This document shows, in pieces, positions 1-64,000 of a DNA stretch of 64,000 bases (position 1 is its first letter; the number at the start of each line of letters is the position of its first letter). Below the pieces are notes generated by a model. The model was not told the origin of the DNA, made no database searches, and was given only the letters and a program-made list of their open reading frames with translations. The stretch comes from Gemmatimonadota bacterium (GTDB lineage Bacteria; Gemmatimonadota; Gemmatimonadetes; Gemmatimonadales; GWC2-71-9), in contig JAOTVV010000001.1 of assembly GCA_029863245.1 (NCBI GenBank), positions 248,001 to 312,000 of the forward strand, read 5' to 3'. The translations under genes were made by a program, and so were the position numbers.

Positions 1-709
1 CTTCCGGCAGCCGCAGCGCCGGCACCATGCTGATCGCTGGCGATCCCATCGCAGGATCGTGGCACGAGCGGCACAGCAGCTCGGTGGAGGCTTCTTTCAG
101 CAGCGGCCCCCGCGTGCCCCGGTGGAGTCGATGGCAGTCCGAGCACGCGACGGACTCGTGGCCGAGCAGATAGGCCCCCGCATCGTGACATTGGCCGCAC
201 AATGCAGATTGCTCGTGCTGCCGCGGCAGGCTTCCGGCGCGATCGTGCGGGTCGTGGCATCGAGTGCACTCGATCCGATCGTCACCGAGAGTCCCTAAGC
301 CCACGGTTGGGCGAGCTGCACCCCCCCCACGAGGAAGCCCCGAGCGGAACGTTAGATCGATCCTGCCCACTGGGTGGTGGCCGGAGAGGTCAAAGCCGAG
401 ATAGCTGCCACTGGAAGCGCCGACGAGCTGGCGCTGAGTTACCTCGGGCTGGCGCTCGCGCATCGCCGCACTCACGTGGCACCGGAGACACGATCGCGAC
501 ACCGCCCCCACACCACCAACCACCCCTGATCCGAGCCACACGTTCACGTCAGCGGTCTTCAGGTTGTACTCCCCCGGACTCCCCCGACTGTGGGGTCCAT
601 GGCAGAGATCGCATCCCCGCTCGCCGAGCGTTCCCTCGGCGTGCTGCCCACGGGCCGTGGCCGCAGCGCTGAGCATGACGAGCGCGAGTGCAACGGCGCG
701 GCCCTGCAT
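1..709 (-). CDS. Secreted multihaem cytochrome c, C-terminus outside window
   Basis: This gene runs off the left edge, so its stop codon is not in the window. Reading the minus strand from ATG at 709 gives a typical signal peptide (MQGRAVALALVMLSAAATARG), then an open frame to base 1. Six haem c motifs lie in this one frame: CDLCH (599-613), CLRCH (476-490), CTRCH (254-268), CGQCH (185-199), CSDCH (131-145) and CRSCH (59-73). CTRCHDPH is the CXXCHxxH pattern common in doubled-CXXCH cytochromes. The start codon lies one base downstream of the stop of the beta-barrel gene, so the two are almost certainly cotranscribed. The protein is exported and is probably the periplasmic or surface partner of the barrel. 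Final haem number and family are unknown. Confidence 0.85.
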   Translation of the reverse strand, partial: MQGRAVALALVMLSAAATARGQHAEGTLGERGCDLCHGPHSRGSPGEYNLKTADVNVWLGSGVVGGVGAVSRSCLRCHVSAAMRERQPEVTQRQLVGASSGSYLGFDLSGHHPVGRIDLTFRSGLPRGGGAARPTVGLGTLGDDRIECTRCHDPHDRAGSLPRQHEQSALCGQCHDAGAYLLGHESVACSDCHRLHRGTRGPLLKEASTELLCRSCHDPAMGSPAISMVPALRLPE

Positions 710-710
710 G

Positions 711-2621
711 TCAGAAGTCCCTCGTGAATCGGACCACGAGACGATCGGTGGTGCGGTCGCGACCGTCATCCCACCACCCACGATCGTACGCGACTCGAAG
801 CGTGAGCAGACGCAACCGCACATCGGCGTCGAGTCCGATACCATTGAACGACTCGCTGCGCACGTCCCCCTCCTCCCACCACCAGAGCGCGGCACGGGCC
901 CCGAGCCGGAGCGCCCCGATCGGGGTCCAGACCAGCGAGACGTGACCCTGCACGTTGTCGTAGGGGAGGAGCGCCCCTCGCTTCTGGTACCCGCTCGCCG
1001 ACACCGTGGCCCGGAAGGCGCGATGGACGTCCGCCGCGAGGCTGGCGTTCACGAGGTACGTCGATGCCTCGAGACCATCGTACCGCTGGCGCTGGTACTC
1101 GCCCCGCACGTCGGCCTGAACCACACCCAGCGAGGCCGTATACCCCACCCCCGCCGTGATGAAGTTCTGCGCCAGGCCCAGGAAGAACGGACCCTTTTCG
1201 TCGAGGTCGCGGATATCGTGGCGGAAATACACCCGGAATCCCCGCACTTCGACGCCTGCCCCATATGACACCACGGCACCCTCGGAGCGTGCATCCGGCG
1301 AAATGCGAAACAGGTAATCCACTAGCACCGTGTCACCTGCCGCGATGCGGCCCTGCGGGAGCACGAGCACCTCCAGCAGAGGCCCGCCCTCTACGAGCCG
1401 ATAATCGAGATCCGGCTGGTACACGATCGTCTCGGCTGCATCGGTGACGGTGACCGTCGACGGATCCGCGAACCGTTCCGCCAGCGTGAACCGGCCGGAC
1501 GCGTCGATCACGTGGAGCTCGTTGATGACCGGCACCGAACCGTCGGTGGCGGTCTGCCGCACCGACTCGTAGCCGACCGACCCGTGCAGCCGCAGCACGG
1601 CCGTGGCCGGGAGCCGCGCCGTCAGCGCCACCATCGGCATCACCCGATACTCGTCCCGCGTCCCGTTCGTGTATCGATTCCAGCGGGCCGAGCCGTCGGC
1701 CGTCGCCCGAAGCCACTGCGACGGCGTGTAGGTGAACACCGCCTGCGCGTTGCGGCCACGCTGCTGGGTAGCGCTGTTCTCGTCCCAGGACTGCCCATAG
1801 CGCAAGTCGGTCGCGAAGCTCCACGAATGCTGCAGGTGGAGCTGCTCCGCCCATGCAAGCCGCTGGTGCGGCATGAACCCGGTGCGGTCGAGGTACACCA
1901 GGTAGGAGGACAGGGTGCTGCGCTTTCCCCACCGCGCCCGGTGCTGGAGGGTACTCTGGAACGATTCGAAGTCGCGCCCGTCGGTCCGGTCGGTGAAATC
2001 GCGGCGCTGGAGATCGGCGCTGAACTTCCGGTTCCGTGCCCGAAATTCCAGGGTCCGGAGCGACTCGTCGCGGAGAGCGAACTCGCTGCCATCCCGAACC
2101 CACGACTCGACCCGCGTCTCGTTCCGGAGATCGACGTACATCGGGAGCGGGGCATAGCGAATGTCGAGCCGCGCGCCCAGCTCCCCCAGATCGTAGTCGC
2201 GAGCGGCGCTCAACACGTCCAGGTCACTTCCGACGAGGCGCCGCGCCCTACCAGATAACGACACAGGGAGCCCCGAAAACAGCGCGGCGTGTAGATCGTA
2301 GTTGACGTACTGGGTGGCATCGCTCTCGGACGCCCCCAGGACCTCGCTGTAGCCCTGGAGCCACGTTGGTCGCACGTGCGCCCTGAAGAGGAAGACCCGC
2401 GGATGCTTCAGCGCGCCCGTCAAACTCAGGTCCACCCACTCCCAGACCGTCCCGAGCTGCGTCGCGCTGGAACCGGGGACGCGCGACGCCGCGCCGCGGA
2501 ACTCGGCACCGAGCTGGCCGGTTGGCACCATCACCTGCACCTGAGCTTGGCCCGGGACCGGGCTCGCGGCGAGCAACGCCACCGCCGTGATGATCCGGAA
2601 GCCCGAGCCCCCTACACTCAC
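711..2621 (-). CDS. Outer-membrane beta-barrel protein of a cytochrome operon
   Basis: The protein is about 636 residues. A hydrophobic signal sequence ending near GQAQ is followed by a long chain of alternating hydrophobic/polar strands rich in Tyr, Arg, Trp and Gly, and it ends in Phe (VRFTRDF), the usual terminal signal of an outer-membrane beta-barrel. I place the start at GTG 2621 because it overlaps the upstream stop as GTGA and puts the signal peptide at the N-terminus; an in-frame ATG at 2672 would add a basic leader and overlap the upstream gene by 55 bases. No haem motifs are present. Between a hexahaem lipoprotein and another multihaem cytochrome, it is the obvious candidate for the porin sheath of an electron conduit, by analogy with MtrB or Geobacter porin-cytochrome complexes. 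That role is inferred from context, not from recognised sequence similarity. Confidence 0.75.
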   Translation of the reverse strand: MSVGGSGFRIITAVALLAASPVPGQAQVQVMVPTGQLGAEFRGAASRVPGSSATQLGTVWEWVDLSLTGALKHPRVFLFRAHVRPTWLQGYSEVLGASESDATQYVNYDLHAALFSGLPVSLSGRARRLVGSDLDVLSAARDYDLGELGARLDIRYAPLPMYVDLRNETRVESWVRDGSEFALRDESLRTLEFRARNRKFSADLQRRDFTDRTDGRDFESFQSTLQHRARWGKRSTLSSYLVYLDRTGFMPHQRLAWAEQLHLQHSWSFATDLRYGQSWDENSATQQRGRNAQAVFTYTPSQWLRATADGSARWNRYTNGTRDEYRVMPMVALTARLPATAVLRLHGSVGYESVRQTATDGSVPVINELHVIDASGRFTLAERFADPSTVTVTDAAETIVYQPDLDYRLVEGGPLLEVLVLPQGRIAAGDTVLVDYLFRISPDARSEGAVVSYGAGVEVRGFRVYFRHDIRDLDEKGPFFLGLAQNFITAGVGYTASLGVVQADVRGEYQRQRYDGLEASTYLVNASLAADVHRAFRATVSASGYQKRGALLPYDNVQGHVSLVWTPIGALRLGARAALWWWEEGDVRSESFNGIGLDADVRLRLLTLRVAYDRGWWDDGRDRTTDRLVVRFTRDF

Positions 2622-3493
2622 GGCCCTGCGTCTCTTCCGGGTCCGGCGCCGACCGTGTGACAGCGGTCGCACTGGGTGAGCCCGAAGGCGGTTCGGCTGT
2701 CATGGCACGTCCCACAGGCCTGACCGTTCTGCATCGCCGCCATCGTCAGAGGTGTGGACCCGAGCCGCATGCCAAATGTCTCGGGGTGACAGGTCGTGCA
2801 GGTGTACCGGATCCGGTGGACCCAGTGCGGAAATCGCGCGGCAGGGTATGCGGGTGCGCCCACGGCGCTGTCGCGTGGCAGGATCATATCCGCCCCGAAA
2901 GAGGCCACCGTGCCGGTTGACGGCGGCATCTGGGGATGGCAGCGGAAGCAGTTGGTGGCGGGAAACGCCACCGGGCCATGGCACTGCCCACACGCCTCTC
3001 CCCGATTGATGGCCTCCATGCTCGTCGACTTGTGGAGGAACCGGACCACCGCGGGATGGCATCCCTGACAGTCCAGCCACTTCACGTGCGAAGAGTGCGG
3101 GAACAGCGCGTCGAACATGCGGTCGGGACCTTCGAGATAGAAATCGAGGGCGAAGCCCTCCTCAGACGGGGGAACCGGGTGGCCCGGCAGACTCCGGCGC
3201 GGCCTTACCACACCGCGCCGCACCGCCTCCACCCAATCCACGTTTCCCCCCGGATCGCGCGGGAGCAGCGCCAGCACCGTGTCGGGGTCGAGCGTGCGCT
3301 CAATCTGGAGGCGTGCCGTATCCGGCACGAATCCGGCGATCGCGGGTTGGCCGGCGGCCACCGCGGCCGTTCGGGTGCGAGGCTCCTGCGTCTCGGTTTG
3401 CGGGGGCAGATCGAGAATCACGGAGGCCGCACTGCGGCAGGCCACGACCAGCACGACGAGGGCGACGCCCATGAGCGGCTTACGGTATCCCAC
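2618..3493 (-). CDS. Hexahaem c-type cytochrome lipoprotein
   Basis: The product is 291 residues. Starting at GTG 3493 it has a lipoprotein signal with basic residues, a hydrophobic core and Cys in a VVAC lipobox. The internal ATG at 3472 would leave too short an uncharged signal, so GTG is preferred. Six CXXCH motifs follow in the C-terminal half: CQGCH, CGQCH, CFRCH, CTTCH, CGTCH and CDRCH, with extra distal His residues (FPHSSH, FPHWVH) resembling cytochrome c7/c3-type haem packing. The N-terminal 110 residues carry no haems. The gene overlaps the propeller gene upstream by 14 bases and the barrel gene downstream by four. Probably lipid-anchored and passing electrons to or through the barrel; membrane side is not determined. 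Confidence 0.8.
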   Translation of the reverse strand: MGYRKPLMGVALVVLVVACRSAASVILDLPPQTETQEPRTRTAAVAAGQPAIAGFVPDTARLQIERTLDPDTVLALLPRDPGGNVDWVEAVRRGVVRPRRSLPGHPVPPSEEGFALDFYLEGPDRMFDALFPHSSHVKWLDCQGCHPAVVRFLHKSTSMEAINRGEACGQCHGPVAFPATNCFRCHPQMPPSTGTVASFGADMILPRDSAVGAPAYPAARFPHWVHRIRYTCTTCHPETFGMRLGSTPLTMAAMQNGQACGTCHDSRTAFGLTQCDRCHTVGAGPGRDAGP

Positions 3494-4574
3494 GCTCTGC
3501 CTCCTTGGGCTCGACGAACCCGTACACTGTCACCTTGTCCGGGCCAAACTGATTGGTCACCAGGACCAGGTGCTTGAGGTTGAACCTTGGATTCACGAAC
3601 TGCTGGAAGTACGAGAGGTTGTCGTAGTCCACCACGACCTTGACGGGGAGATACAGATACCCCGGCCCCTCGTACGGGCCGCCGAAGTACGTGAGCAGGT
3701 TGCCCTCGACATCGAACAGCTGCACGTTCTCGAACGCCGCGTCCACGGCATAGAGCCGGCCCTCGCGGTCCACGGCGATGCCCTTGGGGCGCGCGAACTG
3801 GCCGGGACCCCGACCGAGCGTTCCGACCGCGTGTAGAAGGTTGCCCTCCAGATCGAAGACCTTCACCGTGAACAGCAGCCCATCACTCACGTAGAGCCTA
3901 CCATCCCGCACGGCGATGTGGGTGGGCTGCCGCAGGTACGCCGGCGCCCCCGGCTCAACGCGTGGCAACTCCCAACGGAGCGCGTAGGTCCGTCGGTCGT
4001 ACGCGCGGACGCTGGCGGTCCCGATGTCGCTGACCCAGATCCGGTCTCCCTCGATGAACACGTCCGCCGGTTTCGCCTCAGGGCCCTCACCGAATGCCGC
4101 CACGTAGGTCAACGTGGAGTCGAACACCACCACCTGGCCCCGTTGCACGTCCGCCACGAAGAGGCGACCGTCCGCCGCATCCACGAAGCAGCCCGATGGC
4201 GCCCCGAGCCATCCCTCTCCGCGGGGCTGGAAGGGAGTGAAGGAGCGTTTCCGGAGATCCAGGACGTCGACGCCGGGCAGCCTCGTGTCGCACACGTAGA
4301 TGCGGCCCTCATGGATGGCGATGCCATAGGGCTTCTGGATCGCGGCGGGACCTTCGTCGCCGGGCCCGGCAACGACGTCCAGAAACGAGCGCCCTCGCCC
4401 GAGATCCTCTGCCCCCCCAAAGCGTGTGAGGAACTGGATACGGGCCGTATCGGGGGGAGGCGGGAAGACGACCAGCGGGGTCACCGCTGCCGGCTTCGGC
4501 GCGCAGGCAGCCAGCGTGACTGCGGCCCACGCGCCCACCGTCAGGCGGGCGTGTGCTACGCTGATCAGACCCAC
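3480..4574 (-). CDS. NHL-repeat six-bladed beta-propeller lipoprotein
   Basis: The protein is 364 residues with a GTG start one base after the stop of the tetrahaem gene. The signal peptide ends in a LAAC lipobox (Cys about residue 24). The mature part contains repeated NHL-type blades such as KPYGIAIHEGRIYVCDT, GAPSGCFVDAADGRLFVAD, QPTHIAVRDGRLYVSDG and RPKGIAVDREGRLYAVD, giving a beta-propeller. There are no haem motifs or catalytic residues I recognise. NHL propellers next to small tetrahaem and hexahaem extracellular cytochromes are a known recurring arrangement in cytochrome filament loci, where a role in assembly or anchoring has been suggested. Here that role is inferred from the neighbours only. 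Confidence 0.8.
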   Translation of the reverse strand: MGLISVAHARLTVGAWAAVTLAACAPKPAAVTPLVVFPPPPDTARIQFLTRFGGAEDLGRGRSFLDVVAGPGDEGPAAIQKPYGIAIHEGRIYVCDTRLPGVDVLDLRKRSFTPFQPRGEGWLGAPSGCFVDAADGRLFVADVQRGQVVVFDSTLTYVAAFGEGPEAKPADVFIEGDRIWVSDIGTASVRAYDRRTYALRWELPRVEPGAPAYLRQPTHIAVRDGRLYVSDGLLFTVKVFDLEGNLLHAVGTLGRGPGQFARPKGIAVDREGRLYAVDAAFENVQLFDVEGNLLTYFGGPYEGPGYLYLPVKVVVDYDNLSYFQQFVNPRFNLKHLVLVTNQFGPDKVTVYGFVEPKEAERGIP

Positions 4575-4575
4575 G

Positions 4576-5181
4576 CTACTTGTTATGGCACGTCAGGCAG
4601 AGACTGCTGGCGTTGTTGCTCGCCCGCAGAAACTTCCCGTAGGTGGCCTGGTCGTGCGTGTTGTGGCAGGTGCCGCACTCGACCGTGTAGGTCGGACCCG
4701 CCCCGAACAACGGCAGCGTTCCCACGCCGGCACCCGACGGAGCGTTCAGCCCCGGATCAGCCGTGTTGTCGTAGTTGATGCTGATTGGGTGGTCGTTGCC
4801 GAGGTTCGTCCCCATGATGGCGCCGGACCCGGGGAACGTCGTTCCCATGTTCTCGCTGCCGGCCCCGACACCATAGGCGTCGATGTTGGTGACCCCGTCA
4901 TGGCAGCTCAGGCACTGCTTGGAGATGCTCGAGGGTTGCCCGGCGATCGTGTTGTCCAGCGTCGAACTGCTGTACATGGTGAAGGTCTGGGCCGTGGACG
5001 CGTGATTCCAGAGCGGCACCGCCACCAGCGCGTTGTGCGGCGCGTGGCAGTAGATGCAGACCTGGTTGTCCGGTGTCGTGAAATCGTCACTCAGGTCGTG
5101 CGAGGACCCCACGACCGTCTGCGCCGACGCCGACGAACCGAGGACGGCCAGGAGTGCCGTCGCGGCGAACAGTGATCTCAT
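4576..5181 (-). CDS. Secreted tetrahaem c-type cytochrome, candidate filament subunit
   Basis: The protein is 201 residues with a clean signal peptide ending at about residue 20 (SSASA|Q). Four haem motifs are present: CIYCH (42-46, within CIYCHAPHNA), CLSCH (90-94, followed by DGVTN), CGTCH (169-173, followed by NTH) and CLTCH (195-199) at the extreme C-terminus. The layout (early SHDLS, CxxCHxPHNA, PLWN, YSSSTLD, then NDHPISINY) is that of the small doubled-CXXCH tetrahaem family that I associate with OmcE-like extracellular cytochrome filaments. A strong Shine-Dalgarno (GGAGGAGG) precedes the ATG. It is first in an operon with a propeller lipoprotein, a hexahaem lipoprotein and a beta-barrel. 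Tetrahaem export is certain from sequence; filament formation is inference. Confidence 0.8.
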   Translation of the reverse strand: MRSLFAATALLAVLGSSASAQTVVGSSHDLSDDFTTPDNQVCIYCHAPHNALVAVPLWNHASTAQTFTMYSSSTLDNTIAGQPSSISKQCLSCHDGVTNIDAYGVGAGSENMGTTFPGSGAIMGTNLGNDHPISINYDNTADPGLNAPSGAGVGTLPLFGAGPTYTVECGTCHNTHDQATYGKFLRASNNASSLCLTCHNK

Positions 5182-5604
5182 CTCCCCCTCCTCCTTTTGA
5201 TATTAGCTCCTAAGCTCCGCATGCCGCGCCCACGGTACGTACCCCGGGGGGGGCGCGGCACAATTGCCGGTTGAGCCTTCTGACAAGTGAGCGCTAAGAG
5301 CGTGAATCACGCTGCGCTCGGAGTCCTGAAGATCCCGTGAACTTCCCATGAACCGACCACGATTGCCCCTTACCCGCCCCTGCCTCGAGCCCTCACGCCA
5401 AGAGCAATAGACGCAATTGCCTGCGGAACATGACGGGCGTGCGCGCGGTGGTCCTGCCACGACCCTCTCACGCAGGATTCAAACCACACTAGAACACTCG
5501 GAAATCGGACGTTCGGGAGTCGCTCCGTGTTGATCCACATCGATACGGCGCATGCCACAAAAAGGAGCGCCCTTCCACGGGAGGGCGCTGTTGTATCGGG
5601 GGAT
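5182..5604 (-). promoter_or_regulatory. Upstream region of the tetrahaem/barrel operon, no gene seen
   Basis: This 423-base stretch holds no convincing gene on either strand. It must contain the promoter of the minus-strand cytochrome operon starting at 5181 and the terminator of the ccm-side gene ending at 5605. Immediately before the tetrahaem start there is an AT-rich patch and a GGAGGAGG ribosome-binding site. I could not pick out a convincing -35/-10 pair or a correctly spaced sigma54 site. Confidence 0.5.
5566..5589 (-). terminator. Intrinsic terminator of the ccm cluster
   Basis: Inverted repeat AGCGCCCT (5566-5573) / AGGGCGCT (5582-5589) with an 8-base loop. On the minus strand the stem is followed by CCTTTTTG, so it reads as a rho-independent terminator just past the gene ending at 5605. 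Confidence 0.75.
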
Positions 5605-6165
5605 TCAGCGAACCGAACCGGCCGGTTGCGCCCCCACCTTGACGCCGCAGCTGTCGCAGAACTTGGCATTGGGTGACAGCGAGTTGCCGCAGGCTTCGCA
5701 ATAGCGGGCTTTGGCTTTGGCGGCGGGCTCGGGCTTGGTGAGTGGTCGCCCGCAGTCGGAGCAGAACGCCGCCCCGGTTTCCGGGCGCGGACCGCACTGC
5801 GGGCAGACCGCCAGGGCGCCGCTCGCGGCCAGGCGTACCAACTCTTCGGCCGCGTCCCCTGCATTGGTGGTGACCGCCGACGTCGCCGCCTCTTCGGCCC
5901 GGATCGCGTCGAGCGCCGCCTTGGAGTACTTCGCCTTGAGCTCTGCGTAGTCCTCGTCCGACAGCTTGCCCGTGGCGCGGTCGAACTCGATCTCCTTCAG
6001 GGCGAGGAGCGCTTGGATCTTGGGCGAGGCCGACTCCTCCAGTTCCTCGAACTCGATCTCGGGCTTCGCCGTCTGCTTCCCCGCCCTGACCGGGACGAGG
6101 AGAGGCTGCACCACCGCCCCCACCGCCACGAACGCCACCAGCACTCCCGCGATCAACTCCAACAT
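5605..6165 (-). CDS. Membrane-anchored zinc-ribbon protein with CcmI-like N-terminus
   Basis: The protein is 186 residues from ATG 6165, two bases after the ccmH stop; longer in-frame starts would overlap ccmH. One N-terminal transmembrane helix (MLELIAGVLVAFVAVGAVVQ) is followed by an acidic helical segment containing DRATGKLSDEDYAELKAKY, which resembles the linker of CcmI-type cytochrome maturation proteins. The C-terminal half has two CxxC...CxxC zinc ribbons (CPQC/CSDC and CEAC/CDSC). It lies directly after ccmE, ccmF and ccmH and ends at a terminator, so it belongs to the maturation operon. A chaperone or adaptor role in apocytochrome handling is possible but not shown. Confidence 0.75.
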   Translation of the reverse strand: MLELIAGVLVAFVAVGAVVQPLLVPVRAGKQTAKPEIEFEELEESASPKIQALLALKEIEFDRATGKLSDEDYAELKAKYSKAALDAIRAEEAATSAVTTNAGDAAEELVRLAASGALAVCPQCGPRPETGAAFCSDCGRPLTKPEPAAKAKARYCEACGNSLSPNAKFCDSCGVKVGAQPAGSVR

Positions 6166-6167
6166 GG

Positions 6168-6758
6168 CTACAGCTCCAGGTTGCTCAGCTCTGCCTCGAG
6201 CGTGGCCCGATCCTCCGACGACAGGGTGTCGCCGGCCACGGTCGCGGCGGCCACGCGGCCGCGCCGTTTCGCCAGCGCCCACACCAGCAGCGCGCCCACC
6301 CCAACAACCGCCGTGCCAGGCAGGAAGTAGGCGAGCAGGTTGAACCCTTCCTTCTTGGGCGCCATCAGCACCATCTCGCCGTGCTGCGCCACGAACGCGT
6401 CGAGCACCTCCTGCGCAGTCTTTCCTGACTCCACCATCTCCACCACCTGTCGGTGCATGGCGGGAGAGGTGCCACAGGTGAAGTCCGTGGTCCGGCAGGT
6501 GTAGACGTCCAGGTTGCAGCCGCACGTGCACCGGAGCCGGCTCTCGAGTCCCACGATGAACGGGTCGTTCTCGTAATCGGTGACGCGGTCGCGTGGCCGA
6601 CCCACCCGGAAGGGATCGTATAACTCCGGAGCCGCCACCCGATCGCCTGTCGCGCCCTCCTGCGCACCACCTGCCGGTACCTCTTGAGCGCGGACCAACC
6701 CGGCCAGCGGGATCACCGCGACGGCGGTGAGGTGGGCCAGCACGTCACGCCTATGCAC
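6168..6758 (-). CDS. ccmH: Cytochrome c maturation protein CcmH (CcmH/NrfF/CycL family)
   Basis: I place the start at GTG 6758, which overlaps the ccmF stop by a few bases and gives a 196-residue protein with an RRD-containing signal sequence; a start at 6812 would run far into ccmF. The redox motif lies in LRCTCGCNLDVYTC, corresponding to the RCxxC thiol motif of CcmH but expanded with additional Cys residues. It is followed by the typical helical part (VVEMVESGKTAQEVLDAFV), a Lys-Glu-Gly-Phe-Asn segment and one C-terminal membrane helix (LPGTAVVGVGALLVWALA). CcmH reduces the CXXCH thiols of apocytochromes before haem ligation by CcmF. The extra Cys residues (CTCGC, CRTTDFTC) are noteworthy. 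Confidence 0.85.
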   Translation of the reverse strand: MHRRDVLAHLTAVAVIPLAGLVRAQEVPAGGAQEGATGDRVAAPELYDPFRVGRPRDRVTDYENDPFIVGLESRLRCTCGCNLDVYTCRTTDFTCGTSPAMHRQVVEMVESGKTAQEVLDAFVAQHGEMVLMAPKKEGFNLLAYFLPGTAVVGVGALLVWALAKRRGRVAAATVAGDTLSSEDRATLEAELSNLEL

Positions 6759-8814
6759 TCTTCGACTCCAGGAGCTGTGCCGCGTACCCGCCCTGCGTGT
6801 CGCCCTCGCCAACCGTGCGGATCGTGGTGCCGGGCCACAACGTCACGACGCCCCCCACCACGAGCACGAAGCCCCCGAACCACACCCACCAGACCATCGG
6901 GTTCAGGGTGAAGCGGTAGACGGCCTCTTCCGTCCCTTCCACCACGCCGGCGAAGACGATGTAGATGTCTTCGCGCAGATCACTCCGGATCCCCGCTTCG
7001 GTGGACGGTTCGAACGATGGCTTCCGCAGCTGCCGCGGACACGGGCGGATGGGTGCGGAGCAGATGAAGTGCTGCCGCTTCTCGGACTTCATGATGCCCA
7101 TGCGCTCGCCGTCCCGCGCGACTTCGACGCTCGCCGCACTCACCAGTCGGTTGAGCTCGTCGTATTGCGATACGCCGATATGGGTGAACGCGTAGGTGTG
7201 TCCCCAAGGGGATTGCATTTCGGCCGTCTCGCCCGGGTTGAGCGACGCCTCGAGGTCGACTCTGAACGCCTGGCCCGTGAACGCGAGGAAGTAGATGACG
7301 ATGCCCAGATGCACCACGTACCCACCGTAGCGCCGGCGGTTGCGGCCCACGAGGCGCGCGAATGCTTGCAGGTAGCCCTCGCCGTGCAGCCGATGCCGCG
7401 CGCCGACGCCGCGCACGAACTCCTGGAGAATCGTCCCCACGACGAAGACCGCCAGCGAGACCGTGGTGATGGCGTAGAAGTTCCCCATGCCCAGCGCCGT
7501 GAGGATCGCGGCGGCGATGCCACCCGACACCACGGGCACCGCAAACTGGCGCCGCAGGTTCTTGACACTCGCCTTGCGCCACGCGATGAGCGGCCCAATG
7601 CCAGTTAGAGCCAACAGCAGAAGGCCGAGTGGGATGTTCACCTGATTGAAGAACGGCGGCCCGACCGTCACCTGCGTTCCGCGGACGATCTCGGAGATGA
7701 CCGGAAACATCGTGCCCCAGAGCACCGAGAACGCGATCCCCACGAGGATCAAGTTGTTAAACAGGAAGCTCGCCTCGCGCGACACCATGCTCTCGAGGTG
7801 CGCATCGGACTCGAGCATGGGGAGTCGGAGCCAGAGCAGCACGGCCATCGCGAGGATGATGAAGATCAGGAAGCCCAAGAAATAGTAGCCCACGGCCGAC
7901 TGCGCGAACGAGTGGACGCTCGAGATGATCCCGCTCCGCGTGATGAACGTGCCGAAGATCGAAAGCAGGAAACTCAGCGTGATGAGCACCATGTTCCACT
8001 TCTTCAGCATCCCGCGCTTTTCCTGGATCATGACCGAGTGCAGGAACGCGGTCATCGTGAGCCACGGCAGGAAGCTCGCATTCTCCACCGGGTCCCAGGC
8101 CCAATAGCCACCCCAGCCCAGCTCGACGTAGGCCCACCACATGCCGAGCGTGATCCCGATGGCCAGGAAGAGCCACGAGACGATGGTCCACTTCCGGATC
8201 GCGTGCAGCCATCCGGTGTCGAGCCGCCTGGACAAGAGCGCCGCCACGCCGAACGCGAACGGGATCGTGATGCTGATGAACCCGAGGTACAGCATGGGCG
8301 GGTGGATCACCATGCCCGGGTTCTGGAGCTGGGGGTTGAGACCGCTTCCGTCGGCCGGCGTGAACGGCAGCCGCTCGAACGGGTTGGCGGCAAAGAGCGT
8401 CACGATCACGAAGAACAGCGTGACCGCGCACGTCACCCCGGCCACGTGCGGCAAGAGGTGGTCGTACTTGCGCGACGTGAGCCACTGGGCGAGCGCGCCG
8501 AAGAGCGAGAGCACGACCGCCCAAAAGAGCAGGCTCCCCGACTGTCCGCCGTAGAACGCCGACAGGACATAGACCGTCGGCAGGTCGCGGCTCGTGTAGT
8601 TCGCCACGTAGGCGACGTTGAAGTCGTGCTTGAGGAGCGCGACGAGGAGCCCGATGGACGCCACGACGAGTACACCGCACAGGGCGTACGTGGCACGCCG
8701 GGCGCTCGCGATGAGCTCGGGGCGGCCCGTGTACCCCCCGTAGAAACCGACGAACGTCCCCCACGCGCCGATCAGCAGCGCGAGCCACAGCCCGAGTTGT
8801 CCCAGCGTGGTCAT
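6751..8814 (-). CDS. ccmF: Haem lyase subunit CcmF
   Basis: The protein is 687 residues from ATG 8814 (MTTLGQLG), four bases after the ccmE stop, so upstream in-frame starts inside ccmE are rejected. It has about fifteen membrane helices and the haem-handling WWD-type segment with WGGYWAWDPVENASFLPW, then LHSVMIQEKRGMLKKWN and the ITRSGIISSVHSFA region. CcmF with CcmH transfers haem from CcmE onto CXXCH motifs at the outer face of the inner membrane. CcmA-D and the thioredoxin CcmG are not in this window. The gene sits among the clusters encoding the multihaem substrates it would mature. Confidence 0.95.
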   Translation of the reverse strand: MTTLGQLGLWLALLIGAWGTFVGFYGGYTGRPELIASARRATYALCGVLVVASIGLLVALLKHDFNVAYVANYTSRDLPTVYVLSAFYGGQSGSLLFWAVVLSLFGALAQWLTSRKYDHLLPHVAGVTCAVTLFFVIVTLFAANPFERLPFTPADGSGLNPQLQNPGMVIHPPMLYLGFISITIPFAFGVAALLSRRLDTGWLHAIRKWTIVSWLFLAIGITLGMWWAYVELGWGGYWAWDPVENASFLPWLTMTAFLHSVMIQEKRGMLKKWNMVLITLSFLLSIFGTFITRSGIISSVHSFAQSAVGYYFLGFLIFIILAMAVLLWLRLPMLESDAHLESMVSREASFLFNNLILVGIAFSVLWGTMFPVISEIVRGTQVTVGPPFFNQVNIPLGLLLLALTGIGPLIAWRKASVKNLRRQFAVPVVSGGIAAAILTALGMGNFYAITTVSLAVFVVGTILQEFVRGVGARHRLHGEGYLQAFARLVGRNRRRYGGYVVHLGIVIYFLAFTGQAFRVDLEASLNPGETAEMQSPWGHTYAFTHIGVSQYDELNRLVSAASVEVARDGERMGIMKSEKRQHFICSAPIRPCPRQLRKPSFEPSTEAGIRSDLREDIYIVFAGVVEGTEEAVYRFTLNPMVWWVWFGGFVLVVGGVVTLWPGTTIRTVGEGDTQGGYAAQLLESKSA

Positions 8815-8818
8815 GACG

Positions 8819-9223
8819 CTAGGCCTGCGGAGTGGTTTCGTACCGCGAGCCGCACTTGGCGAGCAGGGTCGTGGCGCGGAACGTACCGTCCGGCTCGAGG
8901 CGGCCCTCGACCACGACGTCCACGTCGTCGGTGAACGTGTCGGGCGCAAGCCCCCGGTAGACGACCGGATAGGTCTGCGTCCCGTCGGTCACTTGGAACG
9001 TGATCGTCTGGGTACCAACGTTTCGCGTGATCGAGCCGTGAACGACACGCGCGCCCATTTTGACGCCGACATCGTGGAACGACGGATCGGCCGACACCTT
9101 GGCAGCGAGCTCGGACGGGGTGAGGAAGTAGACACCCGTCTCCTTGATCCCCGACGTCATGAGGAACCCAACGGTTCCCCCGACCAGCACGGCTCCGAAA
9201 AGGAACTTGTATTTGGCTTTCAT
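8819..9223 (-). CDS. ccmE: Haem chaperone CcmE, CxxxY variant
   Basis: The protein is 134 residues: an N-terminal signal anchor (FLFGAVLVGGTVGFLM), then an OB-fold domain (VYFLTPSEL, GARVVHGSI, VVYRGLAPDTFTD, VVVEGRL). In most bacteria haem binds covalently to His in an LAKHxxxY motif. Here the motif is LLAKCGSRY, with Cys124 in place of His and Tyr128 kept. This is the CxxxY class described for archaea and Desulfovibrio-type bacteria. It is the first gene of the ccm operon. A TATATT box lies only about a dozen bases before the ATG, so the leader may be very short. Confidence 0.93.
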   Translation of the reverse strand: MKAKYKFLFGAVLVGGTVGFLMTSGIKETGVYFLTPSELAAKVSADPSFHDVGVKMGARVVHGSITRNVGTQTITFQVTDGTQTYPVVYRGLAPDTFTDDVDVVVEGRLEPDGTFRATTLLAKCGSRYETTPQA

Positions 9224-9249
9224 GACGGAAATATACCCCCCATACGAAT

Positions 9250-9277
9250 GGCGGGAAACTGCATCGGGATTCCCGCC
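9250..9277 (-). promoter_or_regulatory. Inverted repeat upstream of ccmE
   Basis: GGCGGGAA (9250-9257) and TTCCCGCC (9270-9277) form a perfect 8-base inverted repeat separated by 12 bases, 27 bases upstream of the ccmE start. No T-run follows on either strand, so an operator is likelier than a terminator. The regulator is unknown. Confidence 0.4.
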
Positions 9278-9356
9278 CAGTATGATCTATGCTATCCCAG
9301 AGGCCCACAAAGGTTCGTGATCAGCCTGTAAAGGTTTCCTTAGGCGGATCGGACCC

Positions 9357-10871
9357 TCAGGGGGCATCCGGCCGGGCTCTGGCCCACGACAGCGCGGTGT
9401 CCACCGCCCGCCGCCACTCCCGGTACTCGACGTCCCGGCGCGCCGCCGGCTCGAACCAGCGGTAGGACCGGTTCGCCAGGAACTCCTCGGCGTTTCGCCA
9501 CACGCCCGTAGCGAGCCCCGCGAGCCCAGCTGCGCCCAGGGCGGTCGTTTCCACCACATCGGGCCGCGCAACTCGCACCCCCAGCGTGTCAGTTTGGAAC
9601 TGCATGAGCCAGTCGTTGGCCGCCGCACCACCGTCCACCTTGAGTTGGGTGAGCGGCACCCCCGATGCGTCGGTCATGGCCTCCAACACGTCTCGCGTGC
9701 CGAACGCCATGGCCTCCAGCGCTGCCCGAACCAGGTGTGCTCGGCTGCTGCCGCGGGTCAGGCCCACGATCGTCCCCCGGGCCTCGGGCTCCCAGTGCGG
9801 GGCGCCGAGCCCCACAAAGGCGGGAACGAAGTAGACCCCACCGGTATCGGTCACCGCCGCCGCCAACTTCTCGCTGTCCGCGGCCCGCTCGATGATGCCG
9901 AGCCCGTCACGCAGCCACTGCAAGGCCGCCCCAGCAATGAAGATCGACCCTTCCAGCGCGAAGGTGGGCGCCCCAGCCGCATCACACGCCACGGTCGTCA
10001 GCACCCCACGCCCTGCACCCCGCTCGCGACCCGCTGCACCCTGCACCCTGCGCCACTCGCTCCCAACGACCATCAACAAGAATGCCCCCGTCCCGTATGT
10101 ATTCTTTGCCTGTCCCGGCTCCCAACACCCCTGGCCGAACAGCGCGGCCTGTTGATCGCCCGCGATCCCGGCAATCGGCAGCTCGGCGCCCAGATGCGAC
10201 GGATCCGCCACACCCACGACTCCGCTGGAACGGCCGATGGAAGGAAGGCTCTCACGCGGCACACCGAACAACGCGAGCAGGTCCGGGTCCCAGTCCTGCG
10301 CACCGATGTCGTACAGCAGCGTCCGTGAGGCGTTGGTGTGATCGGTGACGTGGGCCGCTCCCGAGGTGAACTGGTAGATCAGCCAGCTATCGATCGTTCC
10401 GAATGCCGCTCGTCCTTCCACGGCAGCCTTCCGGACCTCGGGAACTTCCCGGAGCAGCCACTCGATCTTGGTCCCCGAGAAATACGGGTCCCAGACCAGC
10501 CCGGTGCGTTGGGCGATCCACTCGTCGCCCCGCTCGGCTCGAAGCTCACGGCACCGGCCAGCCGTACGCCGATCCTGCCAGACCAGTGCCCGGGCGAGCG
10601 GTTGGCCGCTCGTGCGGTCCCAGGCAACGACCGTCTCGCGCTGATTCGTGATGCCGATGGCGGCCGGCGTCTCCTCGACCTGGGCCAGCGCCTCGCGCGC
10701 CACGTCCAGCGTCACCTGCCAGATCTCGCTGGCATCGTGCTCTACCCACCCGGGCTTTGGGAAGTGCTGTGTGAACTCGCGGTAGGCCCGGGCTACCACA
10801 CGGCCCTCGGCCGAAATGACCAGTGCCGTGGATCCCGTCGTGCCCTGGTCGAGTGCAAGAACGGATGGCAT
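9357..10871 (-). CDS. glpK: Glycerol kinase
   Basis: The protein is 504 residues, normal for GlpK. It phosphorylates glycerol with ATP to glycerol 3-phosphate in the cytosol. It starts with the FGGY-kinase phosphate loop (LALDQGTTGSTALV) and contains ITNQRETVVAWDR, DRRTAGRC, KIEWLL, GDQQAALFGQ, KNTYGTGAFLL, ALEGSIFIAGAALQWLRD and DGGAAANDWLMQFQ. Between FLLMVVG and LTTVACD there is an insertion of about fifteen Gly/Arg-rich residues (near 9996-10050) encoded by a repetitive GGGTGCAG tract that is absent from ordinary GlpK. No glycerol transporter or glpD is adjacent. Confidence 0.95.
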   Translation of the reverse strand: MPSVLALDQGTTGSTALVISAEGRVVARAYREFTQHFPKPGWVEHDASEIWQVTLDVAREALAQVEETPAAIGITNQRETVVAWDRTSGQPLARALVWQDRRTAGRCRELRAERGDEWIAQRTGLVWDPYFSGTKIEWLLREVPEVRKAAVEGRAAFGTIDSWLIYQFTSGAAHVTDHTNASRTLLYDIGAQDWDPDLLALFGVPRESLPSIGRSSGVVGVADPSHLGAELPIAGIAGDQQAALFGQGCWEPGQAKNTYGTGAFLLMVVGSEWRRVQGAAGRERGAGRGVLTTVACDAAGAPTFALEGSIFIAGAALQWLRDGLGIIERAADSEKLAAAVTDTGGVYFVPAFVGLGAPHWEPEARGTIVGLTRGSSRAHLVRAALEAMAFGTRDVLEAMTDASGVPLTQLKVDGGAAANDWLMQFQTDTLGVRVARPDVVETTALGAAGLAGLATGVWRNAEEFLANRSYRWFEPAARRDVEYREWRRAVDTALSWARARPDAP

Positions 10872-11046
10872 CGTCCCTCCCTAGCTCACAGTCATCGCCG
10901 GACGGGGCCGCAGTGGACAGCGACCAACGGCGTCCCTTGGGCCCTCTCCGTCCGCCCGCCGCCTCTCGACCATCACCACCCCTTCACCGATTCTTCATCC
11001 TGTCCGGTCTATCGTTCGGTACCGTACGCGCTCGGGAAGGTCGACT

Positions 11047-11718
11047 ATGTCCATCCGCACCATCGATGTCCGCGAAAAGGTGATGGAGAAGAACGACGAG
11101 CTGGCGCGAGAGGTCCGGCGCCGCCTCGAGGCGCACCGCGTCACGGCGTTCAACCTGGTCTCGTCACCGGGCGCCGGAAAGACCCTATTGCTCGAGCGCA
11201 CGCTGGCCTGTCTCGGCGAGCACCTCGAAATTGCCGTCATCACCGGAGACGTGCAGACCCAAAACGACGCCGAACGCCTGGCGGCACACACCAGCCGGCT
11301 CGTCCACGCCGTCGTGACCGGTGGTGCCTGTCACCTCGACGCCCGGCAGATTCTGACCGCGCTCGACGCCATCGATCTCAACCGTACCGATCTCATCTTC
11401 ATCGAAAATGTCGGCAACCTCGTGTGCCCGGCGGCCTGGGATCTGGGCGAGGAGGCCAAGATCGTCGTCTTCTCGGTGACCGAAGGCGAGGACAAGCCGC
11501 TCAAATACCCCAAGGTGTTCCGCGAGGCCGACTACGCCATTCTGAACAAGATCGACCTGCTCCCGTACGTCGACTTCGATGCGGATCGTGCCATCGCCAA
11601 CGGAAAGCGCACCAATCCCGACCTCCGCTTCTTCCGCACGTCGGCGTTGACGGGCGAGGGACTCGACACATGGTGCACGTTCATCGAGGCCCACGTGCGC
11701 GACGCGATCGTCGCCTGA
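11047..11718 (+). CDS. hypB: Hydrogenase nickel incorporation GTPase HypB
   Basis: The protein is 223 residues. It has the SIMIBI-class P-loop SSPGAGKT, the HypB segments GDVQTQNDAERL, HLDARQI, FIENVGNLVCP and the base-recognition motif NKIDLLP. HypB uses GTP hydrolysis to help HypA insert nickel into [NiFe] hydrogenase. There is no His-rich N-terminal nickel-storage region and no N-terminal CxxCxxC. It stands alone, without hypA, hypC-F or hydrogenase structural genes in the window, so its partners must be elsewhere. It is divergent from glpK and convergent with mtnA. Confidence 0.92.
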   Translation: MSIRTIDVREKVMEKNDELAREVRRRLEAHRVTAFNLVSSPGAGKTLLLERTLACLGEHLEIAVITGDVQTQNDAERLAAHTSRLVHAVVTGGACHLDARQILTALDAIDLNRTDLIFIENVGNLVCPAAWDLGEEAKIVVFSVTEGEDKPLKYPKVFREADYAILNKIDLLPYVDFDADRAIANGKRTNPDLRFFRTSALTGEGLDTWCTFIEAHVRDAIVA

Positions 11719-11743
11719 TCGACCCCGCTCGACCCGTTCCAGC

Positions 11744-12775
11744 CTAGGATGACAGTGCCGCGATCGCTGCCTCCAGCGGCGGCCGCAGCACACCCCGGTC
11801 CGTCACGATCGCCGCGAGCAAACTGGCCGGCGTGACGTCAAACGCGGGGTTGTACGCCTCCACTCCGGGCGCCGGATCGATCTCCTCCGGTCCGCGCTCC
11901 TCGATCGGGATCGCGTCACCCGTGCGAAGCGAGACATCGAAGGTGCTGAGCGGCGCTGCCACATAGAACGGAATGCCGTGCGCGTCGGCTAAGACCGCGA
12001 GCGCGTAGGTGCCGATCTTGTTCGCGACGTCTCCATTGGCCGCGATCCGGTCGGCGCCCGTGATCACGAGATCGATCTCCCCTCTAGCCATGAGCGAGGC
12101 CGCCGCGCCGTCGACGATCACGCGCGCCGGGATTCCGGCCTTGGCCAGCTCCCACGCCGTGAGCCGGGCGCCCTGCCGCAGCGGCCGGGTCTCGGTCACC
12201 ACGACGTCGATCTCCATACCGCGCGCATGTGCCTCGGAAATCACGGCGAGAGCGGTGCCGAGCCCGCCGGTAGCGAGTCGACCCGTGTTGCAGTGTGTCA
12301 GCACCGTGGAGCCCGGTGTGATCAGCTCAGCGCCGGCTTCACCGATCGCCACGCACATTCCCGCCTCGATGTCCCAGATGCGCTGCGCTTCGTCTCGCAG
12401 TGCCTGCGACACTTCCCGGCCCCACTTGCGATCCGCAAAGGCAGCGGTGGCCCGCTGCCTCATCCGGTCGAGCGCCCACGGCAGGTTCACAGCCGTGGGG
12501 CGGGTGGCCTGCAAGAGATCTGCTGCCGAGTGGAACCACGCCGGCGTGAGCATGCCCGCCTCTGCAGCGTCCTCGGCGGCAACTGCGAGCCCCATCGCTG
12601 CCGCGATCCCAATGAGGGGCGCACCGCGCACCCGCAGCGACCGGATTGCCTCCGCCATCGCATCCGCGGTGCGGATATCGAGGTAGACCTCCCGCTCCGG
12701 CAGGTGCGACTGATCGAGGATCCTCACGCCGCCGGTTGTCCACTCGATCGGTGCGAAGCTCGCGGGAACGGTCAC
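11744..12775 (-). CDS. mtnA: S-methyl-5-thioribose-1-phosphate isomerase
   Basis: The protein is 343 residues and belongs to the eIF2B-like aldose/ketose isomerase family. It converts methylthioribose 1-phosphate to methylthioribulose 1-phosphate in methionine salvage. Recognisable motifs are RVRGAPLIGIAAAMG, LTHCNTGRLATGG with the catalytic Cys, TETRPLRQGARLTAWEL and ITGADRIAANGDVANKIGTY with the catalytic Asp. The GTG start overlaps the stop of the membrane-protein gene as GTGA, so translation is probably coupled. No other mtn genes are close. Confidence 0.94.
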   Translation of the reverse strand: MTVPASFAPIEWTTGGVRILDQSHLPEREVYLDIRTADAMAEAIRSLRVRGAPLIGIAAAMGLAVAAEDAAEAGMLTPAWFHSAADLLQATRPTAVNLPWALDRMRQRATAAFADRKWGREVSQALRDEAQRIWDIEAGMCVAIGEAGAELITPGSTVLTHCNTGRLATGGLGTALAVISEAHARGMEIDVVVTETRPLRQGARLTAWELAKAGIPARVIVDGAAASLMARGEIDLVITGADRIAANGDVANKIGTYALAVLADAHGIPFYVAAPLSTFDVSLRTGDAIPIEERGPEEIDPAPGVEAYNPAFDVTPASLLAAIVTDRGVLRPPLEAAIAALSS

Positions 12776-13437
12776 GTGAGCCGCCTTGGCTCCCCGCGCT
12801 CAAGCAGAAACACGACGGCCGTGATCGCCAGCGGGGTGAGGAGGCCGGACACGGCCACAACCGTGACACTCGGAGGGGGCGGTCCCACGACCGCCACCAC
12901 CTGGACCATCGCGAGGATCGAGATCAGCACCAGGAGTCCCCTCCTGAGCAGCGTCGACCGGGGTCGCGCCGTCCGGAGGTAGAAGGCCACAGACCCCGCG
13001 AGCAATCCCACTTCGAGCACCGTGGATGCCACCGGATATCGCCACAGGCCGAACCCCACCGGAAAGCGGCTCCCGTAGAGGGGCAGCTGTGCCGGGTGCA
13101 CCACGGCGTCGAACAGCCAATGCACCAGGACCACGGCACCGACCAGTGCGGCCGTCCCGCGCACCCGGCCGTACTGCACGAAGGTGTTGTACGCCATGAC
13201 GGCCACGAGTGCCCAGATGGCAGCAGCGGACAAGCTGTGCGAGAACGGCACCGACACCAGCACCAGCGCATTGGCGGCCGTGTAGCCCGGAACGATGCGG
13301 ATCTCCTCCACCCCAAGCAGCAGGAAGCCCGCCCAGATCACGTCGAGGAGCTGTGCGGCCAAGATCAACACCCAGAGCGGCAGGGCACGATCCACACCCT
13401 TCACGACGAAGCTGGCGGCGTAGTGACCAACGAACAT
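12772..13437 (-). CDS. Multi-pass membrane protein of unknown function
   Basis: The protein is 221 residues with about six predicted membrane helices. It begins MFVGHYAASFVVK, and His and Asp residues recur at helix ends (QLLDVIW, VSVPFSHSL, LVHWLFDAVVHP). This resembles membrane-bound metal-dependent hydrolase-like proteins, but I cannot assign a function. It overlaps mtnA by four bases and follows a small membrane-protein gene by seven, forming one operon with the gamma-glutamyltransferase. Confidence 0.75.
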   Translation of the reverse strand: MFVGHYAASFVVKGVDRALPLWVLILAAQLLDVIWAGFLLLGVEEIRIVPGYTAANALVLVSVPFSHSLSAAAIWALVAVMAYNTFVQYGRVRGTAALVGAVVLVHWLFDAVVHPAQLPLYGSRFPVGFGLWRYPVASTVLEVGLLAGSVAFYLRTARPRSTLLRRGLLVLISILAMVQVVAVVGPPPPSVTVVAVSGLLTPLAITAVVFLLERGEPRRLT

Positions 13438-13444
13438 CGGTTCG

Positions 13445-13660
13445 CTAGTAGCCTTGCCGGGTGGTGGGTCCGTCGTGCCCGCGGCGCTTGCGGCGTTCGC
13501 GCACCCAATACCCGATCAGTCCCCCAAAAGCGAGCCCGCTCATCACCACCGTCAGGAACTCGTTCCGCAGATCGGACTCCCCCCGCAGGATGTCGCGGAC
13601 CGCCGCCCAGTCGAGGGCGATCAGGACGACGACGACCAGTGCGAGGAGCAGCCTTTTCAT
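13445..13660 (-). CDS. Small membrane protein, unknown function
   Basis: The protein is 71 residues with an N-terminal hydrophobic helix (LLLALVVVVLIALDWAAV), a second weaker hydrophobic segment (VMSGLAFGGLIGYWV) and a basic C-terminal tail (RERRKRRG). The ATG overlaps the upstream gamma-glutamyltransferase stop as ATGA, which supports it being a real coupled gene. I recognise no family. Confidence 0.65.
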   Translation of the reverse strand: MKRLLLALVVVVLIALDWAAVRDILRGESDLRNEFLTVVMSGLAFGGLIGYWVRERRKRRGHDGPTTRQGY

Positions 13661-15282
13661 TGTTTGCCTTCAGTAGCGAGTTGCGTCCGTACCACGACGC
13701 CATCACGCCGCGGATCGGCCGCCCCGGTCCAGGTGCCTCCCTCCAGCGCGACCGCGTGCACGCCGCCAAAGTACGGGTCCAGGTGCCCCGCCGGACCGTC
13801 ACGCGGGACCAGCACGAACCCGTCGGACGCGAGCATCCCGCGCCATCGATCTGCGTCCGTCGGCTCCTCGACATAGAGTGCGCTGTCCGGCACGACGTGC
13901 AGCCGGGGCATGGCCACCGCGCGTTCGACGTCGGCGTACCCGTCCATCCACAACTCTGCCACTTGCACCACTGCCGAGATGATGCGGGCGCTGCCCGGAC
14001 TCCCGAGCGCCAGTACCGGCTTCCCGTCCCGTACCACGATGGTGGGGCTCATCGAGGAGTACGGCATCGCCCCGGCACGAAGCGCGAAGGGATGGTCGGG
14101 CCGCCCGAGCTCGTACTCACGCATGTAGTCGTTGTAGAGAAACCCGAGCCTCCCGCTGGCCACCTTGGCTCCGAAGGCGTAGTTGATGCTCTGGGTGACG
14201 CTCACGACCAGCCCGTCGCCGTCGACCACCGAGAAGTGCGTGGTCTGCCCATCGCCCTCGCCGAGCAGAGTGCGGGCCGTCGCCTTGTCGAGCTTCCCGG
14301 CCACATCGTTTTCGTAGTCGACCAGATTCCGCACCGGATGATCCCGGCGTTCCCGGTGGCCGATGCGCAGTGCCCGAGCGACGGCGGCCGCGCGCTCCGG
14401 CGTTCCCGGTCGAAGCGCGCTCGATGGTGATTGCTCCAGGAGATTCAGCATCGTGAGGACGACCCACCCGCCACCGGGCGGCGGCAGGGAGTAGACGTCG
14501 AAGCGCCGGTAGGTCCCGTGCAGCGGTTCGATCTCAACCGGCACCGGGAGTCCTGCGAGGTCGTCGAACGTCAACCAGCCACGGTGTTCAGCCATGTCCC
14601 GCGCGATCTCGCGGGCCAGGGTCCCGCGATAGAACTCCTCGGCGCCGTCCGATGCCAGGCGGCGCAGCGTCCGGGCGAGAACCGGTTGCCGCCAAACGGC
14701 TCCAGCCACCGGTGCCCTGCCGTCGCCATCGAGAAACAGGCGTCGCGTGGCCGCATGCGCACCGAGCTGCTCCGCATAGCGCTCCCACACGCTGGCGCCG
14801 AACGATCCGACGACGAACCCATCCTCTGCGTAGCGCACGGCCGGCTCGAGCAAATCGCTCCACGCCACCCGACCGCTCCCGTACGCCCGCCACGCGTGGT
14901 CGAGCACGCGCACCGTTGTCGGAACCGTTGTTGCACGGTGGCCTACGATGTCGGCAGCCGCGGCGCGGCGCGGCGTCGCCCGGGGAGCATATGAGGTACC
15001 GTTGATCACCACCGGTGGGCCGTCCGGCGGGTGCACCAGGATCTGCGTTTGCCCGCCGAGTCCGGACATGGCCGGCTCCGTCACTCCCAGCGCGAACGAC
15101 ACCGCTACGGCGGCGTCCACCGCGTTGCCCCCCGCCAGCATCACGGCGATCCCGGCTTCGGCAGCCTGGGGTGTAGGGGCGGCCACCACCGCGACCCCAT
15201 CCGTGGTGCGGGCCGGGCCGGGAGTACACGACGCAAGGATGAGGACCGCGAGGCCTGCCGCTGGTCGACGGACTCCTACCAC
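13657..15282 (-). CDS. ggt: Gamma-glutamyltransferase (gamma-glutamyltranspeptidase) lipoprotein
   Basis: Starting at GTG 15282, which overlaps the dinB-like stop and is preceded by GGGGGA, the protein is 541 residues with a lipobox (LILASC). A longer frame continues upstream but only as a shadow of the neighbouring gene. Family landmarks are AGIAVMLAGGNAVDAAVAV, EPAMSGLGG, LLPPGGGW-like SLPPPGGGW, the autoprocessing site TTHFSVVD (nucleophile Thr) and LALGSPGSARI. The enzyme cleaves itself at that Thr into two subunits and hydrolyses or transfers gamma-glutamyl groups from glutathione in the periplasm. Confidence 0.9.
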   Translation of the reverse strand: MVGVRRPAAGLAVLILASCTPGPARTTDGVAVVAAPTPQAAEAGIAVMLAGGNAVDAAVAVSFALGVTEPAMSGLGGQTQILVHPPDGPPVVINGTSYAPRATPRRAAAADIVGHRATTVPTTVRVLDHAWRAYGSGRVAWSDLLEPAVRYAEDGFVVGSFGASVWERYAEQLGAHAATRRLFLDGDGRAPVAGAVWRQPVLARTLRRLASDGAEEFYRGTLAREIARDMAEHRGWLTFDDLAGLPVPVEIEPLHGTYRRFDVYSLPPPGGGWVVLTMLNLLEQSPSSALRPGTPERAAAVARALRIGHRERRDHPVRNLVDYENDVAGKLDKATARTLLGEGDGQTTHFSVVDGDGLVVSVTQSINYAFGAKVASGRLGFLYNDYMREYELGRPDHPFALRAGAMPYSSMSPTIVVRDGKPVLALGSPGSARIISAVVQVAELWMDGYADVERAVAMPRLHVVPDSALYVEEPTDADRWRGMLASDGFVLVPRDGPAGHLDPYFGGVHAVALEGGTWTGAADPRRDGVVVRTQLATEGKQ

Positions 15283-15836
15283 CCGTCCCCCCGCTCCGGC
15301 GGTTCGTCCGCTACGAGGTAACGGTCCCGGATGATGTCGAGGTGGTGACGCTCGTGGCCGAGGATGATCCACGGCACCGCCCGCACGCTCATCGTCGCCT
15401 CGTTGGCCGTCCCCCGCCTCGCGAGCATCTCCGGGCTCATGCCGCGAAACAGCGCCAGCGTACCGGCCCGCACGACGGCGAGCTCTTCGAGGAGGTCGGC
15501 GAGGGCTCGGCTGCCGAAGTTGCCGCCGGCCACGTAGTCGTCCTGCTCGAATCCCGGGAGCGGCGTGGCGTCGGCGCGGCTGAAGCGAAGGGCTCGATAG
15601 ACGAGGACCCGCTCCACGTCGATCACGTGTCCCACGACTTCCTTGATACTCCACTTTCCGGCTCCGTACCGGAAACCGCTCTGGCGCGCGGTGAGCACAC
15701 CCAGCGTCGCCCGCGTTTCCCCCCGTTGCGCATCGAGCAAAGCGAGGATGTCGCCGGCGGGAAGTCCAGCGAGGTAGGACTGGTAGTAGGGACTGTACTC
15801 GCCCGGCTCAGGGCGCTGTATGGGTGGTGCCGACAT
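15276..15836 (-). CDS. DinB-family four-helix protein
   Basis: The protein is 186 residues from ATG 15836 (MSAPPIQ). It has the DinB/YfiT fold signature: GKWSIKEVVGHVIDVERVLVYRALR, then a C-terminal HERHHLDIIRDRYL. The three metal-binding His of the family appear to be those in GHVID and HERHH. Members are metal-dependent and often thiol-linked (bacillithiol or mycothiol transferases), but the substrate here cannot be told. The gene precedes the gamma-glutamyltransferase with a short overlap. Confidence 0.85.
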   Translation of the reverse strand: MSAPPIQRPEPGEYSPYYQSYLAGLPAGDILALLDAQRGETRATLGVLTARQSGFRYGAGKWSIKEVVGHVIDVERVLVYRALRFSRADATPLPGFEQDDYVAGGNFGSRALADLLEELAVVRAGTLALFRGMSPEMLARRGTANEATMSVRAVPWIILGHERHHLDIIRDRYLVADEPPERGDGW

Positions 15837-16029
15837 GACCACGGTGCTCCGCCACGCGGGAAGAGGGGAACTTAAGCCCGAGATCGGCGCGTCACCATGG
15901 CGGCGCCAGCGGCCGGCGCGCGCCGTCAGGCACGGACGGAAACGGCCCGGCGGACACTCCTTCAAGCCGACCAGGGGGGCTATCTATGAGTCGGTCGAGA
16001 ACGAGGCTAAGTTCATGTTCTACAGCATG

Positions 16030-16701
16030 TTAACAGGCAAAACTCGCGATGGTCTCGAGTGGCTTGCGGGCGATATCCGGCACCACTGCATTGGCAGAGG
16101 GATAGCCGACCACCAGGAGCACGAACGGCCGCTCGTTCTCCGGACGGTGCAGGATCTCGTTGAGGAACCCCATGGGGCTCGGCGTGTGCGTGAGGGTCGC
16201 GAGACCGGCGTGGTGCAGTGCCACGACGAGCAGCCCCGTGGCCAGCCCCACCGATTCACTCACGTAGTAGTTCGCCCGGCGCGAGCCGTCGGCAGCCACG
16301 AGGTACCGCTCGGCGAAGACGGCGATGAGGTAGGGTGCCGTCTCCAGGAAGGGCTTGTGCTCGTCGGTCCCCAGCGGGGCGAGCGCCTCGAGCCACTCGT
16401 CGGTGGCCCGTCCGGCATAGAACTCCCGCTCTTCCCGCTCCGCCGCTACCCGGATCTCCCGTTTGAGCGCCGGATCGCCGACCACCACGAAGTGCCACGG
16501 TTGCCGGTTGGCGCCGCTGGGCGCGGTCCCCGCCGTGCGGAGGCATTGCTCGATAACGTCGCGGGGCACAGGTCGGGCCGAGAAGTGGCGCACGGTGCGG
16601 CGACGCCGCATCTCGTCGTAGAACGCCGCGGCACGGCGCCGCATCTCGGCGACGGGGTATTCCTGGTACCCCATCAGCGGCACCAGCCGCGGGGTGCTCA
16701 T
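16030..16701 (-). CDS. Nitroreductase-family flavoprotein, iodotyrosine-deiodinase-like
   Basis: The protein is 223 residues. FMN-binding motifs [14 protein letters not shown] and [16 protein letters not shown] are present. The segments [39 protein letters not shown] and [16 protein letters not shown] match the iodotyrosine-deiodinase/BluB-like subgroup more than the classical NfsB group. It presumably catalyses FMN- and NAD(P)H-dependent reduction (possibly dehalogenation) of an aromatic substrate. ATG overlaps the upstream cyclophilin stop as ATGA. Confidence 0.85.
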
Positions 16702-17180
16702 TGGCGCCGCGCCGATCGCACGACGACCGGGTCGCGCGGGACATCTCCATGCCCCTTCTTGGTCCCGGTCTTCACCGCAGCGATGGCATCCACCACGTCC
16801 ATGCCCTCGACTACCTTCCCGAACACAGCGTAGCCGAAATCGCGCCCTCCGTGATCGAGAAAGGCATTATCCGCCACATTGATGAAGAACTGCGAGCTGG
16901 CGCTGTTCACGTCTTGGGTGCGCGCCATCGCCAAGGTTCCGCGGCGGTTCTTGAGGCCGTTGTCGGCTTCGTTCGTGATGGTGGCACGGGTCTTCTTCTG
17001 CACCATGTCGGCGGTGAATCCACCCCCCTGGACCATGAATCCGGGGATCACGCGATGGAAGATCGTCCCGTCAAAGAACCCGGCATCGACGTACTGCCGG
17101 AAATTCTCGGCCGTGATCGGCGCCTCGTCGGTATGGAGTTCGACGGCGAAACTGCCGAGTGTGGTATCGAACTCGATCAT
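16698..17180 (-). CDS. Peptidyl-prolyl cis-trans isomerase, cyclophilin type
   Basis: The protein is 160 residues with no signal peptide, so probably cytosolic. Cyclophilin motifs are [20 protein letters not shown] (with the catalytic Arg), [10 protein letters not shown] and [14 protein letters not shown]. It accelerates proline isomerisation during protein folding. The last codons overlap the nitroreductase start, and the CoA-binding protein gene lies 31 bases upstream. Confidence 0.93.
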
Positions 17181-17211
17181 TGCAGGTCTCCGGAATCGGT
17201 CGGGTTTGTCA

Positions 17212-17679
17212 TCAGGGGGCTGGCAGTCCGCCCGTCACGCCGAGCAGCCATTTCATGCACCGGTGGGGAAGATCGACCGGCTTGCAGAACATCATGGGGC
17301 ACCCGCCGGCGATGACGTGGATGTTGTGGGCCCGGCACCAGTCCACCGCAGTCTGCGAGACGCTCCCCTGCCCAAACGACCGATGCATCCAGACCCAGCG
17401 AATCCCGAGCTCGGCGCATTGTTCGACGAGGGTCTGGACGGCCGACGGGGGAGTCGCAATCACGACCGCATCCACCCTGTCGGGAACGGCCGCCAGATTC
17501 GGGTAGCAGGGCTGCCCCTCTGCCTGGTCGGTCCGCGGATTCACGGGAACCACATCGTACCCTGCCCCGTCGAGTTTCCGGAAAATGACGTTCGCCGCCT
17601 CGCGTGAATTCCGCGATACGCCGGCAACCGCAATACGTTTCTGGCCCAAAAAGCCACGCACCAGCTCGTCACGCCCCAT
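17212..17679 (-). CDS. CoA-binding domain protein (YccU/HMG-CoA-like Rossmann fold)
   Basis: The protein is 155 residues from ATG 17679, which overlaps the upstream stop (TGATG); an alternative start at 17724 would run into the neighbour. It is a single CoA-binding Rossmann domain: [64 protein letters not shown] and [10 protein letters not shown]. These stand-alone domains bind CoA or nucleotides; the physiological role is unknown. Confidence 0.85.
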
Positions 17680-17963
17680 CACCGCGCCCTCCCCGGATAC
17701 GGTCGATCCTTCCAATTCCACCACTTCAGTAATTCCGGCCGGTGGCGTTGCCGGTCGGCGTAGTACACCGCGCAGCGAAACACGTACAGCACGCAGCGAT
17801 CAATTGGCCCACCATGCCGAGCCATCAGGTCGGCATAGAGCCGCTCCGGATCCCGCCCGCGGAGGTCTGCGACCCGTCGGACCCCGAGGGCTTGGAGATT
17901 ACGAGCGATGCTCGGCCCCACGCCGGGGATCGTCTGGAGGTCGCTTCGGTCCGCCCCACTCAT
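17679..17963 (-). CDS. Cdd1-like helix-hairpin-helix protein
   Basis: The protein is 94 residues. It begins with a helix-hairpin-helix (LQTIPGVGPSIARNLQALGV) followed by LYADLMARHGGPIDRCVLYVFRCAVYYA and a Trp-rich end (ELLKWWNWKDR), the pattern of the Cdd1/pathogenicity-locus family. Function is not established; HhH suggests nucleic acid contact. It is the first gene of a minus-strand run that continues through the CoA-binding protein, cyclophilin and nitroreductase. Confidence 0.8.
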   Translation of the reverse strand: MSGADRSDLQTIPGVGPSIARNLQALGVRRVADLRGRDPERLYADLMARHGGPIDRCVLYVFRCAVYYADRQRHRPELLKWWNWKDRPYPGRAR

Positions 17964-18018
17964 GTGTCAGAAGGTCTCGCCCCGGATTGGCCGCGTCCAG
18001 ACCCGGAAATGACACGGC

Positions 18019-18044
18019 CCCCGGAGTCGAGCCGGACTCCGGGG
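18019..18044 (-). terminator. Hairpin downstream of the tetrahaem cytochrome gene
   Basis: A perfect 10-base inverted repeat, CCCCGGAGTC (18019-18028) / GACTCCGGGG (18035-18044), with a 6-base loop, sits 24 bases past the stop of the tetrahaem gene at 18069. The T-tract on the minus strand is weak, so termination efficiency is uncertain. Confidence 0.55.
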
Positions 18045-18068
18045 ACCGTACCGCGATCCAGCAACCGC

Positions 18069-18491
18069 CTACGACGTCACCTTGTGGCAGTAGCCGCAGT
18101 ACTTGCTGTCGTTGATGCCCTTGTCCAGGTGGCTCTCCGCCGGCGGTGCCGGAATGTTTGCCATCTTGCCACTGTGGCACATGAGGCAGTTGGCCTGGCC
18201 CTCGAGCGCATGCGGAATCGCCTTCGGCTCCTTCGTCTGAATCGCAGCATCCGCCGCGTGGCAGAACGCGCAGCTCTCGTTGGGGCGCTCGGCATGATCT
18301 GCCGGCGCAGCCGGTAGGCCCTGCATCTTCCCACTGTGGCACATCATGCAGTTGGCCCGGTCCTCGGTGGTGTGGATCAGGACCGGCGGCTTCTTTGCCG
18401 GCGCAGTCGCCTGTGCCAGGGCCTGTGCCGGCAGCACCACTCCAACCACCGTGAGCGCCGCTGCAGCCGTGATGAATCTTACGAAACGCAT
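18069..18491 (-). CDS. Periplasmic tetrahaem c-type cytochrome
   Basis: The protein is 140 residues with a signal peptide ending near QALAQA. Four haem motifs are present: CMMCH, CAFCH, CLMCH and CGYCH. The two CxMCHSGKM units separated by about 50 residues suggest an internal duplication of a two-haem unit. Additional His residues between them (ADHAERP, IPHALEG, ESHLDKG) are candidate distal ligands. A strong GGGGGAGGG ribosome-binding site precedes the ATG. It is a plausible soluble carrier between inner-membrane modules and the 12-haem/barrel pair encoded just upstream. Confidence 0.85.
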   Translation of the reverse strand: MRFVRFITAAAALTVVGVVLPAQALAQATAPAKKPPVLIHTTEDRANCMMCHSGKMQGLPAAPADHAERPNESCAFCHAADAAIQTKEPKAIPHALEGQANCLMCHSGKMANIPAPPAESHLDKGINDSKYCGYCHKVTS

Positions 18492-18523
18492 CTACATTCC
18501 CTCCCCCAAAAATGTCCAGTGCG

Positions 18524-18538
18524 ATGACGGATCGTCAT
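18524..18538. promoter_or_regulatory. Perfect 15-base palindrome upstream of tetrahaem gene
   Basis: ATGACG-GAT-CGTCAT is a perfect 6-3-6 palindrome 32 bases upstream of the ATG at 18491. Its position suggests an operator at the promoter. It does not match the FNR/CRP consensus; the binding protein is unknown. Confidence 0.4.
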
Positions 18539-18630
18539 ACCCGGAGCCTCCCGCTCCCGACTCCACGTACCCGCAAAGATCTGCCGTGATCCATGTGGAG
18601 GCCAGCCCTCAGGGCACACGTGAGACCCCA

Positions 18631-19557
18631 TCACGTGCCGCCCGGAATATTGGCTCCGTGGCAGGTGGCACACATGTCGGCGTTCCTCGCTCGCAGCCGC
18701 TCGGCATTGAAATCCGGGCCATGCGGGTTGAGGCGGGTGTGACACTGCAGACAATCGCGCTCCGCGTGGCACGAGACGCACGACTCGAGATTCTGCCTCG
18801 CCGCCTGACCGTGCCCGGCGATGAACGCCCGGTTACCATCGTGATACCCAGAGCCAAGCGCGCGTTGCGCCACCAGCCCTGCCTGCTGATGGCAGCTCTG
18901 GCAGAAATGGCCGACGTTGTGGCAGTCACTGCAGGAGATCTCCCGGTTGTACGCGGACGTCGGGTGACGCTGCAGGAAGTCTACCGGATGATACCCCCCG
19001 CCGGGTGAGGCCGCGCTGGGACGATGGCAATCGAGACAGTCCGAGCGTACGTGGCAGGTGGCGCACCATTCCGGCGCGGCAGCCGCCTCCGACGCGTGGG
19101 CATCACGCCAGCCGTACCCGTGGGATACCGGCGCCGGGGGCTGGACGTGACAGGTTTCGCACGTCGTAACCGTCGCGTCCTGATGCTCCCCCTGAGGGCC
19201 GTGACAGGAGAGACACTGGTCTACGGCCACCACGCCGCCGCGCGGGTGGCACAATTCGCACGTCGACACCAAAGGGTGAACCTCGTGCCGGAACTTGAGG
19301 TTTGCCCCTCGTGGCCCCGTCGGCGGCCGCCAATCGACCGTCGGCTGCATTTGTCCGTTGTGACACGACGCACAGAGCAAAGGGTCGGGATAGACCTGCC
19401 CCTGGGCAACGTTCGCATGGCACGTCGCACACCCGAGGCCCTCGTGCTTCGCATGATCGAACTGCTGGACGGGCGCCACCTCAGCCCCCTGGGTGGGCGG
19501 CGTGCCCGCGATGGCCGCGATCACCGCCGCGGCGGCGAACGACACGAGCGTCTTCAT
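18631..19557 (-). CDS. Dodecahaem c-type cytochrome, secreted
   Basis: The protein is 308 residues with a signal peptide (cleavage near TQGAE). I count twelve CXXCH motifs: CATCH, CASCH, CELCH, CLSCH, CETCH, CATCH, CLDCH, CSDCH, CQSCH, CVSCH, CLQCH and CATCH, roughly one per 24 residues, with many additional His. Cys-poor linkers are short, so this is a compact molecular wire. ATG overlaps the preceding beta-barrel stop as ATGA, so cytochrome and barrel are translationally coupled, as expected for an MtrA/MtrB-like or porin-cytochrome pair. There is no lipobox. Confidence 0.85.
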   Translation of the reverse strand: MKTLVSFAAAAVIAAIAGTPPTQGAEVAPVQQFDHAKHEGLGCATCHANVAQGQVYPDPLLCASCHNGQMQPTVDWRPPTGPRGANLKFRHEVHPLVSTCELCHPRGGVVAVDQCLSCHGPQGEHQDATVTTCETCHVQPPAPVSHGYGWRDAHASEAAAAPEWCATCHVRSDCLDCHRPSAASPGGGYHPVDFLQRHPTSAYNREISCSDCHNVGHFCQSCHQQAGLVAQRALGSGYHDGNRAFIAGHGQAARQNLESCVSCHAERDCLQCHTRLNPHGPDFNAERLRARNADMCATCHGANIPGGT

Positions 19558-21068
19558 CGCGACCTCCGAGCGTCTGGGATCCGGAGAATGGCCGGGTGCA
19601 GTCCGCGGGAATCGGAACCCGACCCAAACACCAGTGTCGCCCCGATGTTGATTCGAGGCTGGTTCCAGGCGAATTGTGCTTGGTCCGGTCGTTCGCGCGT
19701 CTCGTCGTACAGTACCACCTCCGCGTTGACGCTAAGGCCCGCAGTGGGGCGCGCGTCCACTCGCGCACCGTAGGACCACACGTTCGCGTCATCGAACCGG
19801 AACTCGAGCGGACGACTGAGGTAGCCGCCGTGGGCGCTGACCGTCACCCGCCGGTGCGCCCGATAGGCGACCTGCCCCCGGAACCCCCGAGCGGACGCAC
19901 CAGGACCGAACGTGATGTGATAGCTCCCGTTGAACACGAAATTGCGGACTCCTGCATACGCGGCGCCGGCACTCCACCGCCATCCACCGTCCTCCGCCGC
20001 AACGAGCGGCGTCTCGGCCGCCGCGTCGTCGTACCTGTACGATTCGCCGCGTGCCCGCACCTCCAGCCCCGCCATCGGATAGGCCACTGCAGCACCGTAG
20101 TAGGTGGAATACGCGACGGGGCTGAAGGCGCGCCAGATAGACCACAGCGGGAAGTACGGCCGATAGTGCCGCCCGCCCACCTCGACTTGAAACCGGTGGC
20201 GCGGGTCTCGGAACGCTACCCGGAGGTCGCGCGTGCCAGCCACCGCCGCGGCAAAGTCGTACTCGATCCCGCCGCTGACCGTGACGCCGGAACCGGGGCG
20301 GAGCGTCGCTTCGAACGCTCCGCGGTTGCCGGCAGTGTGACCCGCGTCGGGATTGACCTCTCGCTGCCATATCACTCGAGCGTCCAACGTGTTCGACGCA
20401 ACACCGGCGGCGGCGCCGAAGACGACCTCACGATCTGGCGGACGGAAGTCGGCCAATGGATTGATGTCGGGGCTCGTCACGGGAAGTGCGACGCCCTCGG
20501 CAAGCCGCCAGCCGCCGAACGCGCTCACGCGAACGAGACCGCGAAGCGGGCGGACCGTTGCCTGCGCCCCGTCAAACCCGGTCCACCCAAGGCGCGAAAA
20601 TACGTGTGTCCGTCCAGCCTGGACCGTCAGAAGCCGGTTCTGGTACTCCGCGTAGCCCTCGAGCAGCTGCACCGCCGGGCTCGTCGCCGGCCAGACATTG
20701 GGATCGGCCAGGTCCGCGCCGGCGCGTCCCCTGATATGGATTCTGAGGCCTGGCTGCCCTAAACCCCAGACCGATGCGGAGACGGTCGTGACCAGCGGGC
20801 TGCCGCGTTGCTCCGGGCCGGGTCGGAAAAAGGTGCAGTACGCGGCACCTGTCCGGCATCGAGTTGCGATCCCGTCGGGCGAGAGAAACCCGCCTGTACT
20901 GCCGGTCGTGACGTCGGAAGCGGGAACACTATCGAGAGCGATGCCTCGATAGGTCATCGACTGGAACCACGTGTCGAGGCGCACGTGGAAGCCCTGAGCG
21001 TGGAGCGGCGCCGCCACCAGTAGCAGTCCCCCAACAGCGGCCGCCGCGCGAACGACGGACCTTCTCAT
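19554..21068 (-). CDS. Outer-membrane beta-barrel protein coupled to dodecahaem cytochrome
   Basis: The protein is 504 residues from ATG 21068, which has a GGGGAGGGG ribosome-binding site; an upstream in-frame start at 21143 lacks support. The signal peptide ends near APLHAQG. The rest is amphipathic beta-strands with many Tyr/Arg/Gly (for example YAEYQNRLLTVQAGRTHVF, VTVSAHGGYLSR). No haem motif. The C-terminus ends RSR rather than an aromatic residue, so the terminal strand is probably slightly upstream (INIGATLVFG). Together with the coupled 12-haem protein it forms a second candidate transmembrane electron conduit in this window. Confidence 0.72.
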   Translation of the reverse strand: MRRSVVRAAAAVGGLLLVAAPLHAQGFHVRLDTWFQSMTYRGIALDSVPASDVTTGSTGGFLSPDGIATRCRTGAAYCTFFRPGPEQRGSPLVTTVSASVWGLGQPGLRIHIRGRAGADLADPNVWPATSPAVQLLEGYAEYQNRLLTVQAGRTHVFSRLGWTGFDGAQATVRPLRGLVRVSAFGGWRLAEGVALPVTSPDINPLADFRPPDREVVFGAAAGVASNTLDARVIWQREVNPDAGHTAGNRGAFEATLRPGSGVTVSGGIEYDFAAAVAGTRDLRVAFRDPRHRFQVEVGGRHYRPYFPLWSIWRAFSPVAYSTYYGAAVAYPMAGLEVRARGESYRYDDAAAETPLVAAEDGGWRWSAGAAYAGVRNFVFNGSYHITFGPGASARGFRGQVAYRAHRRVTVSAHGGYLSRPLEFRFDDANVWSYGARVDARPTAGLSVNAEVVLYDETRERPDQAQFAWNQPRINIGATLVFGSGSDSRGLHPAILRIPDARRSR

Positions 21069-21189
21069 ATCCCCTCCCCACAAGGACTGTACGACCCAAA
21101 GTAGGAACCCGGACCCGAACCGTCCAGAGCGGAGTCGCCACATCGGCTCGAGCGGTTTCGGTGCGGGCTCACGAGGCGGCTGCCTCCAC

Positions 21190-23994
21190 TCACTGATAGC
21201 CGAACAACATCGAGTAGATGATCAGCCCGATGAGGGTAAGACCGATGCCGAGGGCCGTGAAGCCGAACACGCGGAAGGCGCGCTCGAGCTTCCGTGGGTA
21301 CGGATCGACGAGGTGGCGCTCCAGCTCCCCGCTGGCGACGAGGGCCGCATACTCCCGCGGCTTGTCCCGCTTCATCTCCTCGAGCGGCACCCGGCCCGTG
21401 AAGATCCCCTCGTCCATGGGGAATTTGTCGGGCCGGAAGTGGGTGTTGAAGAAGTGCACGGTAAAGATGAATGCCACCGCCAACAGAGCCTCGTCGCTGT
21501 GCAGGATCGTCGCCACGTTCACAGACCAGCCCGGAATCACGTTCGTGAAGAACTCCGGGAACCACAGGAGGATCCCAGTCGAGCCGATCACAAACATCCC
21601 CCAGAACACGGCGAAGTAGTCGAACCTCTCCCAGTAGGTGTACCGGCCGTAGTCGGGCCGCGGACCGCGGCCGAGGAACCACTTGATCGACTGCACGAAC
21701 TCCCAGAAGTCGCGCCTGGTGAAGATCAGCGATCGCTCGGTTCGAATGAACTTGAGCCACGTGAGGCCGGAGCAACGCTTCCGCTTCCGGACATCCCACA
21801 GGTGGGCGCCGAAGGTCCCGATCAGCGCGACGGCCCCGAGCCGGTGGAGCGCGCCCGTCGTGGCGAACCCACCCACGAGCCCGGCGAACGTCTGGGCCCA
21901 GGCCATGTAGGAGAACTTCAACACCATGCCGGTCAGCGACAGAATGAAGAAGCTGATCAGCATCACGCCATGCATCGACCGCTCCCAGACCGTGAAGCGC
22001 AGCACCACCTTCTCGCCGGGCTTCAGCTTGGCGTGCGGGGCGAGCCCAGGGGTCCACAGCAGGCGCCACAGCCAGGCCAGTGTGTGCAGCGTCGCGAGCC
22101 CGAGCGTGCCGATGAGGAGCCCCGTCATGCCCCAGAAGGTCCAGAACAGCCACGGGTAGCGCTCGGCATCATGGTGGGTGGCGTGCGTCAGGTAGCCGGT
22201 GAAGCGGGTGCTGACGCCCGAGTGACAGTTCGAGCAGGTCGCCACCACGTTCCGGCGGCTCAGCGTCGACGCGGGCTCCGTGGTCGGCAGGATGTTGTGA
22301 GTGCCATGGCAGTCGTAGCACTTCGCCGCCGCCGCGTCGCCGAGCCGCGAGACCTTGCCGTGGAAGGTGTCGAAAAAGGTCGTGGCCTCGGTCTCGTGAC
22401 AGCGCCCGCACTGCGCCATCATCATGAGCCGGAAGTCGCCCTGATCCGTGCGGCTGATCGTGTGCGAGGTGTGGCAGTCCTCACAGTTCGGCAGGCTGTC
22501 CGGCCGGACGTCGCTGCGCTCGGGCGCGTGGATGCTCATCGCGAACTGTTCGGCGATCCCGTGGTGACAGCTTCCACACGTCCTCGACAGGTTCGCGTGG
22601 TTCACCGTCGAATTGGGATCGGACGCCGGCAGCTCGCCGTGCGCGGTGTGGCAACTGCCGCACGTGGCGGTCACGAGCAGCCCACTCTGGAACAGGCCCT
22701 TCCCGTGGATGCTCAGCTCGTAGCTCTCCACGGGAGCCGGCACATCAGAAACGATCCGGACGGCTGCCTTCTCGCCCTTGCGGTGGCACTGCGCGCACAA
22801 CTGCGGCACGTTGCGCGGGAAAGACGGCGACTGCGGGTTGAGCTTCCCCAGGGTCGCGTGGCGGTCGTGGCAGTCCAGGCACCGCGGCGCGTCCTCATCA
22901 CCCTGCGCTACCAGTTTGCCGTGGATCCCTCCGTTGTACTGAGCGACCGGCGCCGCGTGGCAGATCGCGCAGTCCACCGGGTTCTCGATCGTCGAACACG
23001 GTCGCGCCAGGGCCGGGTTCACCTCAACGTGACATTGAGCGCACGCCGTCTGCGCGTGCATGCCCGCCCCAAACGTCGACGCATCGACGTAGAGCGAGAC
23101 GGTGTCTCCGCGGGCGACTCCCCGCAGCGTTCGGTCCTCGTGACACGTCAGACAGTCCCGGTTCGCCACACCGGTGTCGTAGAACACGCGGCGGATCCGA
23201 TGCGGCGAATGGCAATCCACGCATGCCGGGATCTTGTGCGGTTCCTCTTCCCACAACCGCCCCTCGATGAACTGCACGTGCACCTGCTCAATTAGGGCGT
23301 GGCACTGCGTGCAGGTCGCCGCAACGTTCCGTATGTGGATGCTCGACCGCGGATCGGTGTGGGGCAGGATCTGATGCGAGGTGTGACACGACGTGCACAC
23401 GGCGGTCACGGTGAGTCCCCGTCGGAGGAGGCCGGCGCCGTGGATGGACTCGGAGTAGTTCTCCAGGATGCTATCCTGCGGAATCGTGGGTCGGCGGGAG
23501 ACGGGCGTGCCTTCCTGATGACACTCCCCGCACAGGTACGGGATGTTCATCACCCGTGTGGGAGAGGTGGGATCCAGGTGGGACTTGATGTTGTGTCGCC
23601 CGTGGCAATCCACACAGCCCGGCGCCAGCCGATCGCCGCGCGCCGCCGCCTGTCCGTGCAGGGATTCGCGATGCTGCTGACTCTGGACGGCATGACACAG
23701 GCCACAATCGACCGTCGGGCGCGGATCGGGGTGCGGGAAGTCCATTCCCAGATGGCACATCGCGCACGGTACGCCGGCAGGACCGTGGACGGAGCGCTCC
23801 AGCGTCCGCACGGACACATGGAGCCTGGCACTGTCCCTGGATCCGGCAAACATCTGCCCGTTCCCGTGACACATCAGGCACGCGTCATCACCCTGCGCCG
23901 CCGCCGGTGACGCGGGAACGGCGAGCGCCAACAGGACGGCGAGAAAGCCGAATCCTACCGCCGGATATCCCCCTTGAGAACGCCCCCCCGTCAT
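21190..23994 (-). CDS. 19-haem cytochrome c fused to a cytochrome b membrane domain
   Basis: The protein is 934 residues from ATG 23994 (GAGAGG about 8 bases upstream). After a signal peptide (cleavage near PAAAQG), nineteen CXXCH motifs occupy roughly residues 38-600; the first half and second half are visibly duplicated. The C-terminal third is an inner-membrane di-haem cytochrome b-like domain: WERSMHGVMLISFFILSLTG, LHRLGAVALIGTFGAHLW, LHSDEALLAVAFIFTVHFFNTHF and RPDKFPMDEGIF. This suggests a quinol oxidase (or quinone reductase) half fused to a periplasmic wire. The adjacent divergent gene pair encodes the same architecture as two proteins. A sigma54-like site lies about 55 bases upstream. 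Confidence 0.85.
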   Translation of the reverse strand: MTGGRSQGGYPAVGFGFLAVLLALAVPASPAAAQGDDACLMCHGNGQMFAGSRDSARLHVSVRTLERSVHGPAGVPCAMCHLGMDFPHPDPRPTVDCGLCHAVQSQQHRESLHGQAAARGDRLAPGCVDCHGRHNIKSHLDPTSPTRVMNIPYLCGECHQEGTPVSRRPTIPQDSILENYSESIHGAGLLRRGLTVTAVCTSCHTSHQILPHTDPRSSIHIRNVAATCTQCHALIEQVHVQFIEGRLWEEEPHKIPACVDCHSPHRIRRVFYDTGVANRDCLTCHEDRTLRGVARGDTVSLYVDASTFGAGMHAQTACAQCHVEVNPALARPCSTIENPVDCAICHAAPVAQYNGGIHGKLVAQGDEDAPRCLDCHDRHATLGKLNPQSPSFPRNVPQLCAQCHRKGEKAAVRIVSDVPAPVESYELSIHGKGLFQSGLLVTATCGSCHTAHGELPASDPNSTVNHANLSRTCGSCHHGIAEQFAMSIHAPERSDVRPDSLPNCEDCHTSHTISRTDQGDFRLMMMAQCGRCHETEATTFFDTFHGKVSRLGDAAAAKCYDCHGTHNILPTTEPASTLSRRNVVATCSNCHSGVSTRFTGYLTHATHHDAERYPWLFWTFWGMTGLLIGTLGLATLHTLAWLWRLLWTPGLAPHAKLKPGEKVVLRFTVWERSMHGVMLISFFILSLTGMVLKFSYMAWAQTFAGLVGGFATTGALHRLGAVALIGTFGAHLWDVRKRKRCSGLTWLKFIRTERSLIFTRRDFWEFVQSIKWFLGRGPRPDYGRYTYWERFDYFAVFWGMFVIGSTGILLWFPEFFTNVIPGWSVNVATILHSDEALLAVAFIFTVHFFNTHFRPDKFPMDEGIFTGRVPLEEMKRDKPREYAALVASGELERHLVDPYPRKLERAFRVFGFTALGIGLTLIGLIIYSMLFGYQ

Positions 23995-24048
23995 GAATCC
24001 GACCTCTCGCAAGATGGTGTCGCTCGGCGAGTTTGGGAGACCCGCACC

Positions 24049-24064
24049 GGCAATTTAGCGACCG
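24049..24064 (-). promoter_or_regulatory. Sigma54-like -24/-12 site upstream of the 19-haem/cytochrome b gene
   Basis: On the minus strand CGGTCGCTAAATTGCC has GG and GC with the exact 10-base spacing and a TTGC -12 element. It lies 55 bases from the ATG at 23994. Only the core elements match the TGGCACG-N4-TTGCA consensus, so it is weak alone; it gains interest from two similar sites in this window and the sigma54-type regulator encoded nearby. Confidence 0.35.
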
Positions 24065-24127
24065 CCGAGAACGCCTATCGCTCTCTAAAGGAACTCTCAT
24101 GGAGTTTTCGAAATGGAGGTTCTCCCC

Positions 24128-25576
24128 ATGGGTATCTTCCGGGTGCCCGTTCAGCCTTTGGAGCGGACAATGATGACGGAGCTCTTCCTGCGAGGGTTCC
24201 CGTGGCGGAGTGGTCGGGTCAGCGGGCAGACAAGTGGGTGTGCTGGGACGCACGACGCGGACGCACGGCCCGATCGCATCGACCGCGGGAGCACCGCGCG
24301 CTGCAATAGCGTTCCCCTTCCGCTTTGGGGGTTGGTCCTCGGATTGGCCCTTGCCGGCGCCCCCTCGGCCGAGGCACAGACCTGCCTCACCTGCCACGGC
24401 AGCGCCGACTTTCTGCGCAGTGTCACCGGCGACTCCGCTCGTGCCGCGCGGCTCACCGTGGACCCAGAGGAATTCCGGTCCACGGTCCACGGCGCCATGG
24501 GCTTCTCGTGCGAGCTCTGTCATGCGGGCATCGGCGATTTCCCGCACGCTGCCTCACCGCGCGTGGCCTGCGGCGGGTGTCATCATCGGGAGAAGGAACA
24601 GCTCGGGCACAGCGTGCACGGGCAGCCCCATGCCCTCACCGGCGAGGAGCCGGCCGCGTGCATCGATTGCCACAGCGACCATCACATCCGGCGCCCCAGC
24701 GATCCGCAGTCGACGGTCTACCGCCTCACCGTGTTCGAGACGTGCGCCGTGTGCCATGAAGACGCGGACAAGATGCGCCGGTTCGGACAGGAAAACGTGC
24801 ACACCGTTGCGAGCTACCTCAACAGCGTCCATGGACGCGGCCTGATAGCCAAGGGACTCACGGTCGCGCCCATCTGCACGGACTGCCACGGGAAGCGCGG
24901 AACGGGCGCCCACGAGATCCAGATCGTCCCCGACTCGGGCTCACCCATGCACCGGGAGCACGTCGTCGAGACCTGCGGCCGCTGCCACGCCGGCATCATG
25001 GCGCAGTACGACCGGGGGCTTCACGGCGAGCAATTCCGGGCCGGCAACCTCGACTCCCCCACCTGCATCTCCTGCCATGCGGAGCACGGGATCCAGGCGG
25101 TGGCCAACCCCGCATCGGGGGTCAACCCGCTCCACATCTCCCGGACGTGCACGGCCTGCCACGACCGGGAAGGCTTCAACACCAAGTACGGGATCCGTGC
25201 CGCCCGCGGCAACACGTTCGCGCGCTCGTTCCACGGCATCGCGCTAGGCAGCGGTCAGCTCACCGTCGCGAACTGCGAAAGCTGCCACGGGGCCCACGAA
25301 ATCCTCCCGTCGAGCGATCCGCGCTCGATGATCCACGCCTCGAACCTCGTGGCAACCTGCGGCAGTTGCCATCCCGGAATTGGGAAGGGCGTGGCACAGG
25401 GCCGCATCCACGTCGCCTCGTTCGAAGAAGAGCAGTCGCTGGTGGGCGCGGCGGTGCGGTGGTTCTACATCATCGTGATCGGAGTGACGGTCGTCTATGC
25501 CTTTGGCCTCATCGCCCTCGACCAGTACCGGTACCGTGTCGTCGACCCGCGACGTGGCGGAGGCAGCCATGCCTGA
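24128..25576 (+). CDS. 11-haem c-type cytochrome with C-terminal membrane anchor
   Basis: The protein is 482 residues from ATG 24128, which has GGAGG eight bases upstream. That start leaves about 58 residues before the hydrophobic signal segment (LPLWGLVLGLALAGAPSAEA), unusually long, so the true start may be downstream; ATGs at 24170/24173 are alternatives. Eleven CXXCH motifs follow: CLTCH, CELCH, CGGCH, CIDCH, CAVCH, CTDCH, CGRCH, CISCH, CTACH, CESCH, CGSCH. One membrane helix (WFYIIVIGVTVVYAFGLIAL) closes the protein. It shares the repeat style (CxxCHxxH...HGRGL...CxxCH) with the 19-haem protein. The stop overlaps the cytochrome b gene, so the two form a complex. Confidence 0.85.
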   Translation: MGIFRVPVQPLERTMMTELFLRGFPWRSGRVSGQTSGCAGTHDADARPDRIDRGSTARCNSVPLPLWGLVLGLALAGAPSAEAQTCLTCHGSADFLRSVTGDSARAARLTVDPEEFRSTVHGAMGFSCELCHAGIGDFPHAASPRVACGGCHHREKEQLGHSVHGQPHALTGEEPAACIDCHSDHHIRRPSDPQSTVYRLTVFETCAVCHEDADKMRRFGQENVHTVASYLNSVHGRGLIAKGLTVAPICTDCHGKRGTGAHEIQIVPDSGSPMHREHVVETCGRCHAGIMAQYDRGLHGEQFRAGNLDSPTCISCHAEHGIQAVANPASGVNPLHISRTCTACHDREGFNTKYGIRAARGNTFARSFHGIALGSGQLTVANCESCHGAHEILPSSDPRSMIHASNLVATCGSCHPGIGKGVAQGRIHVASFEEEQSLVGAAVRWFYIIVIGVTVVYAFGLIALDQYRYRVVDPRRGGGSHA

Positions 25577-26285
25577 GTGGGAACCCTACGAACACGACCT
25601 CGACCACATCACGGTCACGCGGTTCACGCGCCACGAGCAGATCCAGCACATGATCCTGATCGTGAGCTTTGCGCTCCTCATCGTGACGGGCCTACCGGTG
25701 TTGCTCCGGACCGGCGTCAGCGGCGTGTTCTCACTTCGCACCTGGGTACATCACCTCGCCGGAGCAACCCTGATCGTGCTCGCGGTCTACCACACTTTCT
25801 GGATCCTCCTCACCGAGGAGGGCCGCCGCGATTTCGGCAGCGTCCTGCCGCGGGTGCAGGACCTCAGAGATCTCGTGCAGTTCGTCAAATACCACATCGG
25901 CACCACCGACGAGCCACCGCAGGTCGACAAGTTCGATCCGTTTGAGAAATTCGAGTACTTCGCCGTGGTCTGGGGCTCGATCATCATGATCGTGACCGGA
26001 CTCATGATGTGGTTCTTCGAAATCACCCTTCGGGTCTTTCCGAAGTGGGCCTACGATCTCGTGCTGCTCATCCACGGATACGAAGCCGTGCTGGCCCTCT
26101 TGGCCGTCATCCTCGGCCACCTGTACAACGTGCACCTCAAGCCCGGCGTCTTCCCCATGAGTCGCGTCTGGCTGGACGGGAAGATGACGCTGCGGAAGCT
26201 GAAGGAGCACCACCCGCGCGAGTATGAACGCTGGCTCAAGGCGCAGCGTATCCAGCGCGCGGAGGGGGTTGAACGCACCTCCTGA
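25569..26285 (+). CDS. Di-haem cytochrome b membrane subunit
   Basis: The protein is 238 residues from ATG 25569 (MPEWEPYEHD), overlapping the preceding stop by eight bases. It has about four membrane helices with His residues in the cytochrome b561/FdhI-like positions: FTRHEQIQHMILIVSFAL, WVHHLAGATLIVLAVYH, LIHGYEAVLALLAVILGHLYNVH and a closing LKPGVFPMSRVW. These segments correspond one for one to the C-terminal domain of the divergent 19-haem fusion protein. It probably exchanges electrons between the quinone pool and the 11-haem cytochrome. Confidence 0.85.
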   Translation: MPEWEPYEHDLDHITVTRFTRHEQIQHMILIVSFALLIVTGLPVLLRTGVSGVFSLRTWVHHLAGATLIVLAVYHTFWILLTEEGRRDFGSVLPRVQDLRDLVQFVKYHIGTTDEPPQVDKFDPFEKFEYFAVVWGSIIMIVTGLMMWFFEITLRVFPKWAYDLVLLIHGYEAVLALLAVILGHLYNVHLKPGVFPMSRVWLDGKMTLRKLKEHHPREYERWLKAQRIQRAEGVERTS

Positions 26286-26306
26286 CTCCCGCGCCGGCGC
26301 TCCCGG

Positions 26307-26846
26307 CTATCGGCGGCCGGCCTCCTCCAGCGACCGTGTGCAGCGCGAGCAGAATTCGGAAGCCTTGAGATCTACCTCCTCGACATACGTGGATGCGCGC
26401 ATCACGCAGTCGGCCTCCGGGCAATGCACGAACCCGAAGGCGTGGCCCAACTCGTGGACCGCCTCCTTGATCGCTCGGTCGACCAATCGGCCCTCGTCGG
26501 GCGGGAGGCCGTAGTACTCCGAGTGTAGCCGGTGCGTGGACACGATGGCTCCAGGGCCGTCGAGCTGAGACTGGCCGAACACAAACGTCAGCACCGGGAT
26601 GAATAGATCCATTGACGTGAGCCCGAGGATCTTGGCCGCCGGATCCCGACGATGGCGGAGCAAGGCGGCCAGCAGGAGGGTCGCGTGATACTGTCGGCGC
26701 CCTGGCGCAAACGCCACGACCGTATCGAGCTCGACGGGAAACGCCTCGACGGGAACTGAAAGGGCATCGGCAATACCGCTCACCAACGCATCGGTCCACC
26801 GCGGCGCGTAGCCGTTGAGCAGGGCGACGTGCACGGGGACCGGCAC
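26307..26846 (-). CDS. Archaemetzincin-family zinc metalloprotease
   Basis: The protein is 179 residues from GTG 26846, two bases after the response-regulator stop (GTG 26834 is an alternative). It carries the zinc-binding motif HELGHAFGFVHC, then CxM (DCVM, Met-turn) and a C-terminal FCSRC, so the extended HEXXHXXGX3CX4CXMX17CXXC archaemetzincin signature is present. It has no signal peptide and should be cytosolic. Substrates of bacterial archaemetzincins are poorly known. Its place as the last gene of a redox-module/two-component operon is unusual and raises the possibility that it turns over a regulator or unassembled subunit; that is speculation. Confidence 0.88.
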   Translation of the reverse strand: MPVPVHVALLNGYAPRWTDALVSGIADALSVPVEAFPVELDTVVAFAPGRRQYHATLLLAALLRHRRDPAAKILGLTSMDLFIPVLTFVFGQSQLDGPGAIVSTHRLHSEYYGLPPDEGRLVDRAIKEAVHELGHAFGFVHCPEADCVMRASTYVEEVDLKASEFCSRCTRSLEEAGRR

Positions 26847-26848
26847 GG

Positions 26849-28189
26849 CTACCGCCTGATTCCGTACCTCTTGAGCTTGTTGTAGAGTGTCGCCCGATCG
26901 ATGCCAAGCGTCTTGGCAGCACGCGTGACGTTGCCGTCGAACTCCTGGAGGACCCGCTCGATGTGCTCCTTCTCCACGGCGGCCAGCGACCGGGCAGCAG
27001 GTTCCGTCCCCCCGCCGGACTCGATGTGCAACGGAAGGTCTCCGGGCTCTATGGCCGGCCCCTGCCCGATCACCATGGCCCGCTCGATCGCGTTCTCGAG
27101 CTCGCGAACGTTTCCGGGCCACCGGTACCGCACCAGCACCTCCTCGGCCGCGGGAGCGATGCTTCGGAGGGGCTTTCCCATGGCCCGTGCATACTTCTCC
27201 ACGAAGAACCGCGCCAACTCCAGGATGTCCTCCGGCCGCTCACGGAGCGGTGGCACCTCGATCCCGAAGACGTTGATACGATAGTACAGGTCTTCGCGAA
27301 AGGCGCCCTCGCTCACCATCTGCTCCAGGTTCTTGTGCGTGGCACAGACGAGCCGGAAGTCGGACGAGACTTCCTGGTTCCCGCCCAGGCGGGTGAACCG
27401 CTTGGTCTCCAGCACCCGGAGGAGGTCGATCTGCATCTTGGGTGTGACGTCCCCGATCTCGTCCAGGAAGAGCGTGCCGCCGTGCGCCAGTTCGATCTTC
27501 CCCTTCCGGCGATACTGGGCACCCGTGAACGCCCCCTTCTCGTGACCGAACAACTCGCTTTCCAAGAGCGTCTCCGGAATGGAGCCCGCGTTCACCGCCA
27601 CGATCGGGAAGAAGCGGCGCTTGCTCTGCGCATGGATCGAGCGCGCGACCAGTTCTTTCCCGGTGCCGCTCTCGCCGCGGATCACCACCGTCGAATCGGT
27701 TTCCGCCACCGTGCGGATGGTGTCGAGCACTCGCCGCATCTTGGGGCTTCCCCCGATGATCGGCGCGCTCTGGATGAGCTCCGAGACCTTCTCCTTGAGT
27801 CGGAGATTCTCTTCGGCCAGCTCTTTCTGACGAAGCGCGTTCCGTACCAGATTCGAGAGGTCGTCCGGGTCGACCGGCTTCGTGATGTAGTCGAAGGCCC
27901 CGAGCTTGAGGGCCTCGACAGCGGTCTCGACCGACGCGTACGCGGTCAGGATGATGATCGCGGCTCCCGGGTCGATCTCACGAACGCGTCGCTGCACCGT
28001 GATGCCGTCCATGCCGGGCATCTTGAGATCGAGCAGGACGATGTCGTAGGGCCCGGCCTCCATCTTGGCGATCGCCCGGTTCCCGTCCTCGGCCGTCTCC
28101 ACGTGAAAGCCGTCTTCGCGGAACCACTCCTCCAGCGACCCGCGAACCGACAGCTCGTCGTCGACGATCAGGATCTTCCGCGTCGTCAT
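26849..28189 (-). CDS. Sigma54-dependent response regulator (NtrC family)
   Basis: The protein is 446 residues. Receiver domain: residues 1-120 with acidic pocket DDE (10-12), phospho-acceptor Asp54 in LLDLKMPGMDG and Lys104. AAA+ domain: Walker A GESGTGKE (172-179), sigma54-contact loop GAFTGA (219-224), Walker B FLDEIG (241-246). A Fis-type HTH closes the protein (GNVTRAAKTLGIDRATLYNKLKRYGI). ATG overlaps the sensor kinase stop as ATGA. It should activate sigma54 promoters when phosphorylated by the adjacent c-haem kinase. GG-N10-GC sites upstream of its own operon (34418-34433) and two other cytochrome loci are possible targets. Confidence 0.95.
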   Translation of the reverse strand: MTTRKILIVDDELSVRGSLEEWFREDGFHVETAEDGNRAIAKMEAGPYDIVLLDLKMPGMDGITVQRRVREIDPGAAIIILTAYASVETAVEALKLGAFDYITKPVDPDDLSNLVRNALRQKELAEENLRLKEKVSELIQSAPIIGGSPKMRRVLDTIRTVAETDSTVVIRGESGTGKELVARSIHAQSKRRFFPIVAVNAGSIPETLLESELFGHEKGAFTGAQYRRKGKIELAHGGTLFLDEIGDVTPKMQIDLLRVLETKRFTRLGGNQEVSSDFRLVCATHKNLEQMVSEGAFREDLYYRINVFGIEVPPLRERPEDILELARFFVEKYARAMGKPLRSIAPAAEEVLVRYRWPGNVRELENAIERAMVIGQGPAIEPGDLPLHIESGGGTEPAARSLAAVEKEHIERVLQEFDGNVTRAAKTLGIDRATLYNKLKRYGIRR

Positions 28190-29877
28190 TCCGCCACCCC
28201 CTCCCCGACACCAGCCCTCGCCCGATCTCGCGCCACCTGTTCCGGATCCCGCGGCAGCGTGATGGTGAACGTCGTTCCCCGTCCCCGGCCCGACTCCACC
28301 GCGATCGTGCCCTCGTGCCGCTGCACGATGCCATACACCACCGGCAGGCCGAGTCCCACGCCCTTCGCTTCGTTCTTCGTACTGAAGAACGGATCGAAGA
28401 TGTGGGGTTTCACCTCGTCCGGAATCCCAATCCCGCCGTCCGTGACGGACAGGCACACCGATCCCCGACTCGGCTCGTCAACGGTCCGCACGATGAGCGG
28501 TCCTCCGTCGGGCATGGCTTCGACCGCATTGATCAGCAAGGCGATGAGCGCTTGCACGACCTGCTCCCCGTCGGCCATGAACCGATCGTCCTGCAATGAC
28601 AGCTCCGTTGTCGTCGTGACACCACCGAGTTCCACATGATGTGCCACCAGCCTGAGCGCCCGATCGATGAGGGCGTGAAGATGCACGGACTGGAGCTCGG
28701 CGCTCCGGCCGCGCGCATACGTCAACAGATCCCGCACGATGTTCCCGCACCGCAAGGACTCCGACCGGATCAGCTCAAGCTGCTCGAGCATCCGCTCCCG
28801 CTCCTGCGACTCAGGCAGAGAGACGGCGATCCGCTTCGTGATGAGCTTGGCGTACGTCAGGATGCCCGACAACGGATTGTTCAGCTCGTGTGCCACCGTC
28901 GCCGCCATGCGTCCGAGCGATGCCGACCGCTCGACCTGAATGATCTGACGGTTCATCTGATCGAGCTCCGCAGTCTTCTCTTGCACGCGATCCTCGAGAG
29001 TCTGCGACCACGCGCGCAGCTCGGCATCGGCCGCCTTGAGGCTCCTGGCCATGTGGTTGAACGACATAGCCAAGGCCCCCAATTCGTCCGACCGCCGCAG
29101 CGCGATCTCGACGTCGAGATTGCCCCGCGCTAGCTCCTCAGTGCCCTGTCGCAGCCGGTGGGTCGGCCGGTGGACAGCCCGATATACGATCACCGCCACC
29201 AGGGCCATCGCGAGGAGAATGATCCCGATCGCCAGGGCGAGGACCTGACGGCGCGAGTGCGCGACAGCCGCATCGAGCGCTTCCATCGACATCTGCACGT
29301 CGAGCACGCCGAGGATCGACTGATCGGCCTGGTGGGCGTGGCACCGGGCGTTCCAGCATCCGTCCGCGTTCTGGATGGGATTGATCATGCCGAGCACGCG
29401 GTGCCCTTCCTCCTTCCGGTAGATCCGGGCCCGCTCTTTGGTGGGGACGGCCTCGAGCGGGTCTGCGGTCGCGTGGCAGACGTAGCAGGCCTCCGCCCGG
29501 AGGTCGACCGACTGGCCGATTTCACCCTCGTCACTGGAGAACTTGATCTCTCCCTGTTTGTTATAGATACGGATGGCCCCAACGCCGGGCTCGGCCGCGA
29601 GGAGCCGGATCATCGCGTACGTCCGCTCCCGCTCGTTTCGGAGCATGCTGGTATAGAGGCTCTGCTTGATGAGGTCGCTGGAGCGGTAAGCTTCGGCCTT
29701 GACTTCGTTCTCCAGCGTGCGCGACTGAAAATGTCGGCTCAATCCCACGTAGCCGCCGAAGAGCACGAAAATCTTGAGCGAGAGGACGAGGAAGAGCTTG
29801 AAGCTCAACGTCGACCCCAGGGACCGGAGCTTGTCCGGAATCGTCGTCGCCGGACCCCTGTTCACCCCAACGCCCAC
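28186..29877 (-). CDS. Sensor histidine kinase with periplasmic c-type haem motifs
   Basis: The protein is 563 residues from GTG 29877 (GGAAGG just upstream; GTG 29865 is possible). Membrane helix at about 27-46, periplasmic sensor domain 47-210, second helix 211-232, HAMP 233-285, coiled segment, phospho-acceptor His330 in VAHELNNPLSG, then HATPase with N-box LLINAVEAM, G1 TDGGIGIPDE and KGVGLGLPVVYGI. The sensor domain contains CYVCH (131-135) and CWNARCH (174-180, CX4CH), so it probably binds one or two covalent haems and senses redox state or a small ligand. It is coupled to the sigma54 response regulator. Confidence 0.93.
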   Translation of the reverse strand: MGVGVNRGPATTIPDKLRSLGSTLSFKLFLVLSLKIFVLFGGYVGLSRHFQSRTLENEVKAEAYRSSDLIKQSLYTSMLRNERERTYAMIRLLAAEPGVGAIRIYNKQGEIKFSSDEGEIGQSVDLRAEACYVCHATADPLEAVPTKERARIYRKEEGHRVLGMINPIQNADGCWNARCHAHQADQSILGVLDVQMSMEALDAAVAHSRRQVLALAIGIILLAMALVAVIVYRAVHRPTHRLRQGTEELARGNLDVEIALRRSDELGALAMSFNHMARSLKAADAELRAWSQTLEDRVQEKTAELDQMNRQIIQVERSASLGRMAATVAHELNNPLSGILTYAKLITKRIAVSLPESQERERMLEQLELIRSESLRCGNIVRDLLTYARGRSAELQSVHLHALIDRALRLVAHHVELGGVTTTTELSLQDDRFMADGEQVVQALIALLINAVEAMPDGGPLIVRTVDEPSRGSVCLSVTDGGIGIPDEVKPHIFDPFFSTKNEAKGVGLGLPVVYGIVQRHEGTIAVESGRGRGTTFTITLPRDPEQVARDRARAGVGEGVAE

Positions 29878-29920
29878 ACCGCCTTCCGCCGAGACCGCGA
29901 GCGCGTGGCACGCCGCGATT

Positions 29921-30715
29921 CTAAATGTGCGTCCGAAACATCTCCGACACCAGTCCTCGGTAACGCTCCCGGCCGAGGACCTGCTCCAGATCGGGGGTTG
30001 GCAACCCGCCGTCCTCCATGGTTGGGCCAACCGACGCGGCCTGCGGGACGGAGACCACGGCTTCGAGGTGGCGCTTCAGGAGTTGGATTTGCCCTAGGTA
30101 CCAGCGCACCGCATGCTCGCCGCGGTACAGGTCACCCACCTGGTCGGGATGCTCGTGAGGTCGAAGGGTGAACAGCCAGTCGTCGTTCGGCGAAGGCCCG
30201 GACCGCCACGCCTCGATCCGCGGGTTCACATCCAGGACCTCGCCCGCGATGGGATCGGTGAGCGGGATGCTCAGGCGGCGGCGCACGATCCAGCCACACG
30301 GCTCGCCACGCGTGAGCCAGACGCCGGTTCGCGGGAGGACCACCTCGTCGATGGGCTCGAGAACGCGGCGAGCGTGGTCGTCCAGGCCGACCCGAATGGT
30401 ATCGTCTGCTACGGACTGGAGCCACAGGTGGCCCGGGCTGTGGGGGCGATCGAGGTGGAGCGTGCAGCCGGTGGCCAGTCGCGAGAGGAACGCATTGACG
30501 GTGTCACCGGGCCGGGGATCGACCGGTGCGCCATGGGCCCGTGCACGCACCGCGTCGCGATCCATGCCGCCCTCCCCCCCGTGGCCGCCTTGGAGCGCGT
30601 GATACAACTCGCAGTCCTCGCACTCGTAGTTGCGATCACACGGCCGGTAGCTGAGCACGCCCGCCAGCACCCAGATGCAGGGGAGTTCGTCGTCTACTCG
30701 ATCGGAGGTCGTCAT
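29921..30715 (-). CDS. GcvH-fold protein with N-terminal Cys motif
   Basis: The protein is 264 residues from ATG 30715 (GGGGGT upstream); GTG 30751, overlapping the upstream stop, is an alternative. Near the N-terminus lies CIWVLAGVLSYRPCDRNYEC followed by EDCELYHAL, a four-Cys cluster that could bind metal. The middle resembles glycine-cleavage H protein: TGVWLTRGEPCGWIVRRRLSI, PIAGEVLDVN and DDWLFTLRP. The loop that should carry the lipoyl Lys (ESVKA) reads IVRRRLSIPL instead, with no Lys. It sits between another GcvH-like gene and the sensor kinase in the NrfD/Fe-S operon. Function unknown; a structural or signalling role in that complex is possible. Confidence 0.7.
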   Translation of the reverse strand: MTTSDRVDDELPCIWVLAGVLSYRPCDRNYECEDCELYHALQGGHGGEGGMDRDAVRARAHGAPVDPRPGDTVNAFLSRLATGCTLHLDRPHSPGHLWLQSVADDTIRVGLDDHARRVLEPIDEVVLPRTGVWLTRGEPCGWIVRRRLSIPLTDPIAGEVLDVNPRIEAWRSGPSPNDDWLFTLRPHEHPDQVGDLYRGEHAVRWYLGQIQLLKRHLEAVVSVPQAASVGPTMEDGGLPTPDLEQVLGRERYRGLVSEMFRTHI

Positions 30716-30743
30716 CGCACCCCCAGTGCCCGCTCGGGCTACT

Positions 30744-31439
30744 TCAGTCACTCAACAGAAACTCGCGCGCCACCTGGTCCCAGTGCTCGGGGTCCAACAA
30801 GCGAACGAATCCTGCCACGGGCTCACCACCATCGGGCATCACGATACCGAGCTCGCCGGCCGGCATCCTGCGGAGTCGCTCCACCGTCTGCGCCATCCAG
30901 GCGCGGGCCAGATCGCCGCTCAGCAGGTTCCGCCACGTCGCCCCCGAGCGCGGGACCCGCACCTTGAGCAGCCACCCGTCGTCGTAGGGGCTTCGGGCCA
31001 GCACCTCAGGCGAGTCGACCACGGCTCGGTTCACCGCCACGACCTTGCCCTCGACCGGAGCCACCATGCTGATCGGTTTGTCGTCCACCACAAGCGTCCA
31101 TCCGCGCTCACCGAGCCGCAGGCGCGTCCCGACCTGCGGGAGGTGGATGGCGTCCACGGGCCCGAGGAGGCGCTGAGCGAAGTCGTCGACGCCCACGGTC
31201 ACGATCTCTCCGTCGTCCCGGGCCGCCCAGGCGTGGCCCTGGTGAAAGTGAAGGCCTTCCGGCATCGCGAACCACGACCGTGGCGGTCTCGGCCGAACGT
31301 GGCCGCGAGACCGCATCCCGAACATGCGGGCCACTCGGGGAGGACTCAGAAGTCGCAGAATGCCGACCAACACGAGCAAGTAGGCAATGACGATGACGTA
31401 CTCGATGCCCTTGGTCGCGTAGATGTCGCCTTGCATCAC
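30744..31439 (-). CDS. Membrane-anchored GcvH-like protein
   Basis: The protein is 231 residues with an N-terminal membrane helix (YVIVIAYLLVLVGILRLL) and a GcvH-like domain: HFHQGHAWAARDDGEIVTVGVDDFAQRLLGPVDAIHLPQVG, then APVEGKVVAVN and SPYDDGWLLKV. The lipoyl attachment loop reads VVDDKPISMVAP; a Lys is present one position away from where the canonical ESVKA Lys aligns, so lipoylation is doubtful but not excluded. It lies 11 bases after the NrfD-like gene. Cytosolic-facing orientation would allow interaction with thiol or pyridine-nucleotide enzymes; this is not shown. Confidence 0.78.
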   Translation of the reverse strand: MMQGDIYATKGIEYVIVIAYLLVLVGILRLLSPPRVARMFGMRSRGHVRPRPPRSWFAMPEGLHFHQGHAWAARDDGEIVTVGVDDFAQRLLGPVDAIHLPQVGTRLRLGERGWTLVVDDKPISMVAPVEGKVVAVNRAVVDSPEVLARSPYDDGWLLKVRVPRSGATWRNLLSGDLARAWMAQTVERLRRMPAGELGIVMPDGGEPVAGFVRLLDPEHWDQVAREFLLSD

Positions 31440-31450
31440 TCACACTCCTC

Positions 31451-32719
31451 TCACGCCGCCGAACGAACCGGTTCCAACGACCCATCTGGGCGATCCGAAA
31501 GGCCCGGTATGACGTCCAGCACGGGCATCCGGTTCACGACCCATCGGAACACCCACAGCTCCGCACTGATGACACCGAGCGTCACCACCACTTCCATCCA
31601 GGTGGGCACGTAGCGCACCGCGGCGTACCACTTGAACGCGATCACGGAAACGTTGAGCCGGTTGAGGACGATCCCCACCAACGCGAGGACCGCAGCTACC
31701 TTGATCGCGGTCATGTGGCGTACCTGGCAGGCATACGCATACAGCACGGCCGGCACCGCTACGAAGCCCACGATCTCGAGCAGATACCATGCCCCCCACC
31801 CCGTGGACAGATACTCGCCTCGCTGGCCATGCACGAACACGAGGAGCTGGAGCACGAGGTACACGAACATCACGCCGGTGCAGATCTTGGCGAGTCCCAC
31901 CACGATGTCGTCGTGGGTGGCGTGCAACCGTCTACTCGCCCGGTGGGCGAACACCTTGTGAGTAATGCTGCCCTCGAAGATCACCATGGACAGGCCGGCG
32001 AAGATGCTCGAGACCACGAAGAGGATCGGGATGAACTCCGAATACCACAGGGGGTGGATCTTGGCCTTGGCCATGAGGTACAGCGCGCCCAGCCCTGACT
32101 GGTGGAGCAGCGACAGCGTAATCCCGAAGATCACCGCTCCCAACGTCATGGCGCCGAGGTATCGACGGATCCGGCGCCAGCCGAGCCATTCGGCCACGGC
32201 CGGCGAGAACTCGACGAACTCCGCCAGCATGTAGAGCAGGAAGTGCCAGGCGACCAGAAACAGCACCGAACTCACCCCGAACGAATTGCCGATGACGGGG
32301 TTGATCACGTTCCACGGACGGCCAAGGTCGAGCAACAACGCGCCGGCGTAAAACACATAAGCTAGAAATCCGTTCAGGACGGTTACCCGCACGATTGGGT
32401 GGTACTTCTCCATCCGGAGGATGTAGACCATAAACGTGAGCACGTAGGCGCCGCCCGCGAAGGCCACACCGGTGACCACATCGAACCCGATCCAGAGACC
32501 CCAGGGATAGTCCTGGGAGAGATTGGTGACCGCCCCCAGGCCCTTCGTGAAGCGGATCGTGAGCACCACGGCGCTCACCAGCATGATGGCGCCGGTGATC
32601 AGGTTGAACGGCGTGAGGATCTTGCCCTTCGGCTTCAGCTCCGCCAGCATGAACCGCACGAACCGCCGAAGCTCGGCGCCCACCGCCGGACGTCCCGTCG
32701 TCGCAACTCCCTCCGTCAT
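31451..32719 (-). CDS. NrfD/HybB-type quinone-interacting membrane subunit
   Basis: The protein is 422 residues with about ten membrane helices. It resembles HybB: PWGLWIGFDVVTGVAFAGGAYVLTF, ILRMEKYHPIVR, LDLGRPWNVINP, FLLYMLAEFVEFSP, LSLLHQSGLGALYLMA, KIHPLWYSEFIPILF and LNRLNVSVIAF. Such subunits hold no cofactors and pass electrons between quinol and the attached Fe-S protein. ATG overlaps the Fe-S gene stop as ATGA. No hydrogenase or molybdopterin catalytic subunit is encoded here, so the electron partner is unclear; the surrounding GcvH-like proteins are the only other candidates in the operon. Confidence 0.92.
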   Translation of the reverse strand: MTEGVATTGRPAVGAELRRFVRFMLAELKPKGKILTPFNLITGAIMLVSAVVLTIRFTKGLGAVTNLSQDYPWGLWIGFDVVTGVAFAGGAYVLTFMVYILRMEKYHPIVRVTVLNGFLAYVFYAGALLLDLGRPWNVINPVIGNSFGVSSVLFLVAWHFLLYMLAEFVEFSPAVAEWLGWRRIRRYLGAMTLGAVIFGITLSLLHQSGLGALYLMAKAKIHPLWYSEFIPILFVVSSIFAGLSMVIFEGSITHKVFAHRASRRLHATHDDIVVGLAKICTGVMFVYLVLQLLVFVHGQRGEYLSTGWGAWYLLEIVGFVAVPAVLYAYACQVRHMTAIKVAAVLALVGIVLNRLNVSVIAFKWYAAVRYVPTWMEVVVTLGVISAELWVFRWVVNRMPVLDVIPGLSDRPDGSLEPVRSAA

Positions 32720-33594
32720 GCCCCACCTCCGTCGTCATACTCCTCTTCACCCTCGTCGCGTGCCCGCGTCGCCCGGCTCAATGCCAGCAGGAACGGCGGC
32801 ACGAGAGTCAGCACGAGCGGAACCGCGTACAGGAACTCCTTGGTGAGCACCGGATACCCGGTGGTTCCGAGATCGGTGCGGAAGCCGAGCTGGTCGAACG
32901 GCACGGCACTCAGGTAGAGCCAGCTCGTGCCACCCACCTCATGCTCTCCATACACGTGCCGCACGTAGCGATCGGGCTCGCCGTACACGCGACTCCACGC
33001 GAGATCGATCAGCTCCGAGCGGCGACCGAAAGTGAGGCATCGCGCCGGGCAATTGGCCACACAGGCCGGCTCCTTCCCTTCCTGCACCTTGTCGAAACAC
33101 AGCTGACACTTCTGGATCTTCGGGACTGCGCTGTCGTATTCGAATTTCGGCACGTCGAAGGGACAGGACACCATGCAGTAGCGACACCCCATGCACTTGG
33201 ACTCCCGCCAGATAACGGGGCCCTCCGGAGTCTTGAGCATCGCCTTGGTGAGACAGGCCGAGGCGCACGCTGGTTGGAGGCAGTGCAGGCACTGGCGCTT
33301 CACCGAGACCGGTCCCCTGTCGGTCTCGAATCGGCACACGACAGACCACTGATCCGGTGACGTCTGCCTGGTCGCCGTCAGCTCTACGTCTGCTTCGGGC
33401 GTCGGGAGCCCGTTGGCGTCCGCACACGCGTATTCGCACATCCGGCATCCGAGACACGACGTGGTGTCGACGAGCACGCCCAAGCGATCCCGTTCCCCGA
33501 CCACGGCGCCGGGTTCCTCGGCCCGCAGCGCGGTCGCCGCAACGCTCGCCCCTCCGGCGGCGCAGAGTGTCTTGAGCAGATCTCTCCGCTTCAT
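32716..33594 (-). CDS. HybA-like 4x[4Fe-4S] electron-transfer protein with Tat signal
   Basis: The protein is 292 residues. The N-terminus RRDLLKTLCAAGGASVAATAL is a Tat-type signal. Cys clusters follow: CLGCRMCEYAC, CLHCLQPACASAC, CMGCRYCMVSCPF and CQLCFDKV with CVANCPARC, enough for four [4Fe-4S] clusters. A C-terminal membrane helix (FLYAVPLVLTLVPPFLLAL) is the HybA feature that distinguishes it from NrfC. It therefore sits on the periplasmic face and contacts the HybB-like subunit encoded next. Confidence 0.93.
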   Translation of the reverse strand: MKRRDLLKTLCAAGGASVAATALRAEEPGAVVGERDRLGVLVDTTSCLGCRMCEYACADANGLPTPEADVELTATRQTSPDQWSVVCRFETDRGPVSVKRQCLHCLQPACASACLTKAMLKTPEGPVIWRESKCMGCRYCMVSCPFDVPKFEYDSAVPKIQKCQLCFDKVQEGKEPACVANCPARCLTFGRRSELIDLAWSRVYGEPDRYVRHVYGEHEVGGTSWLYLSAVPFDQLGFRTDLGTTGYPVLTKEFLYAVPLVLTLVPPFLLALSRATRARDEGEEEYDDGGGA

Positions 33595-33640
33595 CGTGGC
33601 AGCTCCCTTCCCTCTCGCACCTCGATCCCCACTGCGTTGG

Positions 33641-34315
33641 CTACGAACCCAAGAACTCGCGCTGCACCGCCTGCCATACGTCGTCGTCCATCCCGCTCAG
33701 TATCCCGACCGGAATCTCACCGCCGTCCGGAAGCGCCACCCCGATCTCCCGGGACGGCGTGGATCGCAGGAGGAACGCCCGCAGCTTGTCGTACTGCTCG
33801 CGGGTCCATGCCAAGGCGCGCTCGCCGATCATCGACCCGTCGACCAGCGCGGTCACCTCTGCGGGGTGGATTCGATACAGCCAGGACCCGTTCTCGGCTG
33901 CGGGGCTTTCCCACCCGGCGTCGCCAACAATCCGGCGATTGACCTCGGTGATCTCGCCCGCCACAGGCGAACGGATGGTGAGGCGGTGGCCAGCGTGGCC
34001 CACTCGCGTGAGCGGCTCGCCAGCGGCGATGCGCTCACCACTCGGCAACAGGTCGAGCTCGAACGGTACCCCAACGAGACCGAGCAGCATGGGATGCACG
34101 CCAACGAGCACGTCCCCGTCCTCACAGATACGCGCCCACGTGTACGTGGGCTGCACAAAAACGCCGGCCGGCAGCCGGCGCATGACCTCGGACATCGGTC
34201 CGAGACCCGGCACCGGAACGTCCTCGGCTCCCTCCGCTTCGCGCCACTTCCGAAGCACGAAGTAGTCGAGGGCGATCAGCGCCAGCATCGTGACGACCAC
34301 CAGGACCGCAACCAT
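33641..34315 (-). CDS. Membrane-anchored GcvH-like protein, first gene of the NrfD/two-component operon
   Basis: The protein is 224 residues with an N-terminal membrane helix (MVAVLVVVTMLALIALDYFVL). The GcvH-like domain contains TYTWARICEDGDVLVGVHPMLLG, PFELDLLPSGERIAAGEPLTRVG, RSPVAGEITEVN and ENGSWLYRI. The loop at the lipoyl-Lys position is GHAGHRLTI, without Lys. The C-terminal part (GVALPDGGEIPVGILSGMDDDVWQAVQREFLGS) closely parallels the end of the other membrane GcvH-like protein at 30744-31439, so these two are paralogues bracketing the Fe-S/NrfD pair. A sigma54-like promoter lies about 100 bases upstream. Confidence 0.78.
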   Translation of the reverse strand: MVAVLVVVTMLALIALDYFVLRKWREAEGAEDVPVPGLGPMSEVMRRLPAGVFVQPTYTWARICEDGDVLVGVHPMLLGLVGVPFELDLLPSGERIAAGEPLTRVGHAGHRLTIRSPVAGEITEVNRRIVGDAGWESPAAENGSWLYRIHPAEVTALVDGSMIGERALAWTREQYDKLRAFLLRSTPSREIGVALPDGGEIPVGILSGMDDDVWQAVQREFLGS

Positions 34316-34417
34316 GATCAGCTCCTCGCCTTGAAATCCCCTAGCCTGGCCATCGGAAGTCGGTGGCGCCCGAGCCCGGCCCGAGCCGTCATCCGTCTTC
34401 GTGGCACTTCCTCTATT

Positions 34418-34433
34418 GGCAAGGCAAGGGCCA
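34418..34433 (-). promoter_or_regulatory. Sigma54-like -24/-12 promoter of the NrfD/two-component operon
   Basis: The minus strand reads TGGCCCTTGCCTTGCC, against consensus TGGCACG-N4-TTGCA: TGGC and TTGC both match with exact spacing. It is about 103 bases upstream of the first gene (ATG 34315). The operon it would drive encodes an NtrC-type activator with an intact GAFTGA loop, so autoregulation is plausible. Confidence 0.5.
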
Positions 34434-34677
34434 AGTGCGCGACTGCACGTTTCGCGTCGCCAATGCCATTGAGGTCAACGAGTTAGCCGGCCGAGTCGCA
34501 GCCAATGACCTCACCGCGCGTGTCGTCTTTTTCAACAGCGCGGCCGACGGCGAGGTGGCGTGTGTGCTCAAACGGGGCGCGCAGACTGGGATCCTGAACG
34601 GTGGGGTCTTTTTCGACGGTGGGTGTCGCTGGATTCAACGGTTGCGCCCCCGACCGACCGCAGCGGAACACAACATG

Positions 34678-34716
34678 AGCCCCGGACATCTGTCGCAATC
34701 GACGACGGCCGGGGCT
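34678..34716 (-). terminator. Long hairpin downstream of the 22-haem gene
   Basis: AGCCCCGG (34678-34685) pairs with CCGGGGCT (34709-34716) around a 23-base loop that can itself fold. It follows the stop at 34754 by 38 bases on the minus strand. No strong T-tract, so it may be a partial terminator or stabilising 3' structure. Confidence 0.4.
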
Positions 34717-34753
34717 TGGCGGCGGCGAGACGCCCGAGGGGGGGTGGCGCGGT

Positions 34754-36772
34754 TTACGTCCCGCCGCTCAGGGGGGCCACCTCATGGCACAACTCGCACG
34801 CGACAGGAGCATTGTGGTCCACGCGGTCCACGTGACAAGTCGTGCAGACCTGGCGGGTCCACTTGGTCACCCCGGCGACCTTGTCCCCATGGCACTGGCT
34901 ACACTGCAGGTGCGCGAAGGAACGGTCGTGTTTGGCCTTCACGCCCTCGCGATGGCAGGACACACAGGTCGCCTCAGGCTGATGGTGGGCGTCATGACAC
35001 TGCGCGCAGTCGACGCTCGTCGCATCCATGGCCGGCGGCTGATGGCAGGCCCCGCACGGGAGACCCGCCGTGACATGCGGCGCGTGGGGGAACGCTCCCA
35101 CGGCGTGTTCGACCGGGGCGACCGGAGCGCCCTGCGGTCCCGCATGACAGGTCGAGCAGTCTTTGGGACGGGTGGCACTGTGGTGACAGCTGGAACACGC
35201 CGCACCCGACCCCACGACCGTCTTGCCGTGGTCCTCCATGGATGTGTGGCAGTTCGTGCAGGCGATCTCGGCCACGACCACGTGCCGCTCGTGATTGAAC
35301 GTCCGACCGGCGAAGGGCACCGTGCGGCGCTCGATGCCAAGGTGGCACTGGAGACACACGTTCTCGCCCACGTTCGGTCCGAGGTCGATGGTCGGCACCG
35401 CATACGGCAGCTTCCCGATCCGCACGGCCTCGCGCACGAGATCGAGGGTAGCGCGGAGCAGATTGTCCGCGTAGCCGATGTTGTGCGCACCCTTCCCCCG
35501 TTCGAGGAACCCGACGTTCTCCCGCGCGAGGCCGAGCAAGCTGTCGACTGGTCCTCGCGTCCCCTGGGCGCCCGATGCGGCGCTTCGCTCGGCCGCACGC
35601 ACGATCGGCTCGACAGCGCGCAGCTTCCGATCCATCTCGCGCTGCCACGCCGGGAGAATGTTCACGTACTCGATACCGTGGCATGAGAGGCACGAGGCTT
35701 CGCCGGCGAAACGGACCTGCTCGTGTCCGCGTATCTGCTTGGTGAGCTCGTGGCAGCCGGTGCAGGACACCCGGGCCTGGAACATCGCGCTCGGCTGGTT
35801 CTCGGTGCCGTGTCCGCCTATGCCGGCGTACAGCCGCTGCTGGGCCTCATGCACGCGGCGGTGACACAAGGCGCAGTCCAGATCGGCGGTCTGGCTCAAC
35901 GCCACCGAGCGATGCTCGATAGGCGTGTGGCACTGTGCACACTCGACGTTGTGCTCCGCGATGTGGGTCTCGTGAAGAAAGGTCGTGTTCTCGAATTCCT
36001 CGATCCGATCCGGCTCGTTGTGACAGCTGTAGCAGCGCGACACCTCGGCCGCGCCCGATCCGCTGACCACTTGCTCGTGGCACGACGTGCACGACACGAG
36101 ATCACGCACGTATTGTGGATGATCGACCACGAACCCCGCGGGCGACACGATGCGCGGCGGCGCCCGATGACAACTGATGCAGCCGGTCACGGGCTCGGCA
36201 CGCTGGGTGTCCTTGAAGTGGCAGAGGTTGCACGTTTGCGGCGTGACAGCCAGGTGGTTCCCCTGTACGATCTGCGAGTGACAGCTGGTGCAGCGGAGCT
36301 GCTTGCCGCGACGGAGCTCGCCCAGGTGCTGGGTGTGGTCGAAGCGCACGACGATCGTGTTGCGAGTCGGATTGGGGTTGTAGCTCACGACCCCTTCGAC
36401 CTTCCGTAGCGAATGACAGCCCGACCGCAGGCACGCCGCATCCTCGATTTCCGCCCATGGCTTGGTGCCGTACGCTCCGGTCACGTACTTCACGACCTGG
36501 TTTGCGGCCTGCATCTTCCCCATCGCCTCTGCCCGGATCCCCGGCGCGTAGTGGCACTTGATACACGGGACGTCGTTGTGGGACGAGGTGGCCCAGGAGT
36601 CGTAGTACGGCTGCATGTTGTGGCACTTCTTGCAGAAGCTCGGCTGGGCACTGTACTCGATGAACCCCACGGCCCCAACGGTCGACAGAATGACCGCCAG
36701 CACGCCGAGCTGGACTGCCAGCTTCAGCGGACGCGACAGCTTGCGAAACCGTCTGACCGCGCGCTCAACCAT
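34754..36772 (-). CDS. 22-haem cytochrome c with NapC/NirT-type membrane anchor
   Basis: The protein is 672 residues. One N-terminal membrane helix (LKLAVQLGVLAVILSTVGAVGF) leads into FCKKCHNMQPYYDSW, the hallmark first haem of NapC/NirT quinol dehydrogenases. I count 22 haem motifs: 21 CXXCH and one CX3CH (CLRSGCH). Haems 1-12 lie before, and 13-22 after, a haem-free helical stretch of about 110 residues. It is last in an operon with a degenerate Rieske protein, a PEWY-less cytochrome b and a 9-haem cytochrome; its start overlaps the 9-haem stop by eight bases. It probably carries electrons from that complex across the periplasm. Confidence 0.88.
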   Translation of the reverse strand: MVERAVRRFRKLSRPLKLAVQLGVLAVILSTVGAVGFIEYSAQPSFCKKCHNMQPYYDSWATSSHNDVPCIKCHYAPGIRAEAMGKMQAANQVVKYVTGAYGTKPWAEIEDAACLRSGCHSLRKVEGVVSYNPNPTRNTIVVRFDHTQHLGELRRGKQLRCTSCHSQIVQGNHLAVTPQTCNLCHFKDTQRAEPVTGCISCHRAPPRIVSPAGFVVDHPQYVRDLVSCTSCHEQVVSGSGAAEVSRCYSCHNEPDRIEEFENTTFLHETHIAEHNVECAQCHTPIEHRSVALSQTADLDCALCHRRVHEAQQRLYAGIGGHGTENQPSAMFQARVSCTGCHELTKQIRGHEQVRFAGEASCLSCHGIEYVNILPAWQREMDRKLRAVEPIVRAAERSAASGAQGTRGPVDSLLGLARENVGFLERGKGAHNIGYADNLLRATLDLVREAVRIGKLPYAVPTIDLGPNVGENVCLQCHLGIERRTVPFAGRTFNHERHVVVAEIACTNCHTSMEDHGKTVVGSGAACSSCHHSATRPKDCSTCHAGPQGAPVAPVEHAVGAFPHAPHVTAGLPCGACHQPPAMDATSVDCAQCHDAHHQPEATCVSCHREGVKAKHDRSFAHLQCSQCHGDKVAGVTKWTRQVCTTCHVDRVDHNAPVACELCHEVAPLSGGT

Positions 36773-38021
36773 GGCTCACCCTTCCGAGTTCTCGCAGCTT
36801 GAACGCCGCAAACGCGACACCCGAGAGCGTCAGGAACCACAGGGGCATCAGTAGCAGGTTGTGCTCCCAACGCTCTTCGGCGTAGGCCTCGGCCGTGGAG
36901 CGGACCACGGCGGCATTCGACCGCACCTCGCGCCCGAGATCTTCGAGCTGCTCGAGGTCGAGGGAATGCTGCACCTTGGCCAGCTGCTGGTACGCCGTGT
37001 AGGCGGCCCGATACCGGAAGCGCTCATCCGAGACGTCGCGGCCCGTCTTGACCATGCGCGCAATGGCCTCGGCGGCAAGCTCCAACTCCCCACGAGCGTG
37101 CAGCACTTGCTCTTCGATCTCCTGGCCGAGCGTGGCCATGCTGCTCTCGGCCGCATGACACGTGACGCACAGCTCGCTGATCTGCTCCGGTGGGAGCCGC
37201 TCGGTGCCGTGATTGGTGTGACACCCCAGGCATCCGGGGATGCGCCGCGTCAGCGACGGAGTGCCGTGCGGTCCCGCGTACAGTGCATCAGCCAGCAACA
37301 CGTGGCACTTGCCGCACACGTGGTCAATCTCGGTCACGTCGGGTGGCAGCGCCGCGTGCGAGCCGTGGCACCCGATGCACGTCGGGGCAGCGAAGTTCCG
37401 GTCCTCGAAGATCGCCTTGCCGTGGGCGCCAGCCATGAAGCGGGACAACTGATCCACCGAGAGCCCGTACTTCCGCATGAGGGCGGCATCATCGTGGCAC
37501 AGCCCGCAGGTCCGGGGAATGTTGGTCGGGTGCACCATGCTGCGCGCATCGTTCGCGGGACGGATCGTGTGCGCTTCGTGACAGTCGGTGCAGGTCGGAG
37601 CATCGGCGTTCCCGCGACCGAGGAGCAGCTCGCCGTGGCGACTGGTCCGGAACTCCGCCAACTGATCCGCGGCCAGTCCGTATTGCCGCATCTGGTTCGG
37701 GTCCGAGTGGCAGGAGGCACACAGCTCGGTCGTGGCCTGCTTCGACGGCGCGCCGAGGAACCGGCCGCGGTGGGCGGTCGCGACCTCGACCTGTGACGTG
37801 TCCCCCCCGTGGCAGGTGTGGCAGCGAATGCCGCGTTCCGCATGTGCGCCCTGGGCGAAGGCCCGACGCATGTCGGCATGGCACACGATGCAGCCGTAGG
37901 TCGAGGCATCCTGGTTGGACCGGGTTCCCTCCTGGGCGGCGAGCCTGGCGGCGTCGCTGCCAGCAACCGGCGAGAGAAGCACCAGGCCACCGATCGCCGC
38001 AATCAGCCCGCGTCGACTCAT
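36765..38021 (-). CDS. 9-haem cytochrome c with C-terminal membrane anchor (degenerate bc module)
   Basis: The protein is 418 residues from ATG 38021, which overlaps the cytochrome b stop as ATGA. The signal peptide is MSRRGLIAAIGGLVLLSPVA. Nine CXXCH motifs: CIVCH, CHTCH, CASCH, CTDCH, CGLCH, CIGCH, CGKCH, CLGCH, CVTCH. A long helical segment (residues about 290-385) and one membrane helix (LLLMPLWFLTLSGVAFAAF) follow. Motif order, spacing (for example SDPNQMRQYGL... and CxxCHxxHxI) and the C-terminal anchor are shared with the 9-haem protein at 43568-44827, which accompanies the canonical Rieske/cytochrome b pair. It occupies the cytochrome c1/f position. Confidence 0.87.
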   Translation of the reverse strand: MSRRGLIAAIGGLVLLSPVAGSDAARLAAQEGTRSNQDASTYGCIVCHADMRRAFAQGAHAERGIRCHTCHGGDTSQVEVATAHRGRFLGAPSKQATTELCASCHSDPNQMRQYGLAADQLAEFRTSRHGELLLGRGNADAPTCTDCHEAHTIRPANDARSMVHPTNIPRTCGLCHDDAALMRKYGLSVDQLSRFMAGAHGKAIFEDRNFAAPTCIGCHGSHAALPPDVTEIDHVCGKCHVLLADALYAGPHGTPSLTRRIPGCLGCHTNHGTERLPPEQISELCVTCHAAESSMATLGQEIEEQVLHARGELELAAEAIARMVKTGRDVSDERFRYRAAYTAYQQLAKVQHSLDLEQLEDLGREVRSNAAVVRSTAEAYAEERWEHNLLLMPLWFLTLSGVAFAAFKLRELGRVSHG

Positions 38022-39346
38022 CGGACGCCCCTTTCCCGCTGGGCCTCGGGCGCCGGAACCGGCTCGGCGCGATTGCCGTCCGGCACCGCGAGCGACGGCG
38101 GGCTCGGCACAACCTGCTCGGCCACTACGCCCGTCCCCAGGGACTCCGACGGCGTCACCGACCCAATGGCTCGCCCCGCGATCCACAGGGCGACATACCC
38201 GATGAAGAACGTGAGGCCCAACACCGCCACCACAGGACGCTCACGGAGCCTCCGAGCGGGGCCACGGTCGAGGAGGGGCACCAGGATGAGGCTGACGCCC
38301 AACAGGGTGAACAGCGTGAATCCCCACGTGCCCGCCAGCCGGATCAACGCCAACGAGACATCCACCGGCACCCAGGTCGACACCAACTCGCCCGGCACGG
38401 CGTACGGATCGGCCGGATCGGCAAGCCCCCGGGGAAACAGGATCGCGAGCGTGATGGCGATCGCGATGGTCACGACGGCGACCATGAACGACCGGAGCAG
38501 GTGGTTGGGGTAGAAGGGGACCCCTTCCTTCGCTTGCTCATCCGGCGAGTACCGGCCGCTGCGCCGCTGCCGCCGCCGCTCGCGCTCGACGTTCATGGGT
38601 GGTGCGATACCGCGTCGCCGAACCAGCGTAAAATGGTACCCAAGGAGTGCGAAGGCGATCCACGGAAGCACGATCACGTGCAGCGCGAAGAACCGGCTCA
38701 ATGTCGCGCCCGAGGGGATGACGTCACCCATGATCGCCTCGGCAAACCTCCGCCCGACGAGCGGAAACCGAGCGATAGCCGTCATCACCTCCGTGAGCGT
38801 CCAGTACGACCACTGGTCCCACGGCAGCAGATAACCCGTTCCCCCGAAGAGGAGCACGACGAACAGGAGCAGGATGCCGATGAGCCAGTTGGTCTCCCGC
38901 GGCGGCTTGTACGCGGCTTCGAAGAACACCCGAGCCATGTGCATGAGCAACACGATCACGATGAGATTGGCCGACCAGTGGTGCAGGTCACGCACCAGCC
39001 AGCCGAACGGCGTCTCCGACACGATGTGCTGGATGCTCGGATACGCTTCCTGCACCGACGGGCGATAGAAGATCGCCAGCAGGACTCCCGTGATGACGAG
39101 AACGACGAACAGCAGATACGTGATGCTGCCAAGCGCGTGTCGCCAGCCGACATGAGGTGCCAATCGGTAGCGGAGCGCCTTGCGCCATGCCTGGTCGATG
39201 CTGAGGCTGCGATCGATCGGTCCGTAGAGAAGACCGATGAACCGAGCCATACCTAGGAGGCTCGCGTCGGTACTGGCTTTGATATCGTCCCACACGCCGA
39301 CGATGGCACGTCGGAGGGCAGCGAGCGTCAGTCGAATCACCGTCAC
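38018..39346 (-). CDS. Cytochrome b of bc1/b6f type lacking the PEWY motif
   Basis: The protein is 442 residues with about eight membrane helices. The bis-His pairs for both b haems are intact: His122/His136 (14 apart) in LHHWSANLIVIVLLMH and His223/His238 (15 apart, b6-type) in LHVIVLPWIAFALLGYH. GTGYLLPWDQWSYW matches the Qo-side cd region. The position equivalent to PEWY, essential for quinol oxidation at Qo, reads STWV (323-326) in GELVSTWVPVDVSLAL. An additional Arg-rich loop (about 253-268) and a Pro-rich tail are present. Its partner Rieske protein also lacks its cluster. The overlap with the 9-haem gene is ATGA. Confidence 0.9.
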   Translation of the reverse strand: MTVIRLTLAALRRAIVGVWDDIKASTDASLLGMARFIGLLYGPIDRSLSIDQAWRKALRYRLAPHVGWRHALGSITYLLFVVLVITGVLLAIFYRPSVQEAYPSIQHIVSETPFGWLVRDLHHWSANLIVIVLLMHMARVFFEAAYKPPRETNWLIGILLLFVVLLFGGTGYLLPWDQWSYWTLTEVMTAIARFPLVGRRFAEAIMGDVIPSGATLSRFFALHVIVLPWIAFALLGYHFTLVRRRGIAPPMNVERERRRQRRSGRYSPDEQAKEGVPFYPNHLLRSFMVAVVTIAIAITLAILFPRGLADPADPYAVPGELVSTWVPVDVSLALIRLAGTWGFTLFTLLGVSLILVPLLDRGPARRLRERPVVAVLGLTFFIGYVALWIAGRAIGSVTPSESLGTGVVAEQVVPSPPSLAVPDGNRAEPVPAPEAQRERGVR

Positions 39347-39792
39347 GACCTCCCGACGTAGGCGATGCCGTCCCGTAGAAACACGGGATAGCGTTGGAGT
39401 GCCCTCGTCGAGATCCCGGCGACAACGCTCCCGTCGACGTCATACACGACGTAGCTGCAGGGCGACACGATGCGCGAGGACTCCTCCTCCCAGCGCAAAA
39501 GACACCCGTCGCCGGGCGACGTGGCATCGACGGCCGCAAAGCGATCCTGCCCGAGGCGAACGACCAGGATGGCCCGATCGCCCCAGCGGACGAGCCGGCT
39601 CGCACCGATGGGGATGTCGCGTTCCTGCGCGACGCGGATCACCGGCTGGAGCTCGGGAATCTCCAGATGGTCACCTGGCGAGACGTACAGCGCGGTGCTG
39701 AGTGCAACAGCCGCGATGATCAATGTGATCACCGCCGCGAGGAGGAGATCGTTGAGTCCCCATCCTGGTTCACGGACTTCCACATGGGTCAT
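39343..39792 (-). CDS. Rieske-fold protein without cluster ligands
   Basis: The protein is 149 residues with one membrane helix (LLLAAVITLIIAAVALSTALYV). Aligned without gaps to the canonical Rieske protein at 43053-43535 (offset ten residues), box 1 CTHLGC becomes SPGDGC (92-97) and box 2 CACH becomes SPCS (110-113). All four [2Fe-2S] ligands (Cys, His, Cys, His) are replaced by Ser92, Gly94, Ser110 and Ser113, while both disulfide Cys (97 and 112) are kept. Flanking Rieske features persist (YDVDGSVVAG for [10 protein letters not shown]). It overlaps the PEWY-less cytochrome b gene by four bases. It is predicted to be a structural subunit without redox function. A reading as an unrelated fold is unlikely given the spacing. 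Confidence 0.85.
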   Translation of the reverse strand: MTHVEVREPGWGLNDLLLAAVITLIIAAVALSTALYVSPGDHLEIPELQPVIRVAQERDIPIGASRLVRWGDRAILVVRLGQDRFAAVDATSPGDGCLLRWEEESSRIVSPCSYVVYDVDGSVVAGISTRALQRYPVFLRDGIAYVGRS

Positions 39793-39967
39793 GTCGTCGA
39801 CAGTCGTCCTGTAGATGCTCGTCGTCCGCCGGTCACGGCACCACTGCAGTGCTCATGCATGGATCCGCACCGAACGTGGAGTAGCAGGCACTCGCCGTCC
39901 GTCCCTCACAAGGCCCGGCGACGTTGCCGGTGGTGTCCGTCTACATTTACGCGCTTTGGTCGCATCC

Positions 39968-39983
39968 GGCAACATGCGCTCCG
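39968..39983 (-). promoter_or_regulatory. Sigma54-like -24/-12 site upstream of the degenerate bc operon
   Basis: The minus strand reads CGGAGCGCATGTTGCC: GG and TTGC with exact -24/-12 spacing, other consensus positions partly matching. It lies about 176 bases before the ATG at 39792 and just after the terminator at 40020-40052, where a promoter for this operon is expected. Weak by itself. Confidence 0.4.
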
Positions 39984-40019
39984 ACGAGCACGAGCACCGG
40001 GGCATGACGAAACGAAGAA

Positions 40020-40052
40020 GGGGCCCGCACCATTGTGCCCGGTGCGGGCCCC
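40020..40052 (-). terminator. Strong intrinsic terminator of the 9-haem lipoprotein gene
   Basis: GGGGCCCGCACC (40020-40031) and GGTGCGGGCCCC (40041-40052) form a perfect 12-base stem with a 9-base loop. On the minus strand CTTCTTCGTTTCG follows. It lies 36 bases after the stop at 40089 and separates that gene from the degenerate bc operon. Confidence 0.85.
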
Positions 40053-40088
40053 AGGTTCACGAGCGCGGTGTAGCGAAACCGGCCGCCG

Positions 40089-41756
40089 CTACCGTCTGGT
40101 GAGGCCAGCCGGCGGCGCTGCCTGAATCGCGAGATCCACCGTCGCCGGTGCCGTCACGCCGTACTCGTCCTGCAGCGCCCTGATGGACTCCACGAGCAGC
40201 GCCTCGAGGAGGAACGGGTTGTGCACGCCCTCGGCGCTCGAGTAGTGCGCCGTGTTCGACCCGCCCTGCGTCGTGCATGTGTCGGTCGACGCGCAGCTCA
40301 GCTGTCCCGACACCTTGAAGCTTCTCCAGTTATCACGATTGTGCGTGGACGCGAGCTGCGCGTTCCAGATGGCCCCCTCCGCCGGGGTCTCCACGGTGTC
40401 GTACATGTTGATCTCGTTCAGGTTGTTCGCGGCAATGGCCTGCGCCAGCACTTGCGGCAGCAGCCCGCCGTCGGTCGTCTCCATCACGGAGTCGTTGTCC
40501 ATGTCGGCCCACAGCGCGTCCGTAAGGAGGTCCATGCGTCGCCGCACCACCTCGAACGCCGTCCGCGCGGCATCTGCGTGGCCATGGCACCCTGAGGCGG
40601 CGCAGCCGTTGAAGTACCGCTCGGTGACCACGCAGTCCGTTGCACCGCTCGGCAAGCCCGTGGTCGGGCTGATGCAAGGAATCGCCTTGAACGTGTGTCC
40701 CGTGCTGACGACCCTATTACCCTGCCCGTCCGTGCCTTCGTACGCCAGAATGTGGCAGGACGCGCACAAGCGAGGGTTCGCGGTAGCGTGCGAGCCCAAC
40801 ACCGGCCCTGTATACGGCCAGTTCGGTGGGTGCCATCCAGCCTCTTCGGCGATCACGATCAGGCCTTGCGCCGCGTGTGGGCCGCGCCGCGTCGAGGAGC
40901 CTTCCTCGGGCTCTCCCTCCCGGCGGTGGCAATGCACGCACAATTGTTCCTCCGACACCTCGCCCAGAGGAGCCCGGAGTTGCCCCTCGTGCGTGGCGTC
41001 GTGCGGATCGTGGCAGACTGCGCAGAACGCCGTCGGCTGGGCCGCGTCGGGCGTACCCGCCTCAACATAGGTCCCGAGCGGGCCTCCAGCCTGTCCCGAT
41101 TCGCGGGGATCGAATCCCTCGAAGTTGACCCGGAGCGCCTCGCGGCCCTCGTGGCAGTTCTTGCAGGGGTCCCGGTTGTAGTACGACAAGTACGTGTGAC
41201 CGGCTAAGCCGTGCCTCGACGAGGCCCATTCCTCGAGATAGGGATAGTCAGGGCCCGAGTGGCATTCGCCACAGCCGTTCTTAAGGGCCGTGTCGACCGC
41301 GATGGACGCCAGCGGCTGGAATGCCTCGGGACCCTCCACATGCTGGAGCCCGGCGCCGTGACAGCTCTCGCACTGCACATCGAAGTACGCCGTGTCCGCC
41401 ACTAGGTTGAAGCCGGCCAGCGCGTCCAGCGCGTTCCCCATCTCGTTGACCGTGTGGCAAGGCCGGCAGGTGTCCTCCGCCTGCCCGGACGCCTCCAGGT
41501 CCTCGTAGGCGCTGGCGTGCTTGGTTTGCAGCCAGGATGTCTGCTTTCCCACATGGCAGCCGCCACACGTCGTGAGCTTCTCGGACGCCGTGTAGTACCC
41601 GAGGAAGCCGTTCACCGCATCCGGCGGGACGTTGAACCGAGGCCGCTCGACCTCGACAAACTTGATTACCTCATCCGTGCACCCCACCCCGGCCAGCAAG
41701 CCGATCAACCCAACAGCCAGCAGCAGGCGCCTTCCTGACAGATATCGAGCAGTCAC
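40089..41756 (-). CDS. 9-haem c-type cytochrome lipoprotein
   Basis: The protein is 555 residues with a GTG start (GGGGG a few bases upstream) and a lipoprotein signal with Cys in GVGC. Nine haem motifs: CGGCH, CRPCH, CESCH, CGECH, CKNCH, CAVCH, CVHCH, CASCH and a CX4CH (CAASGCH). The layout (CGGCHVGKQTSWLQTKHA, CRPCHT, CESCHGAG, CGECHSG) resembles multihaem cytochromes of the cytochrome c554/hydroxylamine-oxidoreductase-like group, but no catalytic signature is evident. The last 150 residues are haem-free. It lies between the two bc-type operons and ends at a strong terminator, so it may be transcribed separately from a promoter in 41757-41953, where a TTGACA occurs. Confidence 0.83.
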   Translation of the reverse strand: MTARYLSGRRLLLAVGLIGLLAGVGCTDEVIKFVEVERPRFNVPPDAVNGFLGYYTASEKLTTCGGCHVGKQTSWLQTKHASAYEDLEASGQAEDTCRPCHTVNEMGNALDALAGFNLVADTAYFDVQCESCHGAGLQHVEGPEAFQPLASIAVDTALKNGCGECHSGPDYPYLEEWASSRHGLAGHTYLSYYNRDPCKNCHEGREALRVNFEGFDPRESGQAGGPLGTYVEAGTPDAAQPTAFCAVCHDPHDATHEGQLRAPLGEVSEEQLCVHCHRREGEPEEGSSTRRGPHAAQGLIVIAEEAGWHPPNWPYTGPVLGSHATANPRLCASCHILAYEGTDGQGNRVVSTGHTFKAIPCISPTTGLPSGATDCVVTERYFNGCAASGCHGHADAARTAFEVVRRRMDLLTDALWADMDNDSVMETTDGGLLPQVLAQAIAANNLNEINMYDTVETPAEGAIWNAQLASTHNRDNWRSFKVSGQLSCASTDTCTTQGGSNTAHYSSAEGVHNPFLLEALLVESIRALQDEYGVTAPATVDLAIQAAPPAGLTRR

Positions 41757-41953
41757 TGAGCCCCCTCTCTATTCGTCACTTTGACCGATGCCCCCGTGGG
41801 CAAGAGCCGGGGAAGCACACGACCAACCCCTTATACACTCGAGTGAACTATGGAAAACGCGGTGTCAAATTTCAAGAGTGCCGGCCCACGCTAAAGGAAG
41901 TTTCACAGTCAATTCATAGGGTCGGGCTCGGCTATCTCGCCCCCCCGACATCC

Positions 41954-43051
41954 CTAGGTGGTGGGACTCGCGGTGTACCCCAGGTAGGTCAGGATGATGA
42001 TGTAGATGATCGCCGCGATCACGAGCCACGTGATGAGTGGAGTCCCTTCGCCTCGGTCGCTCCTCTTGTCCAAGACCGGAACGATCACGAGCAGCAGCCC
42101 CGCCACCGCGAAGGCGAAGATGCCTACGAGCTCGCCTTCGAGCACCAGGATGTGGGCCGGAAGGTATTTCAGGGTCTGGAACATGAACATGAAATACCAC
42201 TCGGGTTTGATGCCCACCGGAGCCGGGGCAAACTGGTCGGCTTTCACGCCGAGCTCCGCCGGGAAAAACGCGGCGAGCGCGGCGAGCACGGCGAGCGCCG
42301 TGAGCCAGCCCACGAGGTCGCGGAGCAGGAAATTGGGAAAGAACGGCATCGTCCCCCCCGCACCCCCCTGCCGCTCGACGTCGAGCGGCACGCTCATGCC
42401 GTGTTTCTGCACCATGAAGAGGTGCACTCCGAGCAGGGCGACGGATGTGGCCGGAAGCACCGCGATGTGGAAAGCGTAGAACCGCGTGAGCGTGGCGCCG
42501 GTGACGTCCTCCCCGCCCCGCGCCACCCGCAGCAGGAACTCCCCGGCGAGGGGCACGACACCGACGATCTCGGTCCCGACGCGCGTCGCGAAATACGACA
42601 GCTCGTTCCATGGCAGGAGGTAGCCGGTGAACCCGAAGGCCAGCGCCAGGCCCAAGAGCCCTGCCCCGCTGAACCACGTGACCTCCCTCGGCGCGCGATA
42701 GGCTCGCAGCCAGAGCACGCTGAACATGTGGATGAACAGCGTGAAGATCATGAGGTTGGCAGCCCAATGGTGGATGGAGCGAACCAGCCAGCCAAATTCC
42801 ACTTCGGCCATCAAGAACTGCACCGATTCGTAGGCCTCATCGGAGCTTGGACGATAGTAGAAGAGGAGGAGGATGCCCGTCGCGATCTGGACGACGAAGA
42901 GAAACAGCGTCATGCCCCCGAGGTAGTACCAGATGGTGTGCCGATGGACGGGGACGTCCTTCTTCTTCGCCAGCGCACCCATCGCCGCCAGCCCGAGCCG
43001 GTCGTCGAGCCACTCGTAGAGCTCCTTGAGCCACCCCCGCTCAGCGACCAT
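41954..43051 (-). CDS. Cytochrome b of bc/b6f type with PEWY
   Basis: The protein is 365 residues, a single chain covering the b6 and subunit IV regions. Haem ligands His94/His108 and His195/His210 (15 apart, b6-like) are present, [22 protein letters not shown] matches the Qo cd region, and PEWY is intact at 283-286 in [12 protein letters not shown]. It should oxidise quinol at Qo and pass one electron to the adjacent canonical Rieske protein. It follows the Rieske gene by one base. It is the intact paralogue of the PEWY-less protein at 38018-39346. Confidence 0.94.
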
Positions 43052-43052
43052 C

Positions 43053-43535
43053 TCAGCTCCCTCTGCTCACGACGATCTGGTCCTCCCGCACGTTGACCGT
43101 GTACACCTCGAGCGGCTCCGGCGGCGGTCCCTGCAGCACGCGGCCGTTGAGATCGAAGTGCCCGTTGTGACAGGCACACCAGACGTGGTGGATGTCCGGT
43201 CGGTACTGGACAATGCATCCGAGATGGGTGCACGCAGCCGACATGGCACGGAGCTCGCCGGTGGTGGTTCGCACGAGAATGCCCGGACGGCTGCCGAACT
43301 TGAAGATCTTCCCCTCGTTGGGCGCCACCTCGTCCGGAGTGAACGGGAGCGTGACCGAGGTTGCCGCCGATTCGCCGGCCGCGGGCGGCACGAGATAGCG
43401 GCCGGCTGGATACACCACGGCAAGCAGGAGGCCGCCGGCGCTGGTGCTCAAGAGCCACGTCGTCAACGTCCGGCTCATCAGCCAGTCGATGAACCTCCGG
43501 CGGGACTGGCCAGAAGCCGATCCGGACTGCTCCAT
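43053..43535 (-). CDS. Rieske [2Fe-2S] protein, canonical
   Basis: The protein is 160 residues from ATG 43535 (AGGTGA upstream). An [11 protein letters not shown]-terminus and membrane helix ([15 protein letters not shown]) give a Tat-type signal anchor. The cluster-binding boxes are complete: CTHLGC (102-107) and CACH (120-123) followed by [14 protein letters not shown]. It accepts electrons from quinol at the Qo site of the cytochrome b encoded next and passes them to a cytochrome c1/f equivalent, here most likely the 9-haem protein encoded upstream. Confidence 0.95.
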
Positions 43536-43567
43536 GCCATTCACCTCATGCAGTGGGTCAAGGGTGG

Positions 43568-44827
43568 CTAGCGCTCGGCCTGTCGGATCTTGATCACGAG
43601 CCCAACGATGAGCGCCAGGATGATCGTCACGGACACCCCGAGCCCGGTTCGGCGAAAGCGGAGATCGCCGAGGGCCTCGACACCCTTCTGATGGGCGGCG
43701 GCCGTCACGTCCAGCCCCTCGTCGACGTACGCCGCGACGCGCGCGGGGTTGAATGTGTGCACGGCAGCCCGAGCCTGGACCAGAGCGTTCAGCGCACCCT
43801 GAAGCTCGAACCGAGCCTGGCTGACCTCCATGCCGGCATGCTCCGCTCGCAGGAGCAGGGAGTCGGCGCCGCCATAGGCGGCGCGCAGGGAATCGAGCCG
43901 CCCTCGCATGGTCGTCGCCGTGGTGCCTCCCGCGTCCTGGGCCACGTGACACTGACCGCACACGGCCCCCTCGCCGAGACCCAAGAGCTCCGGTCTGGCG
44001 CGAAGGATCTCGTGGTTGCCGTGACAGGTGGCGCATCCAGGATTGCCAAGCAGCGCAAACGTCTTCGCATGGCGGCTCTGGGCGAAGTGGTCTGCAATCA
44101 CTGAATGGCATTGACCGCACACGTTGCCAACCCACGAGAAGCCGGGAGGCGCCGCCCCGTGGTTGCCGTGGCAGTCGTTGCAGGTCGGCGCCGACAGGTC
44201 TCCTCCGTCGGTCATCATGGCCCAGTGCACGCTGCGTCGATACCTCTCGAGCTGATTGGTAGGGATCTGGTAGCCCGCCATGTGCTCGGCGTCCGCGTGA
44301 CACGCGCCGCAGGTCTCGGCGACGTTGAGCGGGTGCACACTCGATGCCGCGTCAGAGGGGGGCTTGATGGCGTGGGCCGGATGGCAGCTGGTGCAGACGG
44401 CGACGGCGGTGTCACCGAGCTCCGCGAGGCGTCGTCCGTGAACCGACGTGGAATACTCGGCCACCTGGTCCACGCGGAGCGACGGATTGAACTGCCGCAT
44501 GAACGCGGCGTCCGAGTGGCAGCGCCCGCAGAAGGTGGCCACCTGCAGCTTTCCTGGACGGCCCACGAAGCCCTTCGCGGGGTCCATGCCTTCGAATCCG
44601 GCCAGCGTCCGGTCACCACCGTGGCAATCGGCACAGCCGAGACCCCGCGCCGCGTGAATGTCGCCGGTGAACGCCCGGGCCGGCCCCCCGAGACGCTCGT
44701 CATCGAGGACGCTGTGGCAGACCCTGCAGTTGTCGACCTCCGCCTCCTGCTCCTGGGCGCGAACGGCTCCAGTCCACGTGACCGCCACCACCACGAGGAT
44801 GAGGCCTCGGTTCCACGTCCACTGCAT
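43568..44827 (-). CDS. 9-haem cytochrome c with C-terminal membrane anchor (canonical bc module)
   Basis: The protein is 419 residues with a signal peptide (cleavage near VRAQE) and a GGGGAGGG ribosome-binding site. Nine CXXCH motifs: CRVCH, CADCH, CGRCH, CTSCH, CGACH, CNDCH, CGQCH, CATCH, CGQCH. A helical segment (about 300-385) and one membrane helix (LGVSVTIILALIVGLVIKI) follow. It is the first gene of the 9-haem/Rieske/cytochrome b operon, replacing the usual mono-haem cytochrome c1 or f. It is similar along its length to the protein at 36765-38021. Confidence 0.88.
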   Translation of the reverse strand: MQWTWNRGLILVVVAVTWTGAVRAQEQEAEVDNCRVCHSVLDDERLGGPARAFTGDIHAARGLGCADCHGGDRTLAGFEGMDPAKGFVGRPGKLQVATFCGRCHSDAAFMRQFNPSLRVDQVAEYSTSVHGRRLAELGDTAVAVCTSCHPAHAIKPPSDAASSVHPLNVAETCGACHADAEHMAGYQIPTNQLERYRRSVHWAMMTDGGDLSAPTCNDCHGNHGAAPPGFSWVGNVCGQCHSVIADHFAQSRHAKTFALLGNPGCATCHGNHEILRARPELLGLGEGAVCGQCHVAQDAGGTTATTMRGRLDSLRAAYGGADSLLLRAEHAGMEVSQARFELQGALNALVQARAAVHTFNPARVAAYVDEGLDVTAAAHQKGVEALGDLRFRRTGLGVSVTIILALIVGLVIKIRQAER

Positions 44828-45014
44828 CTAAACAGCCCTCCCCAACCGTCTCAGGTACCCCCGAAACCACGACCCAACACAAGCGCTCAATTTGGGTGTG
44901 CCAGCCAACCGGTCAAAATGCATGGCTCAGTCCCGCAGGGCAACCAGGCGCCTTTGCCGGGGGGGCGAGACCCCACCCTCTCACGAACTTACCACGAGTC
45001 TTGGAAAGGCTACG

Positions 45015-45428
45015 CTAGGGTCCGGTTTTGGGCTCGCCGCTCCGACCGCCCACAACGAGGCCCACCAAGCTGACGGCAAAAGCGACCACGCCGATCGTTG
45101 CCGTCCCCCGCTGCAGCACCGCGAACCAGGCGGGCACGTCCACGACCCGCCTCAACACGTATAGCACGAAGGCAACGGTCAGTAGCGCCACTCCGAAGTA
45201 GAAAAGCCGCATCCACTTCACTCGCCGCGCGTACCGACCCAGCGGAAAGCCGCATTCGGGGCACACTTCACCGCTCGGCGGTCGCCAGACGAACGACCAG
45301 CGCCTCACGCCCAGGGCCGGTGGCGGGACTGCGTCGCCGGTTGACATGACCGGCTTCACCAATTTCCGGCACCCGGGACACCTGAGCGACGTCATCGCCG
45401 CACTGATTCGCGCACTTATCAGATTCAT
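45015..45428 (-). CDS. Small membrane protein with split zinc ribbon
   Basis: The protein is 137 residues from ATG 45428 (GTGAGGACGCGAG upstream); an internal ATG at 45395 is possible. CPGC near residue 17 and CPEC near 57 form a zinc ribbon, followed by two membrane helices (LFYFGVALLTVAFVLYVL and IGVVAFAVSLVGLVVGG). Function unknown. It is separate from the operons on both sides and could be transcribed with the NrfD module upstream. Confidence 0.65.
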   Translation of the reverse strand: MNLISARISAAMTSLRCPGCRKLVKPVMSTGDAVPPPALGVRRWSFVWRPPSGEVCPECGFPLGRYARRVKWMRLFYFGVALLTVAFVLYVLRRVVDVPAWFAVLQRGTATIGVVAFAVSLVGLVVGGRSGEPKTGP

Positions 45429-45513
45429 CTCGCGTCCTCACGCGGCAGCCGCGCCATCTCCAATACCAAGGCCTACCGCCAACGATTCTGGAGCTGACGG
45501 CAGGCCCGCGGGA

Positions 45514-46737
45514 TCATCCTTGGCTCGGCAGCCCTGCGGCCGGCCCCTCGGCTGCTAGTGCCGCCTCCCCCGGTGCCTCATCCATCCACGGCGGCAGGAC
45601 CTTGACCAGAGCCCACAGGATCACGAAGGGAAGTAACAGCAGAGCAACCGACATGGCGAGCCCCTCGATCCCGAACAGCTGGACCTTGTAGACCGTCAGG
45701 CCGCGCAGGCTCTTCGAGAAGAGCTGGCCGCCAATCACCACGTTCCATCGGATGCTGAAGATGCCGATCTGGATCAGAACGGCGGCGACCAGGTACGTCA
45801 GGTGCTTCAGCTCGGGCGGCAGGCGCACGAACCCACCTTTGCGCAGTCCGGGAGACACCAAGGCGAGCATGATGAGCGGAATGATGGTCCCCATCAGGAA
45901 TTGCAGCACGATCAGGCTGAGAAACAGGCGGCTCTCCACCATCTGCGACAAGATCTGGATCGACTCCTCGGCTTCGTACAGCCGGTGAATGAAATCCAGT
46001 GCCTCGAGCGAGAAGTCCACCACGATAGCGTAGAAAAGAAACTGGGCCAGTTTGTCCATGCACGCCACGTCCACTTTCCGCCAGCGGAACATGGTGGTCA
46101 GCATGTAGATGACCAGCACGAGCGCAATGCCGGACACGATTGCCGAGAACAGGAACACCACCGGCATCAGCACGCTACTCCACCACGGATTGGCCTTGAT
46201 CGATCCGAAGATGAAGCCGACGTACCCGTGCAGAAGAAACGCCGATGGAATACCCACGATCGTGATGACCCGACCCGCTCGGTCGTCGAACCGCAGGGAC
46301 CGTTCCGAGAGGTCGGTGGCGCCCAGGGTGAGCGCATAGCGAATCCACCGCATCACGCCGCGATCGTTGCGGGCCCACAGGACCAGGTCCTTCCGATAGT
46401 CGAACCAGACCTCCAGCAACAACACGACCGCCAGGTACCACGCGTAGACGAAGCCGAACATGGCCATCGCCGACTTGCGGTTGGGCGTGAGGAAGATCTC
46501 GTGCGACCGCAAGGGATGTCCGAGATGCGCGAGCAGTGGCAGTGGGGCCACCAGGAGAAACGCCAAGGCCGTGAGCAACGCGAGCCGATAGGTCGGCTGC
46601 ACTTCCCTTACATTGAAGACCCGCTCGAGCGACGCGAGAATGAAGGCGCCGGCAACCAACCCGGTGAGGTAGGGATACAGGACGATCAGGAGGCCCCACT
46701 GGAGCTCGAACTCGTTGGGATAGATGTACCCCGGCAC
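45514..46737 (-). CDS. NrfD-type quinone-interacting membrane subunit
   Basis: The protein is 407 residues with about nine membrane helices. It begins YIYPNEFELQWGLLIVLYPYLTGLVAGAFILASLERVF and includes PLPLLAHLGHPLRSHEIFLTPN, SAMAMFGFVYAWYLAVV, GFIFGSIKANPWWSSVLMPVVFL and FSLEALDFIHRLY, the NrfD/PsrC pattern. It is only distantly like the HybB-type protein at 31451-32719. It follows the Fe-S subunit gene by one base and would exchange electrons between quinol and that subunit. Confidence 0.9.
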   Translation of the reverse strand: MPGYIYPNEFELQWGLLIVLYPYLTGLVAGAFILASLERVFNVREVQPTYRLALLTALAFLLVAPLPLLAHLGHPLRSHEIFLTPNRKSAMAMFGFVYAWYLAVVLLLEVWFDYRKDLVLWARNDRGVMRWIRYALTLGATDLSERSLRFDDRAGRVITIVGIPSAFLLHGYVGFIFGSIKANPWWSSVLMPVVFLFSAIVSGIALVLVIYMLTTMFRWRKVDVACMDKLAQFLFYAIVVDFSLEALDFIHRLYEAEESIQILSQMVESRLFLSLIVLQFLMGTIIPLIMLALVSPGLRKGGFVRLPPELKHLTYLVAAVLIQIGIFSIRWNVVIGGQLFSKSLRGLTVYKVQLFGIEGLAMSVALLLLPFVILWALVKVLPPWMDEAPGEAALAAEGPAAGLPSQG

Positions 46738-46738
46738 G

Positions 46739-47551
46739 CTACCTCACTTCCCCGTCCAGGTTCGCGTACAGCACCTTGGGCGCCGTGTTGAGGTGCGGCT
46801 TCAGCACCTGGATCTGATTGAACCGCATGAACCGCGCGAGGGGTGTGGCTCGTCCCCGCACCTCGCCGAAGATCCGGGCGCCCGTCGGACACACCTCGAC
46901 GCAGGCAGGTACCTGGCCCCGCACAAGGCGATGGTAGCAGAACGTGCATTTCGCGGCGACGTGGGTCTCGGGATGGAGGTACCGCGCCCCGTACGGGCAG
47001 GCCTGAATGCAATACCGGCACCCAATGCAGTACTCATCGTCGACGAGCACGACGCCGTCTTCGGTCATGAATGTGGCCCCGACGGGACAGACCTGGACAC
47101 ACGGTGGGTTGTCGCAGTGGTTGCACAGCTTCGGTACGAAAAAGGTCCGCTCCACGTTAGCCTGTGTCAGCGGTGGGAAGCCGTCCAGTCCGCCGTTGGG
47201 GCTGTCGACCTGCACTGCGTCGTCCTCGGTGATGACGTAGCGCTCGATCCACGTGTTGAAGAAGTGCGGTTCGGCCGGCACGTCGTTCTCCGTCTTGCAG
47301 GCCGCGACACAGCGCGCGCACCCAATGCACCGTCTGGGATCCACCCCCATGCCGTAGTAGTGCTCGCTCGCATCATAGGCACCGTCGGGCTGCTGGCCGA
47401 ACGCCGCGGGCAGCCGCACGACACCGAGAAGAAACGGGGCGGCGGCGCACGCGCCCGCCGCGGCCTCGCCCAAAAACCGCCGTCGATCGAGTACAGGACT
47501 CGCTGGCGGTTCGCTCCGGGAGCGCGTGGGATCGAATCGGGCGGTACTCAC
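46739..47551 (-). CDS. NrfC-like 4x[4Fe-4S] protein with Tat signal
   Basis: The protein is 270 residues from GTG 47551, which overlaps the octahaem stop as GTGA. Tat signal LDRRRFLGEAAAGACAAAP. Four ferredoxin-type clusters: CIGCARCVAACKTEN, CNHCDNPPCVQVCPVGA, CIGCRYCIQACPYGA and CTFCYHRL with CVEVCPTGA. It has no C-terminal membrane helix, unlike the HybA-like protein elsewhere in the window. It should bridge the NrfD subunit and the octahaem cytochrome on the periplasmic side. Confidence 0.93.
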   Translation of the reverse strand: MSTARFDPTRSRSEPPASPVLDRRRFLGEAAAGACAAAPFLLGVVRLPAAFGQQPDGAYDASEHYYGMGVDPRRCIGCARCVAACKTENDVPAEPHFFNTWIERYVITEDDAVQVDSPNGGLDGFPPLTQANVERTFFVPKLCNHCDNPPCVQVCPVGATFMTEDGVVLVDDEYCIGCRYCIQACPYGARYLHPETHVAAKCTFCYHRLVRGQVPACVEVCPTGARIFGEVRGRATPLARFMRFNQIQVLKPHLNTAPKVLYANLDGEVR

Positions 47552-48273
47552 GGCGCCTCCGGGTGGTGAGGGTAGTGACACTGCCAGCACGTGTACGGCT
47601 GACCGTGCGTCTGCAGATCGATCTGGGGAATGGCCGCACGCGGATCGCCGATCGCGTGACACGCCCCGCAGAAGCTCCGGTCCGTCGGCTTCGAGGGCCG
47701 CGCCGACCGCGGATTCGACTTGTGTGTCACCGGCGCTGCATGGCAGACCTCACATTCCAGGCTGGCATGGTGTGACACCAACTTCTGCCGAGCGATCTCG
47801 CCATGGCACGCCGCACACGACTCGGGCACCACCGGGGGCTCCGGGGCGTGGGGGTCGTGGCAGTCCTTGCAGGGCGTAAGAGGATTGTGCACCACCGGAT
47901 CGATCTGCGGGAATCCCGTGGGGCGCGACGGATTGAAGGCGTGACACAGGATGCACTGGTCCCGACCGCGCGGAATGGACGGCTTGACCTCCATCGGGGC
48001 GGCAATGTGGGCGGCGGCCGGTCCATGGCACACCTCGCAGCGCACGCCCTTGTGGTTGGACGCCAGCCTCGCCTCTTGGATCGGACTGTGGCAGAGGGTG
48101 CACTGCTGATGCCCGGCGTACTTCATGGGACGAGCGGCTATCGAGTCGACGGCCGCGGCCCGATAGTGCCCGATGTCGCCGAACGTGTCGGGCACGAGGT
48201 ACCAACGGGCAATCACCATGGCGAGCAGCGCCACGGCAAAGACAAAGACCAAGCGAGGAACTTGTTGGGGCAT
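47548..48273 (-). CDS. Membrane-anchored octahaem c-type cytochrome
   Basis: The protein is 241 residues from ATG 48273. An N-terminal membrane helix (LVFVFAVALLAMVIARWYLV) anchors it. Eight CXXCH motifs: CTLCH, CEVCH, CILCH, CKDCH, CAACH, CEVCH, CGACH, CWQCH. Many are followed by His-rich turns (CKDCHDPHAP, CWQCHYPHHP). It is the first gene of the octahaem/NrfC/NrfD operon, a composition related to the cytochrome-NrfCD complexes that link quinol to periplasmic cytochromes. Longer upstream starts lack a ribosome-binding site and would disrupt the signal anchor. Confidence 0.87.
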   Translation of the reverse strand: MPQQVPRLVFVFAVALLAMVIARWYLVPDTFGDIGHYRAAAVDSIAARPMKYAGHQQCTLCHSPIQEARLASNHKGVRCEVCHGPAAAHIAAPMEVKPSIPRGRDQCILCHAFNPSRPTGFPQIDPVVHNPLTPCKDCHDPHAPEPPVVPESCAACHGEIARQKLVSHHASLECEVCHAAPVTHKSNPRSARPSKPTDRSFCGACHAIGDPRAAIPQIDLQTHGQPYTCWQCHYPHHPEAP

Positions 48274-48479
48274 CCGAGGCCCATCCCCTCCGCGGAACCG
48301 CGATCCCGAGTACCTTGGCATCAGTGCGCGAATGTGCACGGAGGTCGATCCCGCGCATTGTGAAGCGATCGTGAAGGAGAGTTCATACTTGTCGTAGTCG
48401 GACCCACCGACCCGCACCGCTGCACCTCGGTATGTTTCCTAGCACCGCCGTTCCTAGCCGCTCGGGAGGAATCGCCCGG

Positions 48480-48953
48480 ATGTCCACCGTCGACGCGTTC
48501 ACCGTGAGCACACCCGTCACGACTCTTGCCGTCGAAACGCGGGGCGTGTCGGTCACGCAGATTCGGCTCAACCAGTCCGGCCTCCGTCCGCCCGGGACAC
48601 CGTTCGAGCAGCACGTCGCCCGCGAGCTACAGGAATACGCCCGCGGCCAACGCGAGACGTTCACGTTTGCCACGGCACCTCAGGGAACGGCATTCGACGA
48701 CACAGTGTGGCGTGAGGTGGCGCGGATCCCCTACGGCGCGACCGCGACCTACGGCGAGATCGCGCAACGGATTGGCCGTCCCGGAGCTGCCCGGGCGGTG
48801 GGTCATGCGAACGGCCGGAATCCCATCCCGCTCGTCATCCCGTGTCACCGGGTCGTTGCGGCCGGCGGCAAGCTCGGCGGTTACGGCGGGGGACTCCCGT
48901 TGAAACGGCGACTGCTGGCGCTGGAGCAGCGCGGCCTAGTGCAATCCGCATGA
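48480..48953 (+). CDS. ogt: Methylated-DNA-protein-cysteine methyltransferase
   Basis: The protein is 157 residues from ATG 48480 with GGAGG ten bases upstream; an ATG at 48432 would add 16 residues. It has the active-site motif IPCHRVVAAGGKLGGYGGG with the acceptor Cys, preceded by IPYGATATYGEIAQRIG and AARAVGHANGRNPIPL. It removes alkyl groups from O6-alkylguanine by suicidal transfer to its Cys. The stop overlaps the next start as ATGA. Confidence 0.94.
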   Translation: MSTVDAFTVSTPVTTLAVETRGVSVTQIRLNQSGLRPPGTPFEQHVARELQEYARGQRETFTFATAPQGTAFDDTVWREVARIPYGATATYGEIAQRIGRPGAARAVGHANGRNPIPLVIPCHRVVAAGGKLGGYGGGLPLKRRLLALEQRGLVQSA

Positions 48954-49375
48954 GCATCGGCGCACCCCGACCGCGATATGGACGCCCCGCGGTGGCCGCG
49001 GCGCTGACCTTGCTGGGGGCGGCCGCCTGCGCGGAACCTGTCCGACCCGACTTCGGACCGGGCCGGTTCGGTCCCGACACGTTTCCGCCGCGCATCGAGT
49101 TCCTCGCGCCGCCAGACAGCGTGTACGCGGCCGGTCAGGAGATCCGCGTGCGGGTACGCATCACCGATCGAACGCCCCTCGCATCGGTGGCTGCGAGCGT
49201 GCTGGGTGAGGTGACTTTTGGCTTCCCCACCCTGTTTCCGGCCGATACGCTGTTCGTCGCGGACTATCCCATCACCACTGATCCGGGAACGAACGGAACC
49301 ATTGTCTTTCGTGTGGTGGCGACCGACACGCTGAGCAATCGCGCCGCGGCCGACCGCTCGTTCATCATTCAGTAG
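48950..49375 (+). CDS. Small lipoprotein with Ig/cadherin-like domain, unknown function
   Basis: The protein is 141 residues from ATG 48950, coupled to ogt. Signal peptide with lipobox AAAC. The mature part, IEFLAPPDSVYAAGQEIRVRVRITDRTPLASVAASVLGE to VFRVVATDTLSNRAAADRSF, has the rhythm of a single Ig-like or cadherin-like beta-sandwich. No function can be assigned. It lies 18 bases before recF. Confidence 0.7.
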   Translation: MSIGAPRPRYGRPAVAAALTLLGAAACAEPVRPDFGPGRFGPDTFPPRIEFLAPPDSVYAAGQEIRVRVRITDRTPLASVAASVLGEVTFGFPTLFPADTLFVADYPITTDPGTNGTIVFRVVATDTLSNRAAADRSFIIQ

Positions 49376-49393
49376 ACCGGGCTCTGGCGCTTC

Positions 49394-50467
49394 GTGCGGC
49401 TCACCCAGCTCACCATAAGGACTTTCCGCAACATCGCGGCGCTGGACATCGAGCTACCTGCAGAAGGTGTCGTGGTGATCGGGGAGAACGGTGAGGGGAA
49501 GACCAACCTCCTCGAGGCCATCTACTACTTGGTGTTGTTCCGATCGCTCCGGGGCGCCAAGGATCGGGAGTTGGTGCGGTTCGGCGACGCCAGCTTCTTC
49601 ATCGCCGGAGAGGGGCCGCGGCGGGTGGCGGTGGGATACGAGATCGCCGGGCGCCGCAAGAAGGTGACGGTCGATCGCGTCGAGATGAAGAAGCTGGCCG
49701 ACGGGGTCGGTCGGCTCACGGCGGTGGCGTTCGCGCCCAGCGACCGCACGATCGTGGCAGGAGGGCCCACCGGACGGCGGCGCTACCTGGATATCGTGCT
49801 CGCGTTGAGCGAGCCCGGGTACCTGGCTGCGCTCTCCGCCATGCGACAGGCGCTGCGGCAGCGGAACGCAGCCCTGCGGAACGGTCACGGCGACGCCGCC
49901 CGCGCGTTCGACGCGCCGTTCGCAGCGGCGGCGGGAACGGTCGCCCGCGCTCGGCGGCGTTGGGTGGCGGCGTCGGCCGCACGGTTCCAGGATCTGTGCA
50001 CCACACTCGGGGAGGCCGGCACCTGCAGTCTGCTGTACGCCCCGGACCATCACCGCGAAGACGACACCGCGGGCCACATCGAGGCGGCACTCCGGCGGAC
50101 CTTCGCGCGCGATACCCGGCGGGGCATGACCACGGTGGGGCCGCACCGCGACGACTTGCGGCTCTCCCTGGACGGACGCGACCAACGAACCTACGGGTCT
50201 GCCGGCCAGCAGCGCACGGCGGCCGTCGCACTCCGACTCCTGGAGGCGGAGTCGCTCGCGGCGGCCGAGGGATCGCCGCCGGTGGCGCTCTACGATGACG
50301 TCTTTGCCGAGCTGGATCGCGGACGACAGGAACGTCTTTTGGCCCTGATCCGCGAAACGCTGCCTGGACAGGCGGTTGTCGTGGCGCCGCGGGAGTCGGA
50401 GGTGCCACGGGATCTGCTCGGCATGCCGCGCTGGACCATGCGAGGAGGAACGCTTGACCGGCCGTGA
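49394..50467 (+). CDS. recF: DNA replication and repair protein RecF
   Basis: The protein is 357 residues with a GTG start (MRLTQLTIRTFRNIAAL). SMC-like ATPase motifs: Walker A GENGEGKT (32-39), signature region YGSAGQQRT and Walker B VALYDDVFAELD. RecF loads RecA at gaps with RecO and RecR. Order recF - DUF721 - gyrB is a common chromosomal arrangement, here without dnaA/dnaN in view. Confidence 0.94.
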   Translation: MRLTQLTIRTFRNIAALDIELPAEGVVVIGENGEGKTNLLEAIYYLVLFRSLRGAKDRELVRFGDASFFIAGEGPRRVAVGYEIAGRRKKVTVDRVEMKKLADGVGRLTAVAFAPSDRTIVAGGPTGRRRYLDIVLALSEPGYLAALSAMRQALRQRNAALRNGHGDAARAFDAPFAAAAGTVARARRRWVAASAARFQDLCTTLGEAGTCSLLYAPDHHREDDTAGHIEAALRRTFARDTRRGMTTVGPHRDDLRLSLDGRDQRTYGSAGQQRTAAVALRLLEAESLAAAEGSPPVALYDDVFAELDRGRQERLLALIRETLPGQAVVVAPRESEVPRDLLGMPRWTMRGGTLDRP

Positions 50468-50759
50468 CCGCCCGCCGCCCGCCACACCGCTCGAGGAAGC
50501 CATCGCGGCGTACATCAAACGCGCCGGCATCAAGCGACGACTCGATCAGGCGAGCGTGATTCCCGAATGGGGGGAGCTGGTCGGTCCCCAGATCGCCGCT
50601 GTGACGACGCCGCATCTCGTCACGCAGGACGGGGCGCTGATCGTGAGTGTGGCCTCCGCAGGATGGTTGCAGGAATTGCAGCTCATGTCGCCGACCATCC
50701 TGAAACGGCTTGGCCAACACGGGAAGAAGATCCGACGGATCGTGTGGCGGGCCGAGTGA
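50454..50759 (+). CDS. DUF721 (DciA-like) protein
   Basis: The protein is 101 residues. The start is TTG 50454, preceded by GAGGAGG at good spacing and overlapping recF; the upstream in-frame ATG lies deep in recF. Conserved features are PLEEAIAAYIKRAGIKRRLDQASVIPEWGELVGPQIA and LIVSVASAGWLQELQLM. DciA-type proteins help load the replicative helicase; that function is assumed from the family. Confidence 0.82.
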   Translation: MTGRDRPPPATPLEEAIAAYIKRAGIKRRLDQASVIPEWGELVGPQIAAVTTPHLVTQDGALIVSVASAGWLQELQLMSPTILKRLGQHGKKIRRIVWRAE

Positions 50760-50892
50760 ACGCGGGGCCGACAGCACGGCGCCGCGGCCGTGGGCCGGTT
50801 GTCGACGACCCGACGCATCGAGCGTCACGGGTGGCCCAACCCGGGCACCTCTAACCCGTTTCTACATTGGAAGTTACGCGACCCCAGCGCCA

Positions 50893-50921
50893 TTGCCTTC
50901 GGGGGAGCGCTCAGGTATATT
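50893..50921 (+). promoter_or_regulatory. Sigma70-type promoter of gyrB
   Basis: -35 TTGCCT (50893-50898) and -10 TATATT (50916-50921) are separated by exactly 17 bases. The expected start site near 50928 gives a leader of about 53 bases before gyrB. Confidence 0.65.
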
Positions 50922-50923
50922 GA

Positions 50924-52912
<1,989 letters not shown>

Positions 52913-52928
52913 CATTCTTCGCCCGCGA

Positions 52929-52960
52929 CCCCGCCGACAGCCCGGCGGGGCCGTTTTTTT
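52929..52960 (+). terminator. Intrinsic terminator of gyrB
   Basis: CCCCGCCG (52929-52936) / CGGCGGGG (52943-52950), 6-base loop, then CCG and seven T (52954-52960), 17 bases after the gyrB stop. Confidence 0.92.
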
Positions 52961-53002
52961 ACCTGGCTTGGCGGGCTCGGACTCCACCGCAGACCCCATC
53001 CA

Positions 53003-53037
53003 TTGACATATAGAAACATTGCTATTAGCTATATTCC
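53003..53037 (+). promoter_or_regulatory. Promoter/operator of the ArsR-RND operon
   Basis: A strikingly AT-rich island: TTGACA at 53003-53008 is a perfect -35; TATATT at 53030-53035 is close to the start, with imperfect spacing. ATATAG (53007-53012) and CTATAT (53029-53034) form an inverted repeat typical of ArsR-family operators. No Shine-Dalgarno is visible before ATG 53039, so the mRNA may be near-leaderless. Confidence 0.55.
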
Positions 53038-53038
53038 T

Positions 53039-53344
53039 ATGTCTAAGCCCGCGTTGGTGCGTTCCATCGAGCCGGCCCTGCTGAGCCGGGCGGCCGAGAT
53101 CATCAAGCTGCTCGGCCATCCGGAGCGGCTGAAGATCGTGGAGGTGCTCGAGCTGGGTGAGGCGACGGTGACAGAGATCCGTGAAGCACTCGGACTGCCG
53201 CAGGCCATCGTGTCACAGCATCTGGCCAAAATGCGTGGGTGCGGAATCGTGGCCGCGCGCCGCAACGGGAACCACGTGCACTATCGAATCACCGAACCCA
53301 AGGTGCAGCACATCCTGAACTGCATCCGCCACTGTGATATGTGA
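53039..53344 (+). CDS. ArsR-family transcriptional repressor
   Basis: The protein is 101 residues from ATG 53039. Winged helix: EIIKLLGHPERLKIVEVLELGEATVTEIREALGLPQAIVSQHLAKMRGCGIVAARRNGNHVHYRI. The C-terminus HILNCIRHCDM holds a Cys/His cluster that could bind a metal or thiol-reactive inducer. No CVC motif of arsenite sensors is present. It probably represses its own operon through the AT-rich inverted repeat at the promoter, and perhaps a related site at the start of the next gene. Confidence 0.88.
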   Translation: MSKPALVRSIEPALLSRAAEIIKLLGHPERLKIVEVLELGEATVTEIREALGLPQAIVSQHLAKMRGCGIVAARRNGNHVHYRITEPKVQHILNCIRHCDM

Positions 53345-53387
53345 TGGGCTCGGTTGGAGCAGACCCTTTTTATTTGGCCTCTGAGAT

Positions 53388-54710
53388 ATGAATATTGCTA
53401 TACTATTATTGAGCACCGGCCTCGCGCTGTCTCCGGCCGATACCTCTCGGCTGTCACTGGACGAAGCCGTGGCCCGGGCACTGGAGGCCAACGCCACGTT
53501 GCGGGCCGAACGGGCGAGCGCCGCCGCCGCGCGCCAGCTCCCGCTCCAAGCAAGCCAGGCATTCTTGCCGAGCGTCACGCTCGATCTCCAAGGCCTACGC
53601 ACCACGGACCCCGTTGCGGTCTTCGGGCTCAAGCTCCGGCAGGGAAATTTCACCGGACCCGATCTCAGTCTCGCCGCCCTCAATGGTCCGGACGCCTACT
53701 CCGGCTTCAATGCCGTTGCGTCGGTCCAGTGGCCACTGCTGGCCCCTGAGGGGCTGTTCGGCTATGCCGCTGCCCGGAAGGTCGCCGCGGCACAGACGGC
53801 GGCCGCCGGACGCGCGAGCGGCGCCACGCGGTTCCTCGTCACGCAGGCCTACTTCGACGCCCAGCTCACCACCTACAGACTTGATGCACTGGATAGCGCG
53901 CTCACCGCCGTCCGCGCCCATCGCGACCAAGCGGAGGCGATGCGCTCCCAGGGCCTGGTGACCGGTCTCGACGCACGCCTGGCGGGCCTTCGCGCTTCGG
54001 AGCTTGAGGTGCAGCGCCTGACCGTGGCGGCGCGGGCCGACGTGGCGATGTCGGCGCTCCGGATGATGCTGGCCCTCCCCGAAGCCACGGTGTTGGTCCT
54101 CACCGACTCCCTGCGGTCGACCGAGCCGCAGTCGATGTGTGCCGAGGGTGCCACGACCTGCGCGCTCGATGACCGCGGCGACCTGGTGGCCGTTCGCATG
54201 GGCTCCGACGCTGCTCGTCTCGGCATCAAGAAGGCATGGGCCTCGCAACTCCCCGCCGTCGCCGCCTTCGGATCGGTGGCGCATTATGCGCGGAGCACGC
54301 CGTTCGGCACCGGGAGTGGTGACTGGACCGTGGGGATCGGCGTTTCCTGGCCAATTCTGAGAGGCCTCGCCGGTGCGGGGGCCGTGCGCGCAGCCAAGGC
54401 AGAATCGGAGGCGGCGGCGGCTCGCCGCGAGGCCGCCGAGCGGCAGGCGGCGCTCGAGGTGCTCGAAGCGACGCGCATGCTCACCGCGGCGCGCGCACGG
54501 GTGCGGGTCGCGGGAGCTGCCGAACTCGAGGGCCGCGAGGCGCTCGAACAGGCTCGGCTCCGCTACCGCACCGGTGCCGCCCCGATCACCGAACTCCTAG
54601 ACGTGCAGGCGGCCGCGACCAACGCCGCGCTCAACTACCTCGCCGCCCGACGCGATCTGCACGTCGTGGCGGCAGCTCTCGATCTCGCATACGGAGTATA
54701 CGACCGATGA
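53388..54710 (+). CDS. TolC-family outer-membrane efflux protein
   Basis: The protein is 440 residues with a signal peptide (MNIAILLLSTGLALSP). Long helices rich in Ala/Leu/Arg repeat twice (LSLDEAVARALEANATLRAERASAAAARQ; AEAMRSQGLVTGLDARLAGLRASELEVQRL; LEQARLRYRTGAAPITELLDVQAAATNAALNYLAARRDL), the OEP pattern. It would form the trimeric exit duct for the RND pump encoded two genes on. The first codons lie in an AT-rich patch (ATTGCTATAC) that resembles the ArsR promoter sequence. It overlaps the next gene as ATGA. Confidence 0.88.
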   Translation: MNIAILLLSTGLALSPADTSRLSLDEAVARALEANATLRAERASAAAARQLPLQASQAFLPSVTLDLQGLRTTDPVAVFGLKLRQGNFTGPDLSLAALNGPDAYSGFNAVASVQWPLLAPEGLFGYAAARKVAAAQTAAAGRASGATRFLVTQAYFDAQLTTYRLDALDSALTAVRAHRDQAEAMRSQGLVTGLDARLAGLRASELEVQRLTVAARADVAMSALRMMLALPEATVLVLTDSLRSTEPQSMCAEGATTCALDDRGDLVAVRMGSDAARLGIKKAWASQLPAVAAFGSVAHYARSTPFGTGSGDWTVGIGVSWPILRGLAGAGAVRAAKAESEAAAARREAAERQAALEVLEATRMLTAARARVRVAGAAELEGREALEQARLRYRTGAAPITELLDVQAAATNAALNYLAARRDLHVVAAALDLAYGVYDR

Positions 54711-55708
54711 TTCGTCGTCTTCTAGTAGTGGCGTTCGCCGCTGGCGCTGTGGCGTGCGGAGGCGGGGAGCCCGCCGAGGAGCAGGTGACGACAGTCCCTG
54801 AAGGCACCGTCATAGTGGTTGCCGAATCCCTCACCGCGACCTTGCCGGTGGCGGGAACCGTCGTCGCCCGGCGTCGCGCCGAGGTGACGACCCGAATGAT
54901 GGCCCGGATCACAAGCCTCCCCGTGGAGCTCGGGGCCCGAGTCACGCAGGGGCAGGTGCTGGTCCGCCTCGGGGCCGACGACATCGCCTCCAACCGTGCC
55001 AAGGCAGAGGCCGGCGTCAGGGCGGCTGACGCCGCACGCGACGAGGCGGCTCGCCACGCCGCACGAATGGACACCCTGCTCGCGCTGGACGTGGTTGCTC
55101 ACGTCCAGCGCGACGGCGCGCACGTCCAACTCACCCAGGCCGAGTCGCAACTCGCGCTGGCGATGGCAACGCTGAGGGAGGTGGAAACGGCGGCGAGCTA
55201 TGCGTCGATCCCTGCCCCGTTTTCCGGCGCGATCGTGGCACGATTTGCCGACGAAGGGGACATGGCCGCGCCCGGTGTGCCAATTCTGGTCGTCGAGGAT
55301 CTCGGCCCGAGAGACGGGCTGCTCGCCGTGCCCGCCGATCTCGCCGCCAGGATCGAGCCCGGCATGCGCATCCGCATCTCTGGGATCGGGGCAGACCCGG
55401 TGAGCGCCCCCGTACGTGCCATCGCCGCCGGTGCCGACCCAATGACGCGAACCGTCGAGGTCCGCGTGGAGCTTCCAGCGCACTGGCACACCGGAATCTC
55501 CGTCACCGCCCTCGTACCCGCTGGCACGTTCGAAGGTGTGGCCATCCCCAGCGGCGCCGTGATCCGTCGCGGCCAGCTCACCGGCGTGCGGGTGGTCACC
55601 CCGCATGGGGTCGCAATCCGCTGGGTTCGACTGGGCCGGACGCTGGCCGATGGCGGGCGGATTCACGTCCTGAGCGGGATCGCGCCTGGCGATCGAATCG
55701 TGCTATGA
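54707..55708 (+). CDS. RND efflux periplasmic adaptor (membrane fusion lipoprotein)
   Basis: The protein is 333 residues with a lipobox (GAVACGG, Cys about 17). Lipoyl/barrel-sandwich halves flank a short hairpin: VARRRAEVTTRMMARITSLPVELGARVTQGQVLVRLG and YASIPAPFSGAIVARFADEGDMAAPGVPILVVED, followed by beta-barrel and membrane-proximal domains. It connects the RND pump to the TolC-like channel. ATGA overlaps on both sides indicate an efflux operon. Confidence 0.9.
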   Translation: MIRRLLVVAFAAGAVACGGGEPAEEQVTTVPEGTVIVVAESLTATLPVAGTVVARRRAEVTTRMMARITSLPVELGARVTQGQVLVRLGADDIASNRAKAEAGVRAADAARDEAARHAARMDTLLALDVVAHVQRDGAHVQLTQAESQLALAMATLREVETAASYASIPAPFSGAIVARFADEGDMAAPGVPILVVEDLGPRDGLLAVPADLAARIEPGMRIRISGIGADPVSAPVRAIAAGADPMTRTVEVRVELPAHWHTGISVTALVPAGTFEGVAIPSGAVIRRGQLTGVRVVTPHGVAIRWVRLGRTLADGGRIHVLSGIAPGDRIVL

Positions 55709-58700
55709 AGACCGGCCTGTCCGGCGCCGTCGCACAGCGCTTTCTCAACTCCAAGCTGACGCCGCTGCTGACCGCGGCGTCCCTCGTGCTGGGCGTCGGC
55801 GCCCTGCTCACCACCCCGCGCGAAGAAGAGCCGCAGATCCGGGTCCCGATGATCGATGTGGCCGTCGGGCTACCCGGTGCCGGACCGCGGGAAGTGGAGC
55901 GCCGCTTGGTGGAACCACTGGAGCGGGCCATCTGGGAAGTGCCAGCGGTCGAGTACGTCTACAGCGTCGCACAGAGCGACGGAGCGCTCGTCACGGCCCG
56001 ATTCATGGTGGGAACGGATCCCGAGATTGCGCTGACGCGCCTCTACGGGAAGCTGATGGCGAACATGGACAGGATCCCGCCCGGCGCGACCCCGCCGTAC
56101 GTCACCCTACACGGCATCAACGAGGTACCGATTCTCACCCTCACCCTGTCGGGCGGCACGGATGCCGGTGACGGATATCTGCTACGGCAACAGGCCGTCG
56201 AGTTGGCCGCCGAACTGAAGCGCATTCCCGACGTCGCCGAGACCTGGGTCATTGGCGGAGCGCCTCGCGAGGTTGCTGTCACGCTCGACCCGCAAGCCCT
56301 GGCGACGCGAGGGCTGTCCGCCGCAGCGGTGCTGCAGGCGCTTGGCACGGTCAACGCCGAACTACCCGCCGGTGACCTCGTGTCGGCCAACCGCTCCGTT
56401 CCGGTGCGCATTGGCCACCTGCTGAGGACCGCCGACCAGGTGGGCGAGGTGGTCGTGGCCATGATCGACGATCGGCCGGTTCGGCTGCGCGACATCGCCG
56501 CTATTCGCGACGGCCCGGCCGAGCCCGATCAGTACGTGGCGTTCGTGCTGGGAGGGGAGCCGGGCGCCGACTTCGAGCCGGCCGTGACCATCGCGCTGGC
56601 CAAGCGCGAGGGAAAGAACGCGGCCACGATCGCGCATCGGGCCATGGAGCGGGTCGAGGAACTGCATGGCAGCGTGGTGAGCGAGGATGTGCGCATCACG
56701 GTCACCCGGGACTACGGTGAGACCGCGACGGAGAAGTCCCAGGAACTGCTACTCCACATCTTCGTCGCGACCATCGGCGTGGTGCTCCTCGTCTGGTACG
56801 CGCTGGGCTGGCGTGAGGCGGTCGTCGTGCTCGTCGCGGTGCCAGTAACCCTGGCACTCACCTTGTTCGTCTACCGGCTCTACGGCTACACCCTGAATCG
56901 CATCACGCTGTTCGCCCTGGTCTTCGCGATCGGCATCCTGGTCGACGATGCCATCGTCGTGGTCGAGAACATCGCGCGCCACCTCCACCTCAGGCACCGA
57001 CATCCCGACGAAGCGGCGGTGCTAGCCGTCGACGAAGTGGGTAACCCCACGATCCTGGCCACGCTTGCCGTTATCGCGGCGATCCTGCCGATGGCCTTCG
57101 TGTCCGGTCTGATGGGCCCCTACATGCGGCCGATCCCGGTGGGGGCGTCGGTGGCGATGCTGTTCTCGCTGGCAGTGGCTTTCATCGTCACGCCGTACCT
57201 CGCCGTACGACTGGTCAAGGCACACAACGGCGCTCCACCGAGCGGAGTGCCGGTTGAGACCACCGACGAACAGGTCCCCACCGGCCCCATCGCCCTATGG
57301 TATCGCGGGATCATGGAGCGGCTGTTGGGAGACACCAAGCGGCGGGGCATGGCCTACGCGGTCGTCCTCACCCTGCTGGTCCTCTCGGCGGCGCTCGTGC
57401 CCTTGAAGCTGGTGACCGTCAAGATGCTCCCCTTCGACAACAAGAGCGAGTTCCAGCTCATCGTGGACATGCCGGAAGGCACACCGCTCGAACGGACAGC
57501 CGAAGTGGCGCAAGCACTGGCCTTGGTCACCGCACAGGACGATGCCGTGCTCGATGTGCAGACCTACGCCGGGGTGCCGGCCCCTTTCAACTTCAACGGG
57601 CTGGTACGCCACTATTTCTTGCGCCGCGGGCCGACGGTCGCCGATGTGCAGGTGAATCTGAAGCCGAAGCACGACCGTTCGGAGCAGAGCCACGAGATCG
57701 CGCTTCGACTGCGGCCCGTGATCGACTCCGTCGCGCGGGCCTACGGCGCCGCCGTGAAGCTGGCGGAAATCCCACCCGGGCCACCGGTGTTGGCCACGCT
57801 GACTGCCGAGGTGTACGGGCCGACGTACGAGAGACAGATCGCAGTGGCGGACCAGGTGCGGCAGGTCTTCGTCGAAACCGATGGGGTCGTAGACGTGGAC
57901 TGGACCGTGGTGGCGCCGCACGCCGAGGTGCACGCCGCGATCTCGCAGGCGGAGGCGCGCCGTGCAGGCACGAACCCCTCCGAGATCGCCCAGACGATCG
58001 CCGCCACGATGAACGGCGCAGGTGCTGGCCTGCTGCACGATCCGGCCGCTGCGGAGCCCGTCCCCATTCGGGTACGGCTCGCCGACTCGACTGCGGGCAC
58101 CATGGGCGATCTCTCAGCTCTCCCGGTCGCGACTCCGCGCGGGGCGCGGCGATTGGGCACTCTCGCGACCCTGGATAGTGTCGACGCGAAGACGCCCATC
58201 TTCCACAAGAACCTCCGGCCGGTGGTGTACGTGACGGGCGACGTCGCGGGGCGGCTCGAGAGCCCCGCATATGCCATGCTGGAGATGGGTGACCGTCTAG
58301 AGGCCGCGACCGGCGGCGTGGATCGGCACTGGGTCGGCTCGCCCACTCTCACCGAGGAACCGTTCGTCGTTTGGGACGGGGAGTGGCAGATCACCGTGGA
58401 CGTGTTCCGCGATCTCGGGATCGCGTTCGGCGCCGTGCTGATCCTCATCTACGTGCTGGTCGTGGCCTGGTTCCAGTCGTTCACGGTGCCTTTGGTGATC
58501 ATGGCCCCGATCCCCCTCACGCTGATCGGCATTCTCCCCGCCCACGCGGCGACGGGGGCCTTCTTCACGGCCACATCGATGATTGGCATGATCGCCCTGG
58601 CTGGGATCATCGTGCGCAATTCCATCCTTCTCGTGGACTTCGTCGAGCTCGGGCTGGAACGCGGCCACGGATTGCGGGAGGCGGTCATCGCGTCGGGCCT

Positions 58701-58875
58701 CATCCGCGCGCGCCCAATCGTCCTCACCGCCCTGGCCGTCGTCATCGGCGGCTTTGTGATGGTACGGGATCCCATCTTCCAGGGCCTCGGGATCGCGCTC
58801 ATCAGTGGTGCGGTCGTAGCAACGGCCCTCACCCTCGTGGCCATTCCACTTCTCTACTACGAGATGCACAAATGA
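55705..58875 (+). CDS. RND-family efflux transporter
   Basis: The protein is 1056 residues with twelve membrane helices and two large periplasmic loops. TM4 reads GILVDDAIVVVENIARHLHL with the proton-relay Asp pair, the HAE/AcrB-type signature rather than the single-Asp heavy-metal type. Other landmarks: PGAGPREVERRLVEPLERAIWEVP, GVDRHWVGSPTLTEEPF and IPLTLIGILPAHAATGAFFTATSMIGMIALAGIIVRNSILLVDF. Its substrate is unknown; an ArsR-type repressor and PII-like partner hint at a metal or a toxic organic compound. Confidence 0.94.
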   Translation: MKTGLSGAVAQRFLNSKLTPLLTAASLVLGVGALLTTPREEEPQIRVPMIDVAVGLPGAGPREVERRLVEPLERAIWEVPAVEYVYSVAQSDGALVTARFMVGTDPEIALTRLYGKLMANMDRIPPGATPPYVTLHGINEVPILTLTLSGGTDAGDGYLLRQQAVELAAELKRIPDVAETWVIGGAPREVAVTLDPQALATRGLSAAAVLQALGTVNAELPAGDLVSANRSVPVRIGHLLRTADQVGEVVVAMIDDRPVRLRDIAAIRDGPAEPDQYVAFVLGGEPGADFEPAVTIALAKREGKNAATIAHRAMERVEELHGSVVSEDVRITVTRDYGETATEKSQELLLHIFVATIGVVLLVWYALGWREAVVVLVAVPVTLALTLFVYRLYGYTLNRITLFALVFAIGILVDDAIVVVENIARHLHLRHRHPDEAAVLAVDEVGNPTILATLAVIAAILPMAFVSGLMGPYMRPIPVGASVAMLFSLAVAFIVTPYLAVRLVKAHNGAPPSGVPVETTDEQVPTGPIALWYRGIMERLLGDTKRRGMAYAVVLTLLVLSAALVPLKLVTVKMLPFDNKSEFQLIVDMPEGTPLERTAEVAQALALVTAQDDAVLDVQTYAGVPAPFNFNGLVRHYFLRRGPTVADVQVNLKPKHDRSEQSHEIALRLRPVIDSVARAYGAAVKLAEIPPGPPVLATLTAEVYGPTYERQIAVADQVRQVFVETDGVVDVDWTVVAPHAEVHAAISQAEARRAGTNPSEIAQTIAATMNGAGAGLLHDPAAAEPVPIRVRLADSTAGTMGDLSALPVATPRGARRLGTLATLDSVDAKTPIFHKNLRPVVYVTGDVAGRLESPAYAMLEMGDRLEAATGGVDRHWVGSPTLTEEPFVVWDGEWQITVDVFRDLGIAFGAVLILIYVLVVAWFQSFTVPLVIMAPIPLTLIGILPAHAATGAFFTATSMIGMIALAGIIVRNSILLVDFVELGLERGHGLREAVIASGLIRARPIVLTALAVVIGGFVMVRDPIFQGLGIALISGAVVATALTLVAIPLLYYEMHK

Positions 58876-59162
58876 AGCTGCTCTTGATCTTCGTCGATTC
58901 CGACCACGCCCGCGACGTCGAACGCCTGCTCGACACACATGGCGTGCACGGGTACAGCACGTTCCCGAACGTGCTCGGCAAAGGCCAGACCGGGCGCAAG
59001 CTGGGCACCCGGGCGTTTCCCGGATCCAGCTCCCTCTATTTCGTTGCCTTGCTCGATGGCGATTGCAGAGGACTGTGCGACGAGCTCCGGACCTTGCGGG
59101 ACGAGAAGGGACCGGAGGAAGGGCTCAAGGCCTACACCCTCGACACTATGGAGGTTCTATGA
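58872..59162 (+). CDS. PII-like signalling protein linked to RND efflux
   Basis: The protein is 96 residues from ATG 58872, overlapping the RND stop as ATGA. It has a ferredoxin-like PII/CutA pattern (MKLLLIFVDSDHARDVERLLDTHGVHGYSTFPNVLGKGQTGRKLGTRAFPGSSSLYFVALLDG). PII-like proteins encoded beside RND pumps form a recognised group (PII-NG and relatives) thought to modulate transport. No T-loop uridylylation Tyr context is evident. Metal or nucleotide binding is not shown. Confidence 0.8.
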   Translation: MKLLLIFVDSDHARDVERLLDTHGVHGYSTFPNVLGKGQTGRKLGTRAFPGSSSLYFVALLDGDCRGLCDELRTLRDEKGPEEGLKAYTLDTMEVL

Positions 59163-59356
59163 GAATGCACTACCTCATCCGCGGGATCGCCGGGACATTC
59201 GTCCTCGCTTCGCTGGCGCTCGGTAGCTGGGTCAGTCCGTACTTCTTCTTGTTCACGGCGTTCGTCGGCCTCAACCTGCTCCAGTCTAGCTTCACCCGGT
59301 GGTGCCTCATGGAGCAGATTCTCGAGAAGGCCGGCGTCGGCCGGGCAGCAGACTAG
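59159..59356 (+). CDS. DUF2892-family small membrane protein
   Basis: The protein is 65 residues, overlapping the PII-like gene as ATGA. Two membrane segments (YLIRGIAGTFVLASLALGSWV and YFFLFTAFVGLNLLQSSF) followed by TRWCLMEQILEKAGV match the DUF2892 pattern, often found at the end of RND or rhodanese operons. The Cys in RWCLME is conserved in the family. It ends the efflux operon. Confidence 0.82.
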   Translation: MRMHYLIRGIAGTFVLASLALGSWVSPYFFLFTAFVGLNLLQSSFTRWCLMEQILEKAGVGRAAD

Positions 59357-59550
59357 AAGGCACCTCAGCTCCCCGGTCTCGTCCAGATCCGATTCGGCAC
59401 GCCAAATCTCGATTCGGGACCTCCGGAGCGCCGAACAATGGCCCGAACCGGCACACTTGGCGAGTAGAGCCGCGATATTCCGGACCCGGCGTGCCCGGTA
59501 CGGATGTTGCCTTCTTCAGATGCATTCTCGTAATCGAACCCGGAGCAATC

Positions 59551-60153
59551 ATGTCATCGATCGTAGATATGTTGATGCAGCAGTTGGGAAGCGGTGAGCA
59601 GGTGGGTCAGCTGAGCAAGCATCTCGGTACCGACACACGAGCCACGCAACAGGCCGTCGGGGCCGCCATTCCGGTGCTGCTCGGCGCGCTCGCTCGGAAC
59701 TCCACTCAGCAGCAGGGCGCCGAGGCCCTGAATCGGGCGCTCGACAAGCACGACGGCACGGTCCTCGACAATCTCGGCGCGTATCTGCAAGCGCCGGACG
59801 TGAATGACGGTGAGGGCATCCTGCGTCACGCACTGGGCGAGCGGCGGCAGGCGGTGGAGGCCGGAGTGAGCAAGGCCAGCAGTCTCGATCCATCGATGAT
59901 CGCCAAACTCCTCCCGATGCTCGCGCCGGTCGTGATGGGCGCGTTGGGGCGGCAGCGTAGGCAGCAGAACCTGGACGCGGGCAGCCTGGCAAGCATGCTG
60001 GGCGGCGAGCGGCAGCAAATGGAACAGGCCAACCCCGCCTTCGGCATGCTTGGCAAGCTGCTGGATCAGGACGGGGATGGGAGTATTGTGGACGACATCG
60101 CCGGCAAGCTCGGCAAGGGGCTGCTGGGCGGGCTGTTCGGCGGCCGCGGGTAA
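59551..60153 (+). CDS. DUF937 protein
   Basis: The protein is 200 residues from ATG 59551 with GGAGCA upstream. It is helical and Gln/Ala-rich: MSSIVDMLMQQLGSGEQVGQLSKHLG, AAIPVLLGALARNSTQQQGAEALNRALDKHD and a Gly-rich C-terminus (LGKGLLGGLFGGRG), all typical of DUF937. Function unknown. A Ca-binding-like DQDGDGSIVDD segment occurs near the C-terminus. Confidence 0.88.
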   Translation: MSSIVDMLMQQLGSGEQVGQLSKHLGTDTRATQQAVGAAIPVLLGALARNSTQQQGAEALNRALDKHDGTVLDNLGAYLQAPDVNDGEGILRHALGERRQAVEAGVSKASSLDPSMIAKLLPMLAPVVMGALGRQRRQQNLDAGSLASMLGGERQQMEQANPAFGMLGKLLDQDGDGSIVDDIAGKLGKGLLGGLFGGRG

Positions 60154-60188
60154 CAATCGACATTCACCGGAACGGAAAGGAGCCAGTC

Positions 60189-60650
60189 GTGGGTCTCTTT
60201 GATTTTGTGAAAAGCGCTGGGCGGAAAGAGAAGGAACAGGAGGAAGCCGAGCGCGACGAGAAGAACCGCGAGTTGATCAAGGGAAACAAGATCCTGCGGT
60301 ATGTGATAGGGCTCAAACTCGACGTCGAGAATCTTCGCGTGAAGTTCGACGACGGCGTGGCCACGGTCACCGGCAAGGCCAAATCACAGGCCGAGCGGGA
60401 GAAGGTCGTCCTGGCGGTCGGCAACACCGAGGGCGTGGCGCAGGTGGACGATCAGATGGAGGTCGTCGACCCGGCAGCCGAGGCGAAGTTCTACGCGGTC
60501 AAGAAGGGTGACTCGCTGTCCAAGATCGCCAAGGAGTTCTACGGGGACGCCATGAAGTACCCGGTCATCTTCGAGGCGAACAAGCCGATGCTGAAAGATC
60601 CGAATCTCATCTATCCCGGCCAGACCCTGCGGATCCCGCCGCTCGGCTGA
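60189..60650 (+). CDS. BON-LysM domain protein (YgaU/Kbp-like)
   Basis: The protein is 153 residues. A charged N-terminus (FDFVKSAGRKEKEQEEAERDEK) leads into a BON domain (VENLRVKFDDGVATVTGKAKSQAEREKVVLAVGNTEGVAQVDDQ) and a C-terminal LysM (YAVKKGDSLSKIAKEFYGD...ANKPMLKDPNLIYPGQTLRIP). The arrangement equals E. coli Kbp/YgaU, a cytosolic K+-binding protein; no signal peptide is present. Confidence 0.9.
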   Translation: MGLFDFVKSAGRKEKEQEEAERDEKNRELIKGNKILRYVIGLKLDVENLRVKFDDGVATVTGKAKSQAEREKVVLAVGNTEGVAQVDDQMEVVDPAAEAKFYAVKKGDSLSKIAKEFYGDAMKYPVIFEANKPMLKDPNLIYPGQTLRIPPLG

Positions 60651-60681
60651 TTCCAGGAGCTGAGGGCTCGACGCAGACCAG

Positions 60682-60718
60682 GCCCCGTCCGTCGCCTCCA
60701 CGGTGGCGGGCGGGGCTT
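60682..60718 (+). terminator. Hairpin after the BON-LysM gene
   Basis: Positions 60682-60696 and 60702-60716 form a 15-base stem (including three G-U pairs in RNA) with a 5-base loop, 32 bases after the stop. The following T-tract is short. Confidence 0.6.
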
Positions 60719-60843
60719 CCCCGTTCCGGGTGGCCGGATCGGGCAGGATTCCCCTGGCGCCGGCCACGCGTGCGTTTACTCTCAAGCAGCAACGCCGCGA
60801 CCCGACCGCGGTCCGCACTCCCGTCTGCGCTCGGTGAGGACAC

Positions 60844-61539
60844 ATGCCACGCCACCGGACCATCGCCGCGCTCAACCGCTCTATCGTCACCTGCCGCGAG
60901 TGCCCCCGGCTGGTCCGACACCGCGAAGCGGTAGCGCGGGAACGGCGGCGCGCCTTCAGCGATTGGGAGTACTGGGGCCGACCGGTCCCCGGGTTCGGGG
61001 ATCCCACAGCACGCCTCCTGATCGTCGGGCTCGCCCCCGCCGCCCACGGTGCCAATCGGACCGGGCGGATGTTCACGGGGGACTCGAGCGGCGATTGGCT
61101 GTACGACGCCTTGCACGAGTTCGGCTTCGCCAGCCAGCCGGGCTCGACGAGCCGCGATGACGGTTTGACACTGACCGACTGCTACATCACCGCCGGCGCG
61201 CGTTGCACCCCGCCCGGAAACCGCCCTACTCAGGAGGAGTTCGACCGGTGCCAACCGTATCTCGAGGCGGAGCTCCGCCTCCTCCGTGGTGTGAGGCTGG
61301 TCGTCACTCTGGGACAGATTGCCCACAGGCAATGGCTCAAGGCGTCGGGCTGGTGGCACCGTCTTCCGGTCGCGGACCGACCACCGTTCGCCCATGGTGC
61401 CCGCCGGGAGTTTTCCGACGGGACGGTGCTGCTCTCCTCGTACCACCCCAGCAGGCAGAACACGAATACGGGACGACTGACCCGCGCGACGTGGTTCAGC
61501 ATCTTTCGGGAGGCGCGGCAGCTGCTCGAAGCGGGGTGA
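60844..61539 (+). CDS. Type-5 uracil-DNA glycosylase (UdgB)
   Basis: The protein is 231 residues. Motif A GLAPAAHGANRTGRMFTGD is the family-5 form, lacking the polar catalytic residue of classical Ung; motif B is SSYHPSRQNTNTGRLT. Four Cys for a [4Fe-4S] cluster are in CRECPRLV, DCYITAGARC and RCQPYL. It excises uracil and other deaminated bases from DNA. Confidence 0.92.
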   Translation: MPRHRTIAALNRSIVTCRECPRLVRHREAVARERRRAFSDWEYWGRPVPGFGDPTARLLIVGLAPAAHGANRTGRMFTGDSSGDWLYDALHEFGFASQPGSTSRDDGLTLTDCYITAGARCTPPGNRPTQEEFDRCQPYLEAELRLLRGVRLVVTLGQIAHRQWLKASGWWHRLPVADRPPFAHGARREFSDGTVLLSSYHPSRQNTNTGRLTRATWFSIFREARQLLEAG

Positions 61540-61648
61540 TCCGGCCCACGCCGTGACCCCGGGACCGAAGACGTCACTCTTGGCTGGCAGCCCCAATCGT
61601 ACTACTTTATCATACAAAGTCCTTTATTGCGCTCATGCCGGGGGAACC

Positions 61649-62230
61649 GTGACCATTCCCACACACGAGGATCGCGAGAGCGCCAAAGAGACGCTGGCGT
61701 ACATCCGTCGCACGATGGAGTCGGCCTCCTCCTTCACCGCCGTGTCGGGGTGGGGGCTCATCATGGTGGGCTTCGTGGGCTTGCTCGCGGCCTGGCTGGC
61801 CTGGAGCGGAACCCATGACGCGGACCTGCGAATCTGGCTGCCCACCGCAGGGATCTCGATCGCCCTTGCCTGCATATTCAACATCCGCAAGGCCAAGCAG
61901 ACGGACGTCCCGATATGGTCGGGCGCGATTCGGCGGCTCGTGTGGGTGATGGCCCCCGCCCTGGCGGCGGGTGCGGTGCTCACCGTCGCGCTCGCACGGG
62001 GAGGCTCCGAGCACCTGCTTCCCGGCATGTGGCTTGCGTTGTACGGCGCGGGGGTGACCGCAGGAGCCGAGTTCTCCATTCGCGCCATCCGCTGGATGGG
62101 AGTCTCCTTCCTCTTGTTGGGCGCAGCGGCGCTGCTCGAACCGGGCGCCGGCCTCCTGCTCATGGCGGCAGGCTTTGGCGGACTGCACGTGGTGATCGGG
62201 CTGGACATCGTGATGCGCCATGGTGGGTAG
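61649..62230 (+). CDS. Membrane protein of unknown function, paired with a winged-helix regulator
   Basis: The protein is 193 residues from GTG 61649 (GGGGGAACC upstream). After a cytosolic helix (SAKETLAYIRRTMESASSFTAVSG) there are about six membrane segments. Such proteins are commonly encoded directly before a transcriptional regulator, as here where the two genes overlap by eleven bases. AT-rich sequence at 61595-61630 could be the promoter. Confidence 0.75.
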   Translation: MTIPTHEDRESAKETLAYIRRTMESASSFTAVSGWGLIMVGFVGLLAAWLAWSGTHDADLRIWLPTAGISIALACIFNIRKAKQTDVPIWSGAIRRLVWVMAPALAAGAVLTVALARGGSEHLLPGMWLALYGAGVTAGAEFSIRAIRWMGVSFLLLGAAALLEPGAGLLLMAAGFGGLHVVIGLDIVMRHGG

Positions 62231-62543
62231 CCTGGTGTCCGAAACGCTGGATCGTCTGATCCATGAGCGGATCCGTCTGGGCATCGTCTCGGCGTTGGCG
62301 GCGGGCGAGGGGATGAGCTTCGCCGACCTCAAGCAGGTGCTGAAAACGAGCGACGGGAATCTCAGCGTGCACGCGCGCAAGCTCGAGGACGCCGGCTATG
62401 TCCGGGTGCTCAAGGGGTTCGAGGACCGGAAACCGAAGACCGAGTACCGGCTCACGGCCAAGGGGCGCCGGGCACTGGAGGCCTATTTGGCGCAGATGGA
62501 AGCAATCCTCAACGAGGCACGGGACGCGTTGGAGCGAACATGA
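62220..62543 (+). CDS. Winged-helix transcriptional regulator (MarR/PadR-like)
   Basis: The protein is 107 residues: LVSETLDRLIHERIRLGIVSALAAGEGMSFADLKQVLKTSDGNLSVHARKLEDAGYVRVLKGFEDRKPKTEYRLTAKGRRALEAYLAQME. This is the helix-turn-helix 'transcriptional regulator' type found with small membrane proteins. It overlaps the membrane protein upstream and uppS downstream (ATGA). Confidence 0.87.
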   Translation: MVGSLVSETLDRLIHERIRLGIVSALAAGEGMSFADLKQVLKTSDGNLSVHARKLEDAGYVRVLKGFEDRKPKTEYRLTAKGRRALEAYLAQMEAILNEARDALERT

Positions 62544-63271
62544 GTGGTTTACACGTCGGCATCATCATGGACGGCAACGGCCGGTGGGCACGAGCCCAGG
62601 GACGACCCCGGTGGCGCGGCCACCTGGCAGGCGTGGACAGCGTTCGGGACGTCGTGCGAGGCGCGCCCGAAATAGGCATCACGACGCTGACCCTCTACGC
62701 GTTCTCCTCGGACAATTGGAAGCGGCCTCCCGGCGAGGTCGGACGCCTGTTTTGGCTGCTTCGCGAATACTGTCAGCGGGAGCGGAACGAACTCGTGGAG
62801 AGCGGCGTGCGGGTCACACATGTCGGACGGCGAGACCGGATCCCTCAATCCGCGCTCGCCGAGCTGGATCGCACGCTGAAGGCCACGGCGCGCGGCCACC
62901 GGCTCCATCTGCAGTTGGCGATCGACTACGGCTCGCGGTGGGCGCTCACCGAGGCGGCTCGGGCGATCTCTCGCCATGTGGCAAGCGGTGACCTCCGTCC
63001 CGAGGAGATCTCACTGGACTTGCTCGACCGAGCGGTAGCCGGGGAAGTCCCGAACCCCGACCTGATCGTGCGCACGGCGGGCGAGCAGCGCCTCTCGGAC
63101 TTCCTGCTGTGGGAGTCGGCGTATGCGGAGCTTTACTTCACCGACGCCCTCTGGCCCGACTTCCGGCGGGAGGACTTGGCCCTGGCCGTCTCGGAGTTCC
63201 AACGCCGGGAGCGTCGATTCGGCGCGGTGACCGCTCCGGCCGAAGCCCCCCAGCCCACCGTCGTTGGCTAG
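62540..63271 (+). CDS. uppS: Isoprenyl transferase (undecaprenyl diphosphate synthase)
   Basis: The protein is 243 residues. It has the cis-prenyltransferase signature IIMDGNGRWARAQGRPRWRGH with the catalytic Asp, LTLYAFSSDNWKRP and the C-terminal PDLIVRTAGEQRLSDFLLWESAYAELYFTDALWPDF. It adds isoprene units to farnesyl diphosphate to make the carrier lipid for peptidoglycan. ATGA overlap with the regulator upstream. Confidence 0.95.
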   Translation: MSGLHVGIIMDGNGRWARAQGRPRWRGHLAGVDSVRDVVRGAPEIGITTLTLYAFSSDNWKRPPGEVGRLFWLLREYCQRERNELVESGVRVTHVGRRDRIPQSALAELDRTLKATARGHRLHLQLAIDYGSRWALTEAARAISRHVASGDLRPEEISLDLLDRAVAGEVPNPDLIVRTAGEQRLSDFLLWESAYAELYFTDALWPDFRREDLALAVSEFQRRERRFGAVTAPAEAPQPTVVG

Positions 63272-63293
63272 CGGCATTCGGCGGGCCCAACCC

Positions 63294-64000
63294 ATGGAAC
63301 ACCGCGTCTGGTTTCCCACGCTCGTCGTGGCCGGCCTCCTCGTGACGCTGGCCTCGAGTGCCGGCACCCAGGATTCGATCTCGCTGTCCGTAACCTGGTA
63401 CCCCGGACAGCCGGTGCAAGGATCAATCATGCATCTGGTCGTCGACCGCCCAGGGCCGGTGACGGATCGAGACGGAAACACCCTACCGGTCCGGGGAACA
63501 CTCGCCGGCCAGCCGCTTCATTTCGAGTGGGACGGTGTCCGGTCGTATCGGGCACTCGGCGCCGTTCCCGTGAACACTCGCGAGAGCATTCCGTTGCTGC
63601 TCACGGTCGCGGACGGTGCGGGTGGCACAGCAGATCGCACCATCCGCATTCCGGTATCGCCGGGCAACTTCACCGTGGAGAAGCTGCGCGTGGCGCCGCG
63701 ATTCGCGGAGCCGCCCGACTCGGCGCTCGCGGCACGCATCGCGGCGGAGCGGGCTCAGGCCGGTGCGGTGGCGCGCCGGTCACATCGGACGCCGCGACTG
63801 TGGTCCGGCGAGTTCACCCTTCCCGTTGCCGGCCGCGTGACGAGTCGTTTTGGAGAGGGGCGCGAATTCAACGACGTCATCCAGAGTCGCCACATGGGCA
63901 CCGATCTGAACGGAGTGATCGGCACGCCGGTGAAGGCCGCCAACCGCGGGGTGGTGGCGCTCACAGGGGATTTCTACTACGCCGGCAACGTCGTCTATCT
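63294..64000 (+). CDS. M23-family (LytM) metallopeptidase, C-terminus outside window
   Basis: This gene is open to the right edge. ATG 63294 starts a signal-like sequence (FPTLVVAGLLVTLASSAG) followed by a beta-rich domain. Near the end lies FTLPVAGRVTSRFGEGREF, SRHMGTDLNGVIGTPVKAAN and GVVALTGDFYYAGN, the LytM/M23 metallopeptidase start with HxxxD zinc ligands; the second HxH is beyond the window. It cuts or binds peptidoglycan in the periplasm. The gene starts 22 bases after uppS. Confidence 0.88.
   Translation, partial: MEHRVWFPTLVVAGLLVTLASSAGTQDSISLSVTWYPGQPVQGSIMHLVVDRPGPVTDRDGNTLPVRGTLAGQPLHFEWDGVRSYRALGAVPVNTRESIPLLLTVADGAGGTADRTIRIPVSPGNFTVEKLRVAPRFAEPPDSALAARIAAERAQAGAVARRSHRTPRLWSGEFTLPVAGRVTSRFGEGREFNDVIQSRHMGTDLNGVIGTPVKAANRGVVALTGDFYYAGNVVY

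Follow-up and report, generated by a model that had tools for sequence, protein, structure and literature searches.

A conserved operon of Gemmatimonadota encodes a Rieske-fold protein, named here RIE0, in which all four [2Fe-2S] ligands are replaced, next to a bc-type cytochrome b, named b0, without the PEWY motif; two large multiheme cytochromes c complete the four-gene unit. We consider it somewhat probable that this operon specifies a derived relative of the Rieske/cytochrome b complex which no longer bifurcates; its Rieske fold would be structural and the complex would form a quinone-linked multiheme wire. Quinol bifurcation is defined by two parts, the Rieske cluster and PEWY, and to our knowledge the known bc-type complexes retain both of them. 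Here the cluster ligands and the PEWY Glu appear to have been lost together in a conserved complex, with the b-heme ligands still present and the Rieske fold kept. This would constitute a natural experiment separating the structural from the redox role of a Rieske protein, and it suggests that in Gemmatimonadota a Q-cycle enzyme may become no more than a wire across the membrane, serving electron transfer that is multiheme and possibly extracellular. No earlier description of a cluster-less Rieske protein in a conserved bc-like complex was found in the literature searched, the scope of which left out most subscription journals.

The window analysed in this study is a stretch of 64,000 nucleotides from a Gemmatimonadota bacterium (assembly GCA_029863245.1, contig JAOTVV010000001.1, positions 248,001 to 312,000 of the forward strand), and positions are counted from its first letter. 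It contains the following features:

34754-36772, minus strand: 21-heme cytochrome c with an NrfH/NapC-like N-terminus (transmembrane helix, CxxCHxM)
36765-38024, minus strand: 9-heme cytochrome c of the RIE0 operon, with a signal peptide and a C-terminal transmembrane helix
38018-39346, minus strand: b0, the partner cytochrome b, 442 residues, its start overlapping the RIE0 stop
39343-39792, minus strand: RIE0, predicted cluster-less Rieske-fold subunit, ATG start, 149 residues
40020-40052, minus strand: hairpin resembling a terminator (13-bp stem, tail rich in T), located between RIE0 and the 8-heme gene upstream of it
40089-41756, minus strand: 8-heme putative lipoprotein cytochrome, upstream of RIE0
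41954-43051, minus strand: canonical cytochrome b with PEWY, comparison paralogue
43053-43535, minus strand: canonical Rieske protein (CTHLGC...CACH), comparison paralogue
43568-44827, minus strand: 9-heme cytochrome c of the canonical complex

RIE0 is composed of an N-terminal transmembrane helix (residues 13-37) and a Rieske head covering about residues 51-147. A preliminary description had singled out this open reading frame as a Rieske protein that kept its disulfide and lost every cluster ligand, with the same box spacing as a canonical Rieske protein 3.3 kb away, and all of these points are borne out. The two boxes read SPGDGC...SPCS in RIE0 and CTHLGC...CACH in the canonical protein, which lies upstream on the same strand; the ligands Cys, His, Cys and His are replaced by Ser, Gly, Ser and Ser (positions 92, 94, 110 and 113), the disulfide residues Cys97 and Cys112 are kept, and the distance between the boxes is 12 residues in both proteins. 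By known ligand rules, a [2Fe-2S] cluster would not be expected in RIE0.

Judged from its sequence, RIE0 is certainly homologous to Rieske proteins, the similarity being far above chance. A phmmer search of the PDB returned 8hn2, the Rieske protein of Chlorobaculum, at 6e-11, and the RIE0 family profile found the same entry at 2.8e-15. The structure prediction called for by the preliminary description gave a Rieske fold and not an unrelated one: the AlphaFold2 model, computed from a 32-sequence alignment, has a mean pLDDT of 90.9 and superposes on solved Rieske domains, Foldseek matching it to 8hn2 (E 2.5e-8), to 5cxm (target TM 0.89) and also to NirD (3c0d). The Pfam Rieske models remain under their cut-offs (PF13806, 19.6 of 27 bits; PF00355, 14.5 of 20.3), so that automatic annotation would miss RIE0; annotation pipelines would either overlook the protein or name it an Fe-S protein.

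Orthologues were first searched in 60 related genomes, yielding eight full sequences and a partial one at about 50% identity. Scanning about 85,000 species genomes with b0 then gave 34 loci, 32 of which are of the cluster-less type and titled Gemmatimonadota or uncultured bacterium; the two others, from planctomycetes, keep PEWY and are not members. In all, 36 distinct orthologues were found, each of them in Gemmatimonadota. Judged by score, about 27 of the 395 genomes scanned across the phylum are likely carriers, and they belong to six families, at a threshold which also lets in canonical Rieske proteins (these score 42-64 bits).

Within the 36 members, the Cys1 column contains Ser (29), Ala (6) or Gly (1), the His1 column never contains His, the Cys2 column is Ser throughout, and the His2 column is His only once. 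All four ligands are gone in 35 members. The remaining one, in locus L071 (5498-5941, plus strand), retains this single His (SPCH), and its partner cytochrome b is also without PEWY. The second Cys of each box, forming a disulfide pair whose bond is predicted from sequence, is present in all 36 proteins, and every ligand is intact in the 14 canonical Gemmatimonadota Rieske proteins that the family profile also recovered. A new Asp beside the lost His1 position is invariant (36/36), although nearby pocket positions vary.

In the tree, cluster-less and canonical Rieske proteins stand on opposite sides of one branch (support 99/98), a branching that fits a single loss of the ligands. We reject an origin of RIE0 by recent duplication of its canonical neighbour, given the long branches between the two groups and the extent of the degenerate clade across six families. 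A frameshift or sequencing error was likewise rejected, since 35 further distinct sequences share the pattern; no orthologue with intact ligands and no frame change restoring them was seen in the family. Furthermore, Nei-Gojobori dN/dS values of RIE0 lie between 0.03 and 0.20 in 12 close pairs, rough estimates, as synonymous sites are almost saturated in part of the pairs, none of the values approaching 1. The earlier proposal that the protein is maintained under selection and not decaying is therefore upheld, and the ligand loss is common to its orthologues, save for the single His mentioned above.

The Rieske proteins of bc1 and b6f complexes are folded with their cofactor before export, and carry a twin-arginine motif ahead of the transmembrane anchor. 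Such a Tat-type motif is found in 14/14 canonical Rieske proteins (SRRRFI in that of the window) versus 1/36 cluster-less RIE0 proteins, counts which are not phylogenetically independent. Such a loss would be natural in a protein that receives no cofactor before it is exported; it is independent of the ligand columns and points the same way as the loss of the ligands.

The partner b0 is homologous across cytochrome b6 and subunit IV (PF00033, PF13631; PDB 2zt9), with which it has in common the four heme His and the PWDQ and SGATLSRF segments, and from which it differs by the absence of PEWY and the shortening of the helix that follows. In the b0 of the window the four heme-b His are kept, and PEWY is replaced by STWV followed by an 8-residue deletion. 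All four His are present in 35/35 b0 homologues, which predicts the two bis-His hemes of a bc1/b6f Q-cycle enzyme, whereas PEWY is missing and a redox-active Rieske protein is not expected; the PEWY Glu occurs in none of the 35 homologues versus 13/13 canonical cytochromes b. The site mostly reads [ST][TS]W[VI], with Trp in 33/35, and much of the cd region is gone. A block-by-block comparison of the residues that canonical cytochromes b of Gemmatimonadota conserve shows that b0 retains them at 0.13 on average in the block of PEWY and the following helix, and at 0.34-0.76 in the other blocks. The SGATLSRF segment, which aligns with TGATLTRF of the canonical proteins, is almost wholly invariant. 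As for the Rieske proteins, b0 and PEWY-bearing proteins split on one branch (SH-aLRT 99).

RIE0 and b0 are adjacent in all 32 loci scored. Of the 29 loci whose downstream sequence reaches 3 kb or more, 26 contain the 9-heme gene and 26 the 21-heme gene. The 9-heme cytochrome of the RIE0 operon shares 33% identity with that of the canonical side (3.9e-63); the two being paralogous, both complexes probably derive from one 9-heme/Rieske/cytochrome b unit. In three loci from another class of the phylum (L078, L079, L080), a ligand-intact canonical Rieske/cytochrome b pair is clustered with multiheme cytochromes of 9 to 24 hemes, and it is possible that these clusters resemble the ancestral arrangement.

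The N-terminus of the 21-heme cytochrome resembles NrfH (2j7a at 2.8e-6) and matches TIGR03153 at 5.8e-12, with 45.8 of 134.2 bits, so the curated cut-off is not reached. The transmembrane helix is present, and CxxCHxM and Lys86 are invariant in the 21-heme N-termini; the structure model of the protein is poor (pLDDT 47.8). In the protein of the window, a Gln aligns with the Asp of the NrfH 'GARD' segment. The Lys/Asp pair of NrfH forms its quinol site, and thus the NrfH-like domain of the 21-heme protein may not oxidise quinol. Homologues of the 8-heme cytochrome lie directly upstream of RIE0 in many loci, not all, and its participation in the complex is uncertain. Tandem copies of this putative lipoprotein gene are found at that place in L037, L039 and L040.

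The preliminary description had suggested a rewired bc-like complex, and this fits a b0 without PEWY but with its heme ligands, and an operon with two large multiheme cytochromes. The four proteins may form one complex, bind quinone and transfer electrons. RIE0 would be its structural and docking part, holding the multiheme cytochromes to the periplasmic face of b0 at the place where the mobile Rieske head normally is. The Q-cycle would be lost and the complex would no longer bifurcate; electrons would travel one at a time along a chain made of a quinone site, the two b-hemes and a multiheme wire in the periplasm, the b-hemes probably linking the quinone pool to a periplasmic conduit of roughly 30 hemes. 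Quinone would be handled by the site on the cytoplasmic side of b0, by the NrfH-like domain, or by both of them, and the PEWY-less Qo pocket of b0 could bind quinol in another way; electrons could flow in the direction of either quinol oxidation or quinone reduction. According to the passages of PMC3119413 and PMC12219900 that cite Graham and Trumpower (1991), the yeast Rieske protein without its cluster still assembles into the bc1 complex. This is a precedent for RIE0 as a structural subunit, the role that we infer for it.

Bifurcation might instead persist without an Fe-S centre, a c-type heme of the 9- or 21-heme subunit accepting one electron at high potential in a remodelled Qo site, heme bL taking the second electron and the empty Rieske fold acting as a dock. 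The complete set of b-heme ligands in b0 and the almost invariant SGATLSRF segment would agree with such an enzyme, and the NrfH-like domain with its invariant CxxCHxM could stand at the periplasmic face of the membrane. However, the PEWY Glu, the helix behind it and much of the cd region, which are known parts of the Qo site, are lost, and we know of no c-heme that replaces the Rieske cluster at this site, so that we hold this explanation to be unlikely.

No more probable, in our opinion, is that RIE0 and b0 form a catalytically dead half, either in a heterodimer with the nearby canonical complex or as its regulator. The bc complexes are dimers, and canonical genes are found within about 10 kb of RIE0/b0 in the window and in genomes G028, G185, G225, G324 and G372. 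They are far from RIE0/b0 in other genomes such as G203, however, and b0 has diverged far from the canonical cytochrome b and has 9-heme and 21-heme partners of its own; moreover, a dead half would not need the fully conserved heme ligands that b0 possesses. Still less weight can be given to a re-use of the pocket for another metal or ligand, with Ser, Asp and Ser as the new site. Although the new Asp by His1 and the Ser at Cys2 are invariant, 7 of the 36 proteins have Ala or Gly at Cys1, both His positions vary freely, and the export signal typical of cofactor proteins is gone. Finally, Pfam scores under the cut-offs might suggest that RIE0 is a pseudogene in decay, or an error of sequencing or assembly. 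The chance of this is negligible: the same losses recur in 36 distinct orthologues, their reading frames are open, dN/dS lies far below 1, and the operon is conserved.

The favoured reading, a non-bifurcating offshoot with a structural Rieske fold, can be set beside known systems. With the Rieske subunit of bc1/b6f complexes (PF00355; 8hn2, 5cxm), RIE0 has in common the transmembrane anchor, the fold, the disulfide Cys pair and the neighbouring cytochrome b, whereas its family is marked by the loss of all four ligands of the cluster and of the Tat-type motif. NirD (3c0d, 4aiv), the small subunit of assimilatory nitrite reductase and soluble partner of the siroheme protein NirB, is not known to have the cluster ligands and, like RIE0, is a Rieske fold without cluster. 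It was matched by fold only and not found by sequence search; unlike NirD, RIE0 is membrane-anchored, paired with a cytochrome b and closest to bc-type Rieske proteins.

The closest described arrangement is the ext cluster of Geobacter, where a Rieske protein, a b-type cytochrome and large multiheme cytochromes occur together: it contains the Rieske protein ExtO, described as an Fe-S protein, the cytochrome b ExtP and 5-, 10- and 12-heme cytochromes (PMC5877670, PMC2825233). The best NCBIfam match of b0 is indeed ExtP (NF040969), at 208.7 bits under a cut-off of 290 bits. No 21-heme NrfH-like subunit is described for the ext cluster; the ExtO family NF040968 had no match in 150 Gemmatimonadota genomes nor in the controls.

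CymA/NapC, CbcL and ImcH are non-bifurcating quinol dehydrogenases of multiheme chains, and CbcL pairs two b-hemes with nine c-hemes, its b part being HydC/FdnI-like and not bc-type (PMC6295460). Their presumed role, from the quinone pool to a multiheme c chain, is the same as that proposed for the RIE0/b0 complex, and the 21-heme N-terminus is itself NrfH/NapC-like; none of them is described with a Rieske-fold subunit, unlike the RIE0 complex. By analogy, the RIE0/b0 complex may work like CymA, CbcL or ImcH without belonging to them.

In its own genome, the RIE0 operon lies 2-4 kb from the canonical Rieske/cytochrome b pair, and two heme-copper oxidase genes are also present, so that ordinary respiration need not rely on the RIE0/b0 complex. 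The window as a whole is a dense respiratory hub. Adjoining the respiratory cluster, a sensor histidine kinase (28186-30030, minus strand) has CYVCH and CWNARCH motifs in its sensor region; it may bind c-type heme, and it could be a redox sensor of the cluster. Three GcvH-like lipoyl-domain proteins (PF01597; 29921-30751, 30744-31439 and 33641-34315, minus strand), beside which no glycine cleavage genes were seen, are interleaved with an NrfD/4Fe-4S module (31451-33594) whose NrfD has HmcC as its nearest match (396 bits, under the cut-off). A second module of NrfD and a 4Fe-4S ferredoxin (45514-47662, minus strand) lies immediately upstream of the canonical pair of Rieske and cytochrome b genes.
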